DNA of 64,000 nucleotides from NCBI GenBank assembly GCA_033558025.1, contig JAUCEF010000014.1, positions 1,798,001 through 1,862,000 on the forward strand, read 5' to 3'. Position 1 is the stretch's first letter; each line of letters begins with the position of its first letter. Position numbers and translations under genes: made by a program. Below are positions 1-64,000 of the stretch, in pieces. This DNA comes from Phytophthora sp. 'mugwort'. Taxonomy: Eukaryota > Oomycota > Peronosporomycetes > Peronosporales > Peronosporaceae. A model generated the notes under the pieces. That model did no database searches and was not told the DNA's origin. It saw only the letters and a program-made list of their open reading frames with translations.

Positions 1-1028
1 GTATGGTCCAGCACGCGAAACGAATGGTTTTTGGTCTGTATTGATCTATATGCTCCTCGAAATCGGTAAGACCTTTCGGGCTCTCTCAAGTGGACAGGTA
101 CACTGTAAGGTGCCATAACGAGGGCGACCAAGCATCGTGCTCATCTGGCACTTTTAATGGGCGATTTCGAACCTTTTCTGTGGCAATTATATTCCAATTC
201 GCTTAATTAATTCAATTTATGGTGCCGGCCGCGTTTTGTGGTCAATTGACATGCAAAACAGCTCAAATATAAGGGGTAAAGCGTGCCTTATTGCTCCCGA
301 AACTTTGATGAAAATCGAAGCGAAATTGGGTCCATAGGTGAGATTAAAAATCGTTCCTTAATATAGCGTTGGCTTGACCGGAAATACGCCACAGACGGAT
401 AGAGTATGCTACGTCTCGTTTGGAGAAGGGCATCGTTTAAGAAGATTTAGCTTAAGTTAGAAGCTCGGACGGAAAATTTTAGGCGCTACAAAAAGAAGAC
501 TTTTAGGCACGACGAAAGTGCATACGTCAACCCCGACCAGGCTTCAATCAACGAGACTTCGTAGCGCTATCGGAGAACGCCTTTACGACCATGAGGGCAA
601 CAGCGAAATCGAACCTCAAGAGACGCTCACAGCGCTAGTGAGAGGCTATATCCACAAAATGATCCTCGCTGGAATTCAACGTGCTACAAATTGGCGGGTG
701 CAAGAGTGACTCGACCACCCGACACCTTCTTTTTTTTAGCAGAGCGGACTGTAATAATCTGTGCGTACAAGAGCAGAGCACGACGCCATCATTTAGCGAT
801 TCCGCACGTAGAGAGCCGACTCGCCTGCATACCCACCAAGGTTGCGCAAGCGACAGCCCCGGCAAGCCACAGTAATCTACTTCTCTACACGAGGACGTCT
901 TCGGGTAGGCGGATAGCGCACTAATAAGAAAAATCAATCCCGTTTCCGTTTTACCAACCAACACATAAGCCCCACAGCAAAAGCCTTTCACTTGGTAGCA
1001 CATTTTGGTCCTCCGTCCTCCGACCTCC
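1..1028. other. Left-edge region without a recognisable gene
   Basis: I see no ORF of convincing length or familiar content. Short ORFs overlap on both strands and match nothing I recognise. The stretch may be the decayed 5' part of the retrotransposon that follows, but no 5' LTR matching the LTR at 5443-5812 is visible here. Confidence 0.4.
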
Positions 1029-1063
1029 GTTCCAGTTCAAGTTCCAGTTCCTGTTCCAGTTCC
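1029..1063 (+). repeat. Short imperfect GTTCCA tandem repeat
   Basis: GTTCCAGTTC-type hexamers repeat about five times in a C/T-rich tract that continues to about 1260. The same bases read on the minus strand give an Asn-Trp-Asn-type repeat, which is a low-complexity artefact rather than a protein. Confidence 0.6.
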
Positions 1064-1645
1064 GGTCCTCTTCCGATCTCCTGCTCTCGTTGCCGTGTGC
1101 TCGCCTCCTTCCTGTCCCGGCTCGTTTTTCGCCCAGCTCGTACGTCCAAGATTTCTCCCCCCCATGCGTCGAAGACTCCACCGTTATTCTTCTAGCTCGA
1201 CGCGTGCGTACAGTTCTCGTCTGACCGCTCATTTTCGTCACCGCTGACGTCGTCGTCTCCTTCGCGCCTTCCAATTGTTTTCTTTGAGGAAGGAGACACC
1301 ATCTTCGCAGACCGCTTCGTCGCACAGCACTTCGTGCCGACAGCTCATTGACCCATTGAGACCAAGCAATAACGGCTTTGCCGTGCGTACCGCTTCCTCG
1401 GGATGCTTCGCCGCCATCCAATCAGTCGGCGTTTGCTCTCCCAGGAGTACCAGGTACCTCGCACGGGCTCTCTTAGATGGCTTCGTCAGGCTTTTCAAGA
1501 GAAGGCTGAGGTTTTGGTGGAGGGGGGGGGGTATCAGGGAAATGGTACATCGTCGGCTATTGGGTTTGTCAGGTTTGGCGGGAGCAGCGCCCCAAGGAGC
1601 GTATGCGACGTCATCTAGTGACGACGTGTCAGCATAGGCACTACT

Positions 1646-4600
1646 ATGGACGAAGCAATGTTCAGCATGCGGCAGATGTTCGCCTCTCTTGTGGCGATGG
1701 TGCGCGAGCGGCAGCATTTCATGGCGCAGACCGCAGAGGTGCAACACAAGATGACCGCAACCTTGCATCAGCAGCAACAAGCGCTAATCCAGCAACAACA
1801 GCATCAGCAGTCAAGTGATTCTCCAGCTCTCGACACGCGCGAGTATCGGGCCGAAGGCTTCACCATTCCAGGGTTTCGTGGGCGAAGAGAGATGACTACA
1901 GACTAGAGCGTGAAAACGAGACGCCTGATATATCCAAATTCAAGAGGGCGACTATTGAAGGAGGAAACTAACAAATATCAATGCTTTCTAATACTGTTTT
2001 GATACTAAATATAAATTAACTTTCAAAAGGCATCGAGTTTCAACCGTCTCGTTCTCACGCTCTAGTCCGTATTGGTTCAGCACCAACTCTACTTCAAGTC
2101 CAAAAATATTTAGTGCGGGGCGGATGCGCTGCAGTAACGGCCGCTTTCACTCTTAGCGGCAAAGCTGAAGGGACCCGCGGCTGCGTGGTATCGTGAATAC
2201 ATCTCGCACGATGGAAACTTCCTGTTCTCGATTTCGCAGTTTAAGAAACTGCGGACGAGCGAGTGCACGGCGCCAGACCGCCAAGAGCACCTACGCGACA
2301 AGCTGCTTCGACTGCGCCAGAAGAACTTCTCATGTCTAGATGACTAGGTTGCGGCATTCAAAGATATCATCTGCAAGGTAGAAGATATGTCCGACATCGA
2401 CAAGGGTATGCACTTTCAGAAAGGCCTGCTAACTGACACCAAGCAAGCAGTGAAGTTGAGGCAGTTCCGGACCACAATGGACGCTGTCTCGAATGATTTG
2501 ATGTATGATCGCGCGCATTTCGTCGCTTCGCGGTAGCAGGGCAAACAAGGACACAAGTCGTCGTAACGCCGTTCGTATGAACAACCGAGGCAGCGTATGG
2601 AAGAATGTTACCATCGCCGATGGAGATCGGCAATGCTCGCATCATCTCACGTGAATAGTGCATGCGGCGCAATCTGTGTTTACTGTAAGGGGACTGGCTA
2701 CCGCCTACTTAACTGCCGCAAGCATCAGGCTCACAACAACCTCCGAGGTCCATCTCGTCCTCCACACGGGCGCAACTCGCTCCGTGCTAACCAAAACTCA
2801 TTCCGCCGCTTTGTCGACGACGGTGACGTCTCCGAGGACGAGGATGATGACTATGTTGACAACGGTGACGACAATGTCGAGGTCGTCGACAGCTTGCAAT
2901 TGAACATGATGTCCGTTGGCATCGGGGGCAGCATCCATATGTGAGCTGTGCGCTTCGAAAGGGTGATGGATGGTCAGGCGGTGCGTGACTTGATCGAATT
3001 GCAGAACACAACATCGTGTGAACTGGCCTCATTCAACATTACGTTGATGCGGCCAAAGTTACCTCAGAACACTTCGATGGCCAACGCCCTGCCCACACAG
3101 CACAACGCTGTAGGGAGACACTGCTTTTGAATGTTAGGACTTCAGTGATCTCTCTCTCTCTTATAGAGTGGGATGTATCGGCGAACCAAGACATGATCCT
3201 CGGTCACCCTTGGATAGTGCAGTTCGACCCGAGCATTAACTGGCAATAAGGGTTGATGAGGTTTCCAAGGCAGCGTCGCGTGCAAGCTTTCCGCCCCACT
3301 TACGGTTTGTTGCCGTCTATCTTGATGACATCTTCATCTTCTTACGATCAATGGCGGACCATGCCGAGTATTTCAGGCAGGTGATGAAGTCCTACATGAG
3401 CACAAGGTCCTGACAAGAGCGATTTCGGCCAACGCTCTATTGACCTTCTGGGCCACACGATCTCCGCAGACCGATTACACGTTGACGCTCGCATACCCCG
3501 AACTATCGCTGAGTGGAAGGAACCTAGCGACATCAAGAACCTCAGGCGATTCTTGGGCCTCGCCTGTTACTACCGTCGATTCATTTAGCGTCTTGCGAAG
3601 CGGTACTGCCGCTGAGCTCACTTGTCAAGAAGGATGTGTCTTGGGTGCGGGATGAACCGCAGCGCCAGGCATTCAATGTCATCAGGCTCACGCTCCAGCA
3701 CGCACCAGTACTTCGGCTACCTAACTTCGACAAGTCGTTTATCGTGACAACAGACGCAAGTCATGCTCGTACGGTGGAGTGCTCTCTCATTTGCACGACG
3801 GCAATGATCTGCCTGTGGATTGTTGTCAGCAAGAAGCTGGGCCCTCATGAACTATACTGGACTGTCCACGAGAAAGATTAGCTTGCGATCAAGCGAGCGC
3901 TCGCACGTTGGCGTCGCTACCTCCATGGGGTCTTGTTTAAAATCGTCACAGATAACTGGGCATTCAAGTAGTTTCTACCACATCCGCTCCTGTCGGGTCG
4001 ACTGACTCTTGGGACACTTCCTCGCCTCCTTCCAGTTGTTTACACGGTAGACGCTCTGAACGTCGTCGCTAGCGCATTATCGCGCCCTACCTGAGTGTCC
4101 GTCAAGTCTGCGGAACGGACAAGACGATAGGGAGTCTAAGCCAGCGAAAGTTCGCTGTTTACGGCGTGTCCAAGGCAATGTAGAAGCTCGGAAGCATATT
4201 GAAGCGCAACCAAGCAGTGATGCTTGCCGTCAACGAACCAGCCTCAATGTCTCATCGTGTGGGCCGGCCCGTCGGCGTATGATATTGAACACAGCATCGA
4301 TGGCGGACAGCACGGCGATAAGCCCACTTCAACTGGATACCCCAATGAAGAGGGCGTTTCAGAAGGCATACAGTAAATGCCCAGTGTTCAAGCAACTGTG
4401 AAAGTCGGGCTGCACATCACAAAGTCATCCGCGGGTTAATCTATTTGAAGGGTGACGACAGCTTATATGGGCGTCCCGAACAGCCGGAAGCTACGACTCG
4501 ATGTGATCCACAACCCACATGATGCTGTTATCATGGCGCATCCAGGAAACCGTCGAATGCAACTTGCTGCAGCGCAGCGGTACTTCTGGTCGAACATTGA

Positions 4601-5442
4601 CCTGGGCATTAAAGTCTGCGTTGTAACGGGGTTACACGTACTCGAGGTAGTAAGATGTGTGGCACACTAAGTGATGTGCACACACAATAACAGAAAGCAG
4701 TACTCAGTACTGGAAAGATAACGATACTCAGTAGAGGCTTCACAGCCATTCTTATGTATTTGTCTAGGTTTTACTTTGCTAAATAGTGAGACCTATTCAT
4801 ATAGAACAAAGGCGGCTGCCGCGAGTAAGAGAAATGAAGTTAGATATACATTTGGAAACGAAGAGTTAGCCTTGTGAAGGTCGCGGTTACTCCTAGAGTC
4901 CCTAGATTGCGATCTACAGGACTCACACTTGTTTTAGGTATAGAACGAAAGTCACCGACCTTAACTAAAGTTTTCCTCGATGCAAAGCTACGGCATCCCC
5001 ACTGCATGCGTTCATAGTTGCGAGTCGTGTTTGAGGTACAAGTCGGGTACGAAAGGACACCCAGGCCTCTTGGTTCGTCAACAATAGCACAGACCCGTGG
5101 AAACTGCTGCTCGCCGACAAGGCACTCCGGATCACGCAATTCGATGTGGCCAAGTTGACAAGGATATCACTACCGACTTCGGAAACCACTCAAGGCTTGC
5201 GAACAGACGGGCGATGATTCGGACTTCGAAGAGGACGGTGAATTCACCGTCATACCATCACCTCCGTCCATCCCAGCTAAGTTGGCCTCCAAGGGAAACT
5301 CCAAGGTGGCCTCAGTGCCTGCGGAAACTATCCGCAGCAAGTCAGGTATTTTTACTTGGAGAGTGAAGGCGGCGACTTTTTTTCTCGTCCTGGATGGTCG
5401 GTAACCGAACCTAAGTGTGTGTGTGTGGAGGGCGGGGGGGGG
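1646..5442 (+). pseudogene. Decayed Ty3/gypsy retrotransposon gag-pol
   Basis: Fragments of a gag-pol polyprotein follow one another on the plus strand in the expected order, split by stops and frameshifts. A Gln-rich gag start lies at 1646-1906. A degenerate zinc knuckle (CVYCKGTGY...C) lies near 2680. The reverse transcriptase YLDD motif is at about 3318. An RNase H start (IVTTDASH) is near 3745, with RNase H continuing to about 3970 through an in-frame stop. The integrase zinc-binding region is near 4540-4640, after which the integrase core is missing. A last coding remnant near 5100-5300 precedes the 3' LTR. No 5' LTR was found. This is an old, immobile copy of the chromoviral type common in oomycetes. 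Confidence 0.8.
1902..2066. mobile_element. 165 bp MITE inserted in the gypsy gag
   Basis: The outer 22 bases (1902-1923) are repeated in inverted form at 2045-2066 with one mismatch; the shared core includes CTAGAGCGTGA. The AT-rich interior has no ORF. The insertion breaks the gag reading frame, which resumes on the far side. I could not assign the family, and the target-site duplication is not clear. Confidence 0.7.
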
Positions 5443-5812
5443 TGTTATATCGGGGTTACATGAAGAGTGCCAAGTCACGTTTCAGAGCAGGTGTACCCAA
5501 GTACACTAGGTGATGTAGCTAAACATTACTATGACGTCGACGGTAATGACGTCATGGATAGGTACCACAGATATGGTACAAAAGCCTCTAAACCATCCAA
5601 TAGGATAACATCTAGGATATTTTATAGGTGACTTGTAGTTAGTATGTAGACGCATTAAGGAGATCACCTATGAATATATTCAGTCTTATATCTACCTATT
5701 TTAGTAACAGTCCCCTTAGACCAGGGACTTGTGAACTACCGTTCACTGAGAGTTTGTATACTCTCCGGAAGTCACACTTCCTGTGCGCAAGGTGTTGTGT
5801 GCTCCGTCACAC
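5443..5812 (+). repeat. Gypsy 3' LTR
   Basis: This stretch matches 61713-62073 along its length with scattered substitutions and small gaps. It begins near a G-rich purine tract (the second copy has AAGTGGGGAGAA), as expected of a 3' LTR after a polypurine tract. An AATATATT-type TATA element lies in the plus orientation near 5675. It ends near GTGTGCTCCGTCACACA. It is the 3' end of the decayed element to its left. Confidence 0.75.
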
Positions 5813-5927
5813 AGCTGCACCATGGGCGGCGAAGCGGCAAACTGCGGTGGACGGCTGCGTGATACTGTGGCGCTGCAAGATGCAAGAATAATTGAGGGTA
5901 ACCTAGATGTACCCTCCTATGCACACG

Positions 5928-5996
5928 CTGGTGTACCTCAGTGATAGAGCAGGACCCCCCCCCCTTCCAGGTCGCTGGTTCGAATTCGGCCTCCAG
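5928..5996 (+). pseudogene. tRNA-like remnant (possible SINE head)
   Basis: An A-box-like ACCTCAGTGATAGAGCA and a B-box-like GGTTCGAATTC stand at tRNA spacing. The T stem (GCTGG/TCGGC) can pair with wobble and the outer CTGG/CCAG can close an acceptor-like stem. The anticodon arm is replaced by a run of nine to ten C. It is not a working tRNA; it could be a tRNA pseudogene or the head of a tRNA-derived SINE next to the LTR. Confidence 0.4.
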
Positions 5997-6099
5997 AATC
6001 ATAATTGGTCAATTTATGTGTACATGCATGAGGTCTTATATATTATTTCATGTATTCGGAGCGTATGATGCAGAGATTCAGGCAAGATCGTTAGCCGTC

Positions 6100-8130
6100 A
6101 ACTGATGCGAAGCAAGCGTGCACGAGTCGAAGACGGCGCCGCTGGTCTTCAACGCAAGATACTGCGCTCCCAGCGACATGTATGACGCCGGATGCGAAGC
6201 TCGTAGCTCCCCCCTCCATCGCTTGCGAAGTGACGAAGCCTTTGTGGATGGCTTCCTACCGTCGATTGAATGCAGGCGCTCGTTTGCTTGCGGTCAAGCT
6301 CACGACCAAGGTCCCAGAGATTGTGCTTCCAGGCTTGGTCGGCTTCGGCGTCAGATCGCGGCGCTCGCTCGGTAAGGGTGCAGGGTGCCTGATACAACAC
6401 AATCATGATGTTGAAAAACAGCCTTAGCATCTGCTCGCTTGTTCTGTTCTCGCTTATCCTTAACGGTTTCCCAGATCTGCTTGTGTACCAGTTCAGCACA
6501 CAACCTACAAAAGTGGATGCCGCCGATGGAGCTGAATCAGGGATGCAGTAACAAGGACGCGTCTTCTGATGTAGCTGAAGGAGACGCGCCTGGTTCGACA
6601 GCATATGTCTTGGGTACTGCATCTTCTAGCCAAACCAACCTAACATTAATCTGAACTAACTGCTTGAGCATGTTTCCCATTGTCGAAGTGTGTGACAGCA
6701 TGGCTAACTTGTGCATGACTTGCTGTTATCCAGCGTTCTATGAGGTGTCCCCCCACCCGAAGCATGTTGTGCTGCTGATGTGGTAGCCAAGACGCGAGTT
6801 CGTAGTGGATATCGCACGACGCAGCTGATATTCATACCGTACTGCGCTGCTTCGACTGGTCTCGAGGACGCTCTTCATATGTATTAGCAACGCCGCGAAC
6901 GTGGCGTCTATGACAGCGAGAGGCACGTTGTACTGCGCGTCGGGGGACCCATGGACATGCTGGAACAGCTCGTCGCGGAGAGATAATAGCTGACCGTACT
7001 ACAACCGAGAGCCGCTGCTGGAGACGACCGATAGTCTGTGTCGATACAGGTAAGTCCGGCGCTGCTAGTACCTTGCCTACGCTATGATTCTCTCGTGTTG
7101 TTGTACATATGTATGCGAAGGCCTTTGTGAGCGATTCAAATAGCCAAGCCCCCCTGGCAGCGATCCATTGCATGGCGAACTTGGGGGGTGCATTCGCGTA
7201 CGCTGCCGATCCTCGCCGGAGACAATGGCTGGTCATGGTCGGGGTCATGTCTTGCCGTTGCGACGACGGCATCTCCTTCACGTGTCGCGGATAACTTCTC
7301 CAATATAGCTAGCAACATTGGGGCGCTTGCGCTCTCGTTTTGCTGCTGGTTTTATTTCGCTTTCGAAAGTACTTTGCAGGATCTCCCAGTATATCACAGC
7401 TTCCTCCTGCGTGTATGTCTCCCTTTAGGTATATCTGACACCGCGATCATGGGTATGAGAGGAAATAGATACTCGGAAGGCTCAGCTTGACACACGTAGA
7501 GCAAACTGAATGCATGTAGCATGCACTGTTGCCAACGCTCCGGCGCTTTGTAGATAGACACGCCTTGCACTACCGAGGTCTCAATCACGCAATTCTCAGG
7601 AACAGCCCCCCTGAAGCGGCCAAGGATAGTTGCTGCTTTCGGGAAAAAGCAAATATCGAATGCCTCCCAAATGTGCGCCACATCATAGTGAGGGAAGTGC
7701 TGCATCATGTATAGATTTGAGCCCCGTGACAACATCTTCATGTACTACTAAGTGCTCCACCAAGAAACACAGATCGTATATAGTGTAGCCAGGTGCATCG
7801 TTTGTCTGGACGTTTGCTCGAAAATTGCGCTCCTCAACAGAGCTAGCCATCGCGCGATCTCGAATCTTGACTACGCACTTTGAGTCGAAGAAGTCATCTC
7901 TATAGCGCTCACGGAGCAGACTACAATTTGCGAAAAGTAGCCCAATGCTGTAACCTTCGATAGAAAACCAGCAGCAGCACGAGCTCTGTCATTTTTTCTT
8001 TGTCTGTAAAAAGATTGAGAAAGCTGTTAGCAGTGAATAGAAATTCTGGGTGGGTAAGATACTCTGCTGTGAGAGAGAGGAATGCATCCTGTTAAGCTTC
8101 CACTGTTTAGTTCGCTGACTCTATAAACTC
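6100..8130 (-). pseudogene. Decayed protein-coding gene of unknown family
   Basis: A chain of minus-strand fragments in alternating frames reads like one former protein. Between about 7990 and 7740 there is coherent sequence such as NDAPGYTIYDLCFLVEHLV. The fragment at 7741-7394 continues with FDICFFPKAATILGRFRGA and PSEYLFPLIPMIAVSDIPKG. Further pieces lie at 7318-7136 and 7281-6832. Several stops and frame changes break it. I do not recognise the family. The composition looks like an ordinary soluble protein rather than a transposase, but a repeat-derived origin is possible in this setting. The part below about 6730 is weaker. Confidence 0.4.
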
Positions 8131-9395
8131 GTTGAGAGCCTTAACTGCATTGACCTCTTTCCCGAGCGTACCCGATGGGTACCGAGGTCATGAGGTGCTC
8201 TCCTCATAGTTCTTCTTATACTCGTAGTTTAATAAGTACTGACTCATTGCCGAGCACACAGGCGATTACGCCAATGGAAAGCTATTTCCGGAACAAGATG
8301 CATTGTCGCTCCACTATGATGAATTATTTTCAGATTCTGGGAATTGTCGGACAATTCCAGAAATGGCCTGTACCTAACCCTAATAAATCGTGATTGGACG
8401 AATATGCAAAATAGATAGTCGTGATGTATCTTCATTGGCTGCAACTGGAATGATCCTTTGATAGGGCTTGGATTTCCGTACCTAATTTACAGTAATGGAA
8501 GATTGCACCGGCAGTTTTTCTCATAACATTATTTTACAAGGAGAATAGTTTTCTTCGTTTCTAGTGCTAGTTGGTGTTTCTAATCAGACAGCAAATCCAT
8601 AACCTTAGAGCGTTAGGAGCCATCTAACGAATAGTAACCAGGTCTGAGAAGGGTTAAAGTTCCTTCAGCAACAGCTGGTGATTTGTACCAGACACGAATC
8701 TCGATCGAGCATGAACCTACCTACTACGTTCTCGTATCGCACCTGGAAAAGATCATCGAGTCGAATGCCTCGGCAACAAAGATGCGTAGAGCTAAGAGGC
8801 CGACGAAATGGCGGAGGCAAATTAAAAAACTAATTCAGCTTTCGACTATAAAACGGTGATCGTGCTAGACCAGAGGTGTCAGCTACCAAATTTCGGGTCT
8901 TATATCTCGATATGCTAACACAGGGATGCCGAAAATACAATATATATATCGATTGCTTCATACCTTGACCAATAAATAACGGGATTGGCAGCAGACCCCT
9001 GAGCAAAAATAAATACTATAATTGCGATGGTCTATAATATATTATTGCATTAAGCGAAGGAATGTAGCTGTTGCATTATATGCACGAATCAACCAGCGCA
9101 ACATCCTAGTACCTGTCCTTTACTTTCAGGAATAGGAGCATCTCGAGCGTTATCGGGGAGAGCCGATGACGCTCATGCCGAGGTACGGAGTGCCAAGCCG
9201 GACGGCGCCAAGCTGCTTCCGTGAGCGTGGTGTCCGAATGCTACTGGAGCGGCCGCTCGGGCGTGGTGTGGGCGCCGGACGAGGATGTGGTCGAGCTGTC
9301 GCTGGAGGTTAGATCACGAGCGAGTCGAAGTAGGCCCAGCTGTCGCTGCCGTGGACGCTGGAGTGGACACTAAAAATTAGGTGGCTGAGCTGCCG
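8131..9395. other. Non-coding stretch with a GC-rich island
   Basis: Mostly AT-rich sequence with no credible ORF. A GC-rich block at about 9150-9355 stands out sharply from its surroundings and looks like a fragment of former coding sequence. It ends just before the mariner terminal repeat. I could not identify it. Confidence 0.4.
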
Positions 9396-11113
9396 CCCTC
9401 TGTTTCACTGTGTTTGTCCATTTTGGAAAAAGAAGTAAAACAAGATCAATTTTTGTAGCATGGCTGCCTACATTACTACGGAATAAAGCTAATTCTGCGC
9501 ACTTTCGTCCAATCCTGGTTGCACATTCAGTTTGTTTTCTCAAGCCGAGTAGGTGACCAATCCAAACTATCATTTTTGAAGGGGATTGTGCAAATGGCTA
9601 TTGCGAAGCGCATTACCGCCTTTGCGGGTTTAAACGACAGCTTGAAACATGAAGACCATGAGTATCTATGCCCAGGACGCTGAATTACCTTTAACAAAGC
9701 ATACTTGTTGCGCAAACCCGACACTTCATTCAGCTCAAATCACGCCATGTTTTTTCCTCTATAAACGGTATACCTTTATGATTGGATACAAATACGTGTA
9801 CCATTTTACTTTTTTACACACTACTCACCATTTGCATATTTGGTGGTTATCATTGTCAAAGATGAGTACCAAGACCAAGCGCCGAAAGAAGAACCTTGCT
9901 ACAGCGAACGCACTGGAATCATGTGCATGCTTCTCCAGTGTGCTGGTGGTAGCACGAAGGTAAGTCGCGCTGACATCACTGGCATATTCATGTTCTCCTA
10001 AAACGATCATGAGGGTCTGGAAGCGCGGCCGCAACACCATGGCCCGCTCGCCGGACCTGTTGGATGTGCGGTCGAAAATTAAGGGAAAGAAAAGCAAGGA
10101 ATGAATGAAAGTGTTGTGCAAAAGAATATGGAGGCTGCGCCATACCGTAAGCGGTATACTCTGCGCTCTTTGGCACGTGTGACGGGGGCATCAGCCTCTA
10201 CGCTCTGCAGACTTCGGAAGCGCAACGAGATCGTAGCGATGACCAACGCAATCAAGCCCATGCTTATGGACGAGAACAAGCGCGCGCGCATGGCTTTCGT
10301 CGTCCGTTTCGTCAACGAGGCGACGCTACTTTACTAAAAAAAAATGTACCACGTCATTCATCTGGATGAGAAATGGTTCTACATGACGCGAACGTCGCAG
10401 CGCATCTATCTGTCTCCTAACGAGCCGCCTCCACTACGGTATGTACCTGCTTCTCATTTGACATTTGTAACGTGTGAGTAATGTCAATATGTTTGACTGT
10501 GTTTTAACGTTGCCATGCTACTGGATAACGTTCTCCCCGCTATTGCCGCCAAGTTTTTGCGTCGCAGCCAACGCGACGCCATCTACCCTACAACAGGACA
10601 ATGCGAGACCACACGTCAAGGAAGACGATCCGTTCGTAAGTGAGGCCGGCCGCCAGCTGCGCCTAGATCTGCGGGTGCTCTGCCAGCTCCCAATAGCCCA
10701 GACTTTAACGTGCTTGACCTGGGCTATTTTCGGTCTATTCAAACACTCCAACACGAAATGGCGCCAAACAGCTACGATGAGTTGGTCGCTGTTGTGGAAA
10801 AGTAGTTTCCGGATCTTAAAATCGAAAAACTAGACGACGTATTCCTTTCGCTGCAGTCGTGCATAACTGCAGCACTGACTAACTACGGTGGCAATGCCTA
10901 CGAGATTCCCCATTCGAAAACGGCCACTCTGCGCCGAAATGGAGTTGCCCAGATCGCTTAGTTGCCCGCAGCGCTTGTTTGAAAAGGCGCGTTCTAAAAC
11001 ATTAAAATAACACATTTTAGGTGCTTTCCTCTATTAATTTATCTTGCCCAAATGGACAAACATTGTGAAACAACAAATCGCTCATTTTTGGACAAACACA
11101 GTGAAACAGAGGG
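9396..11113 (+). mobile_element. Mariner-type DNA transposon, 1.72 kb
   Basis: The 25 bases at 9396-9420 (starting CCCTCTGTTTCACTGTG) are repeated exactly in inverted form at 11089-11113. A second, imperfect copy of the terminal motif lies just inside the right end at about 11053-11070. The interior carries a decayed Tc1/mariner transposase in the plus orientation. A clean TA duplication at the ends is not evident. Confidence 0.85.
9861..10990 (+). pseudogene. Decayed Tc1/mariner transposase
   Basis: The start (MSTKTKRRKKNL) at 9861 is followed, after frame changes, by a helix-turn-helix stretch (RYTLRSLARVTGASASTLCR) near 10155. The catalytic motifs HLDEKWFYMT (near 10357) and QQDNARPH (near 10595) follow, then a final block with SPDFNVLDLGYFRSIQ near 10700-10745. 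These are the three acidic-motif regions of a Tc1/mariner DDE/D transposase. At least three frameshifts and a stop near 10804 separate them, so the copy cannot make a protein, although its terminal repeats are perfect. Confidence 0.8.
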
Positions 11114-11469
11114 AATATTATTTTGTCATTATCAGATCCGTGAGGAAAATAGCACATGCCGTGTTTTAAGAACGAATCAAACGCATCGTGGAATGGGTAG
11201 GCAGAGGCAACAACTAAACTATTCGTTATTTACCAGCTGAAGGACGAAGACGTCGAAGCTGAGGGAGCAGCCAGCAACGACCATCTGATGAGAATGGCGG
11301 TGGAGAGTCACACGAACCTCGCGTAGTAGAACTGGATAAAGAACTGTCCCGAAACAACTAAAAACTCATGAAAGCTTCACTCACTCTCAAAGCTCAATCT
11401 ACCACTTCATCCTCACATCTCCAAGCTCACCTTCCCGTCGCTCATCCCTCAAGTTAATCCGGCTTCATC

Positions 11470-12905
11470 ATGAGACCTGTCAGTCGCTGCTTGACGCTTC
11501 TTGTCACCGCACTCGTCGTCTCGGGCTCAACAGCAGGATCGACTGCCTGCCAGAACACTCTAAGCGGTTCGTACTCAAGCGCGGCCTTGGCATATCCGAA
11601 CCTCAAGTCGCAACTCGAGCTCATCGCGAAGCAGCAAGTCGCTCAATGGTACACTGATCGCGTCTCGGACGTGTCTTCGCTGGCCCAGTCTGTCGCCCTC
11701 CCGTTCTGTGACGAGGCAAACCAAGATGTCAACCCGCCCACCATTGTCGTCTACGGTTTACCTCAGAAAGATTGCGCCCACGGATTCTCGACCGCAGGAT
11801 CAAACGCGAACGCCAATGACTATCGCGTTTTCTTGCAGAAACTTGCTGACGCTGCTGGGAGCCGCCAAGTTGTGTATATCCTGGAACCCGACGCGATAGG
11901 TCTCCTGGCTGATGCTGGGTGTGGAAATGACAATAACTACGCCGCAAACCTCGGGATGGCGATGGACGTCCTTGCACAGAATCCCAACGCTGAAATATAC
12001 CTGGATGTGGGGTACTGGACGCTCTCCAGTGACGACGCGGCGGCAGCCGTCGCGAAAATTGTCAACGACGTGGACCCACACTGCAAGTCCAAAGGGATCG
12101 CGCTCAACACGTCCAACTACCGGTCGAACAAGGAAATGGCTGCAATTTGCGAGCGATTTGTCACGGCCAGTGGTAGGGACTACAAATGTATTGTTGATAC
12201 CTCCCGCAAGTACGTATTTCCGCTGTTTCTACTGGGGAATTGAAGATTCGCTAACCTTTTCATGGTAGTTTTGTGACCCCGACAAGCTCCGAGTGGTGCA
12301 ATGTGAACTCGGCTGGAATCGGCGAGGTCCCCACACGCAATACAGGTTCTAGCATCGTGAGTAGGTTCGTGTGGGTCAAGCCACCAGGTGAGAGTGATGG
12401 AGAATGCACCGGTCAGTCCGATCAGGCCCTTCGAGGACCCAATGCCGGCGACTTCTTCCGCGACCACTTTGTGCAGCTCTGGGACAATGGCGTGTTCGTT
12501 CAGAAGCTTGGAATGGCATCGATCAACACAGCTGTCAGCGTACAGAACTCCACCACGGGAACGGCTGAACCGTCTGAACAGGTTGTCACACAGAAAATCG
12601 AGATCACATCTTTGACAGCATTGGAGCTCTCAGATGACACCTTGGGTCGAGTGAACGCCGGCGACGAATGGTCTGATGAGGATGACGACGATAGTCATAC
12701 CACAACGACAGCCCCAACTGCCCCGACGCCGACGACATGGGTGCCTATAATAATTGATGTTGCGCCTCCTCATACTATGGTGGTAGTGGACGTACGTTCG
12801 GACGAGTACTCCGATGACGACCCAGATATTGACTTCACCAGTGTAGACGAGGACAGCACCGTCGAGTCCGTCGAGCGCATTCGCAAACACAAAGCGTGTG
12901 AGTAA
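11470..12905 (+). CDS. Secreted GH6 glycoside hydrolase (cellobiohydrolase/endoglucanase)
   Basis: Predicted to cleave beta-1,4-glucan with inversion, outside the cell. Two exons join in frame: 11470-12209 and 12269-12905, with a 59 bp GT-AG intron (12210-12268), giving 458 residues. Residues 1 to about 22 form a hydrophobic signal peptide. Family 6 motifs follow in order: IVVYGLPQKDCAHGFS (about residue 93), VVYILEPDAIGLLADAG, IYLDVGYW, IALNTSNY, CIVDTSR ending at the intron, then VWVKPPGESDGEC and GDFFRDHFVQLWDNG. The catalytic Asp regions are therefore present. After about residue 360 the chain becomes acidic and Thr/Pro-rich, with no cellulose-binding domain. Start chosen at the only Met in front of the signal peptide. 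Intact; probably a plant-cell-wall enzyme. Confidence 0.9.
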
Positions 12906-13145
12906 GTAAAACCGTTGTCAGGCCAACGTGTTGCCATACCAAGAAATAAAAGTGTATTTTAGATTTCAAATTTGTGCCAAATGTAGTGAACAAGCTGAAG
13001 ATAACCCTGCTCCGTCCCTCATGAGATTGTGCACAACTGAAACTACTTCCAGTCCTACGGACGTGCCATTCACCTATATCGCTGTCAAGCAGCCAAGTCA
13101 GCGTTCCTCTTTCTCTCATACTGCCCGGAGAAACAGACCACAACC

Positions 13146-14033
13146 ATGCAGCGCGAAGAGTGCATCTACAACTTGATCCCGAAGGTGCACGTGGAGCCTG
13201 TCAAGCCTGAACGATATCGCTCCAAGTTCGATCCACATGTCCAGCCGACAGGAAGCACCTTCGGTGTGCGTGGGAAGACCAAGCTAGAGGGAGCCAACCT
13301 CGGCGCAGCTCAAAGGGTGGAAAAGCCTGCCAGTGCTCGCGGCTTTGGTCGTTTACCGGCTAAACCTGATCCAAAATCTTTCACCCGCAAAGGTGAACGG
13401 AGCGCCACCGCCATCGTCTCGAAACAACGTGAGTGACTTAAATTTGTCCTATTGTGAAGCTCCTAGACGTACTAATCCGTTTGTGTCTGAGCTTTAGCGG
13501 GTAAGTTTAATTACTCGGGACCCACGAGGGCTCCTGTGGTGAAGAGGGATGACAAGCCCATAATGGGACTCAAATCGGCCAAGAACTTTGTCACTGCTAA
13601 CGCTGTCGAAACGATCCTGGCTGTACCGGGAAATCGCGCACGTGTGAAGAATGAACCCCCGCAATATGTCAAGAAAGAAGACTATGGCCAGGTCCCGCGG
13701 TACTTGGGTCAAGTAAAGGACGAGATTGAGCGCGAGAACTCGATGATTGAGGAATTTGTCCGGCAAAACCATAATTTGATGGAGGAAGATAGTCGCGATC
13801 GCGTTGAGCCCATGGACGAGAGCGAGCGACTGGCACTTGTAGACGCGCTTAAGTCTAAGTGGGATCACGTGAATACCAGGTACCAGAAGCTTTGTCACAA
13901 CGTCGTGTTCGACACACTGGGCAAGGTTCGGCGAAAAGAAACTTTCGAGAAAGAGCTTACTCAGCTCGAGAAAGACATCCAGTTGCTGGAAAAGGGTCAC
14001 GTCGTCATCAGTCAGAACAACGACCGCTACTGA
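13146..14033 (+). CDS. Enkurin-domain protein
   Basis: Two exons, 13146-13428 and 13498-14033, join in frame across a 69 bp GT-AG intron (13429-13497) to give 272 residues. The N-terminal half is basic with Pro/Arg-rich motifs. The middle contains KSAKNFVTANAVETIL, seen in enkurin relatives, and the C-terminal half holds the helical enkurin domain, with YGQVPRYLGQVKDEIE at its head and a long charged coiled coil to the end. Enkurins are microtubule-inner or adaptor proteins of motile cilia, which fits an organism with swimming zoospores. The stop lies about 120 bases from the convergent COMM-domain gene. Identification rests on motif memory. Confidence 0.75.
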
Positions 14034-14152
14034 GCTACCTCCACCTGAAAATACTCACGATGACCATTGTATCAGCAGCTTACCCAGTTGTAATAGCCCT
14101 TGGTTTAGGAATATATTGCCTCAAATCTTTTTCGTTCTCTTCCTTCCTGCTG

Positions 14153-14977
14153 TCACGTACTCGATCGGAGCTGAGAGGGCGTCCCAGCCACGAGCTTCTC
14201 CACCTCATTAGCCGCCTCTTGGATCTGATACACCAGCGACCGCAGTTCTTCCACAGAACATGAAATCACGACAGTCTGAAGCTCTGCGTCGCTGGCACGA
14301 GGTGTCTGCAGTTTCATCTGGACGAAGCACAGCGGCTCGTGGATGTTCCCAGCACTACTCGATCGTAGCACGTAGTCCAGTCTCCAGGACACTTCCACCA
14401 CATGAGCGAAGTCAAAGCCTACACAGCAGCAGAAGTTGCACAACAACAGCCAAACCTGTAAAAACCTTTCACCTTCCAGTAGAGCTCACATTCCGACTCA
14501 CCGGCGCTTTCCAGCACACGCTCTACACATGGCACCGACGTAACGAGTAACGGCAAGAGCTTCGCCTGCAGGTCTTCGTCTTCCACTCCAAGAGCGTAGA
14601 GCTGTTGGCTAAACAGGCACACAAGACACTCACATAATTAGTATCAAGTTAGAGACCTTTGATTATCTGTATCGCTTTTTCGGTTTGTACCGCTGTTCTG
14701 CCAAGGTCCGTGCCCCTCCATCTCTGGCAAGTGTTGTTATGATAGCACACATGGCTGCGAAGGCCTCGCTGTCGGCTACTGACGCCGTCTGTTCGGCGGC
14801 GTTTTGGGCGCTGCTCGTGTGCGTGAAGCTCTCAGTCAATTCAGAGGTTGCAGCGTTGGCAAGAGACTCCAGCGAGGTGGCGGATAATACAGAGAGGGAA
14901 TCTAGAGCGCGGCGATGCACCACACGCGTGTCGCCGCCAAGGAAAGATGCTGGATTGTCCGCGAAGCCGCCGGCCAT
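14153..14977 (-). CDS. COMM-domain protein, left copy
   Basis: Mirror copy of the gene at 21504-22328. Three exons on the minus strand, 14977-14691, 14608-14502 and 14418-14153, join in frame with GT-AG introns of 82 and 83 bases to give 219 residues. The N-terminal 95 residues are a helical, Ala/Ser-rich region. The C-terminal third has the COMM pattern: VSWRLDYVLRSS, then a beta-rich stretch, then SVEELRSLVYQIQEAANEVE. COMMD proteins act in the CCC/Commander complex in endosomal recycling. The ORF translations of both copies are identical. Which COMMD paralogue it is cannot be said. Confidence 0.75.
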
Positions 14978-15206
14978 GGTGACGCAGGTTTTGGATTTAG
15001 ATTGGAATGCGGAATCTCAAACTTGATATCCTCAGATCTGAGACCACAAATAATAAGATGCAAGTTGAAGTGGTCGAACCAATCAACGACAGGAACAAGT
15101 ATGGGGTCAAACACTTATGATTTTAACTCATAACGACACTCTGCTTTACGTGACTCGCATACGTGTTGATACTGGCTGGGTTAGTCCAGTTCGGCAAGAC
15201 TCGTGC

Positions 15207-15992
15207 TTAAGCATAGGAGACGGTGCTGGTGGAGTACTGGCAGAGCGATCCCGAGGGACCGGCGCCCAGCTTCTTGGGCTCGCCCGAAGTGGAGCCCTGC
15301 GACCACGCGCACACGTCCACCTTTTTGCCCTTGATCTTGATGTTCTCGAGCGTGGCCTGGTCGCCCCAGTTCTTGTTCACCGTCACGAGGCTCACTTTGC
15401 CGTTCACGGCGAGCACATTCTTGAGGCTCACGTTGCGCGACTTGCCGCCGCACGTGCCGCACGAACGGTAGAGCTTGCCGAAGTCCTGCGCGTAGAAGCC
15501 CTCGATGGAGACGGAGCCTAGGCCGTTGTGCTGGATGACCTTGTCATCGGCCGAGCGAGCGCCGCCGCCGATCACCTTGGTGACGCTGCTGGCCGAACCG
15601 CCCTTGATGCTCAATGCGTCCTCGCACACGTCCTCCCACCACACGTTCTGGATCGTGCAGCCGTTCTGCTCGCAGTGCACGCCCTCCATTTGGTCCTTGC
15701 CGATGATCACATTCTTGAGTGTGGCACCGGGTTCCACCATGAACACGGCCGTCTGCCACCCGCTCTCCTTCTGACCACCGCACTTGATGTTCGAGCGCGC
15801 GTACGTCTTCATGCCGCCGTCGAACGTCTGGCCCTTCTTGACCGTGTACGGCTCGTTCAGGTAGACTGTTCCCTTGCTGGCAGGCCACGATCCGGTCGGC
15901 ATGGGGGCGGCCTCCGAGCGCATGGAGGCGCCCGACGCGACGGCAGCTGTGGCGACGAACGCGACAGTGAAGACGGAGATGACGTTGACCAT
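15207..15992 (-). CDS. Secreted pectate lyase, family PL3, left copy
   Basis: Single-exon, 261-residue protein identical to the one at 20489-21274. It begins with a signal peptide of about 20 residues (VISVFTVAFVATAAVASGA). The body is a short parallel beta-helix enzyme of the PL3 type: repeated Gly/Asn turns, several Cys (for example CGGQKE, HCEQNGC, SCGTCGG) and the characteristic NVWWEDVCEDALSIKG segment near residue 120, with acidic residues expected to bind calcium. It would cut de-esterified pectin in plant cell walls by beta-elimination. PL3 enzymes are expanded in Phytophthora. Both copies look intact. Confidence 0.92.
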   Translation of the reverse strand: MVNVISVFTVAFVATAAVASGASMRSEAAPMPTGSWPASKGTVYLNEPYTVKKGQTFDGGMKTYARSNIKCGGQKESGWQTAVFMVEPGATLKNVIIGKDQMEGVHCEQNGCTIQNVWWEDVCEDALSIKGGSASSVTKVIGGGARSADDKVIQHNGLGSVSIEGFYAQDFGKLYRSCGTCGGKSRNVSLKNVLAVNGKVSLVTVNKNWGDQATLENIKIKGKKVDVCAWSQGSTSGEPKKLGAGPSGSLCQYSTSTVSYA

Positions 15993-17323
15993 GGTTGGAA
16001 GTACTGTAGTAGTAGCCGAAGAGGAAGGAGGTGGTTGCTAGGTTGCTTGGGTGCCGGTCGCTTGATGCGAAGAGCGCGAATTGACTAATGAGGTGGGGTG
16101 GCGACTGCGCAGCGAGAGGTATCAACCGGTCAGGTTGTTGTCGAGGTGCAACCAGCAGTTTATCAACCACCGACTCGTCAATACGAGCGCGACAAATCGT
16201 CGTCGAAATCCGTTACCATGAACGCCTGCTCCTGGATGCCAGATGCAACGGCGGCGCCAGCAATAGAGAGAGTTAGCTGGATCAGGTGATTTCTGTACAC
16301 GAAAAAAAAAACATAAAGATTACTACTGCATCTGTCCGCCGCATGGTCCTGACTTGCCTGCTTGATGTCCATTCGTACGGTTCGTCCATACGAGAAGGCG
16401 ACCCGCCCTTCCGGCGACAAGGATCATTAATCTTTGACGCCGGCGAATTTGTTAGCATTCATGTATAAACCAGTTGCAGACCCGTATCTCGTACAGCTTG
16501 AGACATCGAGTTGTGTCTGCCATGCGCTAAGATGCACGCGCAACTTTGCAAGATCGAATACCGCCTGGCGATCCATGCCTCAGCGATGTGCACCGGGTGG
16601 CGACTACAGCAACCCCGCCAGTTCGCGTGGACAGCGCCGTCCAGACAGCAAAAAAAACGGACAGCGAAACGATCGGTCGATCGCCGTCGACCGCAGTGAT
16701 ATCGCCCCGGCAGCTGGTTCAAATGAACGCCGGCGTGTGAGTGAACAATGACGCGTTGGGTGATTCGAGTAGAATTCGAGAGTCCAACTAGTGAAGGTTC
16801 TTGTCTAGATATCAGCAAGCGTCGTGCAAGGCTAGTTGTGGAACCCTAGACTATTTGTGTCCGATGGTCGAGTGACTAAAAGCCTCGAGGTAGCAACCTA
16901 GCAACTTCAACAAATACGAAATTGCCACCCGAAAGCGTCTCCGTCGTCGTGACCTAGCAGTAACAATAGGGGGTCTGCGCGAAAGGTTCTAGGCAAATAG
17001 ACGCAAACGCGTGCAATGACAATTCGCTCGAAGCAATTTGTCGTGTGTGTGTGAGTGAGCCCAGCTTGATTTAAATGAACAAGATATTGTAATTAACGTA
17101 TATGCAAACCATCTTTTTGTTTCCAAAAATCAAGCCGGTAGCTGTCGGGGGTTAACAGGAGCAGGATTTCCAAATCTACGATGGTAATCGTCCGTAAAAG
17201 TCCCTCACCCCATACCATTACGGAGGGCATTGGATCTGAGGGATCTTTTCAATGGTCTCGGTATACAAACAGTAAGTGTAATATGTGCTATGCAGAGCGA
17301 CATGCAAGGGTACGTGCTCCCTG
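15993..17323. other. Non-coding inner part of the left arm
   Basis: This 1.3 kb between the pectate lyase start and the inner breakpoint holds only small ORFs on both strands, mirrored at 19158-20488. Their codon use looks random. The first 100 bases next to the pectate lyase are the likely promoter. The innermost stretch is AT-rich with a short GT run near 17043. I see no gene here. Confidence 0.5.
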
Positions 17324-19157
17324 CAGAGTTTCAAAAATAATCATGGGATACGGAGAGAGGGGGTGCTTTCCCATATCCATAGGATAGGGACCATATTCCC
17401 TCAATGGAAAGCTACGATGTATTGTTGACCTACAGAAAAGCTTCGTCTATCAAACTCTGTTGCCGCGTACGTTTACGAGTCTGCTCTGCATGAAGCATCG
17501 TTTGGACGACTGCGACCTCGTTCCCGAGGTCTTTGTTGAAACGAAGAAACACGATGAGTTCCAGCGTCGTTGGGAGCATCGCCCTGCGGTGGTCGCTAAA
17601 GACTCGGCCAGCTAGAGAAAACAATCTCTCGACGTCTATAGGCGGTATCCAGTCCATGTTCACATACGCGGCCTCCGTTGCCACGCGCTCTTCCTCTAAA
17701 ACCGCGTCACCAAAACTGAGTTGCGCGGCGCTGGTCGTAATGGTCAGATCGTCTTCAGAGAAATGTAGAAAACGTTTAACCGCCCGCTTCTCGCCCTTTG
17801 ACAAATCGTGCTCGCGGCCACCTTGAAGCTTCACAAGACCGTTTTCGAAGTCGGGGAAGGACACGACCCTTGCACCGGGCGCAAGATGAGTATTGCAGGT
17901 CCCCTCTTCTTCGAACTCTTCTAGAAGCCAAACAGAACTCGGGTGTTTCGTAGCGTGCTGTCTTCAGCCCGTTGAAGCTTCATGTTCACAGACTGAAACT
18001 TCTTCAGATCATCATAAAGCGCTTCGATTTTCACCATTTCCTGGGGAGTAGTTAGCAGGGGAGTCAGATCAGCATTTAGACTATCGAGATGAGGCACCAT
18101 CGCCTTGAACCTCTTCAGCATCTCGAATGTGCTCGACCAACGCGTCACGTTGTTCACGACAGGCTGGGGGTACGCGATCTTGCGCAAAATAGTTCTCTGC
18201 TTTGACGTCCGCAAGTAACGCATCAGTGTCTCCACTTTGTCCACTCCTTCGTAGTACAGTGCCAGATGCTGTCCACCGCCAGGTTGAGGCGGTGGCTAGC
18301 GCAACCGATGAGTGGCAGCTTCGCTTTCTGCCCGACACTTCCATTGACACTCGCGTTTCCCGCGAGAGAACACAACTGGCTCACATCGATGCCGTATTTG
18401 TCCAGCGCTTCGTCGAACGATTCAATGATAGCATCGGCGTCAAACAGCTTCTTCGAGGCGTCGAAAAAAGTTTTGGGTCGATAGGCTGCAAAGAGAGCAG
18501 GAGCGTCTCACGCGCGCATGGCGTTGTCGTAGCACCTGACGTGGGAGTCACCGTAATGACAGCTACAAAGTGGTATCCTGCCGCAGACCATGCATCAAAG
18601 AGATGCCCTATTCGCTTGCCTTGTAGCTTCTCAGTGATCCGAGTTTCCAGCGAGCTCGAAAGACCTGACATGCCTTTGAGGAGTGTAGAAGAAGATAATT
18701 TATCCAAGGTGGTGTTCCTGCGCACCAACGCTTGCTCGCAGAATGACAGCTCGCGGTTCTCCATCACCACCCACTCGATCCACCCAAACATCGTCTTGGC
18801 CGCGGGGCTGACGCCGACGAACACGCAACGCTCGATGCCATACCTCTGCACTTGGCGAAACGCGTCGTTCACAGCGGCAGTCGTGTGGGAGCGATAGAGG
18901 TTAGTGTACCCTTTGCCCCTTGCTGTGTACACCTAGTATGTCACAAGTGGCAGATGTAGCTCGAGCCCGTCCCCTTCTCAAAGAGGGCATCAACTACATC
19001 CTTGTTGGAGGCACAGAAGTTCGGCACGGGCATGATTGGGGAGCGGCGAAAACGACGATAGATGACGGTTTGGAAGCAAATGTTTGAGTGAGGTCTTGCA
19101 ACGAATGCGCTGCTGTGTTGGCAGCGCAAGACCGTCTACAGGCTCGGTGATGGCGCA
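17324..19157 (-). mobile_element. hAT-derived spacer between the inverted arms
   Basis: The 1834 bp between the arms is almost wholly a decayed hAT transposase gene read on the minus strand. The spacer begins right at the left-arm breakpoint with CAGAGTTTC, which resembles a hAT terminus. I could not find the matching inverted end at the other side, so the boundaries of the transposon remain uncertain. Confidence 0.6.
17430..19035 (-). pseudogene. Decayed hAT transposase
   Basis: Read from about 19035 down, the fragments follow hAT order. A BED-like zinc finger region (GTGSSYICHLC, then AKGYTNLYRSH) lies near 18980-18890. The region IFGW-like MFGWIEWVVMENRELSFCE follows near 18795-18740, then FDAWSAAGYHFVAV. 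A middle part sits at 18244-17921 (NNVTRWSSTFEMLKRF). The C-terminal dimerisation domain (DVERLFSLAGRVFSDHRRAM) is near 17600. Frameshifts near 18380 and 17920 and a stop near 18930 break it. The hAT dimerisation motif makes the family assignment firm. Confidence 0.8.
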
Positions 19158-20488
19158 CAGGGAGCACGTACCCTTGCATGTCGCTCTGCATAGCACACAT
19201 TACACTTACTGTTTGTATACCGAGACCATTGAAAAGATCCCTCAGATCCAATGCCCTCCGTAATGGTATGGGGTGAGGGACTTTTACGGACGATTACCAT
19301 CGTAGATTTGGAAATCCTGCTCCTGTTAACCCCCGACAGCTACCGGCTTGATTTTTGGAAACAAAAAGATGGTTTGCATATACGTTAATTACAATATCTT
19401 GTTCATTTAAATCAAGCTGGGCTCACTCACACACACACGACAAATTGCTTCGAGCGAATTGTCATTGCACGCGTTTGCGTCTATTTGCCTAGAACCTTTC
19501 GCGCAGACCCCCTATTGTTACTGCTAGGTCACGACGACGGAGACGCTTTCGGGTGGCAATTTCGTATTTGTTGAAGTTGCTAGGTTGCTACCTCGAGGCT
19601 TTTAGTCACTCGACCATCGGACACAAATAGTCTAGGGTTCCACAACTAGCCTTGCACGACGCTTGCTGATATCTAGACAAGAACCTTCACTAGTTGGACT
19701 CTCGAATTCTACTCGAATCACCCAACGCGTCATTGTTCACTCACACGCCGGCGTTCATTTGAACCAGCTGCCGGGGCGATATCACTGCGGTCGACGGCGA
19801 TCGACCGATCGTTTCGCTGTCCGTTTTTTTTGCTGTCTGGACGGCGCTGTCCACGCGAACTGGCGGGGTTGCTGTAGTCGCCACCCGGTGCACATCGCTG
19901 AGGCATGGATCGCCAGGCGGTATTCGATCTTGCAAAGTTGCGCGTGCATCTTAGCGCATGGCAGACACAACTCGATGTCTCAAGCTGTACGAGATACGGG
20001 TCTGCAACTGGTTTATACATGAATGCTAACAAATTCGCCGGCGTCAAAGATTAATGATCCTTGTCGCCGGAAGGGCGGGTCGCCTTCTCGTATGGACGAA
20101 CCGTACGAATGGACATCAAGCAGGCAAGTCAGGACCATGCGGCGGACAGATGCAGTAGTAATCTTTATGTTTTTTTTTTCGTGTACAGAAATCACCTGAT
20201 CCAGCTAACTCTCTCTATTGCTGGCGCCGCCGTTGCATCTGGCATCCAGGAGCAGGCGTTCATGGTAACGGATTTCGACGACGATTTGTCGCGCTCGTAT
20301 TGACGAGTCGGTGGTTGATAAACTGCTGGTTGCACCTCGACAACAACCTGACCGGTTGATACCTCTCGCTGCGCAGTCGCCACCCCACCTCATTAGTCAA
20401 TTCGCGCTCTTCGCATCAAGCGACCGGCACCCAAGCAACCTAGCAACCACCTCCTTCCTCTTCGGCTACTACTACAGTACTTCCAACC

Positions 20489-21274
20489 ATGGTCAACGTC
20501 ATCTCCGTCTTCACTGTCGCGTTCGTCGCCACAGCTGCCGTCGCGTCGGGCGCCTCCATGCGCTCGGAGGCCGCCCCCATGCCGACCGGATCGTGGCCTG
20601 CCAGCAAGGGAACAGTCTACCTGAACGAGCCGTACACGGTCAAGAAGGGCCAGACGTTCGACGGCGGCATGAAGACGTACGCGCGCTCGAACATCAAGTG
20701 CGGTGGTCAGAAGGAGAGCGGGTGGCAGACGGCCGTGTTCATGGTGGAACCCGGTGCCACACTCAAGAATGTGATCATCGGCAAGGACCAAATGGAGGGC
20801 GTGCACTGCGAGCAGAACGGCTGCACGATCCAGAACGTGTGGTGGGAGGACGTGTGCGAGGACGCATTGAGCATCAAGGGCGGTTCGGCCAGCAGCGTCA
20901 CCAAGGTGATCGGCGGCGGCGCTCGCTCGGCCGATGACAAGGTCATCCAGCACAACGGCCTAGGCTCCGTCTCCATCGAGGGCTTCTACGCGCAGGACTT
21001 CGGCAAGCTCTACCGTTCGTGCGGCACGTGCGGCGGCAAGTCGCGCAACGTGAGCCTCAAGAATGTGCTCGCCGTGAACGGCAAAGTGAGCCTCGTGACG
21101 GTGAACAAGAACTGGGGCGACCAGGCCACGCTCGAGAACATCAAGATCAAGGGCAAAAAGGTGGACGTGTGCGCGTGGTCGCAGGGCTCCACTTCGGGCG
21201 AGCCCAAGAAGCTGGGCGCCGGTCCCTCGGGATCGCTCTGCCAGTACTCCACCAGCACCGTCTCCTATGCTTAA
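20489..21274 (+). CDS. Secreted pectate lyase, family PL3, right copy
   Basis: Identical in protein sequence to the left copy at 15207-15992: 261 residues, signal peptide, Cys-rich beta-helix with NVWWEDVCEDALSIKG, no intron. It lies on the plus strand, 229 bases upstream of the right COMM-domain gene. Having two identical copies in head-to-head orientation could double the dose, or reflect recent gene conversion between the arms. The sequence upstream (20304-20488) is also identical to the left copy, so promoters should be equal. Confidence 0.92.
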   Translation: MVNVISVFTVAFVATAAVASGASMRSEAAPMPTGSWPASKGTVYLNEPYTVKKGQTFDGGMKTYARSNIKCGGQKESGWQTAVFMVEPGATLKNVIIGKDQMEGVHCEQNGCTIQNVWWEDVCEDALSIKGGSASSVTKVIGGGARSADDKVIQHNGLGSVSIEGFYAQDFGKLYRSCGTCGGKSRNVSLKNVLAVNGKVSLVTVNKNWGDQATLENIKIKGKKVDVCAWSQGSTSGEPKKLGAGPSGSLCQYSTSTVSYA

Positions 21275-21503
21275 GCACGAGTCTTGCCGAACTGGACTAA
21301 CCCAGCCAGTATCAACACGTATGCGAGTCACGTAAAGCAGAGTGTCGTTATGAGTTAAAATCATAAGTGTTTGACCCCATACTTGTTCCTGTCGTTGATT
21401 GGTTCGACCACTTCAACTTGCATCTTATTATTTGTGGTCTCAGATCTGAGGATATCAAGTTTGAGATTCCGCATTCCAATCTAAATCCAAAACCTGCGTC
21501 ACC

Positions 21504-22328
21504 ATGGCCGGCGGCTTCGCGGACAATCCAGCATCTTTCCTTGGCGGCGACACGCGTGTGGTGCATCGCCGCGCTCTAGATTCCCTCTCTGTATTATCCG
21601 CCACCTCGCTGGAGTCTCTTGCCAACGCTGCAACCTCTGAATTGACTGAGAGCTTCACGCACACGAGCAGCGCCCAAAACGCCGCCGAACAGACGGCGTC
21701 AGTAGCCGACAGCGAGGCCTTCGCAGCCATGTGTGCTATCATAACAACACTTGCCAGAGATGGAGGGGCACGGACCTTGGCAGAACAGCGGTACAAACCG
21801 AAAAAGCGATACAGATAATCAAAGGTCTCTAACTTGATACTAATTATGTGAGTGTCTTGTGTGCCTGTTTAGCCAACAGCTCTACGCTCTTGGAGTGGAA
21901 GACGAAGACCTGCAGGCGAAGCTCTTGCCGTTACTCGTTACGTCGGTGCCATGTGTAGAGCGTGTGCTGGAAAGCGCCGGTGAGTCGGAATGTGAGCTCT
22001 ACTGGAAGGTGAAAGGTTTTTACAGGTTTGGCTGTTGTTGTGCAACTTCTGCTGCTGTGTAGGCTTTGACTTCGCTCATGTGGTGGAAGTGTCCTGGAGA
22101 CTGGACTACGTGCTACGATCGAGTAGTGCTGGGAACATCCACGAGCCGCTGTGCTTCGTCCAGATGAAACTGCAGACACCTCGTGCCAGCGACGCAGAGC
22201 TTCAGACTGTCGTGATTTCATGTTCTGTGGAAGAACTGCGGTCGCTGGTGTATCAGATCCAAGAGGCGGCTAATGAGGTGGAGAAGCTCGTGGCTGGGAC
22301 GCCCTCTCAGCTCCGATCGAGTACGTGA
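21504..22328 (+). CDS. COMM-domain protein, right copy
   Basis: Three exons, 21504-21790, 21873-21979 and 22063-22328, join in frame (introns GTACAA...TTTAG and GTGAGT...TGTAG) to give 219 residues. The C-terminal COMM domain starts at the third exon (FAHVVEVSW) and ends with SVEELRSLVYQIQEAANEVEKL. The Met at 21504 sits in a good context (CACCATGG). A GCATTCCAAT stretch at 21471 resembles the oomycete initiator but is only weak evidence. Identical to the left copy at 14153-14977. Confidence 0.75.
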
Positions 22329-22550
22329 CAGCAGGAAGGAAGAGAACGGAAGAGATCTGAGCAAGTGGCAATATATTCCTAAACGAAGGATTAGAACGGC
22401 TGTGCTGCTTGAACAATGGTCATCATGGGTGCGCCGTTGGCGGTACATGTAGCACATTGTTCTGACGACTAAAACGCTTGACCAATCAGATGATTTCCCA
22501 TAATGTTGCTTATAGCTGTTATCCTACAAACTGTCAGCTGAACGTAGTTA

Positions 22551-25500
22551 ATGTTCCTCCAACTCGGGGTCATAAGTGAAGAAGCGTTTGCCATGTTCCT
22601 ATGCGCTCGCGCTGCGTCCGCGCGGGCCCAAGACGCCACGGAGGACGCCCACACGTCTCGCCAGTCTCATCACGATGCAACCGCCAGGTCACAGCTCGCC
22701 GCGCCCGCTCTGCCGCTCGACGTGTCGTCCTTCTGCCGCTCCCAAGACGCCGCGGATTCCGCCGCTTATCTGCAGTTTCTCAACGCGCTGACGCGGTTAG
22801 TGGCGCAGCTTCTGGACGTACACGCGTTGTCCCCTTCACTACGGTTCTCGGCGGGCGAGACGGTGGCGGTAGATGCTGCTGAGTGGTGGAAGGAGGTCCA
22901 AAGACAGAGCATCGCACTCGTGCAGCGTCAAGTGGCCTACAAAGACGCAGAAGAGTCCACAGGCCGCAGTTTGTGGCCGCTGACACCCCACTCACACGAA
23001 AATTCGTCTGTTCAGGCGCCCAGAGCTTCCAACAGCAGTCTCTTGACGACAAGTAAGACGTTTGAGGACCTCCCAGAGGACGTTTGGAAGGAGAATGCTA
23101 CAGTTTTCTTCGTACAGGCCCTTTATCTGGTAATGAGGGCGTTGGAAAGAGCGACCAAGAGACAACAAGGGCGGATAGAGGAGGATATGGTGCTAGGGGA
23201 GCCGTTGGTGGAGGCTCTGGCTAGTGTAGACGACGGCGTGGCTTTTGCGGCCGCAGAGCTGCTGCAGCGCTGGGCGCTAGTAAGTCAGAAGGTGGTCGTG
23301 GATTCTGCCGAGAAATTGTCCAAGTTGATGGGCGTAGCAGTGGTGAACGCGTTGCTACAGCCGCGTAATGTCGGCACGCGACATCCATTCCATAACCACG
23401 CACTGCTGTCATCGTTGCCACTACGGACATTTCTAGGGGCGAAAGAGTGGCAATGCTCAGTATGTGAGCGTGTTTCCCAAACTACAGGCAGTAACGGAGT
23501 CCCAGCTACGTGTGCACATCGCTGTGCAGCATGCAACTTCAACATGTGTCACGAATGCTTTACGAGGATTCCTAATGCGACGAGATATCCTGCTAAAAGC
23601 CCCCTTGAAGATATGACGAAACTGACGACAGATCGTTTTCTCGCTTTGGTTATACCGAAGTTAAAACACAAGACAGGTGCCGTGGTCATACGTCAAATTG
23701 CACAAGAATTGCGTCGACGAGTACTGGAGCTATATCCACATGATTTCCAAGGAGCCTCCGCGTTTGTGCAGCTGTTGCATAACTTGTTAAGGTCGGACAA
23801 GAGCGCAGGGATTGCATTGGTGCTGTCTCCACCAGCGTCAGTTCTCGCGTCGGGGAGGCCAACAGTGGCGTGGTTTCCGCTGTTTATGCGGACGTGGACC
23901 ATGCCACTAAGCACCTTATTGGGACCATTTCTACGGGCTTCGACAATGCTTCAAGATACTCACGAACTGGATGCAGCTGTGCGAGTAGCGAATCATGGCT
24001 CGACAATAACTGAGTGTTTACGTATACAGTGGACAAATGGGTATACTGAGTTACGTGAAGCATTGCAGTCTCTCATCGGAATATTACTAGCGAGAGAACA
24101 GCATCCACTTGTGGTCGATGCGACGATCTGTTGGCTTGCACTCGCATTAATGACAGCAGATCCTCGACGACGTTTGAATTACGATGCTCATGAGCGACTG
24201 GACGGGTTTCTTGTGAACGTAACCACGATGCTACTCGCTCAGACGCTTCCTGTGCTGGACAAGGTTCAGCATGATCCAAGTCATATCGATGCCACTTATC
24301 ACCAAAGTGTTGAACCTGTACGCGTATATGCTAGCAAAGACTTTCCAGAAGTTCCTCTGCACTACGCGCGTAGTACTCAAGATACTAAAGAAAATGCTGC
24401 TGGTTTTGAAGTATCTGAAATCAAGTCTCGTGATGAGAAATCGATCGCTGAATACAATGTACGCAAGAAACAGAAGGCGCTGGATAGAGAAGAAGTGCCT
24501 TCTACGTATTATCCTCGTCTATCATGCCACGAAGGCGTCGTGTGCGACCAGTGTGAGTTCCCAAACCTTCATGGTGTTCGGTACAAATGTGCTTTCTGTG
24601 GAGATATGGATCTCTGTAGTGACTGCTTTGAGATTTTCCGGTCGCATCAAGCAGCGACTGACTCGGCATCGGAGTCGGAATCGGAAACAATTCTGCATAG
24701 TTTGGATCATGTTTTTCTTCGCATTGAATCACCGATCCCCGTGTTCGTACTGAAGCATTTCCAGCCACTTCCAGTGGAGTGGCTTACAAATTCCAAGCAG
24801 AAAGGTGACTTGAACAAAGGTGTGGAGTGCATGGGTCAAGGGTTTGATGTGTCCAGCATGCACTGTGCTGACTGCGGGGACGTCTTAGGTAGCGGTCAGC
24901 CCGACGATGTGTTTTACAAGTGCGCCAATTGCTTCTCAGCTCGAGTTGTGTGTGCTGCCTGCTTGGCACAAGAGGAGAAGCTGAGCAATGGCAATCCGAA
25001 TGATATGCACGCGCCTGGACACATGTATTTCGTCGTTACTGACCCATGGCGGCGTCATTTGTCAATTCCATGGGGTACCGTACTGCGCAAGCTACACTTT
25101 CGACGATTGTTGCATCCACCGGCACTGATCCCACGTCGTCGCTTTCCTCGTGACACGGAGTTATTCTACATAACGCTGAAGTATCTCCATTTCGGTCCGT
25201 TAGCCACTTTATCGAAGTGGCTTCGTATGATGAAGGAACTTCATGAGTTGCAAGCCTTTTGTGCCTGTGACGAGGAACAATTCGAGTTGGAGAGTCAACG
25301 TCAGAGAAGGAGGCAGAACGGCTCTCTGCGTCAAACATCGAAGCCAACAGTGCACTACAAGGCGAGTAAGGCTCGTCTTGAGGACATCCATGTGAAATGT
25401 GTCAAGATGGAGCTGCATTTGCTGGCAAGCGCTAATGTGTCCGATTGGCTGGTATTTTACGCACGAACATGTCGATGGCTTCTCCACGCAGCATCTGTTG

Positions 25501-27647
25501 CTCCTACCGAGTCGGAGTCTGAAAAAATGCCGCAAGATCCTTTTACTGAGCCGCTTTCTCGTTTTTCTAGCATGTTCAGCGCGTTTCCGGAGCATTTTTT
25601 CTTCGATCTATGCGATGTCGTGTACTTGCTGGGTCTCGAACTACTGGATTATCGTGATCTCGTGAGCGAATTACAGAAAACAAGGCGGTATCCTGGTGCG
25701 AATGGAGCGGTGGACGAATTCACGGAAATTGTGGAGCCGCTATTGGTCATGCTGACACAAATCGTGGTCGCTCCAAAGTTCACGAAAAACCCTCATCTTC
25801 GAGTAGAGGCGCTGCGGTCGTTAACAACTTTATTGACATTTGTGTCTAAAGGTCAACAAGTGCAACATCGTCCAGGACATCAGCGGATGGAGGCTTTATT
25901 TAAGAGTCATAAACTCTTATCTCAGTGGCTCGTACCCGGCCTGTTGCAGTTCCATTCAGATATGGACCGCTACAATGCCAGCAACAATGGTCTTGCCTTC
26001 ACGAGCGCCGTATCTAGTGGAGATCACATGCTGTGGGGATTTTTACCCACGCGGGTATCAGTGACGATGCTATTGCGCTATCTGTGGCAATTACCGAGTC
26101 AACGTCAAAGCCTCCTCCTCATGCTGAGTACGTCCGATATGACTGAGAATTTGCAGCCATCACTATCTGCAGAACCAAGTAATCGTAGCACACAGCAGCT
26201 GACGGGGCTTGTGAGCGGGTTATGGAGTGATATTGCCAAACTGTTTGATGAGGCAAATAACAAGATCACGACTCTGCGTCAGATTCACGACCTTATTGAG
26301 GATTCGCTGGACGGAAGTGTCGTGGTGTTACCTTTTCGACGCGATATGCTGGATGGATACGTTGCTATTAACGCCAAGCAGTTGCGTCTGACTGTGCGTC
26401 TTCTACTGGAGGCTTTGGAGTTAATTTCCTGGTTTGCTTCGATTGTCAGTGGAGAAAGCAGTCTCCGTTCGCGATCATTCTCGGCTCCTGCTGCAGCACT
26501 GCGTCATGTGCTATTGCAGCCACTTGTGGTGGAGCAAGCAGCTCGTACTTTGAGCTTTCTGGTGGCTTCGTTGGCAAACGCACACGAAGAAAAAGAGTGG
26601 AAATTCTCGTTGCCACTTGTGGATGACGGCAAGTTGTTGCTGGCACACTTGGTTGTTCTTGTGGTACGGTATGCTGGACATAGCACAAGGAAGTTGACGA
26701 GCTCTTGTGCTTCTTCGACCGTTTGTTCACCTTCGTCGTTCTGGAAGATCATACGGTCCGGGGGTGATATCATGGAGAGACGAGTAGGCGACTTGGACAC
26801 ACATGTGCGTTGGGGGCTTAACGCGTTGTGCACGCGCATTGAGTCAGAGAGTTATCTCGGGTCTACCAGCCTCGACGACGACGTGGAAGAAGTGCAAATG
26901 GTAGCTGAAGAAATGGGACACGAACTGGATGAGGACGAGGCACTCGCTCTGCTTGAGAAACAAGCTGTATCGACTACGGTTTCTGTCAGTGATACGACTG
27001 CAATGACGAAGCGGTTGGGCAAACGCTTCATCGCGACGTTGGCCAAGGACGGACGCTTCGATTTCAGACTTTTTGTTGGCGGTTGTCGATTTTTACGACC
27101 ACATCGGAAGCAAAATGGCAGTTTGGATGAAGACACAGAAGATGTGGAAGAAGGATATCTCTATCTGGATGAGTCGTGGGTGCAACAGTTTGTTCGCGCA
27201 ATGCAGGAAGCGGACGAGATGATTCACGTGCAGGAAGCCATGGAGGCTTGTTTAGGAGACATTCCTGACCAGTATCTCGACCCTCTTCTCAGCACATTGA
27301 TGACGGATCCCGTCCGCTTGCCATCTGGAAATATTGTCGACCGTGCTGTGATTGCTCGTCATCTTTTAGCATCGTCACAACAAGGCGGTAGTACGGGTAG
27401 AGACCCGTTCACTCGTGAGCCACTGACGATGGCTGTGGTCGAGCCCTGCGATGCGTTACGGTCTGAGATTCAGCTGTATCTTCGCACGAAGATGCGTCAC
27501 TTTCGCAAGAATGCACGAGAAGACGTGCTGGCCACGTGGGGACTAGGCTGGGATGTGCTATTCGATAGCAGCAGTGAGACTGAGGCTGATTCGGAAGATG
27601 GCGTTGATGGTGGCAATAACGCAACAAGCACCTCAACGTCGCAGTAA
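22551..27647 (+). CDS. Giant ZZ-finger and U-box ubiquitin ligase, UFD2/UBE4-like
   Basis: One 1,698-residue ORF without introns. Three zinc-binding modules of ZZ type can be seen: near residues 298-335 (CSVCERV ... CHECF), 660-700 (CDQCEFPNLHGVRYKC ... CSDCF) and 768-810 (CADCGDVL ... CAACL). A long helical region near 1000-1200, including NPHLRVEALRSLTTLL, resembles the Ufd2 core. A U-box follows near 1573-1645 (LDPLLSTLMTDPVRLPSGN, then DPFTREPL). UFD2/UBE4 proteins extend ubiquitin chains (E4 activity) for proteasomal turnover; the ZZ fingers suggest additional recognition of substrate N-termini. Start at 22551 or the in-frame Met at 22593; the first 60 residues are low in motif content, so an upstream exon cannot be excluded. 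Confidence 0.8.
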   Translation: MFLQLGVISEEAFAMFLCARAASARAQDATEDAHTSRQSHHDATARSQLAAPALPLDVSSFCRSQDAADSAAYLQFLNALTRLVAQLLDVHALSPSLRFSAGETVAVDAAEWWKEVQRQSIALVQRQVAYKDAEESTGRSLWPLTPHSHENSSVQAPRASNSSLLTTSKTFEDLPEDVWKENATVFFVQALYLVMRALERATKRQQGRIEEDMVLGEPLVEALASVDDGVAFAAAELLQRWALVSQKVVVDSAEKLSKLMGVAVVNALLQPRNVGTRHPFHNHALLSSLPLRTFLGAKEWQCSVCERVSQTTGSNGVPATCAHRCAACNFNMCHECFTRIPNATRYPAKSPLEDMTKLTTDRFLALVIPKLKHKTGAVVIRQIAQELRRRVLELYPHDFQGASAFVQLLHNLLRSDKSAGIALVLSPPASVLASGRPTVAWFPLFMRTWTMPLSTLLGPFLRASTMLQDTHELDAAVRVANHGSTITECLRIQWTNGYTELREALQSLIGILLAREQHPLVVDATICWLALALMTADPRRRLNYDAHERLDGFLVNVTTMLLAQTLPVLDKVQHDPSHIDATYHQSVEPVRVYASKDFPEVPLHYARSTQDTKENAAGFEVSEIKSRDEKSIAEYNVRKKQKALDREEVPSTYYPRLSCHEGVVCDQCEFPNLHGVRYKCAFCGDMDLCSDCFEIFRSHQAATDSASESESETILHSLDHVFLRIESPIPVFVLKHFQPLPVEWLTNSKQKGDLNKGVECMGQGFDVSSMHCADCGDVLGSGQPDDVFYKCANCFSARVVCAACLAQEEKLSNGNPNDMHAPGHMYFVVTDPWRRHLSIPWGTVLRKLHFRRLLHPPALIPRRRFPRDTELFYITLKYLHFGPLATLSKWLRMMKELHELQAFCACDEEQFELESQRQRRRQNGSLRQTSKPTVHYKASKARLEDIHVKCVKMELHLLASANVSDWLVFYARTCRWLLHAASVAPTESESEKMPQDPFTEPLSRFSSMFSAFPEHFFFDLCDVVYLLGLELLDYRDLVSELQKTRRYPGANGAVDEFTEIVEPLLVMLTQIVVAPKFTKNPHLRVEALRSLTTLLTFVSKGQQVQHRPGHQRMEALFKSHKLLSQWLVPGLLQFHSDMDRYNASNNGLAFTSAVSSGDHMLWGFLPTRVSVTMLLRYLWQLPSQRQSLLLMLSTSDMTENLQPSLSAEPSNRSTQQLTGLVSGLWSDIAKLFDEANNKITTLRQIHDLIEDSLDGSVVVLPFRRDMLDGYVAINAKQLRLTVRLLLEALELISWFASIVSGESSLRSRSFSAPAAALRHVLLQPLVVEQAARTLSFLVASLANAHEEKEWKFSLPLVDDGKLLLAHLVVLVVRYAGHSTRKLTSSCASSTVCSPSSFWKIIRSGGDIMERRVGDLDTHVRWGLNALCTRIESESYLGSTSLDDDVEEVQMVAEEMGHELDEDEALALLEKQAVSTTVSVSDTTAMTKRLGKRFIATLAKDGRFDFRLFVGGCRFLRPHRKQNGSLDEDTEDVEEGYLYLDESWVQQFVRAMQEADEMIHVQEAMEACLGDIPDQYLDPLLSTLMTDPVRLPSGNIVDRAVIARHLLASSQQGGSTGRDPFTREPLTMAVVEPCDALRSEIQLYLRTKMRHFRKNAREDVLATWGLGWDVLFDSSSETEADSEDGVDGGNNATSTSTSQ

Positions 27648-27984
27648 GCGATGATAAAAATACCCTTTTTGTAAAATGTACCCACTTGTAGCGCACTTCA
27701 ACATGCACTTTAAAGTGTTAATGATGTAGCAATAGCGTTGGTGCTTTGGCTTCAGGGTCAAATGACCCAATCTCATTGTATCGAGCTTTTGACAATAGTA
27801 CAGAGTGTTTTTTTCTTTTTTGTGACCCATATGCCACTCACCAACACATAAGAAAGTTGTTGTGTACTGAAATACTCTTGCTCCTGCGCCAATGCAATAT
27901 TGGGTGCAGCAAGCAAGAAGTTTGTACAGTCTTCGCACTAAAACGAAAAAATAGAGCGAACTACCTAAAGCGGCAGATTGCCAC
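27648..27984. other. Intergenic space between convergent genes
   Basis: Both flanking genes end here. The stretch is AT-rich with T runs near 27810-27822, suitable for 3' ends. No ORF of note. Confidence 0.5.
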
Positions 27985-29340
27985 TTACAGGCCGAGCCAG
28001 CCCTGGTCGCTGAAGAAGAAGCCCAGCGTGGAGCCGCCAGCGATACCGAGGAAAAGACAGAGCACCATGACGGCACCGCCAGACTCGCGGTCCTCCGGGT
28101 TGAGGAGACGCGGACCCACACCCATGGTTACCGTCGACAGGAAGCCGTTCGATAGACCGATGATAAGGTTGAGAACAATGTTGTACACGATGGCAGTCAT
28201 GTCGTCGTGGCCGAAGGCATAGAGTGACGTGCCGGCAACGCCCATCAGAAGGAGAGGGATGAAGCCCAGACGCAGGATCGACAGCCCAAAGCACCACTCG
28301 CTGTTGAGCAGCTTATACACGGCAGCACCGGTCAGGATACGGCCGAAGAAGTCGCCGTAGTTGTAGCTTCCCACGATACCGGGAGCGCAGTACCAGTTTC
28401 CGGTCACGGTGTGGGTGACATCCGAGTAGGGAGGAGCCAGGTTACGCGAGGCCGCACAACCGAAGCCCGGGAAGACGGAGAGGGACACGAAGAACACGAG
28501 GAACTGCGCCACAGCGGGCATCCAGACGATGAGGAAGATGCGACACAGGTTGCTGATTGTCTTGCTCACCGGCTGCTCCGTTAGGTTCGCCTCCTTGGCC
28601 GAGTTGGCATTGCGCTCGAGCAGGAACTTGACGCTTGGCAGGTTGGTCAGACGGCGGTATACAAACAGCGCGACGATGAGCACAACGATCAGGATGCCGA
28701 AGAAGAGGTAGAAGGCCAGCTTGGTGGAGCTGCTCGTTTGGTGCACACCACCGACCGCAAGACGCAGGAGCGTCGCCAGCGAGATGTTGAGGATACCGGC
28801 GGTACCGTTTCCAATCTGCACGGCCTGCGAGAACTTGGGCACTGGGAAGAGCGCGGCGATTGTGTAGTACGTGGCCTCCGAGAGCGTGTTACCGAAGCCG
28901 ACACAGCCAAAGCACACGAGCACGAGGATAGCGCCCGTCTTTTGGTTAGAGAAATCGATGGCGCTGAAGATCATGATGAGAATGGCCATGACGATGAAGA
29001 TGCCGTAGCCGACGCGCACGCGGAACTCCTGGGTGAGCTTCTTGTCAAGCCCCCAGATCATCTGGACGGCCTGGCCGATAACCATCGGCCAGGACGTGCA
29101 GAGCGTTGTAAGGAAAGAAAAGTCGAGGCCCGAGTCGGCAAACTCGACGGTGTAGAAGTCTTGGGCGCTCAGACACGAGTAGTAGGCCCAGAGCACGGAG
29201 CCGTTGAGAAACATGAGCGAGTAGAAAATGTTGCGCTCGTTCTTGACCATGTCGTCCCAGATCTCCTCGGGCATGCCATCACGGCCCAGCTCCATCTGGT
29301 CGTCAGACACGAGCTTCTCAGACTTGCTCGGAGACTCCAT
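27985..29340 (-). CDS. Equilibrative nucleoside transporter (ENT/SLC29), copy 1
   Basis: 451 residues, intronless, with about 11 hydrophobic segments as in the ENT family. After a charged N-terminal 40 residues comes the first helix (FYSLMFLNGSVLWAYYSCLS). Family marks include FLTTLCTSWPMVIGQ, GFGNTLSEATYYTIAALFP and QAVQIGNGTAGILNISL in helices 4-5, a cytoplasmic loop near 240-265, and SYNYGDFFGR in the helix-8 region that shapes the substrate path. It would carry nucleosides or nucleobases across the plasma membrane, useful to a parasite that salvages purines. Start chosen at the Met followed by ESPSKSEKLV. Faces the U-box gene tail to tail. Confidence 0.9.
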   Translation of the reverse strand: MESPSKSEKLVSDDQMELGRDGMPEEIWDDMVKNERNIFYSLMFLNGSVLWAYYSCLSAQDFYTVEFADSGLDFSFLTTLCTSWPMVIGQAVQMIWGLDKKLTQEFRVRVGYGIFIVMAILIMIFSAIDFSNQKTGAILVLVCFGCVGFGNTLSEATYYTIAALFPVPKFSQAVQIGNGTAGILNISLATLLRLAVGGVHQTSSSTKLAFYLFFGILIVVLIVALFVYRRLTNLPSVKFLLERNANSAKEANLTEQPVSKTISNLCRIFLIVWMPAVAQFLVFFVSLSVFPGFGCAASRNLAPPYSDVTHTVTGNWYCAPGIVGSYNYGDFFGRILTGAAVYKLLNSEWCFGLSILRLGFIPLLLMGVAGTSLYAFGHDDMTAIVYNIVLNLIIGLSNGFLSTVTMGVGPRLLNPEDRESGGAVMVLCLFLGIAGGSTLGFFFSDQGWLGL

Positions 29341-29754
29341 TGCAGTCGATCAGGCAGGGTCAGCGGACTCGAACTCTTGAGGCTTGCTCGGTGAATTGCG
29401 GAATGACCGACTAGGAATGGAATGGACTTGTGATGGCAGCAGTACCGTACAAATACAAACCGATCACGGTTTTCATGCGGCCCTCCACCAATGACAATTT
29501 TGCATTGCCAGTGCGCGTCTGCTGTGCACGGCGGGAAGAAATGCCCCCCAGCAGGTTAGGGGTCGACCGATAGCCAGGTCATATCGCCGACACATCGACC
29601 GGTTGTGGACGAATTTTGTTGAGAGTACCGCGTGGAGAGCAGCAGCTGGTTAGCAACTGATAAATTTGTGTAAAGTGCAAAGAATTCATGACAATCTTTT
29701 TCAACTTTTTTGGTACCCAGTTTCGTTGCCCTATAAATTGAGATACTGACGAGG
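29341..29754. other. Promoter region of ENT copy 1 and spacer
   Basis: The first 100-150 bases should hold the promoter of the minus-strand transporter. The remainder is AT-rich with no ORF of substance and leads into the ENT pseudogene. Confidence 0.4.
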
Positions 29755-30600
29755 ATTTCGAAATCGGGCCCGTGATAAATTACAGGGAACAGGAAGATAA
29801 CCATGATGGCACCGATCTTCCGGTTTCAGCATTCGAAGCGCCACCCCTATGGTGTCAACAGATCCGTTGAAATGCCAATAAGTACATTGAGTACACGATG
29901 TTGAAGACCCATGCCCATGCTGCCGAACGGGAACGCGTAGAATGATGTGCCGGCCATGCCCATGCGCAGCAGCGGGATGAAGGCGATGAGGACTGTCGGC
30001 AGCCCGAACGTCCACACCATCTTAATCACGCCGTACACGATGACAGTATACAAGATACGACCGATGAAATCGCCGTAGTTGTAGCTGCCGATGACACCCA
30101 GAGAGGAGCACCATGTCCACGTGACAGCATGGTCACACGGCGGGTACAGGTTCCGCGATGCCGCGTAGCCACAGCCTTGGAACACCGAGAGCGAAACAAG
30201 GAAGACGAGGAACTGCGCGATGGCCGGCTACCAGATAGGCGAAAGATGATGTCCAGGTTCTTCAGTTTACGGTCAATTGACTGGTACGAGAAGTGCTCTT
30301 TCGTGGCCGAGTTCTCGTTGCAGAACTATGATTAATAATAGCGATACTGTACAGCAGGATGGCGCAACCGATGACAATTAAACTACTAACAGATCGAAAA
30401 ACAGATACATCTCAGCTTTGTGGAGCTGCTCGTCTGTTTCACGCATCCTACTGCAAGTCGCAGCACTGATGTTGAGGTTACCCGCTCACGTGGTACTCCG
30501 TGAACATCTTGATTGGAACAGCGCGGCGAACGGAACAGCGAATTGCCAAAGCCGATGCAGCCTAAGCACACGAGCACGACGGTTTTGGCTTCCTCAAACT
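29755..30600 (-). pseudogene. ENT transporter pseudogene A
   Basis: Minus-strand fragments match the second half of the intact ENT copies in order: LVCLGCIGFGNS near 30580, RLAVGCVKQTSSSTKL near 30450, then a loop, then an intact-looking stretch 30185-29847 with GVIGSYNYGDFIGRI and GMAGTSFYAFPFGSMG. Frameshifts and deletions break it, and the first 160 residues are absent. Same strand as ENT copy 1 and just upstream of it, as expected of a decayed tandem duplicate. Confidence 0.8.
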
Positions 30601-33600
30601 GATGGCATGACGAGGGATGGCCATTACATGGAGCATGAAGTGCCGCGCGTTAGTTGAAGTTTTTATTAAATCCGAAGTAAAACAAGTCTGTGATTTAAAT
30701 TGATGGAACTTGACCACCGCTGCGCGTGCCATTCTGACTGCGGTACCGGGGGGGGCATTAATTATGTTGTCCGTGAATGGATGGCGTGGATTTGTGCCGA
30801 CTGACTGATCATGTTGAAGTGAATGTTCACTTTTCCCAAAATAAGGCAAAATGAGCACCTCGGATTCAGAAGTCGCTCACCATGCACGGTAGGGACTATT
30901 TGCTCAAATACGACTCGCCTTCTGTAGACATTCTGCAAGTGATTCAGTGCCTCAGATACACTACGTGACCCCACATATTTTTACCTTATGTCCCCCGGCT
31001 GTAATAGCGCTATTTAAGTGACCGTTGTTGGACAGTTTTGATCTTGATGAAATGGCCTGAGTTCGACTTTTCAAGCAATGAATCTGGCTAATAAAAGTAA
31101 CGAATTTCGGTCGAGTGACTGTCCATATATACTGCTGCAGTCTCGAGCACGCCACTGTACAAGGAGCAGCGCAAACCGTGACGATCAGTTAGAAGTTGAC
31201 TTCAATTTTCATGGCCAATAAATATCAGGCTAGGCCTAAAATTTATAAATATTAGCTACCAAAAACCCCGGTGATCGCGTTTTTGAGCGCGCCTGTGTCT
31301 ACGCGGCTGCTTGAAAGGTGAGGCAAACCGTCTCTCGAGAAACCCGCCGTTGCACTCCATCGCGAAAAAGAGCCACATGCGTACAACCGTCTGATTCTTT
31401 TTTATTTGTTCGCCTTGGTGAACCCTGATCTGGGCGATGAGCTGCCTATATCTATCAAGGATTTTGAATGCATGCAAGACTCTTGAATTGCCAGCGCCAG
31501 TTCGCATGCAGCACTCGGATTGCAGCAGTGCTGCAAAGCAACTGAAAAGCATCATTGATTCGACAACAAAAACCGAGAGCCAACCGCTTCCGCTACGACG
31601 GCTACACAGACGCGCACCGCGTCATTTTGTAACTGCACACTTTTTTCCGGACATAGATCGGTGCAAACAACAACAAAAATATTGTGCGTACCTCTTTTTA
31701 CTGTACATGTATTGCAACGCTACTGCTGTATTATCTCCAACACCGGTAAGCGCAGGTACATAAGTACGAGGCCATCTCGTGTCCCCCCTCCCCCCCCCCA
31801 GCAGCAGCAGCAGCAGCTATTGCATAGAGTAGCTCTACCACCACGGTATAACAACGGATGTAATACCTGCACAGCCATCATCGCCATTATATTCCACCGA
31901 ACAATCCGCTCCACGTGCCGGTTGTTGCCAATGATTCCGTATTGGCCGCCGTGCATGAGGAGCCTCGATTTTCGTACGTCATGTATTCTTTTCAACACGC
32001 TTAGGACTTTAGTTATCGAATTACGTTCAGATTAACTATGTCGCGCCACTAATACTGTCCGTCAAATTATTTACTGCGCATCACCAGAAAGTGTCATCTT
32101 GGACGGAGAAGGAGTTTCTTCTTTTAAGATTAAAATCTACCGTAGTCACCTCGTAGCAGCTTCGGAGCACCGCAAGTCCTTGCTGCAGCGTAGTGAAAGT
32201 GAGTTCGCTATTTCCCGCAACGCGGGACTGATGTGGAGCTTCTTTACTGCTCAAGCAATTACGAACTTACACAAAGTACTACGTAGTACTAGACGATGGT
32301 AGCTTTATAATCACTTATTTAATATAATACCATATCTTTTAACATAATTTAACTTCAATTTTAACGCAATTTTTTCATGTGGCAAATTAGTCTGCGTTCC
32401 GCAAAAAAAGATGCCTAGGATTTGCTGCATGATCCCACTGTTGTAGACGACGACTTGGAGAGCATTCCCTTGACCGCCACTTATGGCACCCATAGGTATC
32501 AAATGAGATATCCCGAAGTGAACGCACTTTGCTGCAAGTTACCTTTTCGCAGCAATCTGCAAGCAGTCGACATAGTGTAGCGATCTGCTGGCGCGATTCG
32601 CTCATGCTCGTTGATGCATGTCGAACACGGCCCCATCACATGAATTCACACCATTGGAAGAACACGCGCTGCCCAAATGACTGTGCCGTGAACAAAGTCG
32701 CTGACGACCACGGCGTCGGCGATCACGCCATCTGATGGTCGGCAGGAGAACCTACACTTGTGTTACACAACTTGTGTACGTGTTGGATACCGCTGGCTGG
32801 CTGGTTGCCGTAGTTCCGTTGGATCAGGCTCGACACACCGCAGCAGCCTGCAGTACAGGCGTATAGAACCTATAAAAGGTGTTACATATTGTCTCGCTAC
32901 TCAGGCTGTGACTTTTGCCTTTCAAGATCAAAACGGTTATTACACGGGTTTCCTCTCGAGCAATCGACGCCACGAGCAAGCAGAGCTTGCTCTGCGCTAC
33001 AGTTGGCCAGTCCGAGCCAGATTGGACGAACACGGAAACACGTCACAGTACCGCAAGGCCGGGTCATTGTTATCTGCCCGCGTGTCGTGATTCACGTGTC
33101 GTAAAAGCCCACCTTTTGTACTGTAGCGTAGTCGTCTCCGCTGCCGCTCGAAGTGCAGGTTCCAGTCGTTTCGCTATGCAATCGACATTCGTCGCCGATG
33201 CGACATCGGCTTCGCGAGGCATATAACACTCAGGTGCGTGGATCAGGACTCCTGGTTCAGGAGACAGCTCAGACTCATTGTCAGTGTCGCGGTAGGGCAC
33301 CCGTCGTTCATCCAAACATTTGGCATTTAATGTATTAATACAGTATATGTACCGTACCGTAACACCATGCCGCTAAGAGACCTATATTGTGCACCGAATA
33401 TCACTAACTGGTGCCTTCGTGCGGAGCTGCAGGTGCGACTAGCGCGCGACCAACCAATTTCGGGTAACACCGCCCCTCTTTCTGTTGACCGTTTCTGAAC
33501 TTTTGAGCCGGATATTAAATGAGAGAGCCCAACGTACTGGTGGGGATGGCGCGGGGCTACCGTTATCTTTTCTAACCTCCCATGCCGCACCTATCACTTG

Positions 33601-33808
33601 GGGAAAGCTAATCGTTGTATCGTTCATTACTCGGCGCTGTTATAGGACCGAACTGCAATTTGCCAGATGCCAATCAAGTGGAAAGCCGGAGGGGTCGGAA
33701 AACAAGCACCGTGGAGTGCACATGCAATTCATAAAAAAATTCTACAGGCGCTCCAGGAGGTGTGGCCCTCGAGATCGCCGCGGTAGGGCATCTCGGTCGG
33801 CCATGGTC
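30601..33808. other. 3.2 kb with no recognisable gene
   Basis: Only short ORFs on both strands. A C run followed by a GCA repeat lies at about 31790-31818. The ORF at 32099-32302 and a minus-strand ORF at 33327-33590 have no features I recognise. Possibly remains of repeats lying between the decayed transporter copies. Confidence 0.4.
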
Positions 33809-35232
33809 ACGAACGAGCCCAAAATCTTCTACAGTACATGTTCACTTTCCTAACGTTTCCGCGATGTGGGCGTACTACTCGTGTATGAGTACTCAGGATT
33901 TCTACACGGTTCAGTTCGCGGAGTCTGGACTTAATTTCTACTTGCCACCACGCGGCCCATGGCCATTGGTCAGAGTCGCAGAGACAAATTCTGTTCCGCG
34001 TGCGCGTTAGCTACATCCTCCTGGCCATTCTCATCATGACCTTCATGGAACTCGAAAACTATATTTTTATATTTTTATTTAGCGCATCAGTTATTTTTCA
34101 TAGATGATATTACTGCAAAATTTCGTATTTATTAATTTGATGCGCTTACCCACAATATTTATTTCGGACGCTTTAACAGCCGCCGCGACAAATACTGATA
34201 ACCTAGCTCATTATGCGGTTTCCTATTGTCTCCCTATTCCAACCTCGTATACCAACCATGCGACCCGCTCCTAGACCCGCAGCGCTCGAAAGCAAGTCAC
34301 GCCTAAGCAGATCGCGTTTACTGATAATGCATTGACTTGTCATCGAAATTTACTTATTTATTTGTCTTGATTCACAAAGCACCTCACGCTACTTAATAAT
34401 GTATTTTACTGGAATACGTATAAACGATATGTTTCGGGTTCCCTGGTTCCATCGACTTCTCCAACCAGACGACCGGTGCCAGTCTCACGCTGGTGTGCTT
34501 TGCTTGCATTAGCTTCGGAATGTGTAGTACTTAGCCTCTTGGAGGCTAAGTACTACACATTCGCTGCTCTCCTCCCGATCCCGAAGTTCTCGCAGGATGT
34601 CCAGATTGGTAACGGAACCCGCCGGTGTTTTCAAATCACACAGGGATCGTACGGTACTGCCAAGATGAGCTTCTTCCTCTTTTTCGGCAGAATGTTTGAT
34701 TATTGTCTTGATTGGGCCGTTATTCGTCTACTTTCGCTTCATGAAGTAGTTCGTTCTCGAGCGCAACGAGGGTTCGATGAAAGCCGAAAATTTGACGACT
34801 CTTTCCGTCGCCAAGACGCTCAGCATCTGTGCAGCATTTCTGAATTATCATCTCGAGCCTCCTTATGCCGATGTAAACTCTGTAGCCGAGAGTTGATGGT
34901 ATTGTCAGCATTTTCAGCTACGTATTCGGCCGTGGCTTCAGCGGCGCTGTCGTGTACAAGCGATACCTGCGTCTGTCCATTTTGCGTCTGACTTTCATTC
35001 CGGTGCTGCTTATGGGCGTGATCAGTACTTGTTCTACTGTTTCGAATTCGATGACATGGACGTCATCGCTTACAACATCGTGCGCAACCTCATCACTGGT
35101 GTCACAAATGGGTTCTTGTTGACGGTTATAATGGGCATTGGTGCCGTGATGGTCTTCTGCCTATTTTTCGCATTGCTGCCGGCTCGACCGTCGGCTGCTC
35201 TTCATCGACCAGGGCTGGCTTGGTCTGTACCG
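33809..35232 (+). pseudogene. ENT transporter pseudogene B
   Basis: Plus-strand remains of an ENT gene. SAMWAYYSCMSTQDFYTVQFA occurs near 33860-33920 (first helix). An AT-rich, unrelated insertion occupies about 34050-34445. The gene then resumes with IDFSNQTTGA, LPIPKFSQDVQIGNGT near 34575, and finally YNIVRNLITGVTNGFLLTV near 35070 and DQGWLGL at the end. Several frameshifts and a local inverted copy at 34519-34561 break it. It lies upstream of ENT copy 2 on the same strand, and its words are closer to copy 2 (for example GVTNGFL). Confidence 0.85.
34519..34561. repeat. Perfect 20 bp hairpin in ENT pseudogene B
   Basis: The arms 34519-34538 and 34542-34561 are exact inverted copies around a 3-base loop. 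The right arm is normal ENT coding sequence (for EAKYYT); the left arm replaces what should be the preceding codons, so it appears to be a templated inverted copy. Confidence 0.9.
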
Positions 35233-36451
35233 GTACGCGGCTGTCATTGTTGCATATCGTAGTTTTAGAAACTGAAAGTAATACATCCGCCTTGTTGACG
35301 GTCAAGTTGCAGTTTGTGGTGCCACGCGTGTGTTACGCAGGCACCGAAGTCGATGCAAGTGCAATGTGACATGGCGATGCGAGGCAACCCGCTGGTGAAT
35401 GTGCTAATTGGGAGCGCGTTAATGCAGTTCACGGCCGCGCGGCGCCTGTGCCTGGTAAGCACCGCGTTGATTCGCTTGCCGATTGACAAATACGGTCAAA
35501 CTGTGCTCCCTGTCAGTTGTACGCTGCATTTGTCAGTGCAGCTTGAAGTCACAATTGAAGTTCAAACTGCGCCTTCTACGCATATTTGCATTCAGGAACC
35601 TCTACTAGCTAATACAAAATTCCCATGTCTTCCTAAGTGGGCACATTACACAAAACTGGGTACCGTCATCTAGGAGCTTGTCGAATGCTGTCGACCTTCT
35701 TGTGGAGAGCGAGGGATGCTCGCGTTGGTATGACATGATACATGTTGAAGGCCACAGGTACTCGCGGGGAATGCACTACACTACTATTATAAAAAAATAG
35801 AAGCACTAAGCCATGGGTGTAAATGAATGCATTGCAGTACCAACCGGAATGGGCGATTATGTCTCTGCTTGCTGTCATTACCTACAGTTAGGTTACCCGC
35901 ATTTCGAATTCTCGGAGCCGTGACATCGCACTAGCGCGTCGAGTTATTGGACTCGAGCATAAATCCCTACAGTTGAGAGTAATAGGGATATTTTCTCCGC
36001 TCAGCTGAATGTGCGTTCGTCCCTCAAGATAGGCACTTCTGAATGGGATTCCGTCGATTTATGTGTTTAATTGTCCCAACTGTATGAAAATCATGTGAGA
36101 TTACAGTGAATCGTTTTAAAGAATCAAAATAAGTAGACCATTTATTTCGTTAGCTACTATATATATTGAAGAGAAAACCTTAATAGCCAGAAGTGTGACT
36201 CAAGTAACATCAGCTTTCAAAGGTGTAAGGAGATGGGCTGACTTGAGGATCTATTGGTAGTCGGGTCATTAACCTGCCAAGGCCATGTATTCGTCTACAT
36301 AAACGCCAGTCCAATCCCGCGTGGCGGAGCTCCGAGCTCTGTTACATGTACGCTCATTCTGCAATTTACCGGACATCAAATAGGTCAACATCTGTGTGGT
36401 TCGGCTTCAAAAGCTCCAACTCGAGCTCCCAGGGTCCAAGCACCAAGAACC
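35233..36451. other. Spacer upstream of ENT copy 2
   Basis: No convincing gene. One plus-strand ORF at 35314-35673 (119 residues) lacks recognisable features. An in-frame extension of the transporter ORF back to 36254 has low-complexity, non-conserved content and is more likely 5' leader or promoter. Confidence 0.4.
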
Positions 36452-37819
36452 ATGAATTCGCCGGGCAAGACCGACAAGTTTATCCCCGATATCCAAGAAG
36501 ACGATGGTCTCGAGATGGGGCGGGATGGTATGCCCCAGGAGATCTGGGAAGATATGATCAAGAACGAGCGCAAGATTTTCTACATGTTCATGTTCCTGAA
36601 CGCGTCTGTACTGTGGGCCTACTACTCGTGTCTGAGTGCACAGGACTTCTACACCGTTGAGTTCGCCAACTCGGGCCTGGACTTTTCGTTCTTGACAACG
36701 CTGTGCACGGCATGGCCGATGGTCATTGGACAAGGTCTTCAGATGTTCTTTGGGTTCGACAAGTCGGTCACGCGGGACTTCCGAGTGCACGTGGGCTACG
36801 GCGTCTTTATGCTCATGGCCGTTCTGATCATGGTCTTCAGTGCTATTAACTTCTCGAACGAAAAGACGGGGGCTATCCTGGTACTCGTGTGCTTCGGGTG
36901 CATTGGCTTTGGCAACTCCTTGACCGAGGCCACGTACTACACGTTTGCAGCTCTCTTCCCGATCCCCAAGTTCTCCCAAGCCGTACAGATCGGCAACGGT
37001 ACAGCTGGCATCGTCAATGTGTCGCTTCTTACCATCCTGCGTCTGGCTGTGGGCGGTGTCCATCAGACTGGAGACTCCACGAAGCTGAGCTTCTACCTCT
37101 TCTTCGGTCTCCTCATCGTTGTATTGATTGTGGCGCTCTTCGTGTACTACCGCCTCAACAATCTCCCGTGCGTCAAGTTCTTAGTCAAGCGTAACGAAGA
37201 ATCGATGAAGGCCGAGAACTTGGCCACATTGCCGCTCAGCAAGACTTGCAGCAATCTGTGGCGTATTTTCTGCATCATTTGGGTCCCCGCGCTGGCCCAG
37301 TTCCTCGTCTTCTTCGTCTCGCTGTCGGTGTACCCTGGTTTCGGTTGCGCCGCGAACCGAAACCTCGAGCCTCCGTACGCTGCTGTCAACCACTCGGTCA
37401 CTAAGAACTGGTACTGCTCTCCTGGTATTGTTGGTAGCTACAACTACGGTGATTTCTTCGGTCGTGTCATGACGACTGCTGCAGTATATAGAGTCCTGAC
37501 CAGCAACTGGTGCTTGGGTCTGTCCATCCTTCGACTGGGTTTCATCCCGTTGCTGCTCCTGGGCGTGGCCGGTACCTCGCTCTACTCGTTCGGATTCGAC
37601 GACATGGGAGCCATCGCTTACAACATCGTGCTCAACCTCATTATTGGTGTTACGAATGGGTTCTTGTCGACGGTGACAATGGGAGTCGCGCCACGTATGC
37701 TCAAGCCCGAGGACCGTGAGTCGGGTGGTGCCGTGATGGCTTTCTGTCTGTTCTTGGGTCTGTCGGCCGGCTCAACGATCGGCTTCTTCTTCAGCGACCA
37801 GGGTTGGCTGGGTCTGTAA
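36452..37819 (+). CDS. Equilibrative nucleoside transporter (ENT/SLC29), copy 2
   Basis: 455 residues, intronless. I chose the Met at 36452 (AACCATGAATTCG) because from there the protein aligns with copy 1 (MNSPGKTDKF against MESPSKSEKL); the ORF is open 66 codons further upstream but that part has no counterpart in copy 1. About 11 hydrophobic segments are present, with ENT marks LTTLCTAWPMVIGQ, GFGNSLTEATYYTFAALFP, QIGNGTAGIVNVSL and SYNYGDFFGR. Same predicted role as copy 1: nucleoside uptake at the plasma membrane. The pair and two pseudogenes form a local expanded cluster of about 10 kb. Confidence 0.9.
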   Translation: MNSPGKTDKFIPDIQEDDGLEMGRDGMPQEIWEDMIKNERKIFYMFMFLNASVLWAYYSCLSAQDFYTVEFANSGLDFSFLTTLCTAWPMVIGQGLQMFFGFDKSVTRDFRVHVGYGVFMLMAVLIMVFSAINFSNEKTGAILVLVCFGCIGFGNSLTEATYYTFAALFPIPKFSQAVQIGNGTAGIVNVSLLTILRLAVGGVHQTGDSTKLSFYLFFGLLIVVLIVALFVYYRLNNLPCVKFLVKRNEESMKAENLATLPLSKTCSNLWRIFCIIWVPALAQFLVFFVSLSVYPGFGCAANRNLEPPYAAVNHSVTKNWYCSPGIVGSYNYGDFFGRVMTTAAVYRVLTSNWCLGLSILRLGFIPLLLLGVAGTSLYSFGFDDMGAIAYNIVLNLIIGVTNGFLSTVTMGVAPRMLKPEDRESGGAVMAFCLFLGLSAGSTIGFFFSDQGWLGL

Positions 37820-38418
37820 GCAACGACGGCGCGTATGAAGAGAAATTTGTAGCTACTTGCATGTTATGTCTTGAATACACCGAAGTGAGGGTCTGAAGCG
37901 TCCAGCAGTTTGTCATGACAGGGTTTGTTATATAGTAGTAGTACTGGATGTCACTGGCAGGTTTGCTGAGCTTCTCACAAAACCTGGCGATCTGGTAACA
38001 GTCGATCTATTAATTCAGAATTTAATATACGGTGTGCCGGGAATTGTCAACGTACATTGTTGCCTGGAGAGTACGGCGACAACGTATCCATACTACATAC
38101 AGTACATTATAACATTGGCTCTTTTTCTCAAAAGATTAACCCTTTCGCGGTAGAAGGGCCTGTCGGTGCTATCGTCTTTTGTTTCTGCCAATCGGATTCG
38201 AGGATACAGGCGTGTGCGGAGATCTGGCTCGTAAAGTATTGTGCCACGTCGCCGGAATCACCTGATTTACGGCCATAAACCGGGGATCACATGATTGATT
38301 CTATATTACCCCCTCCGTCTCAGCCACTCAGCGCCAGTCTTGCAGGCTATACAAAGAGCAAGACACATACACCACAAAGCGACCGTGTGGCCATAATCAA
38401 ATCAAGTGACACGCCGGA
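37820..38418. other. Intergenic spacer after ENT copy 2
   Basis: AT-rich downstream sequence of the transporter. A small ORF at 38057-38278 shows no recognisable feature. No repeat structure that I can name. Confidence 0.4.
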
Positions 38419-39366
38419 ATGCGCACCAGCTTCCTGGACTGGGAAGACAAACAGTTAGTACAGATCGTGCATGAGTTTGAAAAGGAGGGCATCTGGGTGA
38501 CGTGGGAGTACGTGGCCCGGCGTATGGCCAACTCCAATCGGACGGCTAAGCAGCTGCGGGTGCGCCTCGCAGCTCTCAAGCGAACCTACGGCAAGACGGT
38601 CAAAGATTTCCCTATCTGCTTCTTCAGTGGATCTGCACCAGGGCGTCATGTGCTGTCGTCGGGGGTGTGCATTCCTCCTGCTGGGTCCAGGCACTCGCTG
38701 CCGACTCAACCATCGCCGTCAGCTAGGGCACCAGTGCCGCAGACGCCAAAACGGGGATCGGCAATTGCTGAAAAGGATCCGCCTGCGGCTGCACCGGTGG
38801 TGCAGTCCGTGGCACTGATAACAGCTCTGGACGCTAGCAGCGTACTGGCGACCGTGTTCAGCGATATCACGGCGAATGATATTCGCCAGGAGTCGGGCAG
38901 ACCCAAAGCAACGCGGGCGAACTGCTGGCGTCGGGCGTCTCCGCGATGCTTGCCGCGATGGGGCCGCTGGACGAAGATGATGTGTTCCTGGACGTCGGCG
39001 CTGGATAGGCAACGTTTTGGTTCAAGTCACGCTGATTACGAAGGTCAGCAGGTGCCTTGGTATAGAGGTACGCGCTGACCTATGCTCGCTCGCCGTGCAG
39101 CATATGCAGCGACACACTGACGCCTACCCGCTACTTCACAAGGTGGCCATGACAGCGGCTGATGTGCGCGACGCACTGCTATCTACTCAGGCTCCTACGT
39201 CTGGAGCTACTATTGTATACGATAATTTTTTCCTGTTTGAAGAAACGGCGAAACTTGTGTTAGCTCGAGGGCTAAGCACAATGCCGAAAGCTCGCTTCGT
39301 TGCAGCAACTTCTCGGTTTTGTCCGATACACAGAGTGCGGTGCCATCAGCCATTCGGCGTCCGTTG
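38419..39366 (+). pseudogene. Myb/SANT-like plus DOT1-like methyltransferase gene, frameshifted
   Basis: The N-terminal 65 residues (DWEDKQLVQIVHEFEKEG, then TWEYVARRM and KQLRVRLAALKRTYG) form a Myb/SANT-like DNA-binding helix bundle of a type repeated across Phytophthora genomes. A Pro/Ala-rich linker follows. From about 38915 the sense continues only after changing frame: DEDDVFLDVGAG is a Rossmann-fold SAM-binding motif I, but a small deletion near 39005-39010 creates a stop in it. Another frame then gives LGIEVRADLCSLAV (motif II region), a DVRDALLSTQ block and IVYDNFFLFEE. This order fits a DOT1-like lysine methyltransferase fold. With frameshifts in and before motif I, it should be inactive. 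It may be a repeat-borne gene rather than a host regulator. Confidence 0.6.
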
Positions 39367-40100
39367 AAATATGGCGCGCGAACTGAAGGTAGAATGTAGT
39401 TGGAAGTCAGCCTTAACGTCTCTATACATTTACGTGAGGGTGTGAGCATTATCTACGGTCTTGCACTACTCGTACGCCTACAGCAGAAGCGCCAGCCTAG
39501 CCACCACGTCGAAGCCAGTGTTGCTGGCCTCTTGCACGATCTCGGTCACCACGTTCGCGCGGTGACGCGCAATCAGGTGACCACCACATCCACATTAGTG
39601 TCCAGCAGCAAGTCGGCCACCGCTGGGAAGCCTGGATCGCGTAGCAGGCGACCACCACGTCCAGGCTGGTGCTCCTTCGCGTCCGCACCAGTGTCTGTGG
39701 GTCAGCGGCAGCTCGTCGTTCTCTGTCTCAGCTCGAAATATCCTGTCCAGTGGCAGCTCGGCCACTTCCTTCAGTGTCCGCGTCAGCGCCATTTTCTCCT
39801 CAAATAGCATCATTATCTACCCGTCGCGAACACGGCCATAGTATTTTCGGTCCGTTTAGAAAAAAAGAGTGAAAAGCACAATTGATGTAATGTTTAATAC
39901 CTACTCCTGATCGAGGGAAAATGAAAGTCGCTAACACGAAATCCGCGAGATGACGTTTTCGCGCTAGAACGCCATTATCTGCTTCATCCTGGAAATTGGG
40001 GGGGGGGGGGGGCAACCCGATTTTCAGAGAATAAAGCGGGATTTTCTAATTCATAGGGACGAAACAACTGATAATCTGTCAGATTGCATCCAAAATAGGT
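39367..40100. other. Spacer with a poly-G run and an unidentified decayed ORF
   Basis: A minus-strand chain of short frames lies at 39813-39497 (starting MMLFEEKMALTRTLKEVAEL); it reads like a broken protein, possibly of repeat type, but I cannot name it. An uninterrupted run of 15 G occupies 39998-40012. No other feature seen. Confidence 0.4.
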
Positions 40101-40230
40101 AAATGTTGACCCAGTCAGCCTAGATCAACATTCGTGCGACCGCACGAGAATGTTTACCCAGTCGACCTAGAGCAACATTCGTGCAACCAAACGCGAAAGT
40201 TATCCCCAGTCGGCCAAGAGGAACATTTGC
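40101..40230. repeat. Three degenerate 48 bp tandem repeats
   Basis: Units start near 40102, 40149 and 40198. Each shares CCCAGTC, then a CCTAGA-like segment and CAACATTCGTGC, with decay toward the third unit. The repeats sit just upstream of the helicase pseudogene. Confidence 0.7.
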
Positions 40231-40239
40231 AGCGTCCTT

Positions 40240-41520
40240 GGCAGGTCTTGGATGTCGGTACATGCTCGTGTCGCACTAAAGATAACACCCGAACCTTTCC
40301 TACCGTCGCCCTCCTGTTGCTGGCCAGGATCCTGGTGGACACCGACGACAGAACAGATAGAGCGATTCGCAAAGCTGAGATTGCTCATTCTAGACGAATA
40401 TCCACGTGTGATGTCGGCATTCTCGGTAAGATAGATGCATCCCTGGGATACCCAGACAAAGTATTCGGTGGGATTCATGTTCTTTTGGTTGGAGATTGGC
40501 TACAGCAGCTACCTGTCGCAGGCCAACCTGCATTATTGGCTAGCGATAGTGTTTTATCTCCCGGTAGACGTCCCAACAAGGACTCTCAAGAGTATTTGAA
40601 TCGTGTTTGCGGGACTAAAACATATCAAGCGTTGAATTGGGTTGTTATTTTAACGGAGAACATGCGCCATCAACGTGATCCTGTCTGGAAAACCATTTTG
40701 GATAAATCGCGCGTTGGAAACTATTATCAAGCGGACATTGATCTCGTTCACAAAGTGGCACACGAAGATAATTGAACTCAGACCATGCTGCCTCGAAAGG
40801 CTATTGACCCATCATTGTTACTTCAAACACTCTTCGTGTCGAGTTTAACGCATCTGCGATTCGAGCATCTGCCGGGAGGCTAAGGTCCCTTCGCATTGCT
40901 TTCCGGCGGCAGTAACCAGGGGTCGACATCCACTGACGCTCCCAACGGAAGTCGTTGGAGTGCATTCGGGATGATAAAGCGGGAAGGATGCCTATGGTCT
41001 TGGAAATTGCGATTAGATCGACAGTACAATGCACAAGAAATGTTTCCCCGATCTTAAAGCTGGCAAATGACTCTATTGGTACTGTTGTTGCCTTCACCAC
41101 AGCAACGGATGATGATACACGAATCAGCGTGTCAAATCGCGTGGAAGCACACTATCAGTCACTTCCTCCTGATATTGTATTTGTTCGCCTGAAGGATTAT
41201 GCCTCCTATCCGTTCGTTGCTTCATTGCCGTCGGGGGTTATTCCGATTTGCAAAAAGAAAGAAAGAGGTGTCAGCATCAAGATGCAAAAACGATCGTTCT
41301 CTCGATATTTCGCAAGTCCTTATGTTACCTGCATACTCGCTAACAACCGAGAAGTGTCAAGGCCTCACCGTAGACAATATGATTCTCGCGCCTCTCCGAC
41401 ATCCAACATGTCGAACCCCTCAACGTTCATCGTTTTACGTGGCTGTCACTCGAGTCACAACGTTAAAGCAGCTTTACTTGATGGCTCCGCTGACGAAGCA
41501 ATTCTTAGAGTACTAATAAC
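40240..41520 (+). pseudogene. Decayed Pif1-like helicase
   Basis: Motifs of a superfamily 1B (Pif1/RRM3-type) DNA helicase occur in order across three frames: LLILDEYPRVMSAF (Walker B) near 40385, FGGIHVLLVGDWLQQLPVAG (motif III region) near 40465, VVILTENMRHQRDP near 40650, and in the last part YSLTTEKCQGLTVDNMILAP and FYVAVTRVTTLKQLYLM (motifs V and VI) near 41335-41490. The Walker A part is not recognisable. Frame changes near 40430 and 40775 and in the middle break it. Pif1-like helicases occur in Helitron transposons, as multi-copy genes in oomycetes, and in giant viruses; the position next to the viral island leaves its origin open. Confidence 0.75.
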
Positions 41521-41779
41521 TTGAAAAATGAATGATGTCGAGTTTGATTTAGGCTTTTCGGATGTACGTTCTCTGCCAACTGCAACTTTCGTAAAAAGTC
41601 GTAATTACGCAGGAAAAAAAATAAATTTGTAAACACTTTTCTCTGATATTTTGATAACAGTGCAGAAATTTGTTTAGGTGGAGTCGTTTCTTCGCTGTAT
41701 CAACTTGATACGCCCTCATGCTTCCCGAATTTCAATTTTCAATTCATTCGATCACACAAAGCAACACTCGTACCCGTGG

Positions 41780-42004
41780 TTACGGACTTGTGTTGAACTG
41801 ACTGTACATTAAGCCCTTCATCATGAAAGACCCATAAGTGACCCAGTCGATAGCGATTGCAGCGGTTAAGCTGCCACCGACGGTCTTTGCACCCCATTGC
41901 TGGGTATACCTTTGACCGTTTTCACTTATGTCGCCCTGGCGTATATAATACGCCGCACAAACACTGTCGTGTTCGTTATCTATAACCACTCGTTTAATAA
42001 ACAA
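41780..42004 (-). CDS. Small hypothetical ORF downstream of the capsid gene
   Basis: 74 residues; its start overlaps the last 11 bases of the capsid gene in another frame of the same strand. It contains a Gly/Ala-rich stretch (WGAKTVGGSLTAAIAIDW) and no motif that I recognise. Overlapping starts are common in compact viral genomes, but it could also be chance. Confidence 0.3.
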   Translation of the reverse strand: MFIKRVVIDNEHDSVCAAYYIRQGDISENGQRYTQQWGAKTVGGSLTAAIAIDWVTYGSFMMKGLMYSQFNTSP

Positions 42005-43667
42005 GACCGATCATAGACGGACTAGGGGGTAGCACTACTTCATGTTGGTTCATGAATGCATTTCTGCAGATGCCTTGCGACATCATAGCCCCCTGTTTGC
42101 GACTAACACCTAATCGCAAACTGCAACTTCCTTCTGACACTAAGATAAAATTAATGGCTTTTGCCTGCACGAAGAATGTGGCGGTATGATCCGTGTCGGA
42201 GGCGATAAACGAGGATGTGTAGTTAAGGTACAGCTCGCGCGCCCGGGACACGTTGAAATGACCCGAGGGTTGGTATGCAGTCGGATGCAATGCAAAACTA
42301 TAGAAATACAAACCAGGATCCGTGGGCGCTGTGATTCCTGACCCGCCAAATTGGTACGGAATGTAAGAGTTGAAGAACTGCGCCGGGAACTCCGAGAACA
42401 AGTCCACCGAGTGCGCCTGCAGCTGCAACTTGGTGATGTGTGCCGTCTCGTACTTGATGTTCATGGCACCAGCACCAGTCACTGCGCCGTCCTGGAGCGT
42501 GGTGTTCGTTACAGCGCAGAAGCGGTGCCAATCCTCCATGTGGCTCGACACGGTGCCGTCCTGCGTGCCGAACGCCACGCGGAGCGGGTTTGCTACGCGG
42601 TTAGCCGTCGGCTGGAACCCAAACGTGAGTGTCTCAATCGGCCACTTCAGTTGCACCAGGTGGATGCTGTCCGAGCTCTTGTTCAGGTTCTGGGTCTGAC
42701 GACGGTGCACACGCACGAGCGTGAAGGCCACGCGGTCGATGAAGATATCGTGCACTTCCGGCAGCACGAACATGTTGTTGATGTACAGGTCGAACGTGGA
42801 GATCTGCGGCGTGGACAGCGTCGGGTTGGTAGCGTCATCGGCCTGGGAGGCGGGGTTGATAATCTGGTGGTACAGGTTCTGCATCTGCGTCAGGCGGAAT
42901 GTGATGAAGCGCTGCCCGTAGGGAACTGAGACCGAGGGGAAGGCGAGACTGATGTCAGTGTTGAACCAGAACAGCAGCGGGACCCACAGGTTCAGGTCCT
43001 TGTGGGCGGGCTTCCAGGTCTGATAGCCGTCAAACACCTGGTGCTTCACACGAGCCGTGATGGGCGCGCTGGTGGCGCTGGCGTCGGGAACGGGGGCCAC
43101 GCCGGTGTAGGGCGCCTCCTGGCCCATGCAGCGGTTCCAGGCGACCATCTTGTCCGTGGGCACGTGCAGCTGGCGGTGAATGACGTATGACTCGCTGGTG
43201 TACGAGTCGATCGGGTTAGAGTTGACCTCGAACCGCACTTCGTCGAAGATGCGCTCACCCGGGTAGTCGCAGTGGCGATACAGGGTCACGTCCGATGCCA
43301 TGAGACTCTTCGTGCCGCGCGTCAGGGAGGTGGTGGGGGCTCGGATGATGACGTTGGCGACCATATCGGCAAAGAAGTCGCCGTACTGCGGAATGGAGAT
43401 GGCGACCTCCGATCCGAGGGTAACGTTGTTGGCGGACACCTTGAAGTACTGGAACGCAATGGCAACGTACGGTTTGTAGTGTGCGTTCACGAACAGGACG
43501 TGGGTTCGTTCCAAGTCGGCCAGGGACGGGTTAGTATCCGCCTCCTGGTTGGCGGCACGAGCCGCTTTCACTGCCGCAATGTTGTCACGCAACAGCTGAT
43601 TAGCCAGCAGGAGCGCATCCATGCGCCCATCGTTCGACACGAGCGTGAAAATACCACCAGTCGACAT
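41994..43667 (-). CDS. Major capsid protein of giant-virus (nucleocytovirus) type
   Basis: Predicted to form the trimeric capsomers of an icosahedral capsid by a double jelly-roll fold. The intact ORF has 557 residues, within the family's usual 450-600. The N-terminus opens with GGIFTLVSNDGRMDALL, like the GG-xx-LVAxGAQD start of nucleocytovirus capsids. Near residue 455 the C-terminal signature PSGHFNVSRARELYLNY matches the family pattern P-x-G-x-x-NFSRI-D. Strand-rich sequence with few charged clusters lies between, as expected of jelly rolls. No signal peptide. The start is preceded by an AT-rich stretch. G+C is raised over its surroundings, unlike the decayed neighbours. The exact viral family cannot be told by eye; oomycete genomes are known to contain such insertions. 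Confidence 0.85.
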   Translation of the reverse strand: MSTGGIFTLVSNDGRMDALLLANQLLRDNIAAVKAARAANQEADTNPSLADLERTHVLFVNAHYKPYVAIAFQYFKVSANNVTLGSEVAISIPQYGDFFADMVANVIIRAPTTSLTRGTKSLMASDVTLYRHCDYPGERIFDEVRFEVNSNPIDSYTSESYVIHRQLHVPTDKMVAWNRCMGQEAPYTGVAPVPDASATSAPITARVKHQVFDGYQTWKPAHKDLNLWVPLLFWFNTDISLAFPSVSVPYGQRFITFRLTQMQNLYHQIINPASQADDATNPTLSTPQISTFDLYINNMFVLPEVHDIFIDRVAFTLVRVHRRQTQNLNKSSDSIHLVQLKWPIETLTFGFQPTANRVANPLRVAFGTQDGTVSSHMEDWHRFCAVTNTTLQDGAVTGAGAMNIKYETAHITKLQLQAHSVDLFSEFPAQFFNSYIPYQFGGSGITAPTDPGLYFYSFALHPTAYQPSGHFNVSRARELYLNYTSSFIASDTDHTATFFVQAKAINFILVSEGSCSLRLGVSRKQGAMMSQGICRNAFMNQHEVVLPPSPSMIGLVY

Positions 43668-43784
43668 TTAGACTAAAAACTATTGGAGAGTTGGCGCCGC
43701 TACGAGAATCGGATAGCCAATCGGGCTTTTGATATATTACATCCAGGGGTAATTAAAACGCGATAAAAATAAATAATTCGTTGC

Positions 43785-44183
43785 TTTATTATTTTTTTGG
43801 ATGCGGGAAACAGCGTCCGAGACTGCGTCCACCTCGGGGTCCTGCGTCTCCGCCACAGTTTCGAAAGGAGGCGTCCACTCGTCAGGGTCTCCTGGCTCTC
43901 TTCGACAATATCCCACTCGTCCAGGTAGTTGATCTTCTTTCGCTTGCGCGCCATGGCAAAGCTGGAGGATTGAGAACGAGCCACCACCGTAGAGAGTAAG
44001 CCCTCCTTTTCCACTCAATGGTTGTATGGCCAAGTGCAGCAAAAGCACTTCCCCCAGACTGTTGACATGAGATACAAACGGCCACGATATGGAAGTAAGG
44101 AAATTGCCCATTGCTCGGAGGCGCAGGCATACATCTCGCTCGGATTGATATTCTGGAAAAAACAGGGTGGCATTCTCGGTGAC
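43785..44183 (-). mobile_element. Truncated Fanzor/mariner element carrying only 5' ends of both genes
   Basis: Read on the minus strand from the terminal motif at 44183 (GTCACCGAGAATGCC), it gives the transposase beginning (SERDVCLRLRAMG) and then, after a deletion of nearly the whole transposase, the Fanzor beginning (MARKRKKINYLDEWDIVEE ... PPFETVAETQDP). The sense ends near 43800. The rest of Fanzor and the other terminus are missing. The Fanzor start closely parallels that of the intact copy at 54311. Confidence 0.8.
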
Positions 44184-44256
44184 TAATAAAATAATATTTA
44201 AAAAATTTGTTTGCAAGCATATAAGTAAAAGAGTTGTCTTCTTCGCATCCGAAATC

Positions 44257-44478
44257 ATGTCTGCCAAATTTGCAAAAATCGCAGCGGTGCTGCTGGTGCT
44301 AGTCTGCGCGGTACTGTGTATTTTCTGGGGTCTTCAATACGACAAGCTTAAAAGTGACAGCAGCAAGAAAGACAAGGACATTGCCATTGCATCCCTAGCA
44401 CTATCTGTATTTAGTGTCGTTGCTTCAATTTATCTAGCCTCGCACTTGACAAAGCACCCCGACTCGCCGAACCGTTAA
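44257..44478 (+). CDS. Small two-helix membrane protein of the viral island
   Basis: 73 residues: MSAKFAKIAAVLLVLVCAVLCI begins with a hydrophobic helix (about residues 7-24), followed by a Lys/Asp-rich loop (KSDSSKKDKD) and a second helix (about residues 40-58). The ORF is open 30 codons further upstream, but that part is the AT-rich leader with a TATAAGTA element near 44218; the Met at 44257 is the better start. Small two-helix proteins are frequent in virions of giant viruses. No named family. Confidence 0.55.
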   Translation: MSAKFAKIAAVLLVLVCAVLCIFWGLQYDKLKSDSSKKDKDIAIASLALSVFSVVASIYLASHLTKHPDSPNR

Positions 44479-44484
44479 AGGGGC

Positions 44485-44779
44485 CTAACCTGGCTGGAGA
44501 CTTTCCCATCTCCACGTTTTTTTAATCTACAATCTTGAATTCTTCCATGCGTCCGCGCTTCAGCATGTTGTTCGCCGCATTCACGTCGCGGTCTCAGTAG
44601 CTGGCATTGCAAACATCGCGGCGTAGCACGTCTCGTTGTAAGTGCCGCAAATTATCCCCCTCTTCAGACTGCCGATATTAGATATGGGGGTAAGGAATAG
44701 GCCCATTGTTCGGCATACATCTCGCTCGGATTGATATTCTGGAAAAAAAAACAGGATAGGACATTTTCAGTGACCTCCG
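44485..44779 (-). mobile_element. Internally deleted Fanzor-element derivative (family B)
   Basis: Ends on the right with GGACATTTTCAGTGACC (44759-44775). Read on the minus strand it retains the transposase-side end, then a junction, then the last codons of a Fanzor relative (DRDVNAANNML, the RuvC-III region) and its 3' tail with a GGAGATGGGAAAGTCTCC hairpin near 44500. The left terminal motif is not present. Closely matches 45347-45645. Confidence 0.75.
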
Positions 44780-44875
44780 CAATAATTTTCAAAAAAATCA
44801 GAGCATTTACGCGTGCCCTGCTAAAACCACCTCCAGGTTCTTCAAGTTCGCGAGGGGGGGACTGGCTAACCCATC

Positions 44876-45292
44876 TTAAATCGCTCGGCGACAGACAGGG
44901 CAGGGGGCATCCTCAGTACTGGAAGCCTCCATGATCCACCGCCAAATACACGCCGCGCAGAAGATGTGTTCGCACCAGCGAAGACACCGTGGGTTTTTGA
45001 CCTCATCCAAGCAGATCGGACAAAGGAGCTGTTCCACATCGTCGTCGTCTGAGTTTGAGTCTCCGATACAAATCGGACGGGTTTGAGTTCCATCTTGAGA
45101 TCCTTCTTGAGTCGGTACTGGAAACCAGTCCCATCCACCTTGAGATCCTTCTTGAGTCGGTACTGGAACCCAGTCCCATCCATCTTGATGGGCGACTTGA
45201 CTTGGAGTGGTCGAGCGTCCAGAGATTGGTGCATAGTTCACGCTGATTAAGCGGTCGTTGCGCTGGTTGTTCGGGATGTTAGTAAAACTCAT
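44876..45292 (-). CDS. RING-finger protein of the viral island
   Basis: 138 residues from the Met at 45292 (MSFTNIPNNQRN). The ORF stays open to 45412, but the extra 40 residues are partly encoded by the adjacent transposon derivative, so I reject that start. Residues about 50-85 hold two tandem copies of a 16-residue unit (GWDWxPVPTQEGSQ). The C-terminal 50 residues are a C3HC4-like RING (CPICLDE ... CEHIFCAACIWRW ... CPVC). RING proteins act as ubiquitin ligases; in giant viruses they are common and may alter host proteins. No transmembrane segment. Confidence 0.7.
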   Translation of the reverse strand: MSFTNIPNNQRNDRLISVNYAPISGRSTTPSQVAHQDGWDWVPVPTQEGSQGGWDWFPVPTQEGSQDGTQTRPICIGDSNSDDDDVEQLLCPICLDEVKNPRCLRWCEHIFCAACIWRWIMEASSTEDAPCPVCRRAI

Positions 45293-45346
45293 CGCGATCA
45301 GAAATGAGATATTTATCATTCCGATTTTAGCAATTTTATGCTGGGG

Positions 45347-45645
45347 GTCACTGGGAATGTCCTCTCCTGCAGTATCCAGGTCTAACATGGCTGGAGACTT
45401 TCCTATCTCCAATCTTTTGAATTTCTTTCATGCGTCCGCGCCCCAGCATGTTGTTCGCCGCATTCACGTCGCGGTCTCAGTAGCTGGCATTGCAATCATC
45501 GCGGCGTAGCACGTCTCGTTGAGAGTGCGGCAAATTCCCCCTCTTCGGACTGCTGATATGAGATACAAACGCTATGGGGTAAGGAATAGGCCCATTGTTC
45601 GGATTGATATTCTGAAAAAAAAACAGGGTGGATATTCTCAGGGAT
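45347..45645 (-). mobile_element. Internally deleted Fanzor-element derivative (family B)
   Basis: Bounded by GTCACTGGGAATGTCC (45347-45362) and a degenerate GGATATTCTCAGG at 45632-45644. Read on the minus strand it starts with the transposase-side end and then jumps to a Fanzor 3' remnant (DRDVNAANNML near 45470) and the 3' tail with the hairpin GGAGA/TCTCC near 45395. About 300 bp, non-coding. The stem-loop and terminal sequence agree with the copy at 44485-44779. Confidence 0.8.
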
Positions 45646-45672
45646 TGCCGGTTGCAGCCACGGACCACTTGA

Positions 45673-46017
45673 TCAAGACAACATTTCACGCAACCTATCG
45701 CGATCTTGGAGAACGTTCAAGGGCATGCCATCAATGTCGTACGCGACTAACGTCGGATAGTGCGTGATCGTGTATGCAGGGTTCGCCAAATCATTCCATT
45801 GCTGCAACATGCCAGCGCTTTCGTTTGCGTCGAGTACAAGGAAGTGCACATCACCGAACTCCTCGCTGATGGTTTGGTACACAGGGAGGAAGTTTCGACA
45901 GTGGGTGCAGTTGTTTGATTTGATGAGCAGGATCAGCAACCTTCCTGGCCCTAGCTTCAGTGTGCGCTTATCGATGGTCTGCAGGACAAAGTTCCGGTCA
46001 TTTACTGGGTGTATCAT
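45673..46017 (-). CDS. Thioredoxin-like protein of the viral island
   Basis: 114 residues from the Met at 46017 (MIHPVNDRNFVLQ). It is preceded by an AT-rich TTGTAATATATAAA leader. The ORF is open further upstream but the extra 90 codons overlap a better plus-strand ORF. The thioredoxin fold is seen in LLILLIKSNNCTHCRNFLPV, with a CxxC active site (CTHC) and the conserved cis-Pro region HYPTLVAYDIDGMPL. It would catalyse thiol-disulphide exchange, as thioredoxin-like proteins of giant viruses may do in virion assembly. No signal peptide, so cytosolic. Confidence 0.75.
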   Translation of the reverse strand: MIHPVNDRNFVLQTIDKRTLKLGPGRLLILLIKSNNCTHCRNFLPVYQTISEEFGDVHFLVLDANESAGMLQQWNDLANPAYTITHYPTLVAYDIDGMPLNVLQDRDRLREMLS

Positions 46018-46113
46018 TTTATATATTACAATTGTTTTTTTTTGCAAATGAAACCTCTCCACCTTTTCATGACCATCATCGCCATATATATATTGAGAGG
46101 AGTTCCGTCCGCC

Positions 46114-46362
46114 ATGGCGCCAGCCGCCAAGCTCTATTTTCCGATACCGGCGGCCTAGTCGCGGCGTCGCGGCAAAAAAGTCGCCGCTAATGCAGCGCGA
46201 CCGGTCGAGGTTTACTGGCCGACGGCCGTACATTCGACGCCGCACCTGGAAGACGGGACCCGAGCGGCTGCTGTGAACTTGGAGCAAATAACTGAAGGTC
46301 TGAAGCGTTTATTATTGCAGTCGCCTCGCCGCTCGGCGGTACTTACCGAGGAGGTCACCTGA
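46114..46362 (+). pseudogene. Small viral-island ORF interrupted by one TAG
   Basis: From the ATG at 46114 (CCGCCATGGCG), 30 bases after an AT-rich ATATATATATT, a frame of 83 codons ends at the TGA of 46360-46362, with a single in-frame TAG at 46156-46158. The part after the stop has protein-like composition (PVEVYWPTAVHSTPHLED, then NLEQITEGLKRLLL). It is divergent to the thioredoxin-like gene, so both could share the AT-rich start region. The last codons lie in the terminal repeat of the next transposon derivative. It may be a broken small gene or chance. Confidence 0.35.
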
Positions 46363-46591
46363 AAATGTCCTATCCTGTTTTTTTCAGAATACATACTTTT
46401 CTATATGAAAACTCAATCCGAACAATGAACCTATTCCTTACCCCATATCGCTCATATCAGCAGTCCAAAGAGGGTGGAGGGCTTTCTACGGCTGGTTGCT
46501 CAACAAGACGTGCTACAGAGTGCTACGCTGCGGCCACGATGATTGCAATGCCAAGACCTGGATATTGTAGGATAGGACATTTTCAGTGCCG
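46351..46591 (+). mobile_element. Internally deleted Fanzor-element derivative, plus orientation
   Basis: Terminal motifs GGTCACCTGAAAATGTCC (46353-46370) and GGACATTTTCAGTGCC (46575-46590) face each other. The left part matches the transposase-side end with CAGAATA...CAATCCGA; the right part ends as in family B (GACCTGGATATTGTAGGA). About 240 bp and no ORF. Confidence 0.75.
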
Positions 46592-46675
46592 CGTGAACTA
46601 TATCCTTTTTCGAGGTCAAAATCGACCATGAAAAAAGTGATAATATCATCGTAAATCTCAGCTACTTTTGCCACC

Positions 46676-47359
46676 ATGGACTCTACGCTTATTCAGGATC
46701 TCGAAGAGCTTCGGGAGCAGAAGCTCGGCGAGCTGGTAGATCTATGCAATCAGCAGAAACTGCTACAAGACAGATTCGCTGCTGGCACTGATTTCCAGAG
46801 GGTGTTGGATGACTATAAGTATCACAAAGATCTGATGGAGATCAAGGTCGATCTCATGCGCATCCTATTGGAGAGCGAAGAAGCCGCTCAACAGGACAGG
46901 AACCAGGCCGAGGTGCGTTCTGAGCAACTAGAGAAGCAGAACAACTCCCCGCTTGTTGACTCGTACTACATTTGGCCCGACCCAAGGGCAGAGGTCTCCA
47001 AGCGACACGGTAACGTGCTCTTGCCCGAGCAGTTCCAGGAGATGCATCTGCTGACAGAAGCGATTTATCGATTGGAAATCAAGGGGAATGCGAAGGAGGA
47101 GCTCGAGAAGGTGGAGCGGAAACTCGAGGAGATGGAGCGGAAACTCGCTAATGCCCAAGGAAGCCGGGAGGAGATGGCGATACCACCCGCCGACGTCGCC
47201 AATGTCGCGGAGGAGCTGGCGGAAAACGCCAATCTTCAACTCGAGACAGCTGAAGCAATCCGACAGTGCTGGAATGCCCTGCGCGAAGTCCGTGCGGCTG
47301 GTTTCACCGAAACTGGCTACACTGGCTTCGCCGATGCCGCTGACTTAGCCAACATGTAG
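46676..47359 (+). CDS. Coiled-coil protein of the viral island
   Basis: 227 residues starting in a strong context (GCCACCATGG). The chain is almost all helix with heptads: residues 5-90 (LEELREQKLGELVDLCNQQK onward) and 125-165 (EELEKVERKLEEMERKLANA) should form coiled coils, separated by a Pro/Tyr-bearing hinge (YYIWPDPRAEVSKRHG). The C-terminus is Ala-rich. I do not recognise the family. Upstream is the AT-rich GTGATAATATCATCG stretch, which is itself palindromic. Likely structural or a scaffold protein, but that is only inference from shape. Confidence 0.55.
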   Translation: MDSTLIQDLEELREQKLGELVDLCNQQKLLQDRFAAGTDFQRVLDDYKYHKDLMEIKVDLMRILLESEEAAQQDRNQAEVRSEQLEKQNNSPLVDSYYIWPDPRAEVSKRHGNVLLPEQFQEMHLLTEAIYRLEIKGNAKEELEKVERKLEEMERKLANAQGSREEMAIPPADVANVAEELAENANLQLETAEAIRQCWNALREVRAAGFTETGYTGFADAADLANM

Positions 47360-47586
47360 ATGTAAGATACGTTTACAACCTTCTTAATCCAGAAAAAATG
47401 CATGTAATGTTGTTTCGCGCCCAAGTGTTATCACTCACTTGATTGTGACTTCGAGCCTTCTCGAGACAGGAGGCGCGCCTGTTTTGTTTTTCGGCTTTCT
47501 TGCGGACACAAAATCGACATTCCATTGGTCTTAGTATTGGACGCCGCTAAAACGTCCTGCCCAAGCCCTTCATTGCCGCTACTACA
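47360..47586. other. Intergenic spacer in the viral island
   Basis: 227 bases between two plus-strand genes. It is less AT-rich than other spacers and shows no transposon terminus. No ORF of note. Confidence 0.4.
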
Positions 47587-48543
47587 ATGAGGGTGGTCAC
47601 TCCCGCTAACATGACTTTCGATGAGGCGGACTTGCGCATACCCAATCCGCTCCAACGCACTATGTATCCGACGAAGATTTACTGCGATGAGATGAGCGGC
47701 GATTGTTTCAACGACATCGATGGGGTCCTAGATGGGTTGAACAGGGAGTTGGAAACGTGCCACTCAAGCAACGCCTTAAACACTACGGCCGAAGAAGTAC
47801 ATGTCATGTTTGTTGATAACGCGATAGTCGCGGAACAGTATCCAGACTGGATTCCTGGGACCTATGCTACGTGGAAAATGCATGAGCATGCCGAAGGCAT
47901 CATAAGGAATGAGTTGATCGGCAACCCGAGCAGTCGCGATGACATTGACCGTGTTCTAACCAATCAAAGGGAGCGCGTCGAGTTTTGGAAGGACCATTTC
48001 ATGGATTGGTGTGAAACGTTTGCCAATGGGATATTGAGTGAGAACGCCGCCCTCTGCAAACCTCTCGAAGAACGAATCGCCACGATGGAGCGCATGCGCA
48101 GAATGCTGATGCAGACGATGGTGGAGGGATACGTTCAGGCGGATGTCGTTCAGGCGGATGTGTCGCCGACCCCGGCTACCCCGCCAGTCCCGCCGGTCCC
48201 TTTGCGGAGGTCGGCCCGTCTACGAGATCGGCAAAAACGTCGCCGCACCTCGGCAACATCGGAGGTACTAAGTTTCCATGAGGCTGCTCCGAGTACTGTC
48301 GAAAGTTTCTCGGTTCGTGCCGCCTCGGTAACATCGTCGGATGTACTAAGTTTCCACGAGACTGCTCTGAGTACTGTTGAAAGTTTCTCGGATCATGCCG
48401 CCTCGGTAACATCGGAGGTACTAAGTATCTACGACGACCGTTCAAGCGTCGACTCAGAGCCGATGGACACGGAAGAATGTCCATCGGAACTTGTTGATGA
48501 CGGTTCAAGCGCCGAGGAGGATCTCATCGAGATCGAGGAATAA
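47587..48543 (+). CDS. Hypothetical protein with 25-residue C-terminal repeats, viral island
   Basis: 318 residues. The first 180 are globular-looking with Cys, Trp and aromatic residues (EQYPDWIPGTYATWKMHEHA) and match nothing I know. Next come the basic LRRSARLRDRQKRRR and then two and a half repeats of about 25 residues (SEVLSFHEAAPSTVESF and kin), at 48255-48440, encoded by 75 bp DNA repeats. The tail is acidic (DEDLIEIEE-like), ending at 48541. The basic patch could be a nuclear localisation signal. The repeats suggest slippage and a disordered tail. Function unknown. Confidence 0.5.
   Translation: MRVVTPANMTFDEADLRIPNPLQRTMYPTKIYCDEMSGDCFNDIDGVLDGLNRELETCHSSNALNTTAEEVHVMFVDNAIVAEQYPDWIPGTYATWKMHEHAEGIIRNELIGNPSSRDDIDRVLTNQRERVEFWKDHFMDWCETFANGILSENAALCKPLEERIATMERMRRMLMQTMVEGYVQADVVQADVSPTPATPPVPPVPLRRSARLRDRQKRRRTSATSEVLSFHEAAPSTVESFSVRAASVTSSDVLSFHETALSTVESFSDHAASVTSEVLSIYDDRSSVDSEPMDTEECPSELVDDGSSAEEDLIEIEE
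48255..48440 (+). repeat. 75 bp coding tandem repeats
   Basis: Two full copies and one partial copy of a unit containing GGAGGTACTAAGTTTCCA-like sequence, in frame in the preceding gene. The copies differ by several substitutions, so they are not freshly duplicated. Confidence 0.8.
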
Positions 48544-48980
48544 GTACCTTCGACAGCTCCACTACGTCACTTGCAGTGGTGTGCCTCAACACTATCACTT
48601 GGTGATAACCCAGTCCTTCATATTGCGATGGTAGCTTACGACAATAAACGCCATATGCTAAGACACAGAAGGAATTCTATTCTAGACAGTCTTGGCGTAT
48701 ACTCATGTGCGGAGGGGATGAGGTCCCCAATGCGCAAGAGCAGATACGTAATAAAGCTACCATCCCTTAGTTGGATTGGTAATCACCAGGGGGGAGTGTA
48801 TGCGCGCGACTGCGGATACAGAGGGAGCATTTGTGTGGTTTCCTACATATTAAACAAAAAAAAGAAAAAAAATTCACGTTCATTATTGTAAAAAACACAG
48901 AAAAATCATGCATGCACTGGAAACATCAAGAAACCAAGGAGTGGTTTTGGCAGGGTGTGCTCCTGCGTTTTTGTATTATT
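48544..48980. other. AT-rich intergenic sequence, viral island
   Basis: Contains an A-rich tract near 48856-48879 and a short ORF at 48571-48891 with no recognised feature. The region may hold a 3' end of the upstream gene. Confidence 0.4.
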
Positions 48981-48984
48981 ATTG

Positions 48985-49024
48985 GGGTCACTGAGAATGT
49001 CCTCTCCTGCAATCTCAGTGACCT
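48985..49024. mobile_element. 40 bp palindromic remnant with two transposon termini
   Basis: GGTCACTGAGAATGTCC (48986-49002) is followed after about 11 bases by ATCTCAGTGACC (49012-49023). It looks like a Fanzor/mariner derivative reduced to its terminal repeats. As RNA it can fold into a hairpin. It overlaps the stop of the minus-strand peptidase gene. Confidence 0.65.
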
Positions 49025-49773
49025 CCATAATAAAAGCTCGGTACAGACGGATCGTACAGCGGTGAGTACGCCACCGTCATCCCGCAGTACAGCGTGGGCG
49101 AAGTGCGATAATCCACAGGCCGGTAGATACCCAGTCTCACGGCCTCAGACAGTACGAAACCGAAGTTGTTCCAGAAGGCCTGGTCGTGGCCGTACGTCGG
49201 CGTAAATAGATGCGAGAGCTCGTGAATCATCACGAAGGTGAGCGTATTCATGTCCGAGTCCACCCGGTCTCCGTTGGTCGGGTCGCGTAGGCACACTGCG
49301 AAGATATCCCCCTTGTCGATTACGTAGGAGGTATCGCCACCCGACCGCGACGGGATGTTCTCCTCCAGGTTCGCGGTCACGAAGTTATCCTGCATGGCAG
49401 CAATGCCTTTCCTCACAGTTTCGCGAAATGCCGGTGCGATTTGGCTCAGTCCCGCTGGATCCACAATATAGCGGTTGTACATGTTTGCAATCAGCGCCGT
49501 GGCCTTCGCGTTGAGAAGATCGAGTGTCTCGGCCGCCAGAACGGGCTGTGACAGGTCTTCGTGGACTTTGTACGAGTTATTACTGCCTGCGCGAATGCGC
49601 TTGAAGTTCTCTTTCTGCAAAAACGGCTCGCCGCTGTTCATACACTGGCACAAACCTGGCTTCGGGAACCACCACAACAGCAGTGCGATGACGCCAAAGG
49701 TAAGCAACCACCAGGGGACAAGCGTCAGTTCCAGCGGAACCACCGCACATCCGAAGAACGTGTCCGAGTCCAT
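49015..49773 (-). CDS. Membrane-anchored zinc metallopeptidase-like protein of giant-virus type
   Basis: 252 residues. An N-terminal hydrophobic helix (about residues 16-36, VPWWLLTFGVIALLLWW) anchors it, followed by a Cys-bearing linker. The catalytic motif HELSH with following residues (MIHELSHLFTPTYGHDQAFW) lies near residue 190: two His and the Glu for catalysis, plus a third metal-ligand candidate in GHDQAFW. DYRTSPTLYCGM follows. This arrangement is seen in WLM-like/HExxH proteins carried by several giant viruses. It would cleave peptides at a membrane or in the virion. The last codons (GGH and the TGA) are contributed by a transposon terminus. Divergent to the next gene with a shared AT-rich start region. 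Confidence 0.75.
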   Translation of the reverse strand: MDSDTFFGCAVVPLELTLVPWWLLTFGVIALLLWWFPKPGLCQCMNSGEPFLQKENFKRIRAGSNNSYKVHEDLSQPVLAAETLDLLNAKATALIANMYNRYIVDPAGLSQIAPAFRETVRKGIAAMQDNFVTANLEENIPSRSGGDTSYVIDKGDIFAVCLRDPTNGDRVDSDMNTLTFVMIHELSHLFTPTYGHDQAFWNNFGFVLSEAVRLGIYRPVDYRTSPTLYCGMTVAYSPLYDPSVPSFYYGGH

Positions 49774-49811
49774 GGACTGTATTATTTTTTTTTAATATAT
49801 ATATATATATA
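49774..49811. promoter_or_regulatory. Bidirectional AT-rich start region
   Basis: The 38 bases between two divergent ATGs consist of a T run followed by alternating TA (TTTTTTTTTAATATATATAT). With no room for anything else, they must contain the start signals of both the metallopeptidase and the small membrane protein. Compact AT-rich promoters of this kind are usual in giant viruses and unlike the host genes in this window. Confidence 0.6.
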
Positions 49812-50159
49812 ATGTCGGACCGCGAGCGACTCGTCGATAATCCGGGCGAACCTGCCCAAGTTCTAGTCAATGATGTGGCCATGCCCCCCTCCAACGAGGA
49901 GAGATGTGCTCGCTCTCGCGATCGCGACGACTTGGTAGGCCTTCAACTCAACATGATGGCGAAGCTGGATGCTCGCATGCTCATCGTGCTATGGCTGACG
50001 TTTCTGTTTCTTCACACTGAGATGTTTGCGGACACCGTGTTGAAGCGGTTCGACGGAGCTACCACCCCGAGCGGAGCCATGTCCGAGAAGGGTACGGTGG
50101 TCGCCTCGGCTTTTATGATCGTCGCGATAATCGCCTGCTCATTATTCTTCGCTCACTGA
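49812..50159 (+). CDS. Small membrane protein with two helices, viral island
   Basis: 115 residues. The N-terminal 50 are hydrophilic (MSDRERLVDNPGEPAQ). Two hydrophobic helices follow at about residues 56-72 (MLIVLWLTFLFLH) and 95-113 (VVASAFMIVAIIACSLFF). Unknown family; a virion membrane protein is plausible. Its stop codon (TGA, 50157-50159) is part of the CACTGAGAA motif of the next transposon derivative, so the original C-terminus may have been different. Confidence 0.55.
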   Translation: MSDRERLVDNPGEPAQVLVNDVAMPPSNEERCARSRDRDDLVGLQLNMMAKLDARMLIVLWLTFLFLHTEMFADTVLKRFDGATTPSGAMSEKGTVVASAFMIVAIIACSLFFAH

Positions 50160-50457
50160 GAACGTCCCTATGCCATGAATATATATATGTATGTGCCTGG
50201 CTACGAAATCCTGCAGCGAGTACGCCGCAAGTCTTTCCAGACACTTTTTTGCCGAAACGCCCTCGGTCGCTTTCATTTGCTTCCCTTTCAGCCCGTTCCG
50301 AAGCAGTTCCAGCATGTTCCTCGTGGCATTCCCGTCCTGGACCCAGCAGTTGGCCTTGCAGTGACAGCGCAAGACGTTCCTGGTTCGGCTTGAGTCTTGA
50401 GTTTTCATAGAAAAGTATATATTCTGGAAAAAAACAGGATAGGATCAGTGACCCCAA
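50145..50457 (-). mobile_element. Internally deleted derivative of the Fanzor/mariner element (family A)
   Basis: Flanked by TA at 50143-50144 and 50458-50459. The left part (50152 to about 50390) matches the 3' end of the intact Fanzor element at 51796 onward: first the non-coding 100 bases with GTATGTGCCTGGCTACG, then the last Fanzor codons up to the zinc-finger region (matching ARNVLRC-like words). The right part jumps to a short transposase-side end (GAAAAAAACAGGATAGGATCAGTGACCCC). About 313 bp. It can move only with proteins made elsewhere. Confidence 0.85.
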
Positions 50458-50467
50458 TAATAATACG

Positions 50468-51571
50468 ATGAACGCCGAAGATTATGTATCCGTCATCAAG
50501 AGGGTGTCCGCCGAGCTCGACGTGCCCGTGACCGACCCCACACTGATCCGCAATGTGTCGTGGTATTGCAATGGCCTGGACTTCCGTTCAATGACCTACC
50601 CAAATAAGGATGCGCGCAATGCAGCGGTCGCCAGTATGTACACGGCCTCGCTAGCGAAGCCGCCACTCAGCGAGGCACCCTTTGACTTTGAGGCGTACGC
50701 CAGGAGCGTGGGTCAGCGGTCCGACACCATTGCCTCCACGCCGCACGTTGAGTTCAGTTTGCTGACGGCCTGGATTAGCCAGCATATGCCGACAGTGGCG
50801 AGCAAGGCCATGAGCGTGTACATCGACTCGCGTTCGAGGAAGAAGCTGTCGGGCACAGAAGATAGCATCGCAGACTTTGAGTTCAGAGTATCCCCACGCC
50901 ATACGCAGGTCGTCGAGGTGGACGGACACGTTGTGGCCAACGAGATCCCCACCATGGTCACGTACTTTAAGATCCCTCGAATCATGCTGCCGTACAACGC
51001 CGAACTCCGCCAGCGAAACTGCACCAACGAGATCACACTGACCTTCACAGGGCTCCGCAGCAACGGCATCCTCTCACACGAAGACACCTACCACTTCGTG
51101 TTTTCATACGATCCCACTAAGCACCCGGACTCCCCAATGGTCGAGCTGATCCCGGTCAACGACTACTGTAAGTTCTCACCCCCACTGCGCGTGGTGGAGG
51201 ACCTGACGCTGCGGTTCAACGATCCCGTGTACCCGATTGCGTTTGCTCCCGATCGGCTGCGGCCGGTGTCGTTCAACTACAATTCTACAGAGGGGCGAAT
51301 TGTCTTCGGGGTCCCGCATGGCCTCTCCTCGGGCGATGTTATCGCGATCAGCAATCTATCCACGCGGGACGACGCGGCGAACGGAGAGTTTCTGAGCCAG
51401 ATCAACGATCCGCGCGGTATCATCATCAGCGAGATTGACACGTTCATCATCGCAACCAACATTAACTTCTCCCGGCTGAAGAGCCCAGAAAATACCTCGC
51501 TCCCGTGGGTGATCATCATCAGCCGAACCTTCCGTTTCCCGCTAGAGATCGGATATCAAGGCGGCGATTGA
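50468..51571 (+). CDS. Virion-protein-like gene with a YIDSRSR motif
   Basis: 367 residues, no membrane segments, rich in predicted beta strand. Near residue 117 it has MSVYIDSRSRKKLSG, followed by DFEFRVSP. This YIDSRxR-plus-strand pattern occurs in structural proteins of many giant viruses, probably minor capsid or penton-type components; this is by memory of the pattern, not by search. The C-terminal half has regular strands (PVYPIAFAPDRLRPVSFNY, RIVFGVPHGLSSGD). The ATG is only 9 bases from the flanking TA of the preceding transposon derivative, so its own promoter may have been replaced or lies in that element. Confidence 0.5.
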   Translation: MNAEDYVSVIKRVSAELDVPVTDPTLIRNVSWYCNGLDFRSMTYPNKDARNAAVASMYTASLAKPPLSEAPFDFEAYARSVGQRSDTIASTPHVEFSLLTAWISQHMPTVASKAMSVYIDSRSRKKLSGTEDSIADFEFRVSPRHTQVVEVDGHVVANEIPTMVTYFKIPRIMLPYNAELRQRNCTNEITLTFTGLRSNGILSHEDTYHFVFSYDPTKHPDSPMVELIPVNDYCKFSPPLRVVEDLTLRFNDPVYPIAFAPDRLRPVSFNYNSTEGRIVFGVPHGLSSGDVIAISNLSTRDDAANGEFLSQINDPRGIIISEIDTFIIATNINFSRLKSPENTSLPWVIIISRTFRFPLEIGYQGGD

Positions 51572-51591
51572 GGAGAAATCAATTTTTTATT

Positions 51592-51783
51592 ATTATTGGA
51601 GTCACTAAGAATGCCCCCCCATTTATCAGAATATCAATCCGAGCAATGGGCCTCTTATTCCTTACCCCATATCGCTCATGTCAGCAGTCTGAAGAGGGGG
51701 AATTTTGCGGCACTTGGTCATACAAGCAATGAGTGGAAAGGAGGGTGCGGACGCATGAAAGAGTTCAGAAGATTGTAGATTAT
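51592..51783 (+). mobile_element. Fanzor-element derivative, plus orientation, truncated
   Basis: Starts with TTATTGGAGTCACTAAGAAT at 51592 and continues with the transposase-side block (CAATCCGAGCAATGGGCC) and then a family B Fanzor 3' fragment (GCGGACGCATGAAAGAGTTC near 51746). It stops about where the intact element begins (TA at 51784), so the intact element may have landed in or against it. Confidence 0.7.
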
Positions 51784-51785
51784 TA

Positions 51786-51806
51786 CGAAGAGCACTGAGA
51801 ATGTCC
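51786..51806 (+). repeat. Left terminal inverted repeat of the Fanzor element
   Basis: Begins after TA; shares GCACTGAGAATGTCC with the right end at 55373-55393 (inverted), two mismatches in 21 bases. This end lies on the Fanzor 3' side. Confidence 0.85.
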
Positions 51807-51905
51807 TACTGGTTTCCCTATGCTACGAATATTTGTATGTGCCTGGCTACGGAACCCTGCGGCGCGTACGCTGCAAGTCTTTCCAGACACTTGTTTTTTT
51901 TCTCT
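51796..51905 (-). ncRNA. Candidate Fanzor guide-scaffold (omega) RNA region
   Basis: This non-coding stretch between the Fanzor stop and the transposon end is preserved in the deleted copy at 50152-50255 although neither part is translated. On the minus strand a 9-pair stem (CTTGCAGCG/CGCCGCAGG with loop TACG) is kept in the deleted copy as CTTGCGGCG/CGCTGCAGG: the one A-C mismatch becomes a G-U pair and the only other change is in the loop. A GTCTGGAAAGAC hairpin precedes it. In TnpB and Fanzor systems the guide RNA overlaps the element end beyond the nuclease ORF, with the guide supplied by flanking DNA. Here the guide would be read from bases left of 51786. Expression is not shown. Confidence 0.5.
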
Positions 51906-51908
51906 CGA

Positions 51909-54311
51909 CTACTGTCCGCGTCGAAACGCTTTCAGTCGCGTTGCTCCTCGCTTCCCCTTTAGCCCGCTCCGAAGCAGTTCCAGCATGTTCCTCGAGGCGT
52001 TGACGTCCCGGTTCCAGAAGTTGGCCTTGCATCGACTGTTGGTACAGCGCAAGACGTTCCTGGTGCACTTGAGCACGATCTTCTTGTCCGTCAGCTTGGG
52101 GCTCCGGAACTTTCGCATCTCCGCGATCTCCTTGACCTCCTTCTTGGACGGCCGTGCCTTTGATCGAACGTCCACTTCGTCCTTCTTCCGTTTCATCTTC
52201 ATGAACAGCCTGGCCTGTTTGAGGCGCTGGTGACAGCAGGAGCACGTGATGCTCGTCCGGAATTCGTCCATTGGAACCACCGTAGCACGTCTCTTCAACG
52301 CCTCCACGAACCCCTTGACCGGTCCCGTGGCATGACCCTTGATGCCATCTCTACGACTCCAGTCTCCGTAGGCGATGCATACTTGCTTGCTGGCTTTGGG
52401 TACGAGGCGTTGAGCCAGTGTATCCAACGCCTTCATCTTGGCGCGGTCCTGGGTGAAACGCCATCGTAAGAAGGACTGCTCCGCACTGAACACCAGCAGG
52501 AACCGCAAGTGCATCCAGAAGAACTGAAGATGGCTCCAGTAAGCGTCGTAGCTCGCAGTCTTGAACGAGGGCATGGCGTGAACGACTCCAGCATACCACG
52601 ACTCGCGCTTCTTGAGGTTTTCATTGTAGAAACGGAAGTCATTCATGCGAGCCAGGTGCCGGTACTCACGCGTTGAGATCTCCGTGACTCGCTCCTTCCT
52701 CTCTCTTCGACGTGTTCTAGCGCGTTGATGTCGTCGGTGGACGGATCGACGACGTGTACGAGTCGGGATGTGACCAACCGACACGGCAGTGACGAGAGAC
52801 CGCATCCCGGGGTCGATGCCGATGAACACGTCAGGCAAGTACCCTGGACCAAGCTTGAACAACTCCTTGGCAAACGTGTCCTCTTCCGCGATCTCTTCTG
52901 GGGTCTTCGCCTTCTTCTTGGTTTTCTTGTTAATGGCAGGAGTTGCGGTGCCGTCGTTCTTCTTTTGTTTCTTCTTTGGCGCCTGCTTCTTCACGACGAC
53001 AGAGACCGTAGTTACAGGTCGTATCATGGTGATTGACGCCCCGTAGCCATTAGTCTTGATTTCGTCAGCAAACCTGCGGTTCCGTGTCTCGAACTGGTCG
53101 ATGTTGAACACCTTACGCAGGATTTCGCTTCGATGCTGTTGAAATGTCTTCTTCTCAAACGGCAATTTATCAACATCCGGCAACTCGGTTTCCATGAACT
53201 CCTTGACCTTGGGTTCGTGTATCAAACGAGCAAAGAGACCAGACAGGGTCGACCCATTAAGTTTGACGTAGGCGGCTTGATACGAGGTCGAGACTGGCAA
53301 CAAGGAGTACACTCTGGCTCCTTTATGGCTCGGATGCTCGGCCACAAACTTCTCCATGAAGGTCAGCATATCCCATAGCTTGCGGAGAAAGTGGGCGCTG
53401 TTTGCACGCAGCTGCCACTGCCATGGTACGATCTCCAACCACTCGCGTAACTCCTTCTCGATTGGGTCACTGGTCTCATCCCACTCCGTCCACACCTTGA
53501 CCATCTTGCCCGTGAGGTTGCCGTCGTCGTCTTCTTCAGGTACCGCCTTCACACGATAACAGCTATCCACAAGTCTCTTTGTCTGCCTGTACGGGAGCTC
53601 CAGCTTGCCCTCTTCCGCGTACTTGAACCGAATGTACTGGTGCAGACGTCTCCGGAAGTGCAGGGCGATCATGTTGAGGGCGTTGATGGACATGAGCTTG
53701 GCAATTTCATTGACCATGTCAGTAGCGTTCTCAATAACCTCCGACTGGTAGGAGGTCATCCTTTCACGACCTGCCCAATATTGCTGGCAAGTCCTGTGAG
53801 ACGATGGATACTTTGTCGTTGCCTTCGGTCGATCCCGCCTCTCGATATTTCCCAGTGAAGCAACGCAGCAGCGATAGAAGAACATCTGTTCAATCGCAGG
53901 AACCTCGTCGTTCTCCTTCAGACAACGCAGGACGTGTAGGTTGGCCAGATGCCAGCCTTCCAGCTGGACTTGTTTCATGACCACACAGACTCGCTTGATC
54001 TCCTCGACCAGCCACGGCAGTCTGCAAACGCGGGTGAGCTTGCAAATCACGCTGGAGTGGATGTTTTTTGTGCTCTCCTTCACTTGATATGTCGGCGGGG
54101 GTGCCAGCTCTTGTGAAGGTATTGGCAGTTGGGAGAGCTCTTGGATGACAGTCTCCACGTCGTCGTTGTCTTCAGTCTTCTCCTCGTCTCCATCCGGATC
54201 TTGCGTCTCGGCCACGGTCTCGAACGGCGGGAACATCGCGTCGGGGTCTTGACTCTCCTCCACGACATCCCAGTCGTCCGGGTAGTCGTCTTTCTTGCGC
54301 TTGCGCGTCAT
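51909..54311 (-). CDS. Fanzor nuclease (eukaryotic TnpB homologue)
   Basis: 800 residues. Fanzor proteins are eukaryotic relatives of TnpB and Cas12 that cut DNA under guidance of an RNA from their own transposon end. The split RuvC domain lies in the C-terminal third: Asp500 in FIGIDPGMRSLV (RuvC-I), Glu683 in VPMDEFRTSITCSCC, and Asp769 in WNRDVNASRNML (RuvC-III). Where TnpB has its RuvC-II glutamate this protein has IAYGDWSRRDGIKG (Asp650), so Glu683 is probably the displaced catalytic Glu known for Fanzors. A four-Cys zinc site is formed by CSCC and the later CTNSRC. Residues 415-460 are a Lys-rich, nuclear-localisation-like linker; the N-terminal 60 are acidic. It sits 90 bases behind the transposase on the same strand, within the terminal repeats. 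Confidence 0.88.
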   Translation of the reverse strand: MTRKRKKDDYPDDWDVVEESQDPDAMFPPFETVAETQDPDGDEEKTEDNDDVETVIQELSQLPIPSQELAPPPTYQVKESTKNIHSSVICKLTRVCRLPWLVEEIKRVCVVMKQVQLEGWHLANLHVLRCLKENDEVPAIEQMFFYRCCVASLGNIERRDRPKATTKYPSSHRTCQQYWAGRERMTSYQSEVIENATDMVNEIAKLMSINALNMIALHFRRRLHQYIRFKYAEEGKLELPYRQTKRLVDSCYRVKAVPEEDDDGNLTGKMVKVWTEWDETSDPIEKELREWLEIVPWQWQLRANSAHFLRKLWDMLTFMEKFVAEHPSHKGARVYSLLPVSTSYQAAYVKLNGSTLSGLFARLIHEPKVKEFMETELPDVDKLPFEKKTFQQHRSEILRKVFNIDQFETRNRRFADEIKTNGYGASITMIRPVTTVSVVVKKQAPKKKQKKNDGTATPAINKKTKKKAKTPEEIAEEDTFAKELFKLGPGYLPDVFIGIDPGMRSLVTAVSVGHIPTRTRRRSVHRRHQRARTRRRERKERVTEISTREYRHLARMNDFRFYNENLKKRESWYAGVVHAMPSFKTASYDAYWSHLQFFWMHLRFLLVFSAEQSFLRWRFTQDRAKMKALDTLAQRLVPKASKQVCIAYGDWSRRDGIKGHATGPVKGFVEALKRRATVVPMDEFRTSITCSCCHQRLKQARLFMKMKRKKDEVDVRSKARPSKKEVKEIAEMRKFRSPKLTDKKIVLKCTRNVLRCTNSRCKANFWNRDVNASRNMLELLRSGLKGKRGATRLKAFRRGQ

Positions 54312-54401
54312 CGTACGAAAGATGGAATGTGAAAGTCATTTCGCTTCCGGCCGGCGACAAAAATCCCCCACCAGTTATTTTTCGTATTACTGTTTGTACG
54401 A

Positions 54402-55346
54402 TCAACTGCAACATTCCGTTTGTCCAATCCGCAAGCACTTTGCGAACATCCCTCGACAAACAGTTGGCGTGAGACCTTGAACCGCGAGCTGGATACATGA
54501 GTGTAACGCGTCCAGGGTTCGAGGAGCGCTTCGGTTCACGTACTTGCGAATGAAGTTGAAACAGAGCTCGACGGGGTTCAGCTGGGGTGAGTAGGGCGGC
54601 AAGTACGCCAAAGACATCTGTTTGTACTCGGCCACTTCTGAGATCGTGGTGAGGTTCTGCTTCCGCAACACGTGCGACGCGTGATGCGTTGCGCAATTGT
54701 CCAAGAGAACGCTTGTGTTGTCTGGTAACCCGCCGAGGAAGGCGTGGAAGCGAGGAGAGGTCACCGAGCCCTGCATGAGTCGCCAGTCGACCACGCCATC
54801 CGGTGACGTGGCCAAGATCAACGAGTGCATCTTTCCCCTCGCACTCGGTCGTACTACAACAGCCGGTCGTCCTCGCTTACTCCAGGCGTATTTGCGTGAA
54901 TGATTGAGGAAGAAAGCTGCTTCATCCAGTGCGATCCAGGATGTATCCGAGCAGCAAGATATTTGCGAGAGGAAAGTCTGTTGACGGGCAAGATCGGCCT
55001 CGTGGTATGCGGACGCCGCTCTCTTGAACGAGAGATGGTAGCGCCTCAGTACTCTACCGAGCGTTCGAACGGAGACTCTGACACTGAACACCTGCGCTAG
55101 AAAAGCCACTCCGTCGCACAACCGACTCGTGTTCTTGCTCTGAAAGAAATCAACGACTGCTTCCTCTTGTTCACTTGATAGCTTCCGACGAGAGTCTCGG
55201 TTGAGAGGTCGAGCTGCTCTGGATCCACCCTTTAGCCAACGCTGCACAGTGCGTACACAGACGACCAATGCATCGGCGATCTGGCACAGGGTGAAGCCCA
55301 TGGCTCGCAACCGAGAACATACATCTCGCTCGGCTTGAGATTTCAT
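54402..55346 (-). CDS. IS630/Tc1-mariner-type DDE transposase
   Basis: 314 residues, intact. The N-terminus is a helix-turn-helix (FTLCQIADALVVCVRTVQRW) that should bind the terminal repeats, followed by a second helical region (RRKLSSEQEEAVVDFF). The catalytic triad is Asp141 (WIALDEAAFFL), Asp216 (SVLLDNCATHHA) and Glu260 (SPQLNPVELCF), with 43 residues between the last two, within the spread of IS630-Tc1-mariner enzymes. The YLPPYSPQLNPVE block is typical of the superfamily. The Met at 55346 is 27 bases inside the right terminal repeat. It should cut and paste this element and its deleted relatives. Confidence 0.88.
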   Translation of the reverse strand: MKSQAERDVCSRLRAMGFTLCQIADALVVCVRTVQRWLKGGSRAARPLNRDSRRKLSSEQEEAVVDFFQSKNTSRLCDGVAFLAQVFSVRVSVRTLGRVLRRYHLSFKRAASAYHEADLARQQTFLSQISCCSDTSWIALDEAAFFLNHSRKYAWSKRGRPAVVVRPSARGKMHSLILATSPDGVVDWRLMQGSVTSPRFHAFLGGLPDNTSVLLDNCATHHASHVLRKQNLTTISEVAEYKQMSLAYLPPYSPQLNPVELCFNFIRKYVNRSAPRTLDALHSCIQLAVQGLTPTVCRGMFAKCLRIGQTECCS

Positions 55347-55372
55347 GCTACCATATATTTAAAAAAGAGTAT

Positions 55373-55393
55373 GGACATTCTCAGTGCCCTCCG
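55373..55393 (-). repeat. Right terminal inverted repeat of the Fanzor element
   Basis: Inverted partner of 51786-51806, followed by TA at 55394-55395. This end lies next to the transposase start and probably contains its promoter (TATATTTAAAAAAG at about 55353-55367). Confidence 0.85.
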
Positions 55394-55645
55394 TAAGCGA
55401 GAACGCATTGCGAGAAAGCAACCGCTTGCATGTTATTGAAGAAGATCAACCGTTGTAAGCGCTAGTCTGAAATCAAAAGAAGAGGTCATATCCCCTGTCA
55501 TAAATATCCAGAGCTTTCCGGGCGAAGCACGGCATTATTTTCCTTTTGGCGTAGTGACATCACCACGCTCCCCGCCGCTGCCAGATGGGTCAGTCTTCTT
55601 TTTCCCTGCATCTACAAGAAGCTCAGCCGGCGATAGCACACTACC

Positions 55646-56726
55646 ATGACGAAGCAAGTTGCTTTTGCGAAGAAGAAGCCAACGAGGGTTGTCTCGAAGA
55701 AAATCAAGGATTCGGGGAAGCAGCCCGCCGTGACAACGGATCAGCAGCGAGCGTCGTGGGCTGTGTACGAGGAGTTCGACCTGCTTGACCTGTATGCAAA
55801 GGCCCGTGACGATCCCCCATTCACAATGGACAAAGGTCTGAAGTCAAAGGCGATGGAGCGAAATGACTGCAGCGCTGAACATGAAGCACAAGCGGACGCT
55901 CAAAAAAGGTGAAGTTGATCTTTTGATATAACTTAGTTCGCGCTTGCTCGTTGTACAAACCTTTGATGCTTGTGGCAGAGCAATACAAGTCCAAGCTCGA
56001 CCGTATTATGCGCGACTATGAATTGTACAAAGAAACAAGGGGCTCAGCGATGTAGGTGTCTGCTTCCGCACAGGAAATCTCACGTTTCCGGACGATGTTA
56101 GGGACGCTCTGATCGAAGCGAAGCCGAAGAAGCAACACAGAAGACTATCCAGCTTCGAGGCATTGGATTTGAGCACGAGGTGCTTTGCAGCATGATTGCA
56201 GGTGAATCATAGCAGATCTCTTTCAACAGACCATCATGCATTGATACTAACTTGTTTCTGCTTTTAAAATAGGTGACTTGCGCCTACTGGCTTCAAAACT
56301 GATAGCGGCGAGACCCTTTTGAACGAAATTAGACATGATGATATTGCTAGCCACGCTCCACTGCCTCTTTCGACTGACGAGGTGGAAACAGTGATGACAT
56401 CGGACGATGCGGATGACGACGGGGGTACCCCACAAGACACGTCATGTTCAGCCAACCGTGCAACACTCCCTCCAAGCAATCAGCAGCGACTTGACATCGT
56501 ACACCGCATCCGCGATGGCACATGGAGAGCGAGGCGCACCAAAAAGCCGACCGATGACAAGAAGAAGGACGAGAAAGCGCTACGTGCGTTGTTGAAGCGG
56601 GCACAAATGTATTTTGAGTTCAAGTTGCAGCAAAACATGGGAAGTCGATGCGCCATGCTTGACGACGACGATGAAGATGACTCGATGGTCTTCAACGATG
56701 GTGATCAGCTACAGGCTGATGTCTAA
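55646..56726 (+). pseudogene. Decayed Myb/SANT-like protein of a PIF/Harbinger element
   Basis: Starts with a basic segment (MTKQVAFAKKKPTRVVSKK), then AVYEEFDLLDLYAKARDDPP. After an apparent intron near 55910-55978 it continues with KSKLDRIMRDYELYKETRG and GNLTFPDDVRDALIEAK, a Myb-like trihelix pattern used by Harbinger ORF1 proteins. The last part, 56319-56726, is acidic and Lys-rich (DDEDDSMVF near the end). Stops near 56050 and 56210 break the frame. In PIF/Harbinger transposons a Myb-like protein acts with the DDE protein, and a matching DDE remnant lies at 57735-58859 on the opposite strand. Confidence 0.6.
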
Positions 56727-57111
56727 GTAGTGCGTTTTCTTGTTGGCGGCAAAGATCGACACAACACTCGGCTAGAATTCGTCTAAGTGTTACGCTTGCA
56801 TGTTTTGAATTTGATTTATTCAAACGCCACGAACGTATGCACTAATAACAACTACAAATAAATAGAGAAGGTCACACAGCGCCCATTATCAATATCCATA
56901 ATCGTTGAGTAAGCAAGCTCACTGGATTTTGGACAGGAAGTCCTTGAAGCAGCGATTACGACCTATAATGTGTTAAGCATGCACACATAATGTAAATTAG
57001 ATTCAATAGATTGAGAGCACTTCGTAAGCTCTATTCACTGTTACTGCTGCTATTGCTATCGATATAAACCTCTTCCCAACCATTCACGAACGAATCGTCA
57101 TCGTCAATACG
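56727..57111. other. AT-rich spacer in the Harbinger remnant
   Basis: AT-rich, without ORFs of note. It lies between the end of the Myb-like ORF and the LINE fragment. Confidence 0.4.
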
Positions 57112-57808
57112 TTGGTAATTTTGATTCCAGCCCACATCGCATCTGTCATCCTGCTTCGCCGGTTTCCATGGGTAGTACCAGACACCGTAGCGAACAAGCA
57201 TATAGGTGCAGCAATTAAGAAACAGCCCTTCAAGCGATACCGTGGCGAGAACAACAAGTTGTACGGAGCGACACAACGGATAGCGAAGAAAGCGAGTGGA
57301 AGTGAGTGGCAAGCAGCGGCGCTCCAACAAACACCCAAACGTTTGTGGGCACACCACAATGAACTCACGGAATACCAGGTTTGGGTGGCGTGCCGCGTTG
57401 CGGTGCGCCAACTGAATTTGTTTCATGAAGGACGAATACTAGACAACAGATGCAGGAAACCGCAATGCGCCAAGGCAAGAAGGATACCATGAAGCACATA
57501 TTCTGGGAGTGCCCATGTGCACAAGCATGCTGGCAACAACTCATCTGCCACTGGACAGGAGAGAGATGGAAATATGGCAATCTTCAGAGATTCATACGCA
57601 ACTGCGCCAGGCGGAGTGCGCCGAGCATATACAGAGCAGAATCAAGGATCGAATTCAAGCGGAACACCCGGATGACGAGGAACAATACACGGTGGAGTGG
57701 AAGCGCATGTGGCGCATCCTGAGCAGCGGATGCATCACCAGCCTCTGGATACAGAGAACAGAGAATGTAAAAGGAGGAGGAAGTCACGATAAGAATCAAA
57801 CGGGATGA
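57112..57808 (+). mobile_element. LINE 3' fragment (end of reverse transcriptase)
   Basis: Three overlapping frames read through as the C-terminal part of a non-LTR polyprotein: RYRGENNKLYGATQRIAKKA, then a zinc-binding block KDTMKHIFWECPCAQACWQQL (the zf-RVT type, after a degenerate RKPQCAKA), then WRILSSGCITSLWIQR near the end. This is the usual tail of plant- and oomycete-type LINEs. The upstream reverse transcriptase is missing, as in 5'-truncated insertions. It lies between the two genes of the Harbinger remnant. Confidence 0.65.
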
Positions 57809-58859
57809 CATTGCTGCACGTGTTTACTGCGTTATCTCGGCGAGCCTCGCGGCGTGTGCGCACAAAATCCTCGCCAAGATCACCGGCATCGTAGTCTCGA
57901 ATAAAGTTATGGGTTGCAATGCACGCAAGTATGACCGTTTTTACCATCAGCATCTCGAGGTCCATTCACGAGCGAAGGGCTTTGAATCGGCGTTTCAGGA
58001 TCCGATAACGCCTCTACAACATTCCGTGCCTTTGCGTGACGAGGATTAAAAAGTCATTTTGCGTTTTGAGGGCAACCAGAAGCTCGCTGAGCCCATTCCT
58101 TCAAGTGATACCTAACGCCGCGGTAGGGAGTGAGGACTTCGCCACTAAGTCCGTAGCCAGCATCTCCCAATACATAGACATTATCAGGAATACGGTCCAA
58201 CAATCTGCTCCATCGAAGAACTGTAGCGTCATGCGCGCTCCCCTCGCGTAGCCAAACCGAACCTTCATATACCAATCACAAAAAATATCAATACATTTGT
58301 AATGATAAAGCTCTTGTGGTTGCGAAAGCGGATAGTGTCCTCGCGCGCCACTTGAATTCGAAAATGCCATCGATTGCCCCAAGAGCCTGGTCATCGTAAG
58401 GTCGACCCGTTATCTGCCGGTACCGTCGTGGGAATATCCATGGTATAATCGAGAGCCTGAACAATTGCTCTGACCACCTTGTGCGATATTTGCGCACCGT
58501 CGAATAGGACAGACAAAAAAAAATACTTCTTGAGAGCGGCAGGTAGCTGCATTGCCTACCCAATGAAGGGCTACAGCAAGGACCTCACGCTGGTCTCGAA
58601 CGGTATTACGAGTATATGACAGAAAGCGTGCATACAACTCGTCAAAAGCACCAACATCCATCCAAAAATGATCTCGAAACGAACGCCTATTTTGCGATGC
58701 GTGTATCGCCTTGAAGAACCTCTCCCCGTCAGCGGTGGTCAGCCCGAGTAGTCGAACAGCCTTCTCATGTTGCGTCTCGCGCGAGGAGCGGCGAGCGTGC
58801 AAGAAGGGCACGCACACGGCGACGAATAGCATCAGGTACAAGTCGTCCATAGTCGTCAA
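57735..58859 (-). pseudogene. Decayed PIF/Harbinger transposase
   Basis: Minus-strand fragments give the order of a PIF/Harbinger DDE nuclease: an N-terminal part at 58859-58570 (DDLYLMLFVAVCVPFLHARR, then GVGNAATCRS-like), the first catalytic Asp in ALGAIDGIFEFKW near 58375, a middle part CIDIFCDWYMKVRFG, the second Asp in YVLGDAGYGLSGEVLTPYRG near 58150, and a C-terminal HNFIRDYDAGD near 57900. At least three frameshifts separate the parts. The His expected after Gly in AIDGTH is replaced. It is non-functional. Confidence 0.8.
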
Positions 58860-58925
58860 TATCCGAATTAAATGATAGACAGTATCAAAACGACAATATC
58901 AGGCTGTTGAATCGCGAACACAGAA

Positions 58926-61712
58926 TTGTACAACTTCGTTATTATTTCCTGCTGGAATGACGATGAATTTTCTGGGCCCAACAAAGCCCGATTCTGGCTA
59001 GATGCAGCTCATCGTGAACACGGCCTAGTTGAGTTTGCCCTCAACAAAGCGGTTCACGCATCGACCGGGTATACTCCGTTCTACCTGAGCGGCTTACGCC
59101 ATCCACGGGCGCCGCTCACTTTACGAGGCAGCACCCCGTCTTCAGTTATAAGCGGGGGGGGGAAAGCGCTTTCCTCCCAGGTCTCGGACATGCGACCGGC
59201 TTCCTCGCGGAAACAAGTGGAGTCTTTCATAGACACCAGGCTGAATTAATCAGCCGTGTCCGTGATGCCATGTAGCGGCACAGGAGAAACAAAAGGAGTA
59301 CTCAGACAAAAAATGAAGAGGAAACTTAAGCGTGTTTAATGTGGGTGCCTTAGCCCTACCAGACACTAGGAACCTACCACTTGCCACGGTAAGGTCCGTT
59401 GGGAGCAACAAGTTGAAACACCGCTTCATTGGACTCTCGCGGTCCTGGCCAGACATGGTGGGGCATATACCATCGATCTGCATAGATCGACGACGACCCA
59501 CCCGACGTTCTACGTCGGCCGTCTAAAGCGGTACCATGATCCGCTGGTCTCGGCAGCCCCGCAGGACCAGCTCTTCAAAGCGAAGCAGCGACTCTTTCCT
59601 CAGAGAGTGCCCAGGGCCAGGAGCCCAGGTCCCTTGCGAGACCGCGGAAGGGTCTACATACGAAGGATCCCCGGCTACGAGTACACAGGCGTCGCTCCCG
59701 CTTGGGGCACAGGCCGCAGGAGGTCCCGAAGGAGGTACACCTCACGCTGGCCTCGGCCCACGGATACCCTCGGGTATCCAGACGTCGGAAGGTCTCGTCC
59801 ATGTCATTGGTCCGACGGTCGACCCGACCTTCAAGAGCCGACAAGTCGTCGGCCAGACGATTTACGTCGGCACAAACCGGACCAAGGATCTCAGGGCTCG
59901 CGGTCTGGGCGGCGGCAGCCCCGCCTCCACCAAGTCCAAGCGTAAAATTAAGCGAAAGGACTCGGCGACGAAGAGCGTCGTCTTCAACGGCCCGAGGTGG
60001 AGGCGAAGGAGGCACATCAGGTCCTGATACAGGCCGGAGAGGCGGTGCCTCATACTCGTATTCGTACGAGGGCGCTGCTGCCTCTCTTGGCCGTAATTGG
60101 GAGACCTACTACCACGTGGAGCGTGTGCTCCAGGAGCGGGGCGTTCACGGGGAGCGCCAGCTACGCGTGAAATGGAGGGGGGAGGGGGGGGTACCCGGAG
60201 ACTGAATGCTGGGAGCCGATTGACCGGCTCCAGGCTAATTGCCCGAAGGCTGTCGTGGTCTGGAAACAGAATCGGCGACGGCTTCGTAAGTAGCTCGGAC
60301 TTTCGTGTCCGAACGGGGCGTGGTCGTAGAGCCAAGATCATACCCGCACTCACGAGCGCTAGAAGCAGTTTGCTTCTGCAGCTCTCTCGAGAGCTGCCGT
60401 TGCCTACCACATGGGCAAACTCAATGCGGAGATCTCGGACGTCAAAGATGGCCTCCAGCGTGAGATCCTGCCGGAGAACATCAAGTTGTCCTTGTGAGCA
60501 GAGCCTAGCTGCCCACCTCCAAAAGACGGTCTCTGCCTCTTGGAAAGAGTCACAGGGTGGGGCATTACGGCCGGATAGCCCCATACAGGTCGCGGTCCCG
60601 GCCGGGGCTCTGGCTTCTTTCGCCGGCTCGTAAACTCCTTAAGAGAAATGTTGTACGGTGCCGGGAGCACGCATCTAGCAATACTCACGTTCTGCAGGAA
60701 CAGGGGCTGCTTGTCCACCAGGTGACGTCCATAAGCGCCCTAGAAGAGCACCCGCCGAGAAGCACGCGAAACAGCTGGAACTGACCCATGTAGGCGTCAG
60801 CCCCGTGGGACCCCTCAGGAGGGAAGTCAGAGAGCGTAAGGCGGTCCCCCCACGGACAGGCGAATAATACTTCATACAGGCGACCGGGTCGCCGGGGAAC
60901 GCAGTCCCTTTTGACGAGCAGCCTGGTACCCCCGACTGCTGCCCGTCGAGATCGTTAAACGAGATTTCTCGGCCGACTTGGCCCTTTTCCTCCTCGTCCG
61001 AAGAAGAGATAAAGAGGCCCTTGTTCGTATAAGTGATGGTACCCAACTCGTCACGGAGTGGAGACCGGGATACAGCCCGCCGCCTTCGCAGCCTTGACGC
61101 GGGCAGTTGCCTCCGCGAGCGTCAAGTTCTTGATCGGAGATGAGGTTTCTCTTCGTCCTCCTTGGGTGAGATAGGGCTCCCCTGACGTTCGAGCGTCTTC
61201 GGCTCATCGCCATCGTCGCCATGGTCGCTAGACAACGGGGTACGAGACCAATCGAATCGGACTGACTCGGGTAGCCATCAGACCTTTTGACGAGCGGGAT
61301 CTCGTTGACGCCCCAGGATAGGGGAGAGTCCTTTGCATAGTCCACGAGGAGCTCTGGATCCTCTACAGGCGGCTCAGGCGCCTCGTGAGTCACCTTGGGT
61401 GCAACCTTGGTGGATCCCTTAGTGGCCGAACCTTTACCAGACGGCTTATAGCTCCTAGTCTGCTGCTTGGAAGCAACAGGCTTGGCAGGCGCTTTCGCAC
61501 CGCTGCCAGACCGAGTCTTGGTCATGATTGAGGCTGAAGTGGAAGCCGAGAAGACGAGAGCACGGGAACGTGCTCGGGGCTCGAAAGGAAAATGAGCCGG
61601 CTGCGAAAACTAATCGCAGCGAAGTCGATGTAATTCGACTTGGAGAGAGAAAGGCGGCGACTTCCTTTCACTCGCCCTCGATGGTCGGTAAGCTGAACCT
61701 AAGTGGGGAGAA
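58926..61712 (+). pseudogene. 5'-truncated chromodomain Ty3/gypsy element (chromovirus)
   Basis: Begins in the C-terminal part of the integrase (VEFALNKAVHASTGYTPFYL near 59030; KLKHRFIGL near 59413), passes a Pro/Arg-rich connector, and reaches a chromodomain near 60100-60240 (YYHVERVLQERGVHGERQLR and LRVKWRGE). The final part (ARTFVSERGVVVEPRSYP) follows a frameshift near 60285, with a stop near 60465. Chromodomains steer such elements to marked chromatin. Protease, reverse transcriptase and RNase H are absent. The 3' LTR follows at 61713. Confidence 0.75.
60872..61525 (-). CDS. Antisense ORF between pol and 3' LTR of the gypsy element
   Basis: 217 residues on the minus strand: basic Lys/Ser/Ala-rich start (MTKTRSGSGAKAPAKPVASK), then VTHEAPEPPVEDPELLVDYA, and a tail that changes character near residue 120, suggesting a frameshift. 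A further coherent stretch (SSDEEEKGQVGREISFNDLD) lies in another frame at 61000-60930. It resembles the N-terminal region of gypsy gag proteins in composition. It may be an antisense extra ORF, or the gag of a reversed element joined here. Probably broken. Confidence 0.4.
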   Translation of the reverse strand: MTKTRSGSGAKAPAKPVASKQQTRSYKPSGKGSATKGSTKVAPKVTHEAPEPPVEDPELLVDYAKDSPLSWGVNEIPLVKRSDGYPSQSDSIGLVPRCLATMATMAMSRRRSNVRGALSHPRRTKRNLISDQELDARGGNCPRQGCEGGGLYPGLHSVTSWVPSLIRTRASLSLLRTRRKRAKSAEKSRLTISTGSSRGYQAARQKGLRSPATRSPV

Positions 61713-62073
61713 TGTAACGGGGTTACATGAAGAGTGCAGTCACTCTTCATAACGGTGTACCCAAGTACCCCTAGTGATGCGGCCAACATCACTAGGACGT
61801 CACGGTAATGACGTCACGGATGGGTACCACACATATGATACAAAGACCTCAGAACCACCCCATAAGATAATATCTAGGGTACTTTATAGCTGACTAATAG
61901 TTAGAATGTAGACGCATTAGAAGGGGTTACCTATAAATATATTCAGTCATATATCTACCTATTTTGGTAACAGTCTCCTCAGACCAGAGACTTGTGAATT
62001 GCCGTTCACTGAAAGTTTGTATACTTTCCGGAATCACGCTACCTATGCGCAAGGTGTTGTGTGCCCCATCACA
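61713..62073 (+). repeat. Gypsy 3' LTR, second copy
   Basis: Matches 5443-5812. Starts TGTAACGGGGTTACATG right after a purine tract (AAGTGGGGAGAA) and ends near CCCCATCACA. A TATA element (TATAAATATA) lies at 61934 in the plus orientation. It is the 3' LTR of the truncated chromovirus to its left. Confidence 0.8.
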
Positions 62074-63042
62074 GCACCAAACAAAGATGTCAGGCGGACC
62101 CAGGTTATTGTTTTGTAGCTTTGATCATTCTACAGATCAAATCATACATTTAGAACGATACTGTAAACTAGTAGTAGTAGCCTACTGTAACTATTGCTGC
62201 GAACTAGAGCCCGAAGGAGAGATACATGTCACAAAGCAGAACGCCACCAGAAAAAAGACGTTAGCGGTCATTTCAACTGCGCGAACTCATACTGCTTTCC
62301 ATCTACCTGCTTACCACGGGATGCTTTGCATTCTTGCTCTTGTCATTCTTCTCTGGGCCATACGTCTTGACCCGTACGTCATTAACGGTGCACGATCCCC
62401 GCCCTGTTTCAAACAGTACACAACAAGATGCAAGATAGATTCGTTAGACTGATATCAGTGTTACTTCAATGATCTTCGTGGCCTACGCAAAACCAAATAC
62501 GTTCTGAGTGAACGCGCACTCCTTTCAGGACACCAGGTAGTCTTTAACGAAGATCGTAGTCCGAAGTGCAGCATGTCGATCGCATTGGGCTCTTTTCGAA
62601 GCAACCACAAAGTGAGATCTGTGTGTGAACGCAAAACGTGATTTACTGCCATTTTTCTCCGCCCCGTCTCAAGCTATGGGCCAGTCGCAAAATGTTTGAT
62701 GTATTGATGTGACCTATATTCTCCTTTTATCCCTCAAAACATTTCGGTCCTCATAAAATATAGGTACCAGAGGATTAAGCTGCGCTCTGAAACACCTAGC
62801 AACAATAGCGATGTCGATGTTGTAAACGTACATTAGGATTACCCCTCTCCACTTGCTGTCGACAGAATACATGGCTTTGCTTGTCTTGCTTCTTGTTTGA
62901 AGGGTCTGTTTTGCAACAAGTATTGGTTGGCGGAGAACTCATCGCCATTTTGGGCCCGGTTTTCGTGATGGCTTCTGATTGACTAGATTCTGAAGATTTA
63001 GGACGCTATGTATTTATCCCGCGTCCGGCGATTGCTAGCCTT
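62074..63042. other. Spacer between two gypsy remnants
   Basis: Contains only small ORFs (for example 61964-62452, which begins inside the LTR). No motif or repeat that I recognise. Confidence 0.4.
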
Positions 63043-64000
63043 TTACAACATACACTGGCAGGCATTCTGACCAAGTGCGAGGAGCCTCCGCACAGACACT
63101 GCGTAGAATGTCCTCAAGCACTCGGATGACACGCTCCGTTTGCCCCTCCCGTTTGAGGATGATCGGCCGTGGACATGTGCAGCCTTGTTCCAAGTAGTTG
63201 GAGCAGTTCGCCAAAACGCAGTGGTAAACCGAGGGTCACGATCCGAGTCAATCGTCTTCGGCAGACCAGGATGGCTGAAAACACCATTTAGGAACAGCTT
63301 TACAGCCTGTTCCCCGGTCACGGTATCTTTGACAGGAGGAAGACGCACCATCTTGCTCAGACGGCACACGAACACCAAGATGCCGGTGTATCTGTGGTCA
63401 TCGGCTGGAAGTCTAAAGATGAAGTCCAGACTCATCGACTTCCAGCAGTCCGCTGGAACGGGCAGGCTCTGCATAGAAGCCGAGATGTATCCAGCGGGTT
63501 TCACCCGCTGACATGTTTCACATGTCTTCACGTACTGTGCGACCCTGTTGTACAAGTGAGTCCACCAAACGTACTGAGAGACCGGTTGGAAGGTGTTCTC
63601 GCTGCCCAAGTGACCGCTGGACGCCGCATCGGGCGCCTCCTGAACTTGAGATCCTCGTCGTTTGGTACGACTACCCGTGGGGGTTCATGGGACTCTACTC
63701 GAGGCCGTCGACACACTGTATCGATGAAGCCAGGCTCTCTGACGTGGCGTGAGCCACTCGGCCTTGGCTTCCTTGCCAGCGACCAGGAACCGTACTAGAG
63801 GTGCCAGGGCTTCGATACGCCATGCGTATCTGACCGTATAGATCGGTCATGGCACGACTGATGTATGTCAGCTCATAGTCCGGCCTGCGTGACAACGCAT
63901 CGGCAAGCACGCTGGGTTTTTTTTTTGGCTTGCCAGGCTTGTACTCGACGCGTCAAATGTATTCCGCGAAGAAGGACAGCCATCTCGCCATCAATTGAGA
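63043..64000 (-). pseudogene. Ty3/gypsy pol fragment running off the right edge
   Basis: On the minus strand, from the window edge: EYKPGKPKKK-like sequence and LADALSRRPDYELTYISRA (end of RNase H) near 63905, then after frame breaks the integrase zinc-binding part (TCETCQRVKPAG near 63510) and the integrase core (SMSLDFIFRLPADDHRYTGI; DSDRDPRFTTAFW near 63225). The first two catalytic Asp regions are visible; the Glu region is scrambled near 63160. Frameshifts near 63610-63700 show decay. Opposite orientation to the element at 58926. Confidence 0.75.

Follow-up and report, generated by a model that had tools for sequence, protein, structure and literature searches.

Within a 64,000-nucleotide stretch of contig JAUCEF010000014.1 of Phytophthora sp. 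'mugwort' (the window) lies a 3608-bp element that we interpret, with a probability of about 80% for the explanation as a whole, as a DNA transposon of the IS630/Tc1-mariner group, recently mobile and equipped with a Fanzor1 gene (Table 1). Fanzors are relatives of CRISPR nucleases.

Table 1. Features of the element and its surroundings (positions in the window)
Feature	Position	Strand	Evidence
Left half of interrupted host repeat	41021..41514	+	91.9% to L031
Viral segment, 13.9 kb, in one copy of host repeat, element at right edge	41515..55395		Repeat halves on both sides
NCLDV major capsid protein, 557 aa, open	41994..43667	-	PF04451 9.1e-24, PF16903 1.3e-11
Relic unit A: Fanzor N-terminus and vestige of transposase N-terminus, with LE core	43800..44183	-	Core at 44168-44183 (3 mismatches); matches to transposase residues 4-24 (E 0.006) and to Fanzor N-terminus (1.8e-10)
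Relic unit B: LE core with C-terminal codons of Fanzor and a portion of the 3' region; no RE core seen	44482..44774	-	Fanzor match weak, E 0.099
Relic unit C: 3' region and C-terminal codons of Fanzor between both ends	45337..45645	-	Fanzor match weak, E 0.099
Relic unit D: ends present, 3' region shortened	46359..46590	+	
Relic unit E: scarcely beyond two facing end repeats	48977..49032	.	
Relic unit F: resembles intact element in 3' region and Fanzor C-terminus, other relics in LE	50152..50466	-	Fanzor residues 750-788, E 1.2e-10
Relic unit G: interrupted by element directly beyond Fanzor stop codon, 3' part missing	51588..51783	+	
Candidate guide by analogy: flank in relic unit G	51764..51783	-	Second exact match elsewhere
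TA, right end (RE, Fanzor 3' side)	51784..51785		
Whole Fanzor transposon, 3608 bp, TA both sides	51786..55393	-	Inverted arms; same ends in C18 copy, one end in C16 copy
RE terminal inverted repeat, 21 bp	51786..51806	+	
3' non-coding region, candidate guide-RNA scaffold	51786..51906	-	Conservation, folding
Fanzor1 nuclease, 800 aa, open ORF	51909..54311	-	Motif, fold, homologues
IS630-type DDE transposase, 314 aa, open ORF	54402..55346	-	NF033545, DDE_3, DDE triad
LE terminal inverted repeat, 21 bp	55373..55393	-	
TA, left end (LE, transposase side)	55394..55395		
Right half of interrupted host repeat	55395..55537	+	

Ends and genes of the element

The inverted arms at 51783-51806 and 55373-55396 are 24 nt long and 92% complementary, and leaving out the TA at 51784-51785 and 55394-55395 gives the element as 51786-55393. 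The flanking TA and the 21-bp terminal repeats with two mismatches had been claimed in an earlier note on this DNA and were found correct to the base; both recur in the copy on contig C18. The terminal core GTCACTGAGAATGTCC was matched 10 times in the window at up to 3 mismatches, compared with a mean of 0.61 expected from 100 shuffles, the largest shuffled count being 3. After five of the eight listed RE ends of the element's subfamily comes TAATA, a common target. Going by what is known of these families, the transposase would cut at the inverted repeats and insert the element at TA.

The larger open reading frame carries acidic positions D500 (DPG), E683 and D769 and a zinc finger C690/C693/C756/C761. 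In the available text of PMC3627910, Fanzor1 is defined by D-X(125,275)-[TS][TS]XX-C4 zinc finger-X(5,50)-RD; here the pattern runs from D500 through TS at 686-687 and the four cysteines to an RD ending at 769. The second mark of Fanzor1, a DPG in RuvC-I with a glutamate six residues before the zinc finger, is present as IDPG at 499-502 and as E683, followed by FRTSIT and then C690. A Foldseek search with the predicted model returned seven PDB chains at E≤0.001, all of them SpuFz, GtFz or PpFz (next match E 0.23). The model itself is of low quality, with a mean pLDDT of 58.4 and values under 50 in much of the RuvC part, which counts against our main explanation. Among 32 homologous matches, every one of the 29 named proteins is from Phytophthora or Globisporangium, with the Fanzor of Globisporangium ultimum at 73%. 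Motif, fold and homologues bear out the earlier claim of an open 800-residue Fanzor with three RuvC acidic positions and place it in Fanzor1. By sequence profiles alone the protein falls below or near threshold (PF07282, 19.9 bits with a cut-off of 26.3; SpuFz1, E 0.0092 with a profile), which counts against our main explanation, and it had no match in PHROGs or PADLOC.

For the transposase, the profile search proposed in the earlier note was successful: NF033545 was matched at 4.8e-39 with 134.6 bits, above the cut-off of 100, and DDE_3 at 1.6e-18. Residues D141, D216 and E260, spaced by 74 and 43 residues, are invariant in 12 aligned transposases, so the assignment to the IS630/mariner-type DDE enzymes holds. 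Judged by title, none of the papers listed for the term DD43E deals with transposons, and we therefore give the transposase no subfamily name. The closest protein is from Globisporangium ultimum (72%); PHROGs gave weak matches, PADLOC one match (E 0.04) and IMG/VR one match of 22 residues (3e-4).

Values of dN/dS against diverged relatives (0.17, 0.23 and 0.23 for the Fanzor; 0.14 for the transposase, compared with relative C6) show past purifying selection on both genes. The transposase remnant of relative C3, at 0.90 over 118 codons, counts against the main explanation. In the wider family, several proteins are broken.

Other copies in the genome

A complete, near-identical copy on contig C18 differs from the element by 2 substitutions and one 13-bp gap, and a truncated one on contig C16 by 7 substitutions and a 1-base gap. 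The element's ends recur there beside different outside sequence, both ends in C18 and one in C16. Near-identical copies on three contigs show that the element moved recently; of the earlier proposal of a live or recently live autonomous unit, recent mobility thus stands. The search for a single-TA empty site, as proposed in the earlier note, covered the left and right flanks of the element, the flank on the RE side of the C16 copy and one flank of the C18 copy; it yielded none for the element alone, which counts against our main explanation. The C18 flank used as query forms the end of a different repeat family, which occurs in 5 other places. Empty sites do exist for the whole viral segment, in the form of uninterrupted host-repeat copies.

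The viral segment and its border

The site at which the window's copy of the host repeat is interrupted is spanned without a break in all 11 copies listed from elsewhere. In the window's copy, 6-7 bp of the repeat are missing there and nothing is duplicated. With a hallmark capsid gene (at 74% to a protein of P. nicotianae and at 86% to one of P. cactorum) and host repeat on both sides, the segment reads as endogenous NCLDV DNA. IMG/VR yielded no relatives of the Fanzor, the capsid protein or the end pattern. The element had been described as lying inside a viral island; the viral neighbourhood and the oomycete host are right, but the element lies at the island's right border, which coincides with its outer TA, and is flanked by viral-segment DNA on the left and host repeat on the right. 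Because the element forms this border, its having been carried in by the virus is only one of several readings.

Seven relic units (A-G) related to the element, among them internally deleted relatives of it, are found between the viral genes. Units C and F keep both ends and the 3' region and have lost the Fanzor ORF, as ghost elements in the Spu-1 sense do. Units B and G show this in part, D has a shortened 3' region, A represents the 5' part, and E consists of end repeats only.

The order of events that we favour from the sequence has the element arriving late at a ready-made virus-host seam: a viral fragment ending in unit G would have been joined to the host repeat, and the element would later have entered the TA at the seam. 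The seam reads TATTAA; this sequence and its complement together occur 3 times within the 10.3 kb of viral segment that lie to the left of the element. Landing on the exact seam is a coincidence, which we count against this order.

Alternatively, the element may itself have brought the viral DNA in by one-ended transposition of the 13.9-kb segment, the transposase cutting LE and joining it to a TA of the host repeat, and end repair joining the far end at 41515 with the loss of a few bases. Such a course would fit a right border exactly at the LE-TA and an imprecise left one, the 6-7 bp missing without duplication, and repeat copy L036, which has a TA at the right place. Yet 10 of the 11 listed copies have CA there, the flank after the TA (AGC) departs from the usual ATA, and no end-like sequence was detected at 41515; we consider this course unlikely. 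Composite transposition with an end at 41515 was rejected for the same missing end-like sequence.

It is also conceivable, if decidedly improbable, that recombination took place between a copy of the element in viral DNA (unit G) and a second copy already present in the host repeat, and that end joining sealed the far side. Near-identical copies on other contigs would have allowed this, and in other islands related units were sites of recombination, an inversion there having its ends on two oppositely oriented units; however, a host copy at a poor target (TCC-TA-AGC) would be needed, and none of the 11 listed repeat copies holds the element. That the junction is an assembly error we regard as very improbable indeed. 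It does lie at the end of a 3.6-kb sequence found on three contigs, where near-identical copies could mislead an assembly, but the copies differ from each other, and the repeat halves enclose the viral segment in matching order and orientation, short of just 6-7 bp, an arrangement that a random misjoin would not give.

The 3' region as a candidate guide-RNA scaffold

Over the 90 bp before RE, the element is 86.4-88.5% identical to relatives C6, C2 and C3, whereas identity is 69-81% across Fanzor residues 80-800 and drops to 41-46% for synonymous sites. The candidate scaffold is thus more conserved than any coding part; the end repeats are about as conserved as it is, which counts against our main explanation. 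Known Fanzors encode their RNA on the 3' side in a like position (PMC10432273, available text), and 51786-51906 is, by this analogy, the place expected for a guide-RNA scaffold. By comparison with characterized families, the Fanzor would bind an RNA that starts in its own 3' end (51906 to 51786) and continues into the left flank, and would cut DNA matching the flank, namely the unoccupied site of the homologous chromosome; repair of the cut site would then copy the element back.

The 20-nt flank word 51764-51783 has a second exact match (20/20) at C16:494788-494807, in another relic unit; with no more than 3 mismatches it has, counting itself, a total of 18. We do not regard the C16 match as a cleavage site, since TTTTT and not TA precedes it. 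The corresponding C18 flank word gave 5 matches with at most 1 mismatch, its own among them, versus 1 for a reversed control.

We think it improbable that the 3' region serves solely as DNA bound by the transposase close to the end, with the Fanzor a passenger that has stopped cutting. Compensatory base changes were looked for without success (0 of 24 and 0 of 13 pairs in alignments of 5 and 9 sequences), folding scores are modest (z about -2 for the element; -0.2, no better than shuffles, for relative C3), and the broken proteins of the wider family would suit a passenger. The lack of such base changes and the folding of C3 also count against our main explanation. Against this, the region is asymmetric, being present on the RE side only, and sits where known Fanzors encode RNA (PMC10432273), while the Fanzor has been under purifying selection with its catalytic residues intact. 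A search of Rfam over 41000-56000 gave 0 matches at E≤0.1.

Implications and comparison with known systems

The role of Fanzors for their own transposons is stated to be open (PMC10432273 and PMC10711439, in the text available). One genome that holds a recent, complete copy with its own transposase, near-identical siblings of that copy, more diverged relatives and deletion derivatives with scaffolds makes the question testable: one can ask which flanks turn into guides, whether alleles lacking the element are cut, and whether the derivatives need an intact copy. The junction likewise offers a specific example in which to ask whether giant-virus DNA becomes established in chromosomes with the help of transposons. 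A bolder reading, which we hold to be improbable, is that a Fanzor transposon end served as the joint fixing giant-virus DNA in the host chromosome, by one-ended transposition or recombination, and that the Fanzor-less units between viral genes, several of them with scaffolds and with differing flanks that would act as guides, make up a scattered set of guides usable in trans by an intact Fanzor. If only the ordinary reading is true, the element is a well-preserved relative of elements published in 2013.

For giant-virus loci in oomycetes we used PMC8204020 (Hannat et al. 2021). As in the endogenous giant-virus loci of Phytophthora parasitica in that paper, an NCLDV capsid gene lies here in an oomycete chromosome among transposable elements; its main text contains no occurrence of Fanzor or TnpB, while the element here has a Fanzor.

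The kind of element was already published in 2013, and we do not claim the combination as unpublished: PUl-1 of Pythium ultimum, an oomycete, and PGv-1 of Phaeocystis globosa virus, a giant virus, are TA-flanked Mariner elements with Fanzor1 and a Mariner-like transposase between inverted repeats and TA duplications (Bao and Jurka 2013, PMC3627910). In contrast to these, as described in the available text, we find three near-identical copies in one genome, surrounding relic units and a virus-host seam; PGv-1 has an extra endonuclease gene, whereas the element here has two genes. The Spu-1 ghost loci (Saito et al. 2023, PMC10432273) resemble our relics in keeping the ends and the region from stop codon to right end with the Fanzor ORF lost. 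Within the Spu-1 repeats that study found no transposase, which the intact element here has, and the relics here, unlike those ghosts, lie in viral DNA.

Identity of the two proteins

The earlier note had delimited a transposon carrying a Fanzor and an IS630/mariner-type transposase, and its coordinates proved exact to the base, as the inverted arms and TA positions together give 51786-55393 (table). Its transposase assignment also held: the protein passed the NCBI IS630 model (134.6 bits, cut-off 100) and scored 67.4 bits with Pfam DDE_3 (cut-off 28.6). Residues D141, D216 and E260, with 74 and 43 residues between these catalytic positions, were invariant across the alignment of 12 sequences, and the nearest of 24 relatives was from Globisporangium ultimum (72%). 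According to the database listing, a transposase (P0034, 71%) and a Fanzor (P0004) share one 5886-base contig, which suggests a further two-gene unit of this kind.

For the proposed Fanzor, the profile check fell short with PF07282 (19.9 bits, under the 26.3 cut-off), but motif, signature and fold comparison agreed with Fanzor1. With a 14-member profile, E was 0.0092 for SpuFz1 and 0.72 for GtFz1; taken alone, sequence profiles are weak evidence for a Fanzor. In a search limited to 7992 scored candidates, at least 32 homologous proteins were found at E ≤ 1e-5, and those from named organisms, among the matches listed (n = 29), were all from Phytophthora or Globisporangium. The protein contains both the family motif, as defined in PMC3627910, and the DPG/shifted-glutamate signature, as defined in PMC10711439. 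Its AlphaFold model had a mean pLDDT of 58.4, with values under 50 over much of the RuvC part; in Foldseek against the PDB, all seven chains at E ≤ 0.001 were Fanzors, the next match having E 0.23. We regard the identity of the 800-aa protein as a Fanzor1 as established.

Such elements are already known, and this one is ordinary in kind: like the TA-flanked Mariner elements with Fanzor1 and transposase from Pythium ultimum and a giant virus described in 2013 (PMC3627910), it joins both genes between TA dinucleotides. Ghost loci without Fanzor have been described in a fungus (2023, PMC10432273), and endogenous giant-virus loci in Phytophthora (2021, PMC8204020). The element is nevertheless well preserved and informatively placed, and would be a useful system for asking what Fanzors do for their transposons.

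Positions of the element, its copies and neighbouring features (LE, transposase-side end; RE, Fanzor 3'-side end; C followed by a number, contig of the window's assembly, C14 being the window's own)
Feature	Position	Strand	Details
Element	51786-55393	-	3608 bp without both TA; in order LE, 314-aa transposase, gap of 90 bp, 800-aa Fanzor, 3' non-coding region, RE
Flanking TA	51784-51785; 55394-55395		
Inverted arms	51783-51806; 55373-55396		24 nt, 92% complementary
Second complete copy	C18:172519-176117		TA included; 2 substitutions, one 13-bp gap
Third copy	C16, from 917183 on		7 substitutions, 1-base gap; ends at element position 3367 (numbered from RE)
Relic unit A			LE; transposase N-terminal trace (residues 4-24, E 0.006); Fanzor N-terminus (1.8e-10)
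Relic unit F			Fanzor C-terminus (1.2e-10); 3' region resembles intact element, LE other relics
Relic units B, C			Weaker Fanzor C-terminal matches, E 0.099 each
Inversion-end units	C13:5034698; C13:5037059; C18:106824		
RING-finger ORF, viral segment	44876-45388	-	PF13445, 1.8e-9
Thioredoxin-like ORF, viral segment	45673-46233	-	PF00085, 3.5e-5
Pectate lyases (261 aa)	15207-15992; 20489-21274	-; +	PF03211; same score and matched positions
Nucleoside transporter genes	27985-29340; 36452-37819	-; +	PF01733

Copies and selection

Copies were sought in the assembly containing the window (86.3 Mb, 154 contigs). Allowing up to 3 mismatches, the window contained the end-repeat core 10 times (0.61 expected); genome-wide, the pattern for ends of the intact type had 33 matches, versus 1 in the control. 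In the C18 copy, the 13-bp gap alters the C-terminus of the transposase (341 aa); the truncation of the C16 copy leaves its transposase without the N-terminus, and five of its six Fanzor changes are nonsynonymous, as would be expected if the copy were decaying.

Relatives on C6, C2 and C3 are diverged and contain stops; over the longer alignments they are 68-75% identical at the DNA level. Fanzor dN/dS against them was 0.17, 0.23 and 0.23 (725, 721 and 680 codons), and transposase dN/dS was 0.14 for C6 (281 codons) and 0.90 for C3 (118 codons). Selection thus maintained both genes through most of the period after the lines split, except the C3 transposase remnant. At the C6 copy, the 12-bp word TACGAATTGCAG adjoins both ends and the LE repeat is shortened; the word may represent a longer duplication or a trace of end repair. 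Two Fanzor fragments of equal score, 2.9 kb apart (C16:256038-256766 and C16:258972-259700), are probably a tandem duplication.

Relic units and the virus-host junction

The intergenic gaps of the viral segment contain seven units (A-G) delimited by the terminal core of the element. By the Fanzor and transposase remnants in A, F, B and C, the units are deletion derivatives of transposase-Fanzor elements. Another end type, TATTATTGGGGTCACTGAGAATGTCC, had 17 genome matches at up to 3 mismatches (reversed control, 0), located on C1, C6, C13, C14, C16 and C18. Islands on C13, C16 and C18 contain stretches 91-93% identical, and an inversion with ends on two oppositely oriented units distinguishes the paralogous viral islands of C13 and C18; such units have thus acted as recombination sites. 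A further position noted with this inversion is C16:492650.

From 55395, the right flank of the element is a repeat present at many genomic places, and its left half lies at 41021-41514 on the same strand, 91.9% identical to one copy of the interrupted repeat (L031). All 11 copies that were oriented and inspected run unbroken across the site. The 13.9 kb separating the halves include the capsid gene together with the relic units, and the Fanzor element occupies the far right, so the viral segment is a single insertion in the host repeat, with the element's outer TA as its right border. The repeat lost TCATCC(C) at the insertion, and comparison with its copies revealed no duplication. Judged from its translation rather than from a family match, the repeat is putatively helicase-like. 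The earlier reading, a live or recently live unit carried within a viral integration, is partly supported, in the family identities and near-identical copies, and amended in position, the element lying at the segment's right border.

Unit G forms the element's left flank and is interrupted just beyond its Fanzor stop. At the right border, the element's end may itself have made the virus-host joint, or the joint may have arisen by recombination with a host copy of the element. We favour a late entry of the element into a TA at a pre-existing seam, since this seam would read TATTAA and TAT is the common flank ahead of the TA at element ends; TATTAA is otherwise rare, with three occurrences, complement included, in the 10.3 kb of viral segment left of the element. 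In the flanks examined around the C16 and C18 copies, no relic-unit or repeat sequence was found at E ≤ 1e-3, so within these flanks both copies appear to sit outside such islands.

Conserved 3' region and candidate guide

The final 90 bp ahead of the RE repeat were 88.5% (C6), 86.5% (C2) and 86.4% (C3) identical. In the same relatives, Fanzor identity was 69% over residues 80-490 and 76-81% over residues 491-800, synonymous Fanzor sites were 41-46% identical, and the spacer 67-69% (58 and 73 bases), C2 aligning only 10 bases there; the RE repeat showed 78-87% and the C6 LE repeat 88%. Conservation of the 3' region is thereby shown at the sequence level. Its predicted fold beats shuffles only moderately: z was -2.0 and -2.2 for the element copy, -2.5 for C6, -1.9 for C2, and -0.2 for C3, while two relic units had -3.7 and -2.6 and the opposite strand -0.75. 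Neither of two alignments contained compensatory base changes in the candidate RNA. In known Fanzors, the guide-RNA scaffold is encoded at a location matching this region (PMC10432273), and by this likeness we infer a putative guide RNA here.

About 15 nt of Fanzor1 RNAs run beyond the target duplication, according to PMC10711439; by analogy, the candidate guide would be the flank beyond the RE-side TA, which for the window copy falls in unit G. Its 20-nt word had 18 matches including itself (control, 0): a second exact one inside a relic unit (C16:494788-494807) and 16 more that carry 2-3 mismatches, of which several, though not all, fall within relic units. The exact match on C16 has TTTTT instead of TA ahead of it, so no cleavage is predicted there. 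For the C18 copy, the candidate flank belongs to a different repeat family, whose end it forms; with up to 1 mismatch allowed, the flank's word had five matches including itself (control, 1).

Other genes in the window

The major capsid protein gene (41994-43667) is open and its product is 79% identical to a protein from a 165-kb environmental contig; capsid relatives at C11:2724787-2725632 and C5:3808804-3821184 are broken. Inside a 318-aa ORF, 48248-48434 holds an imperfect repeat of ~75-78 bp, three copies in part. The two pectate lyases are oppositely oriented, as are the two nucleoside transporter genes.
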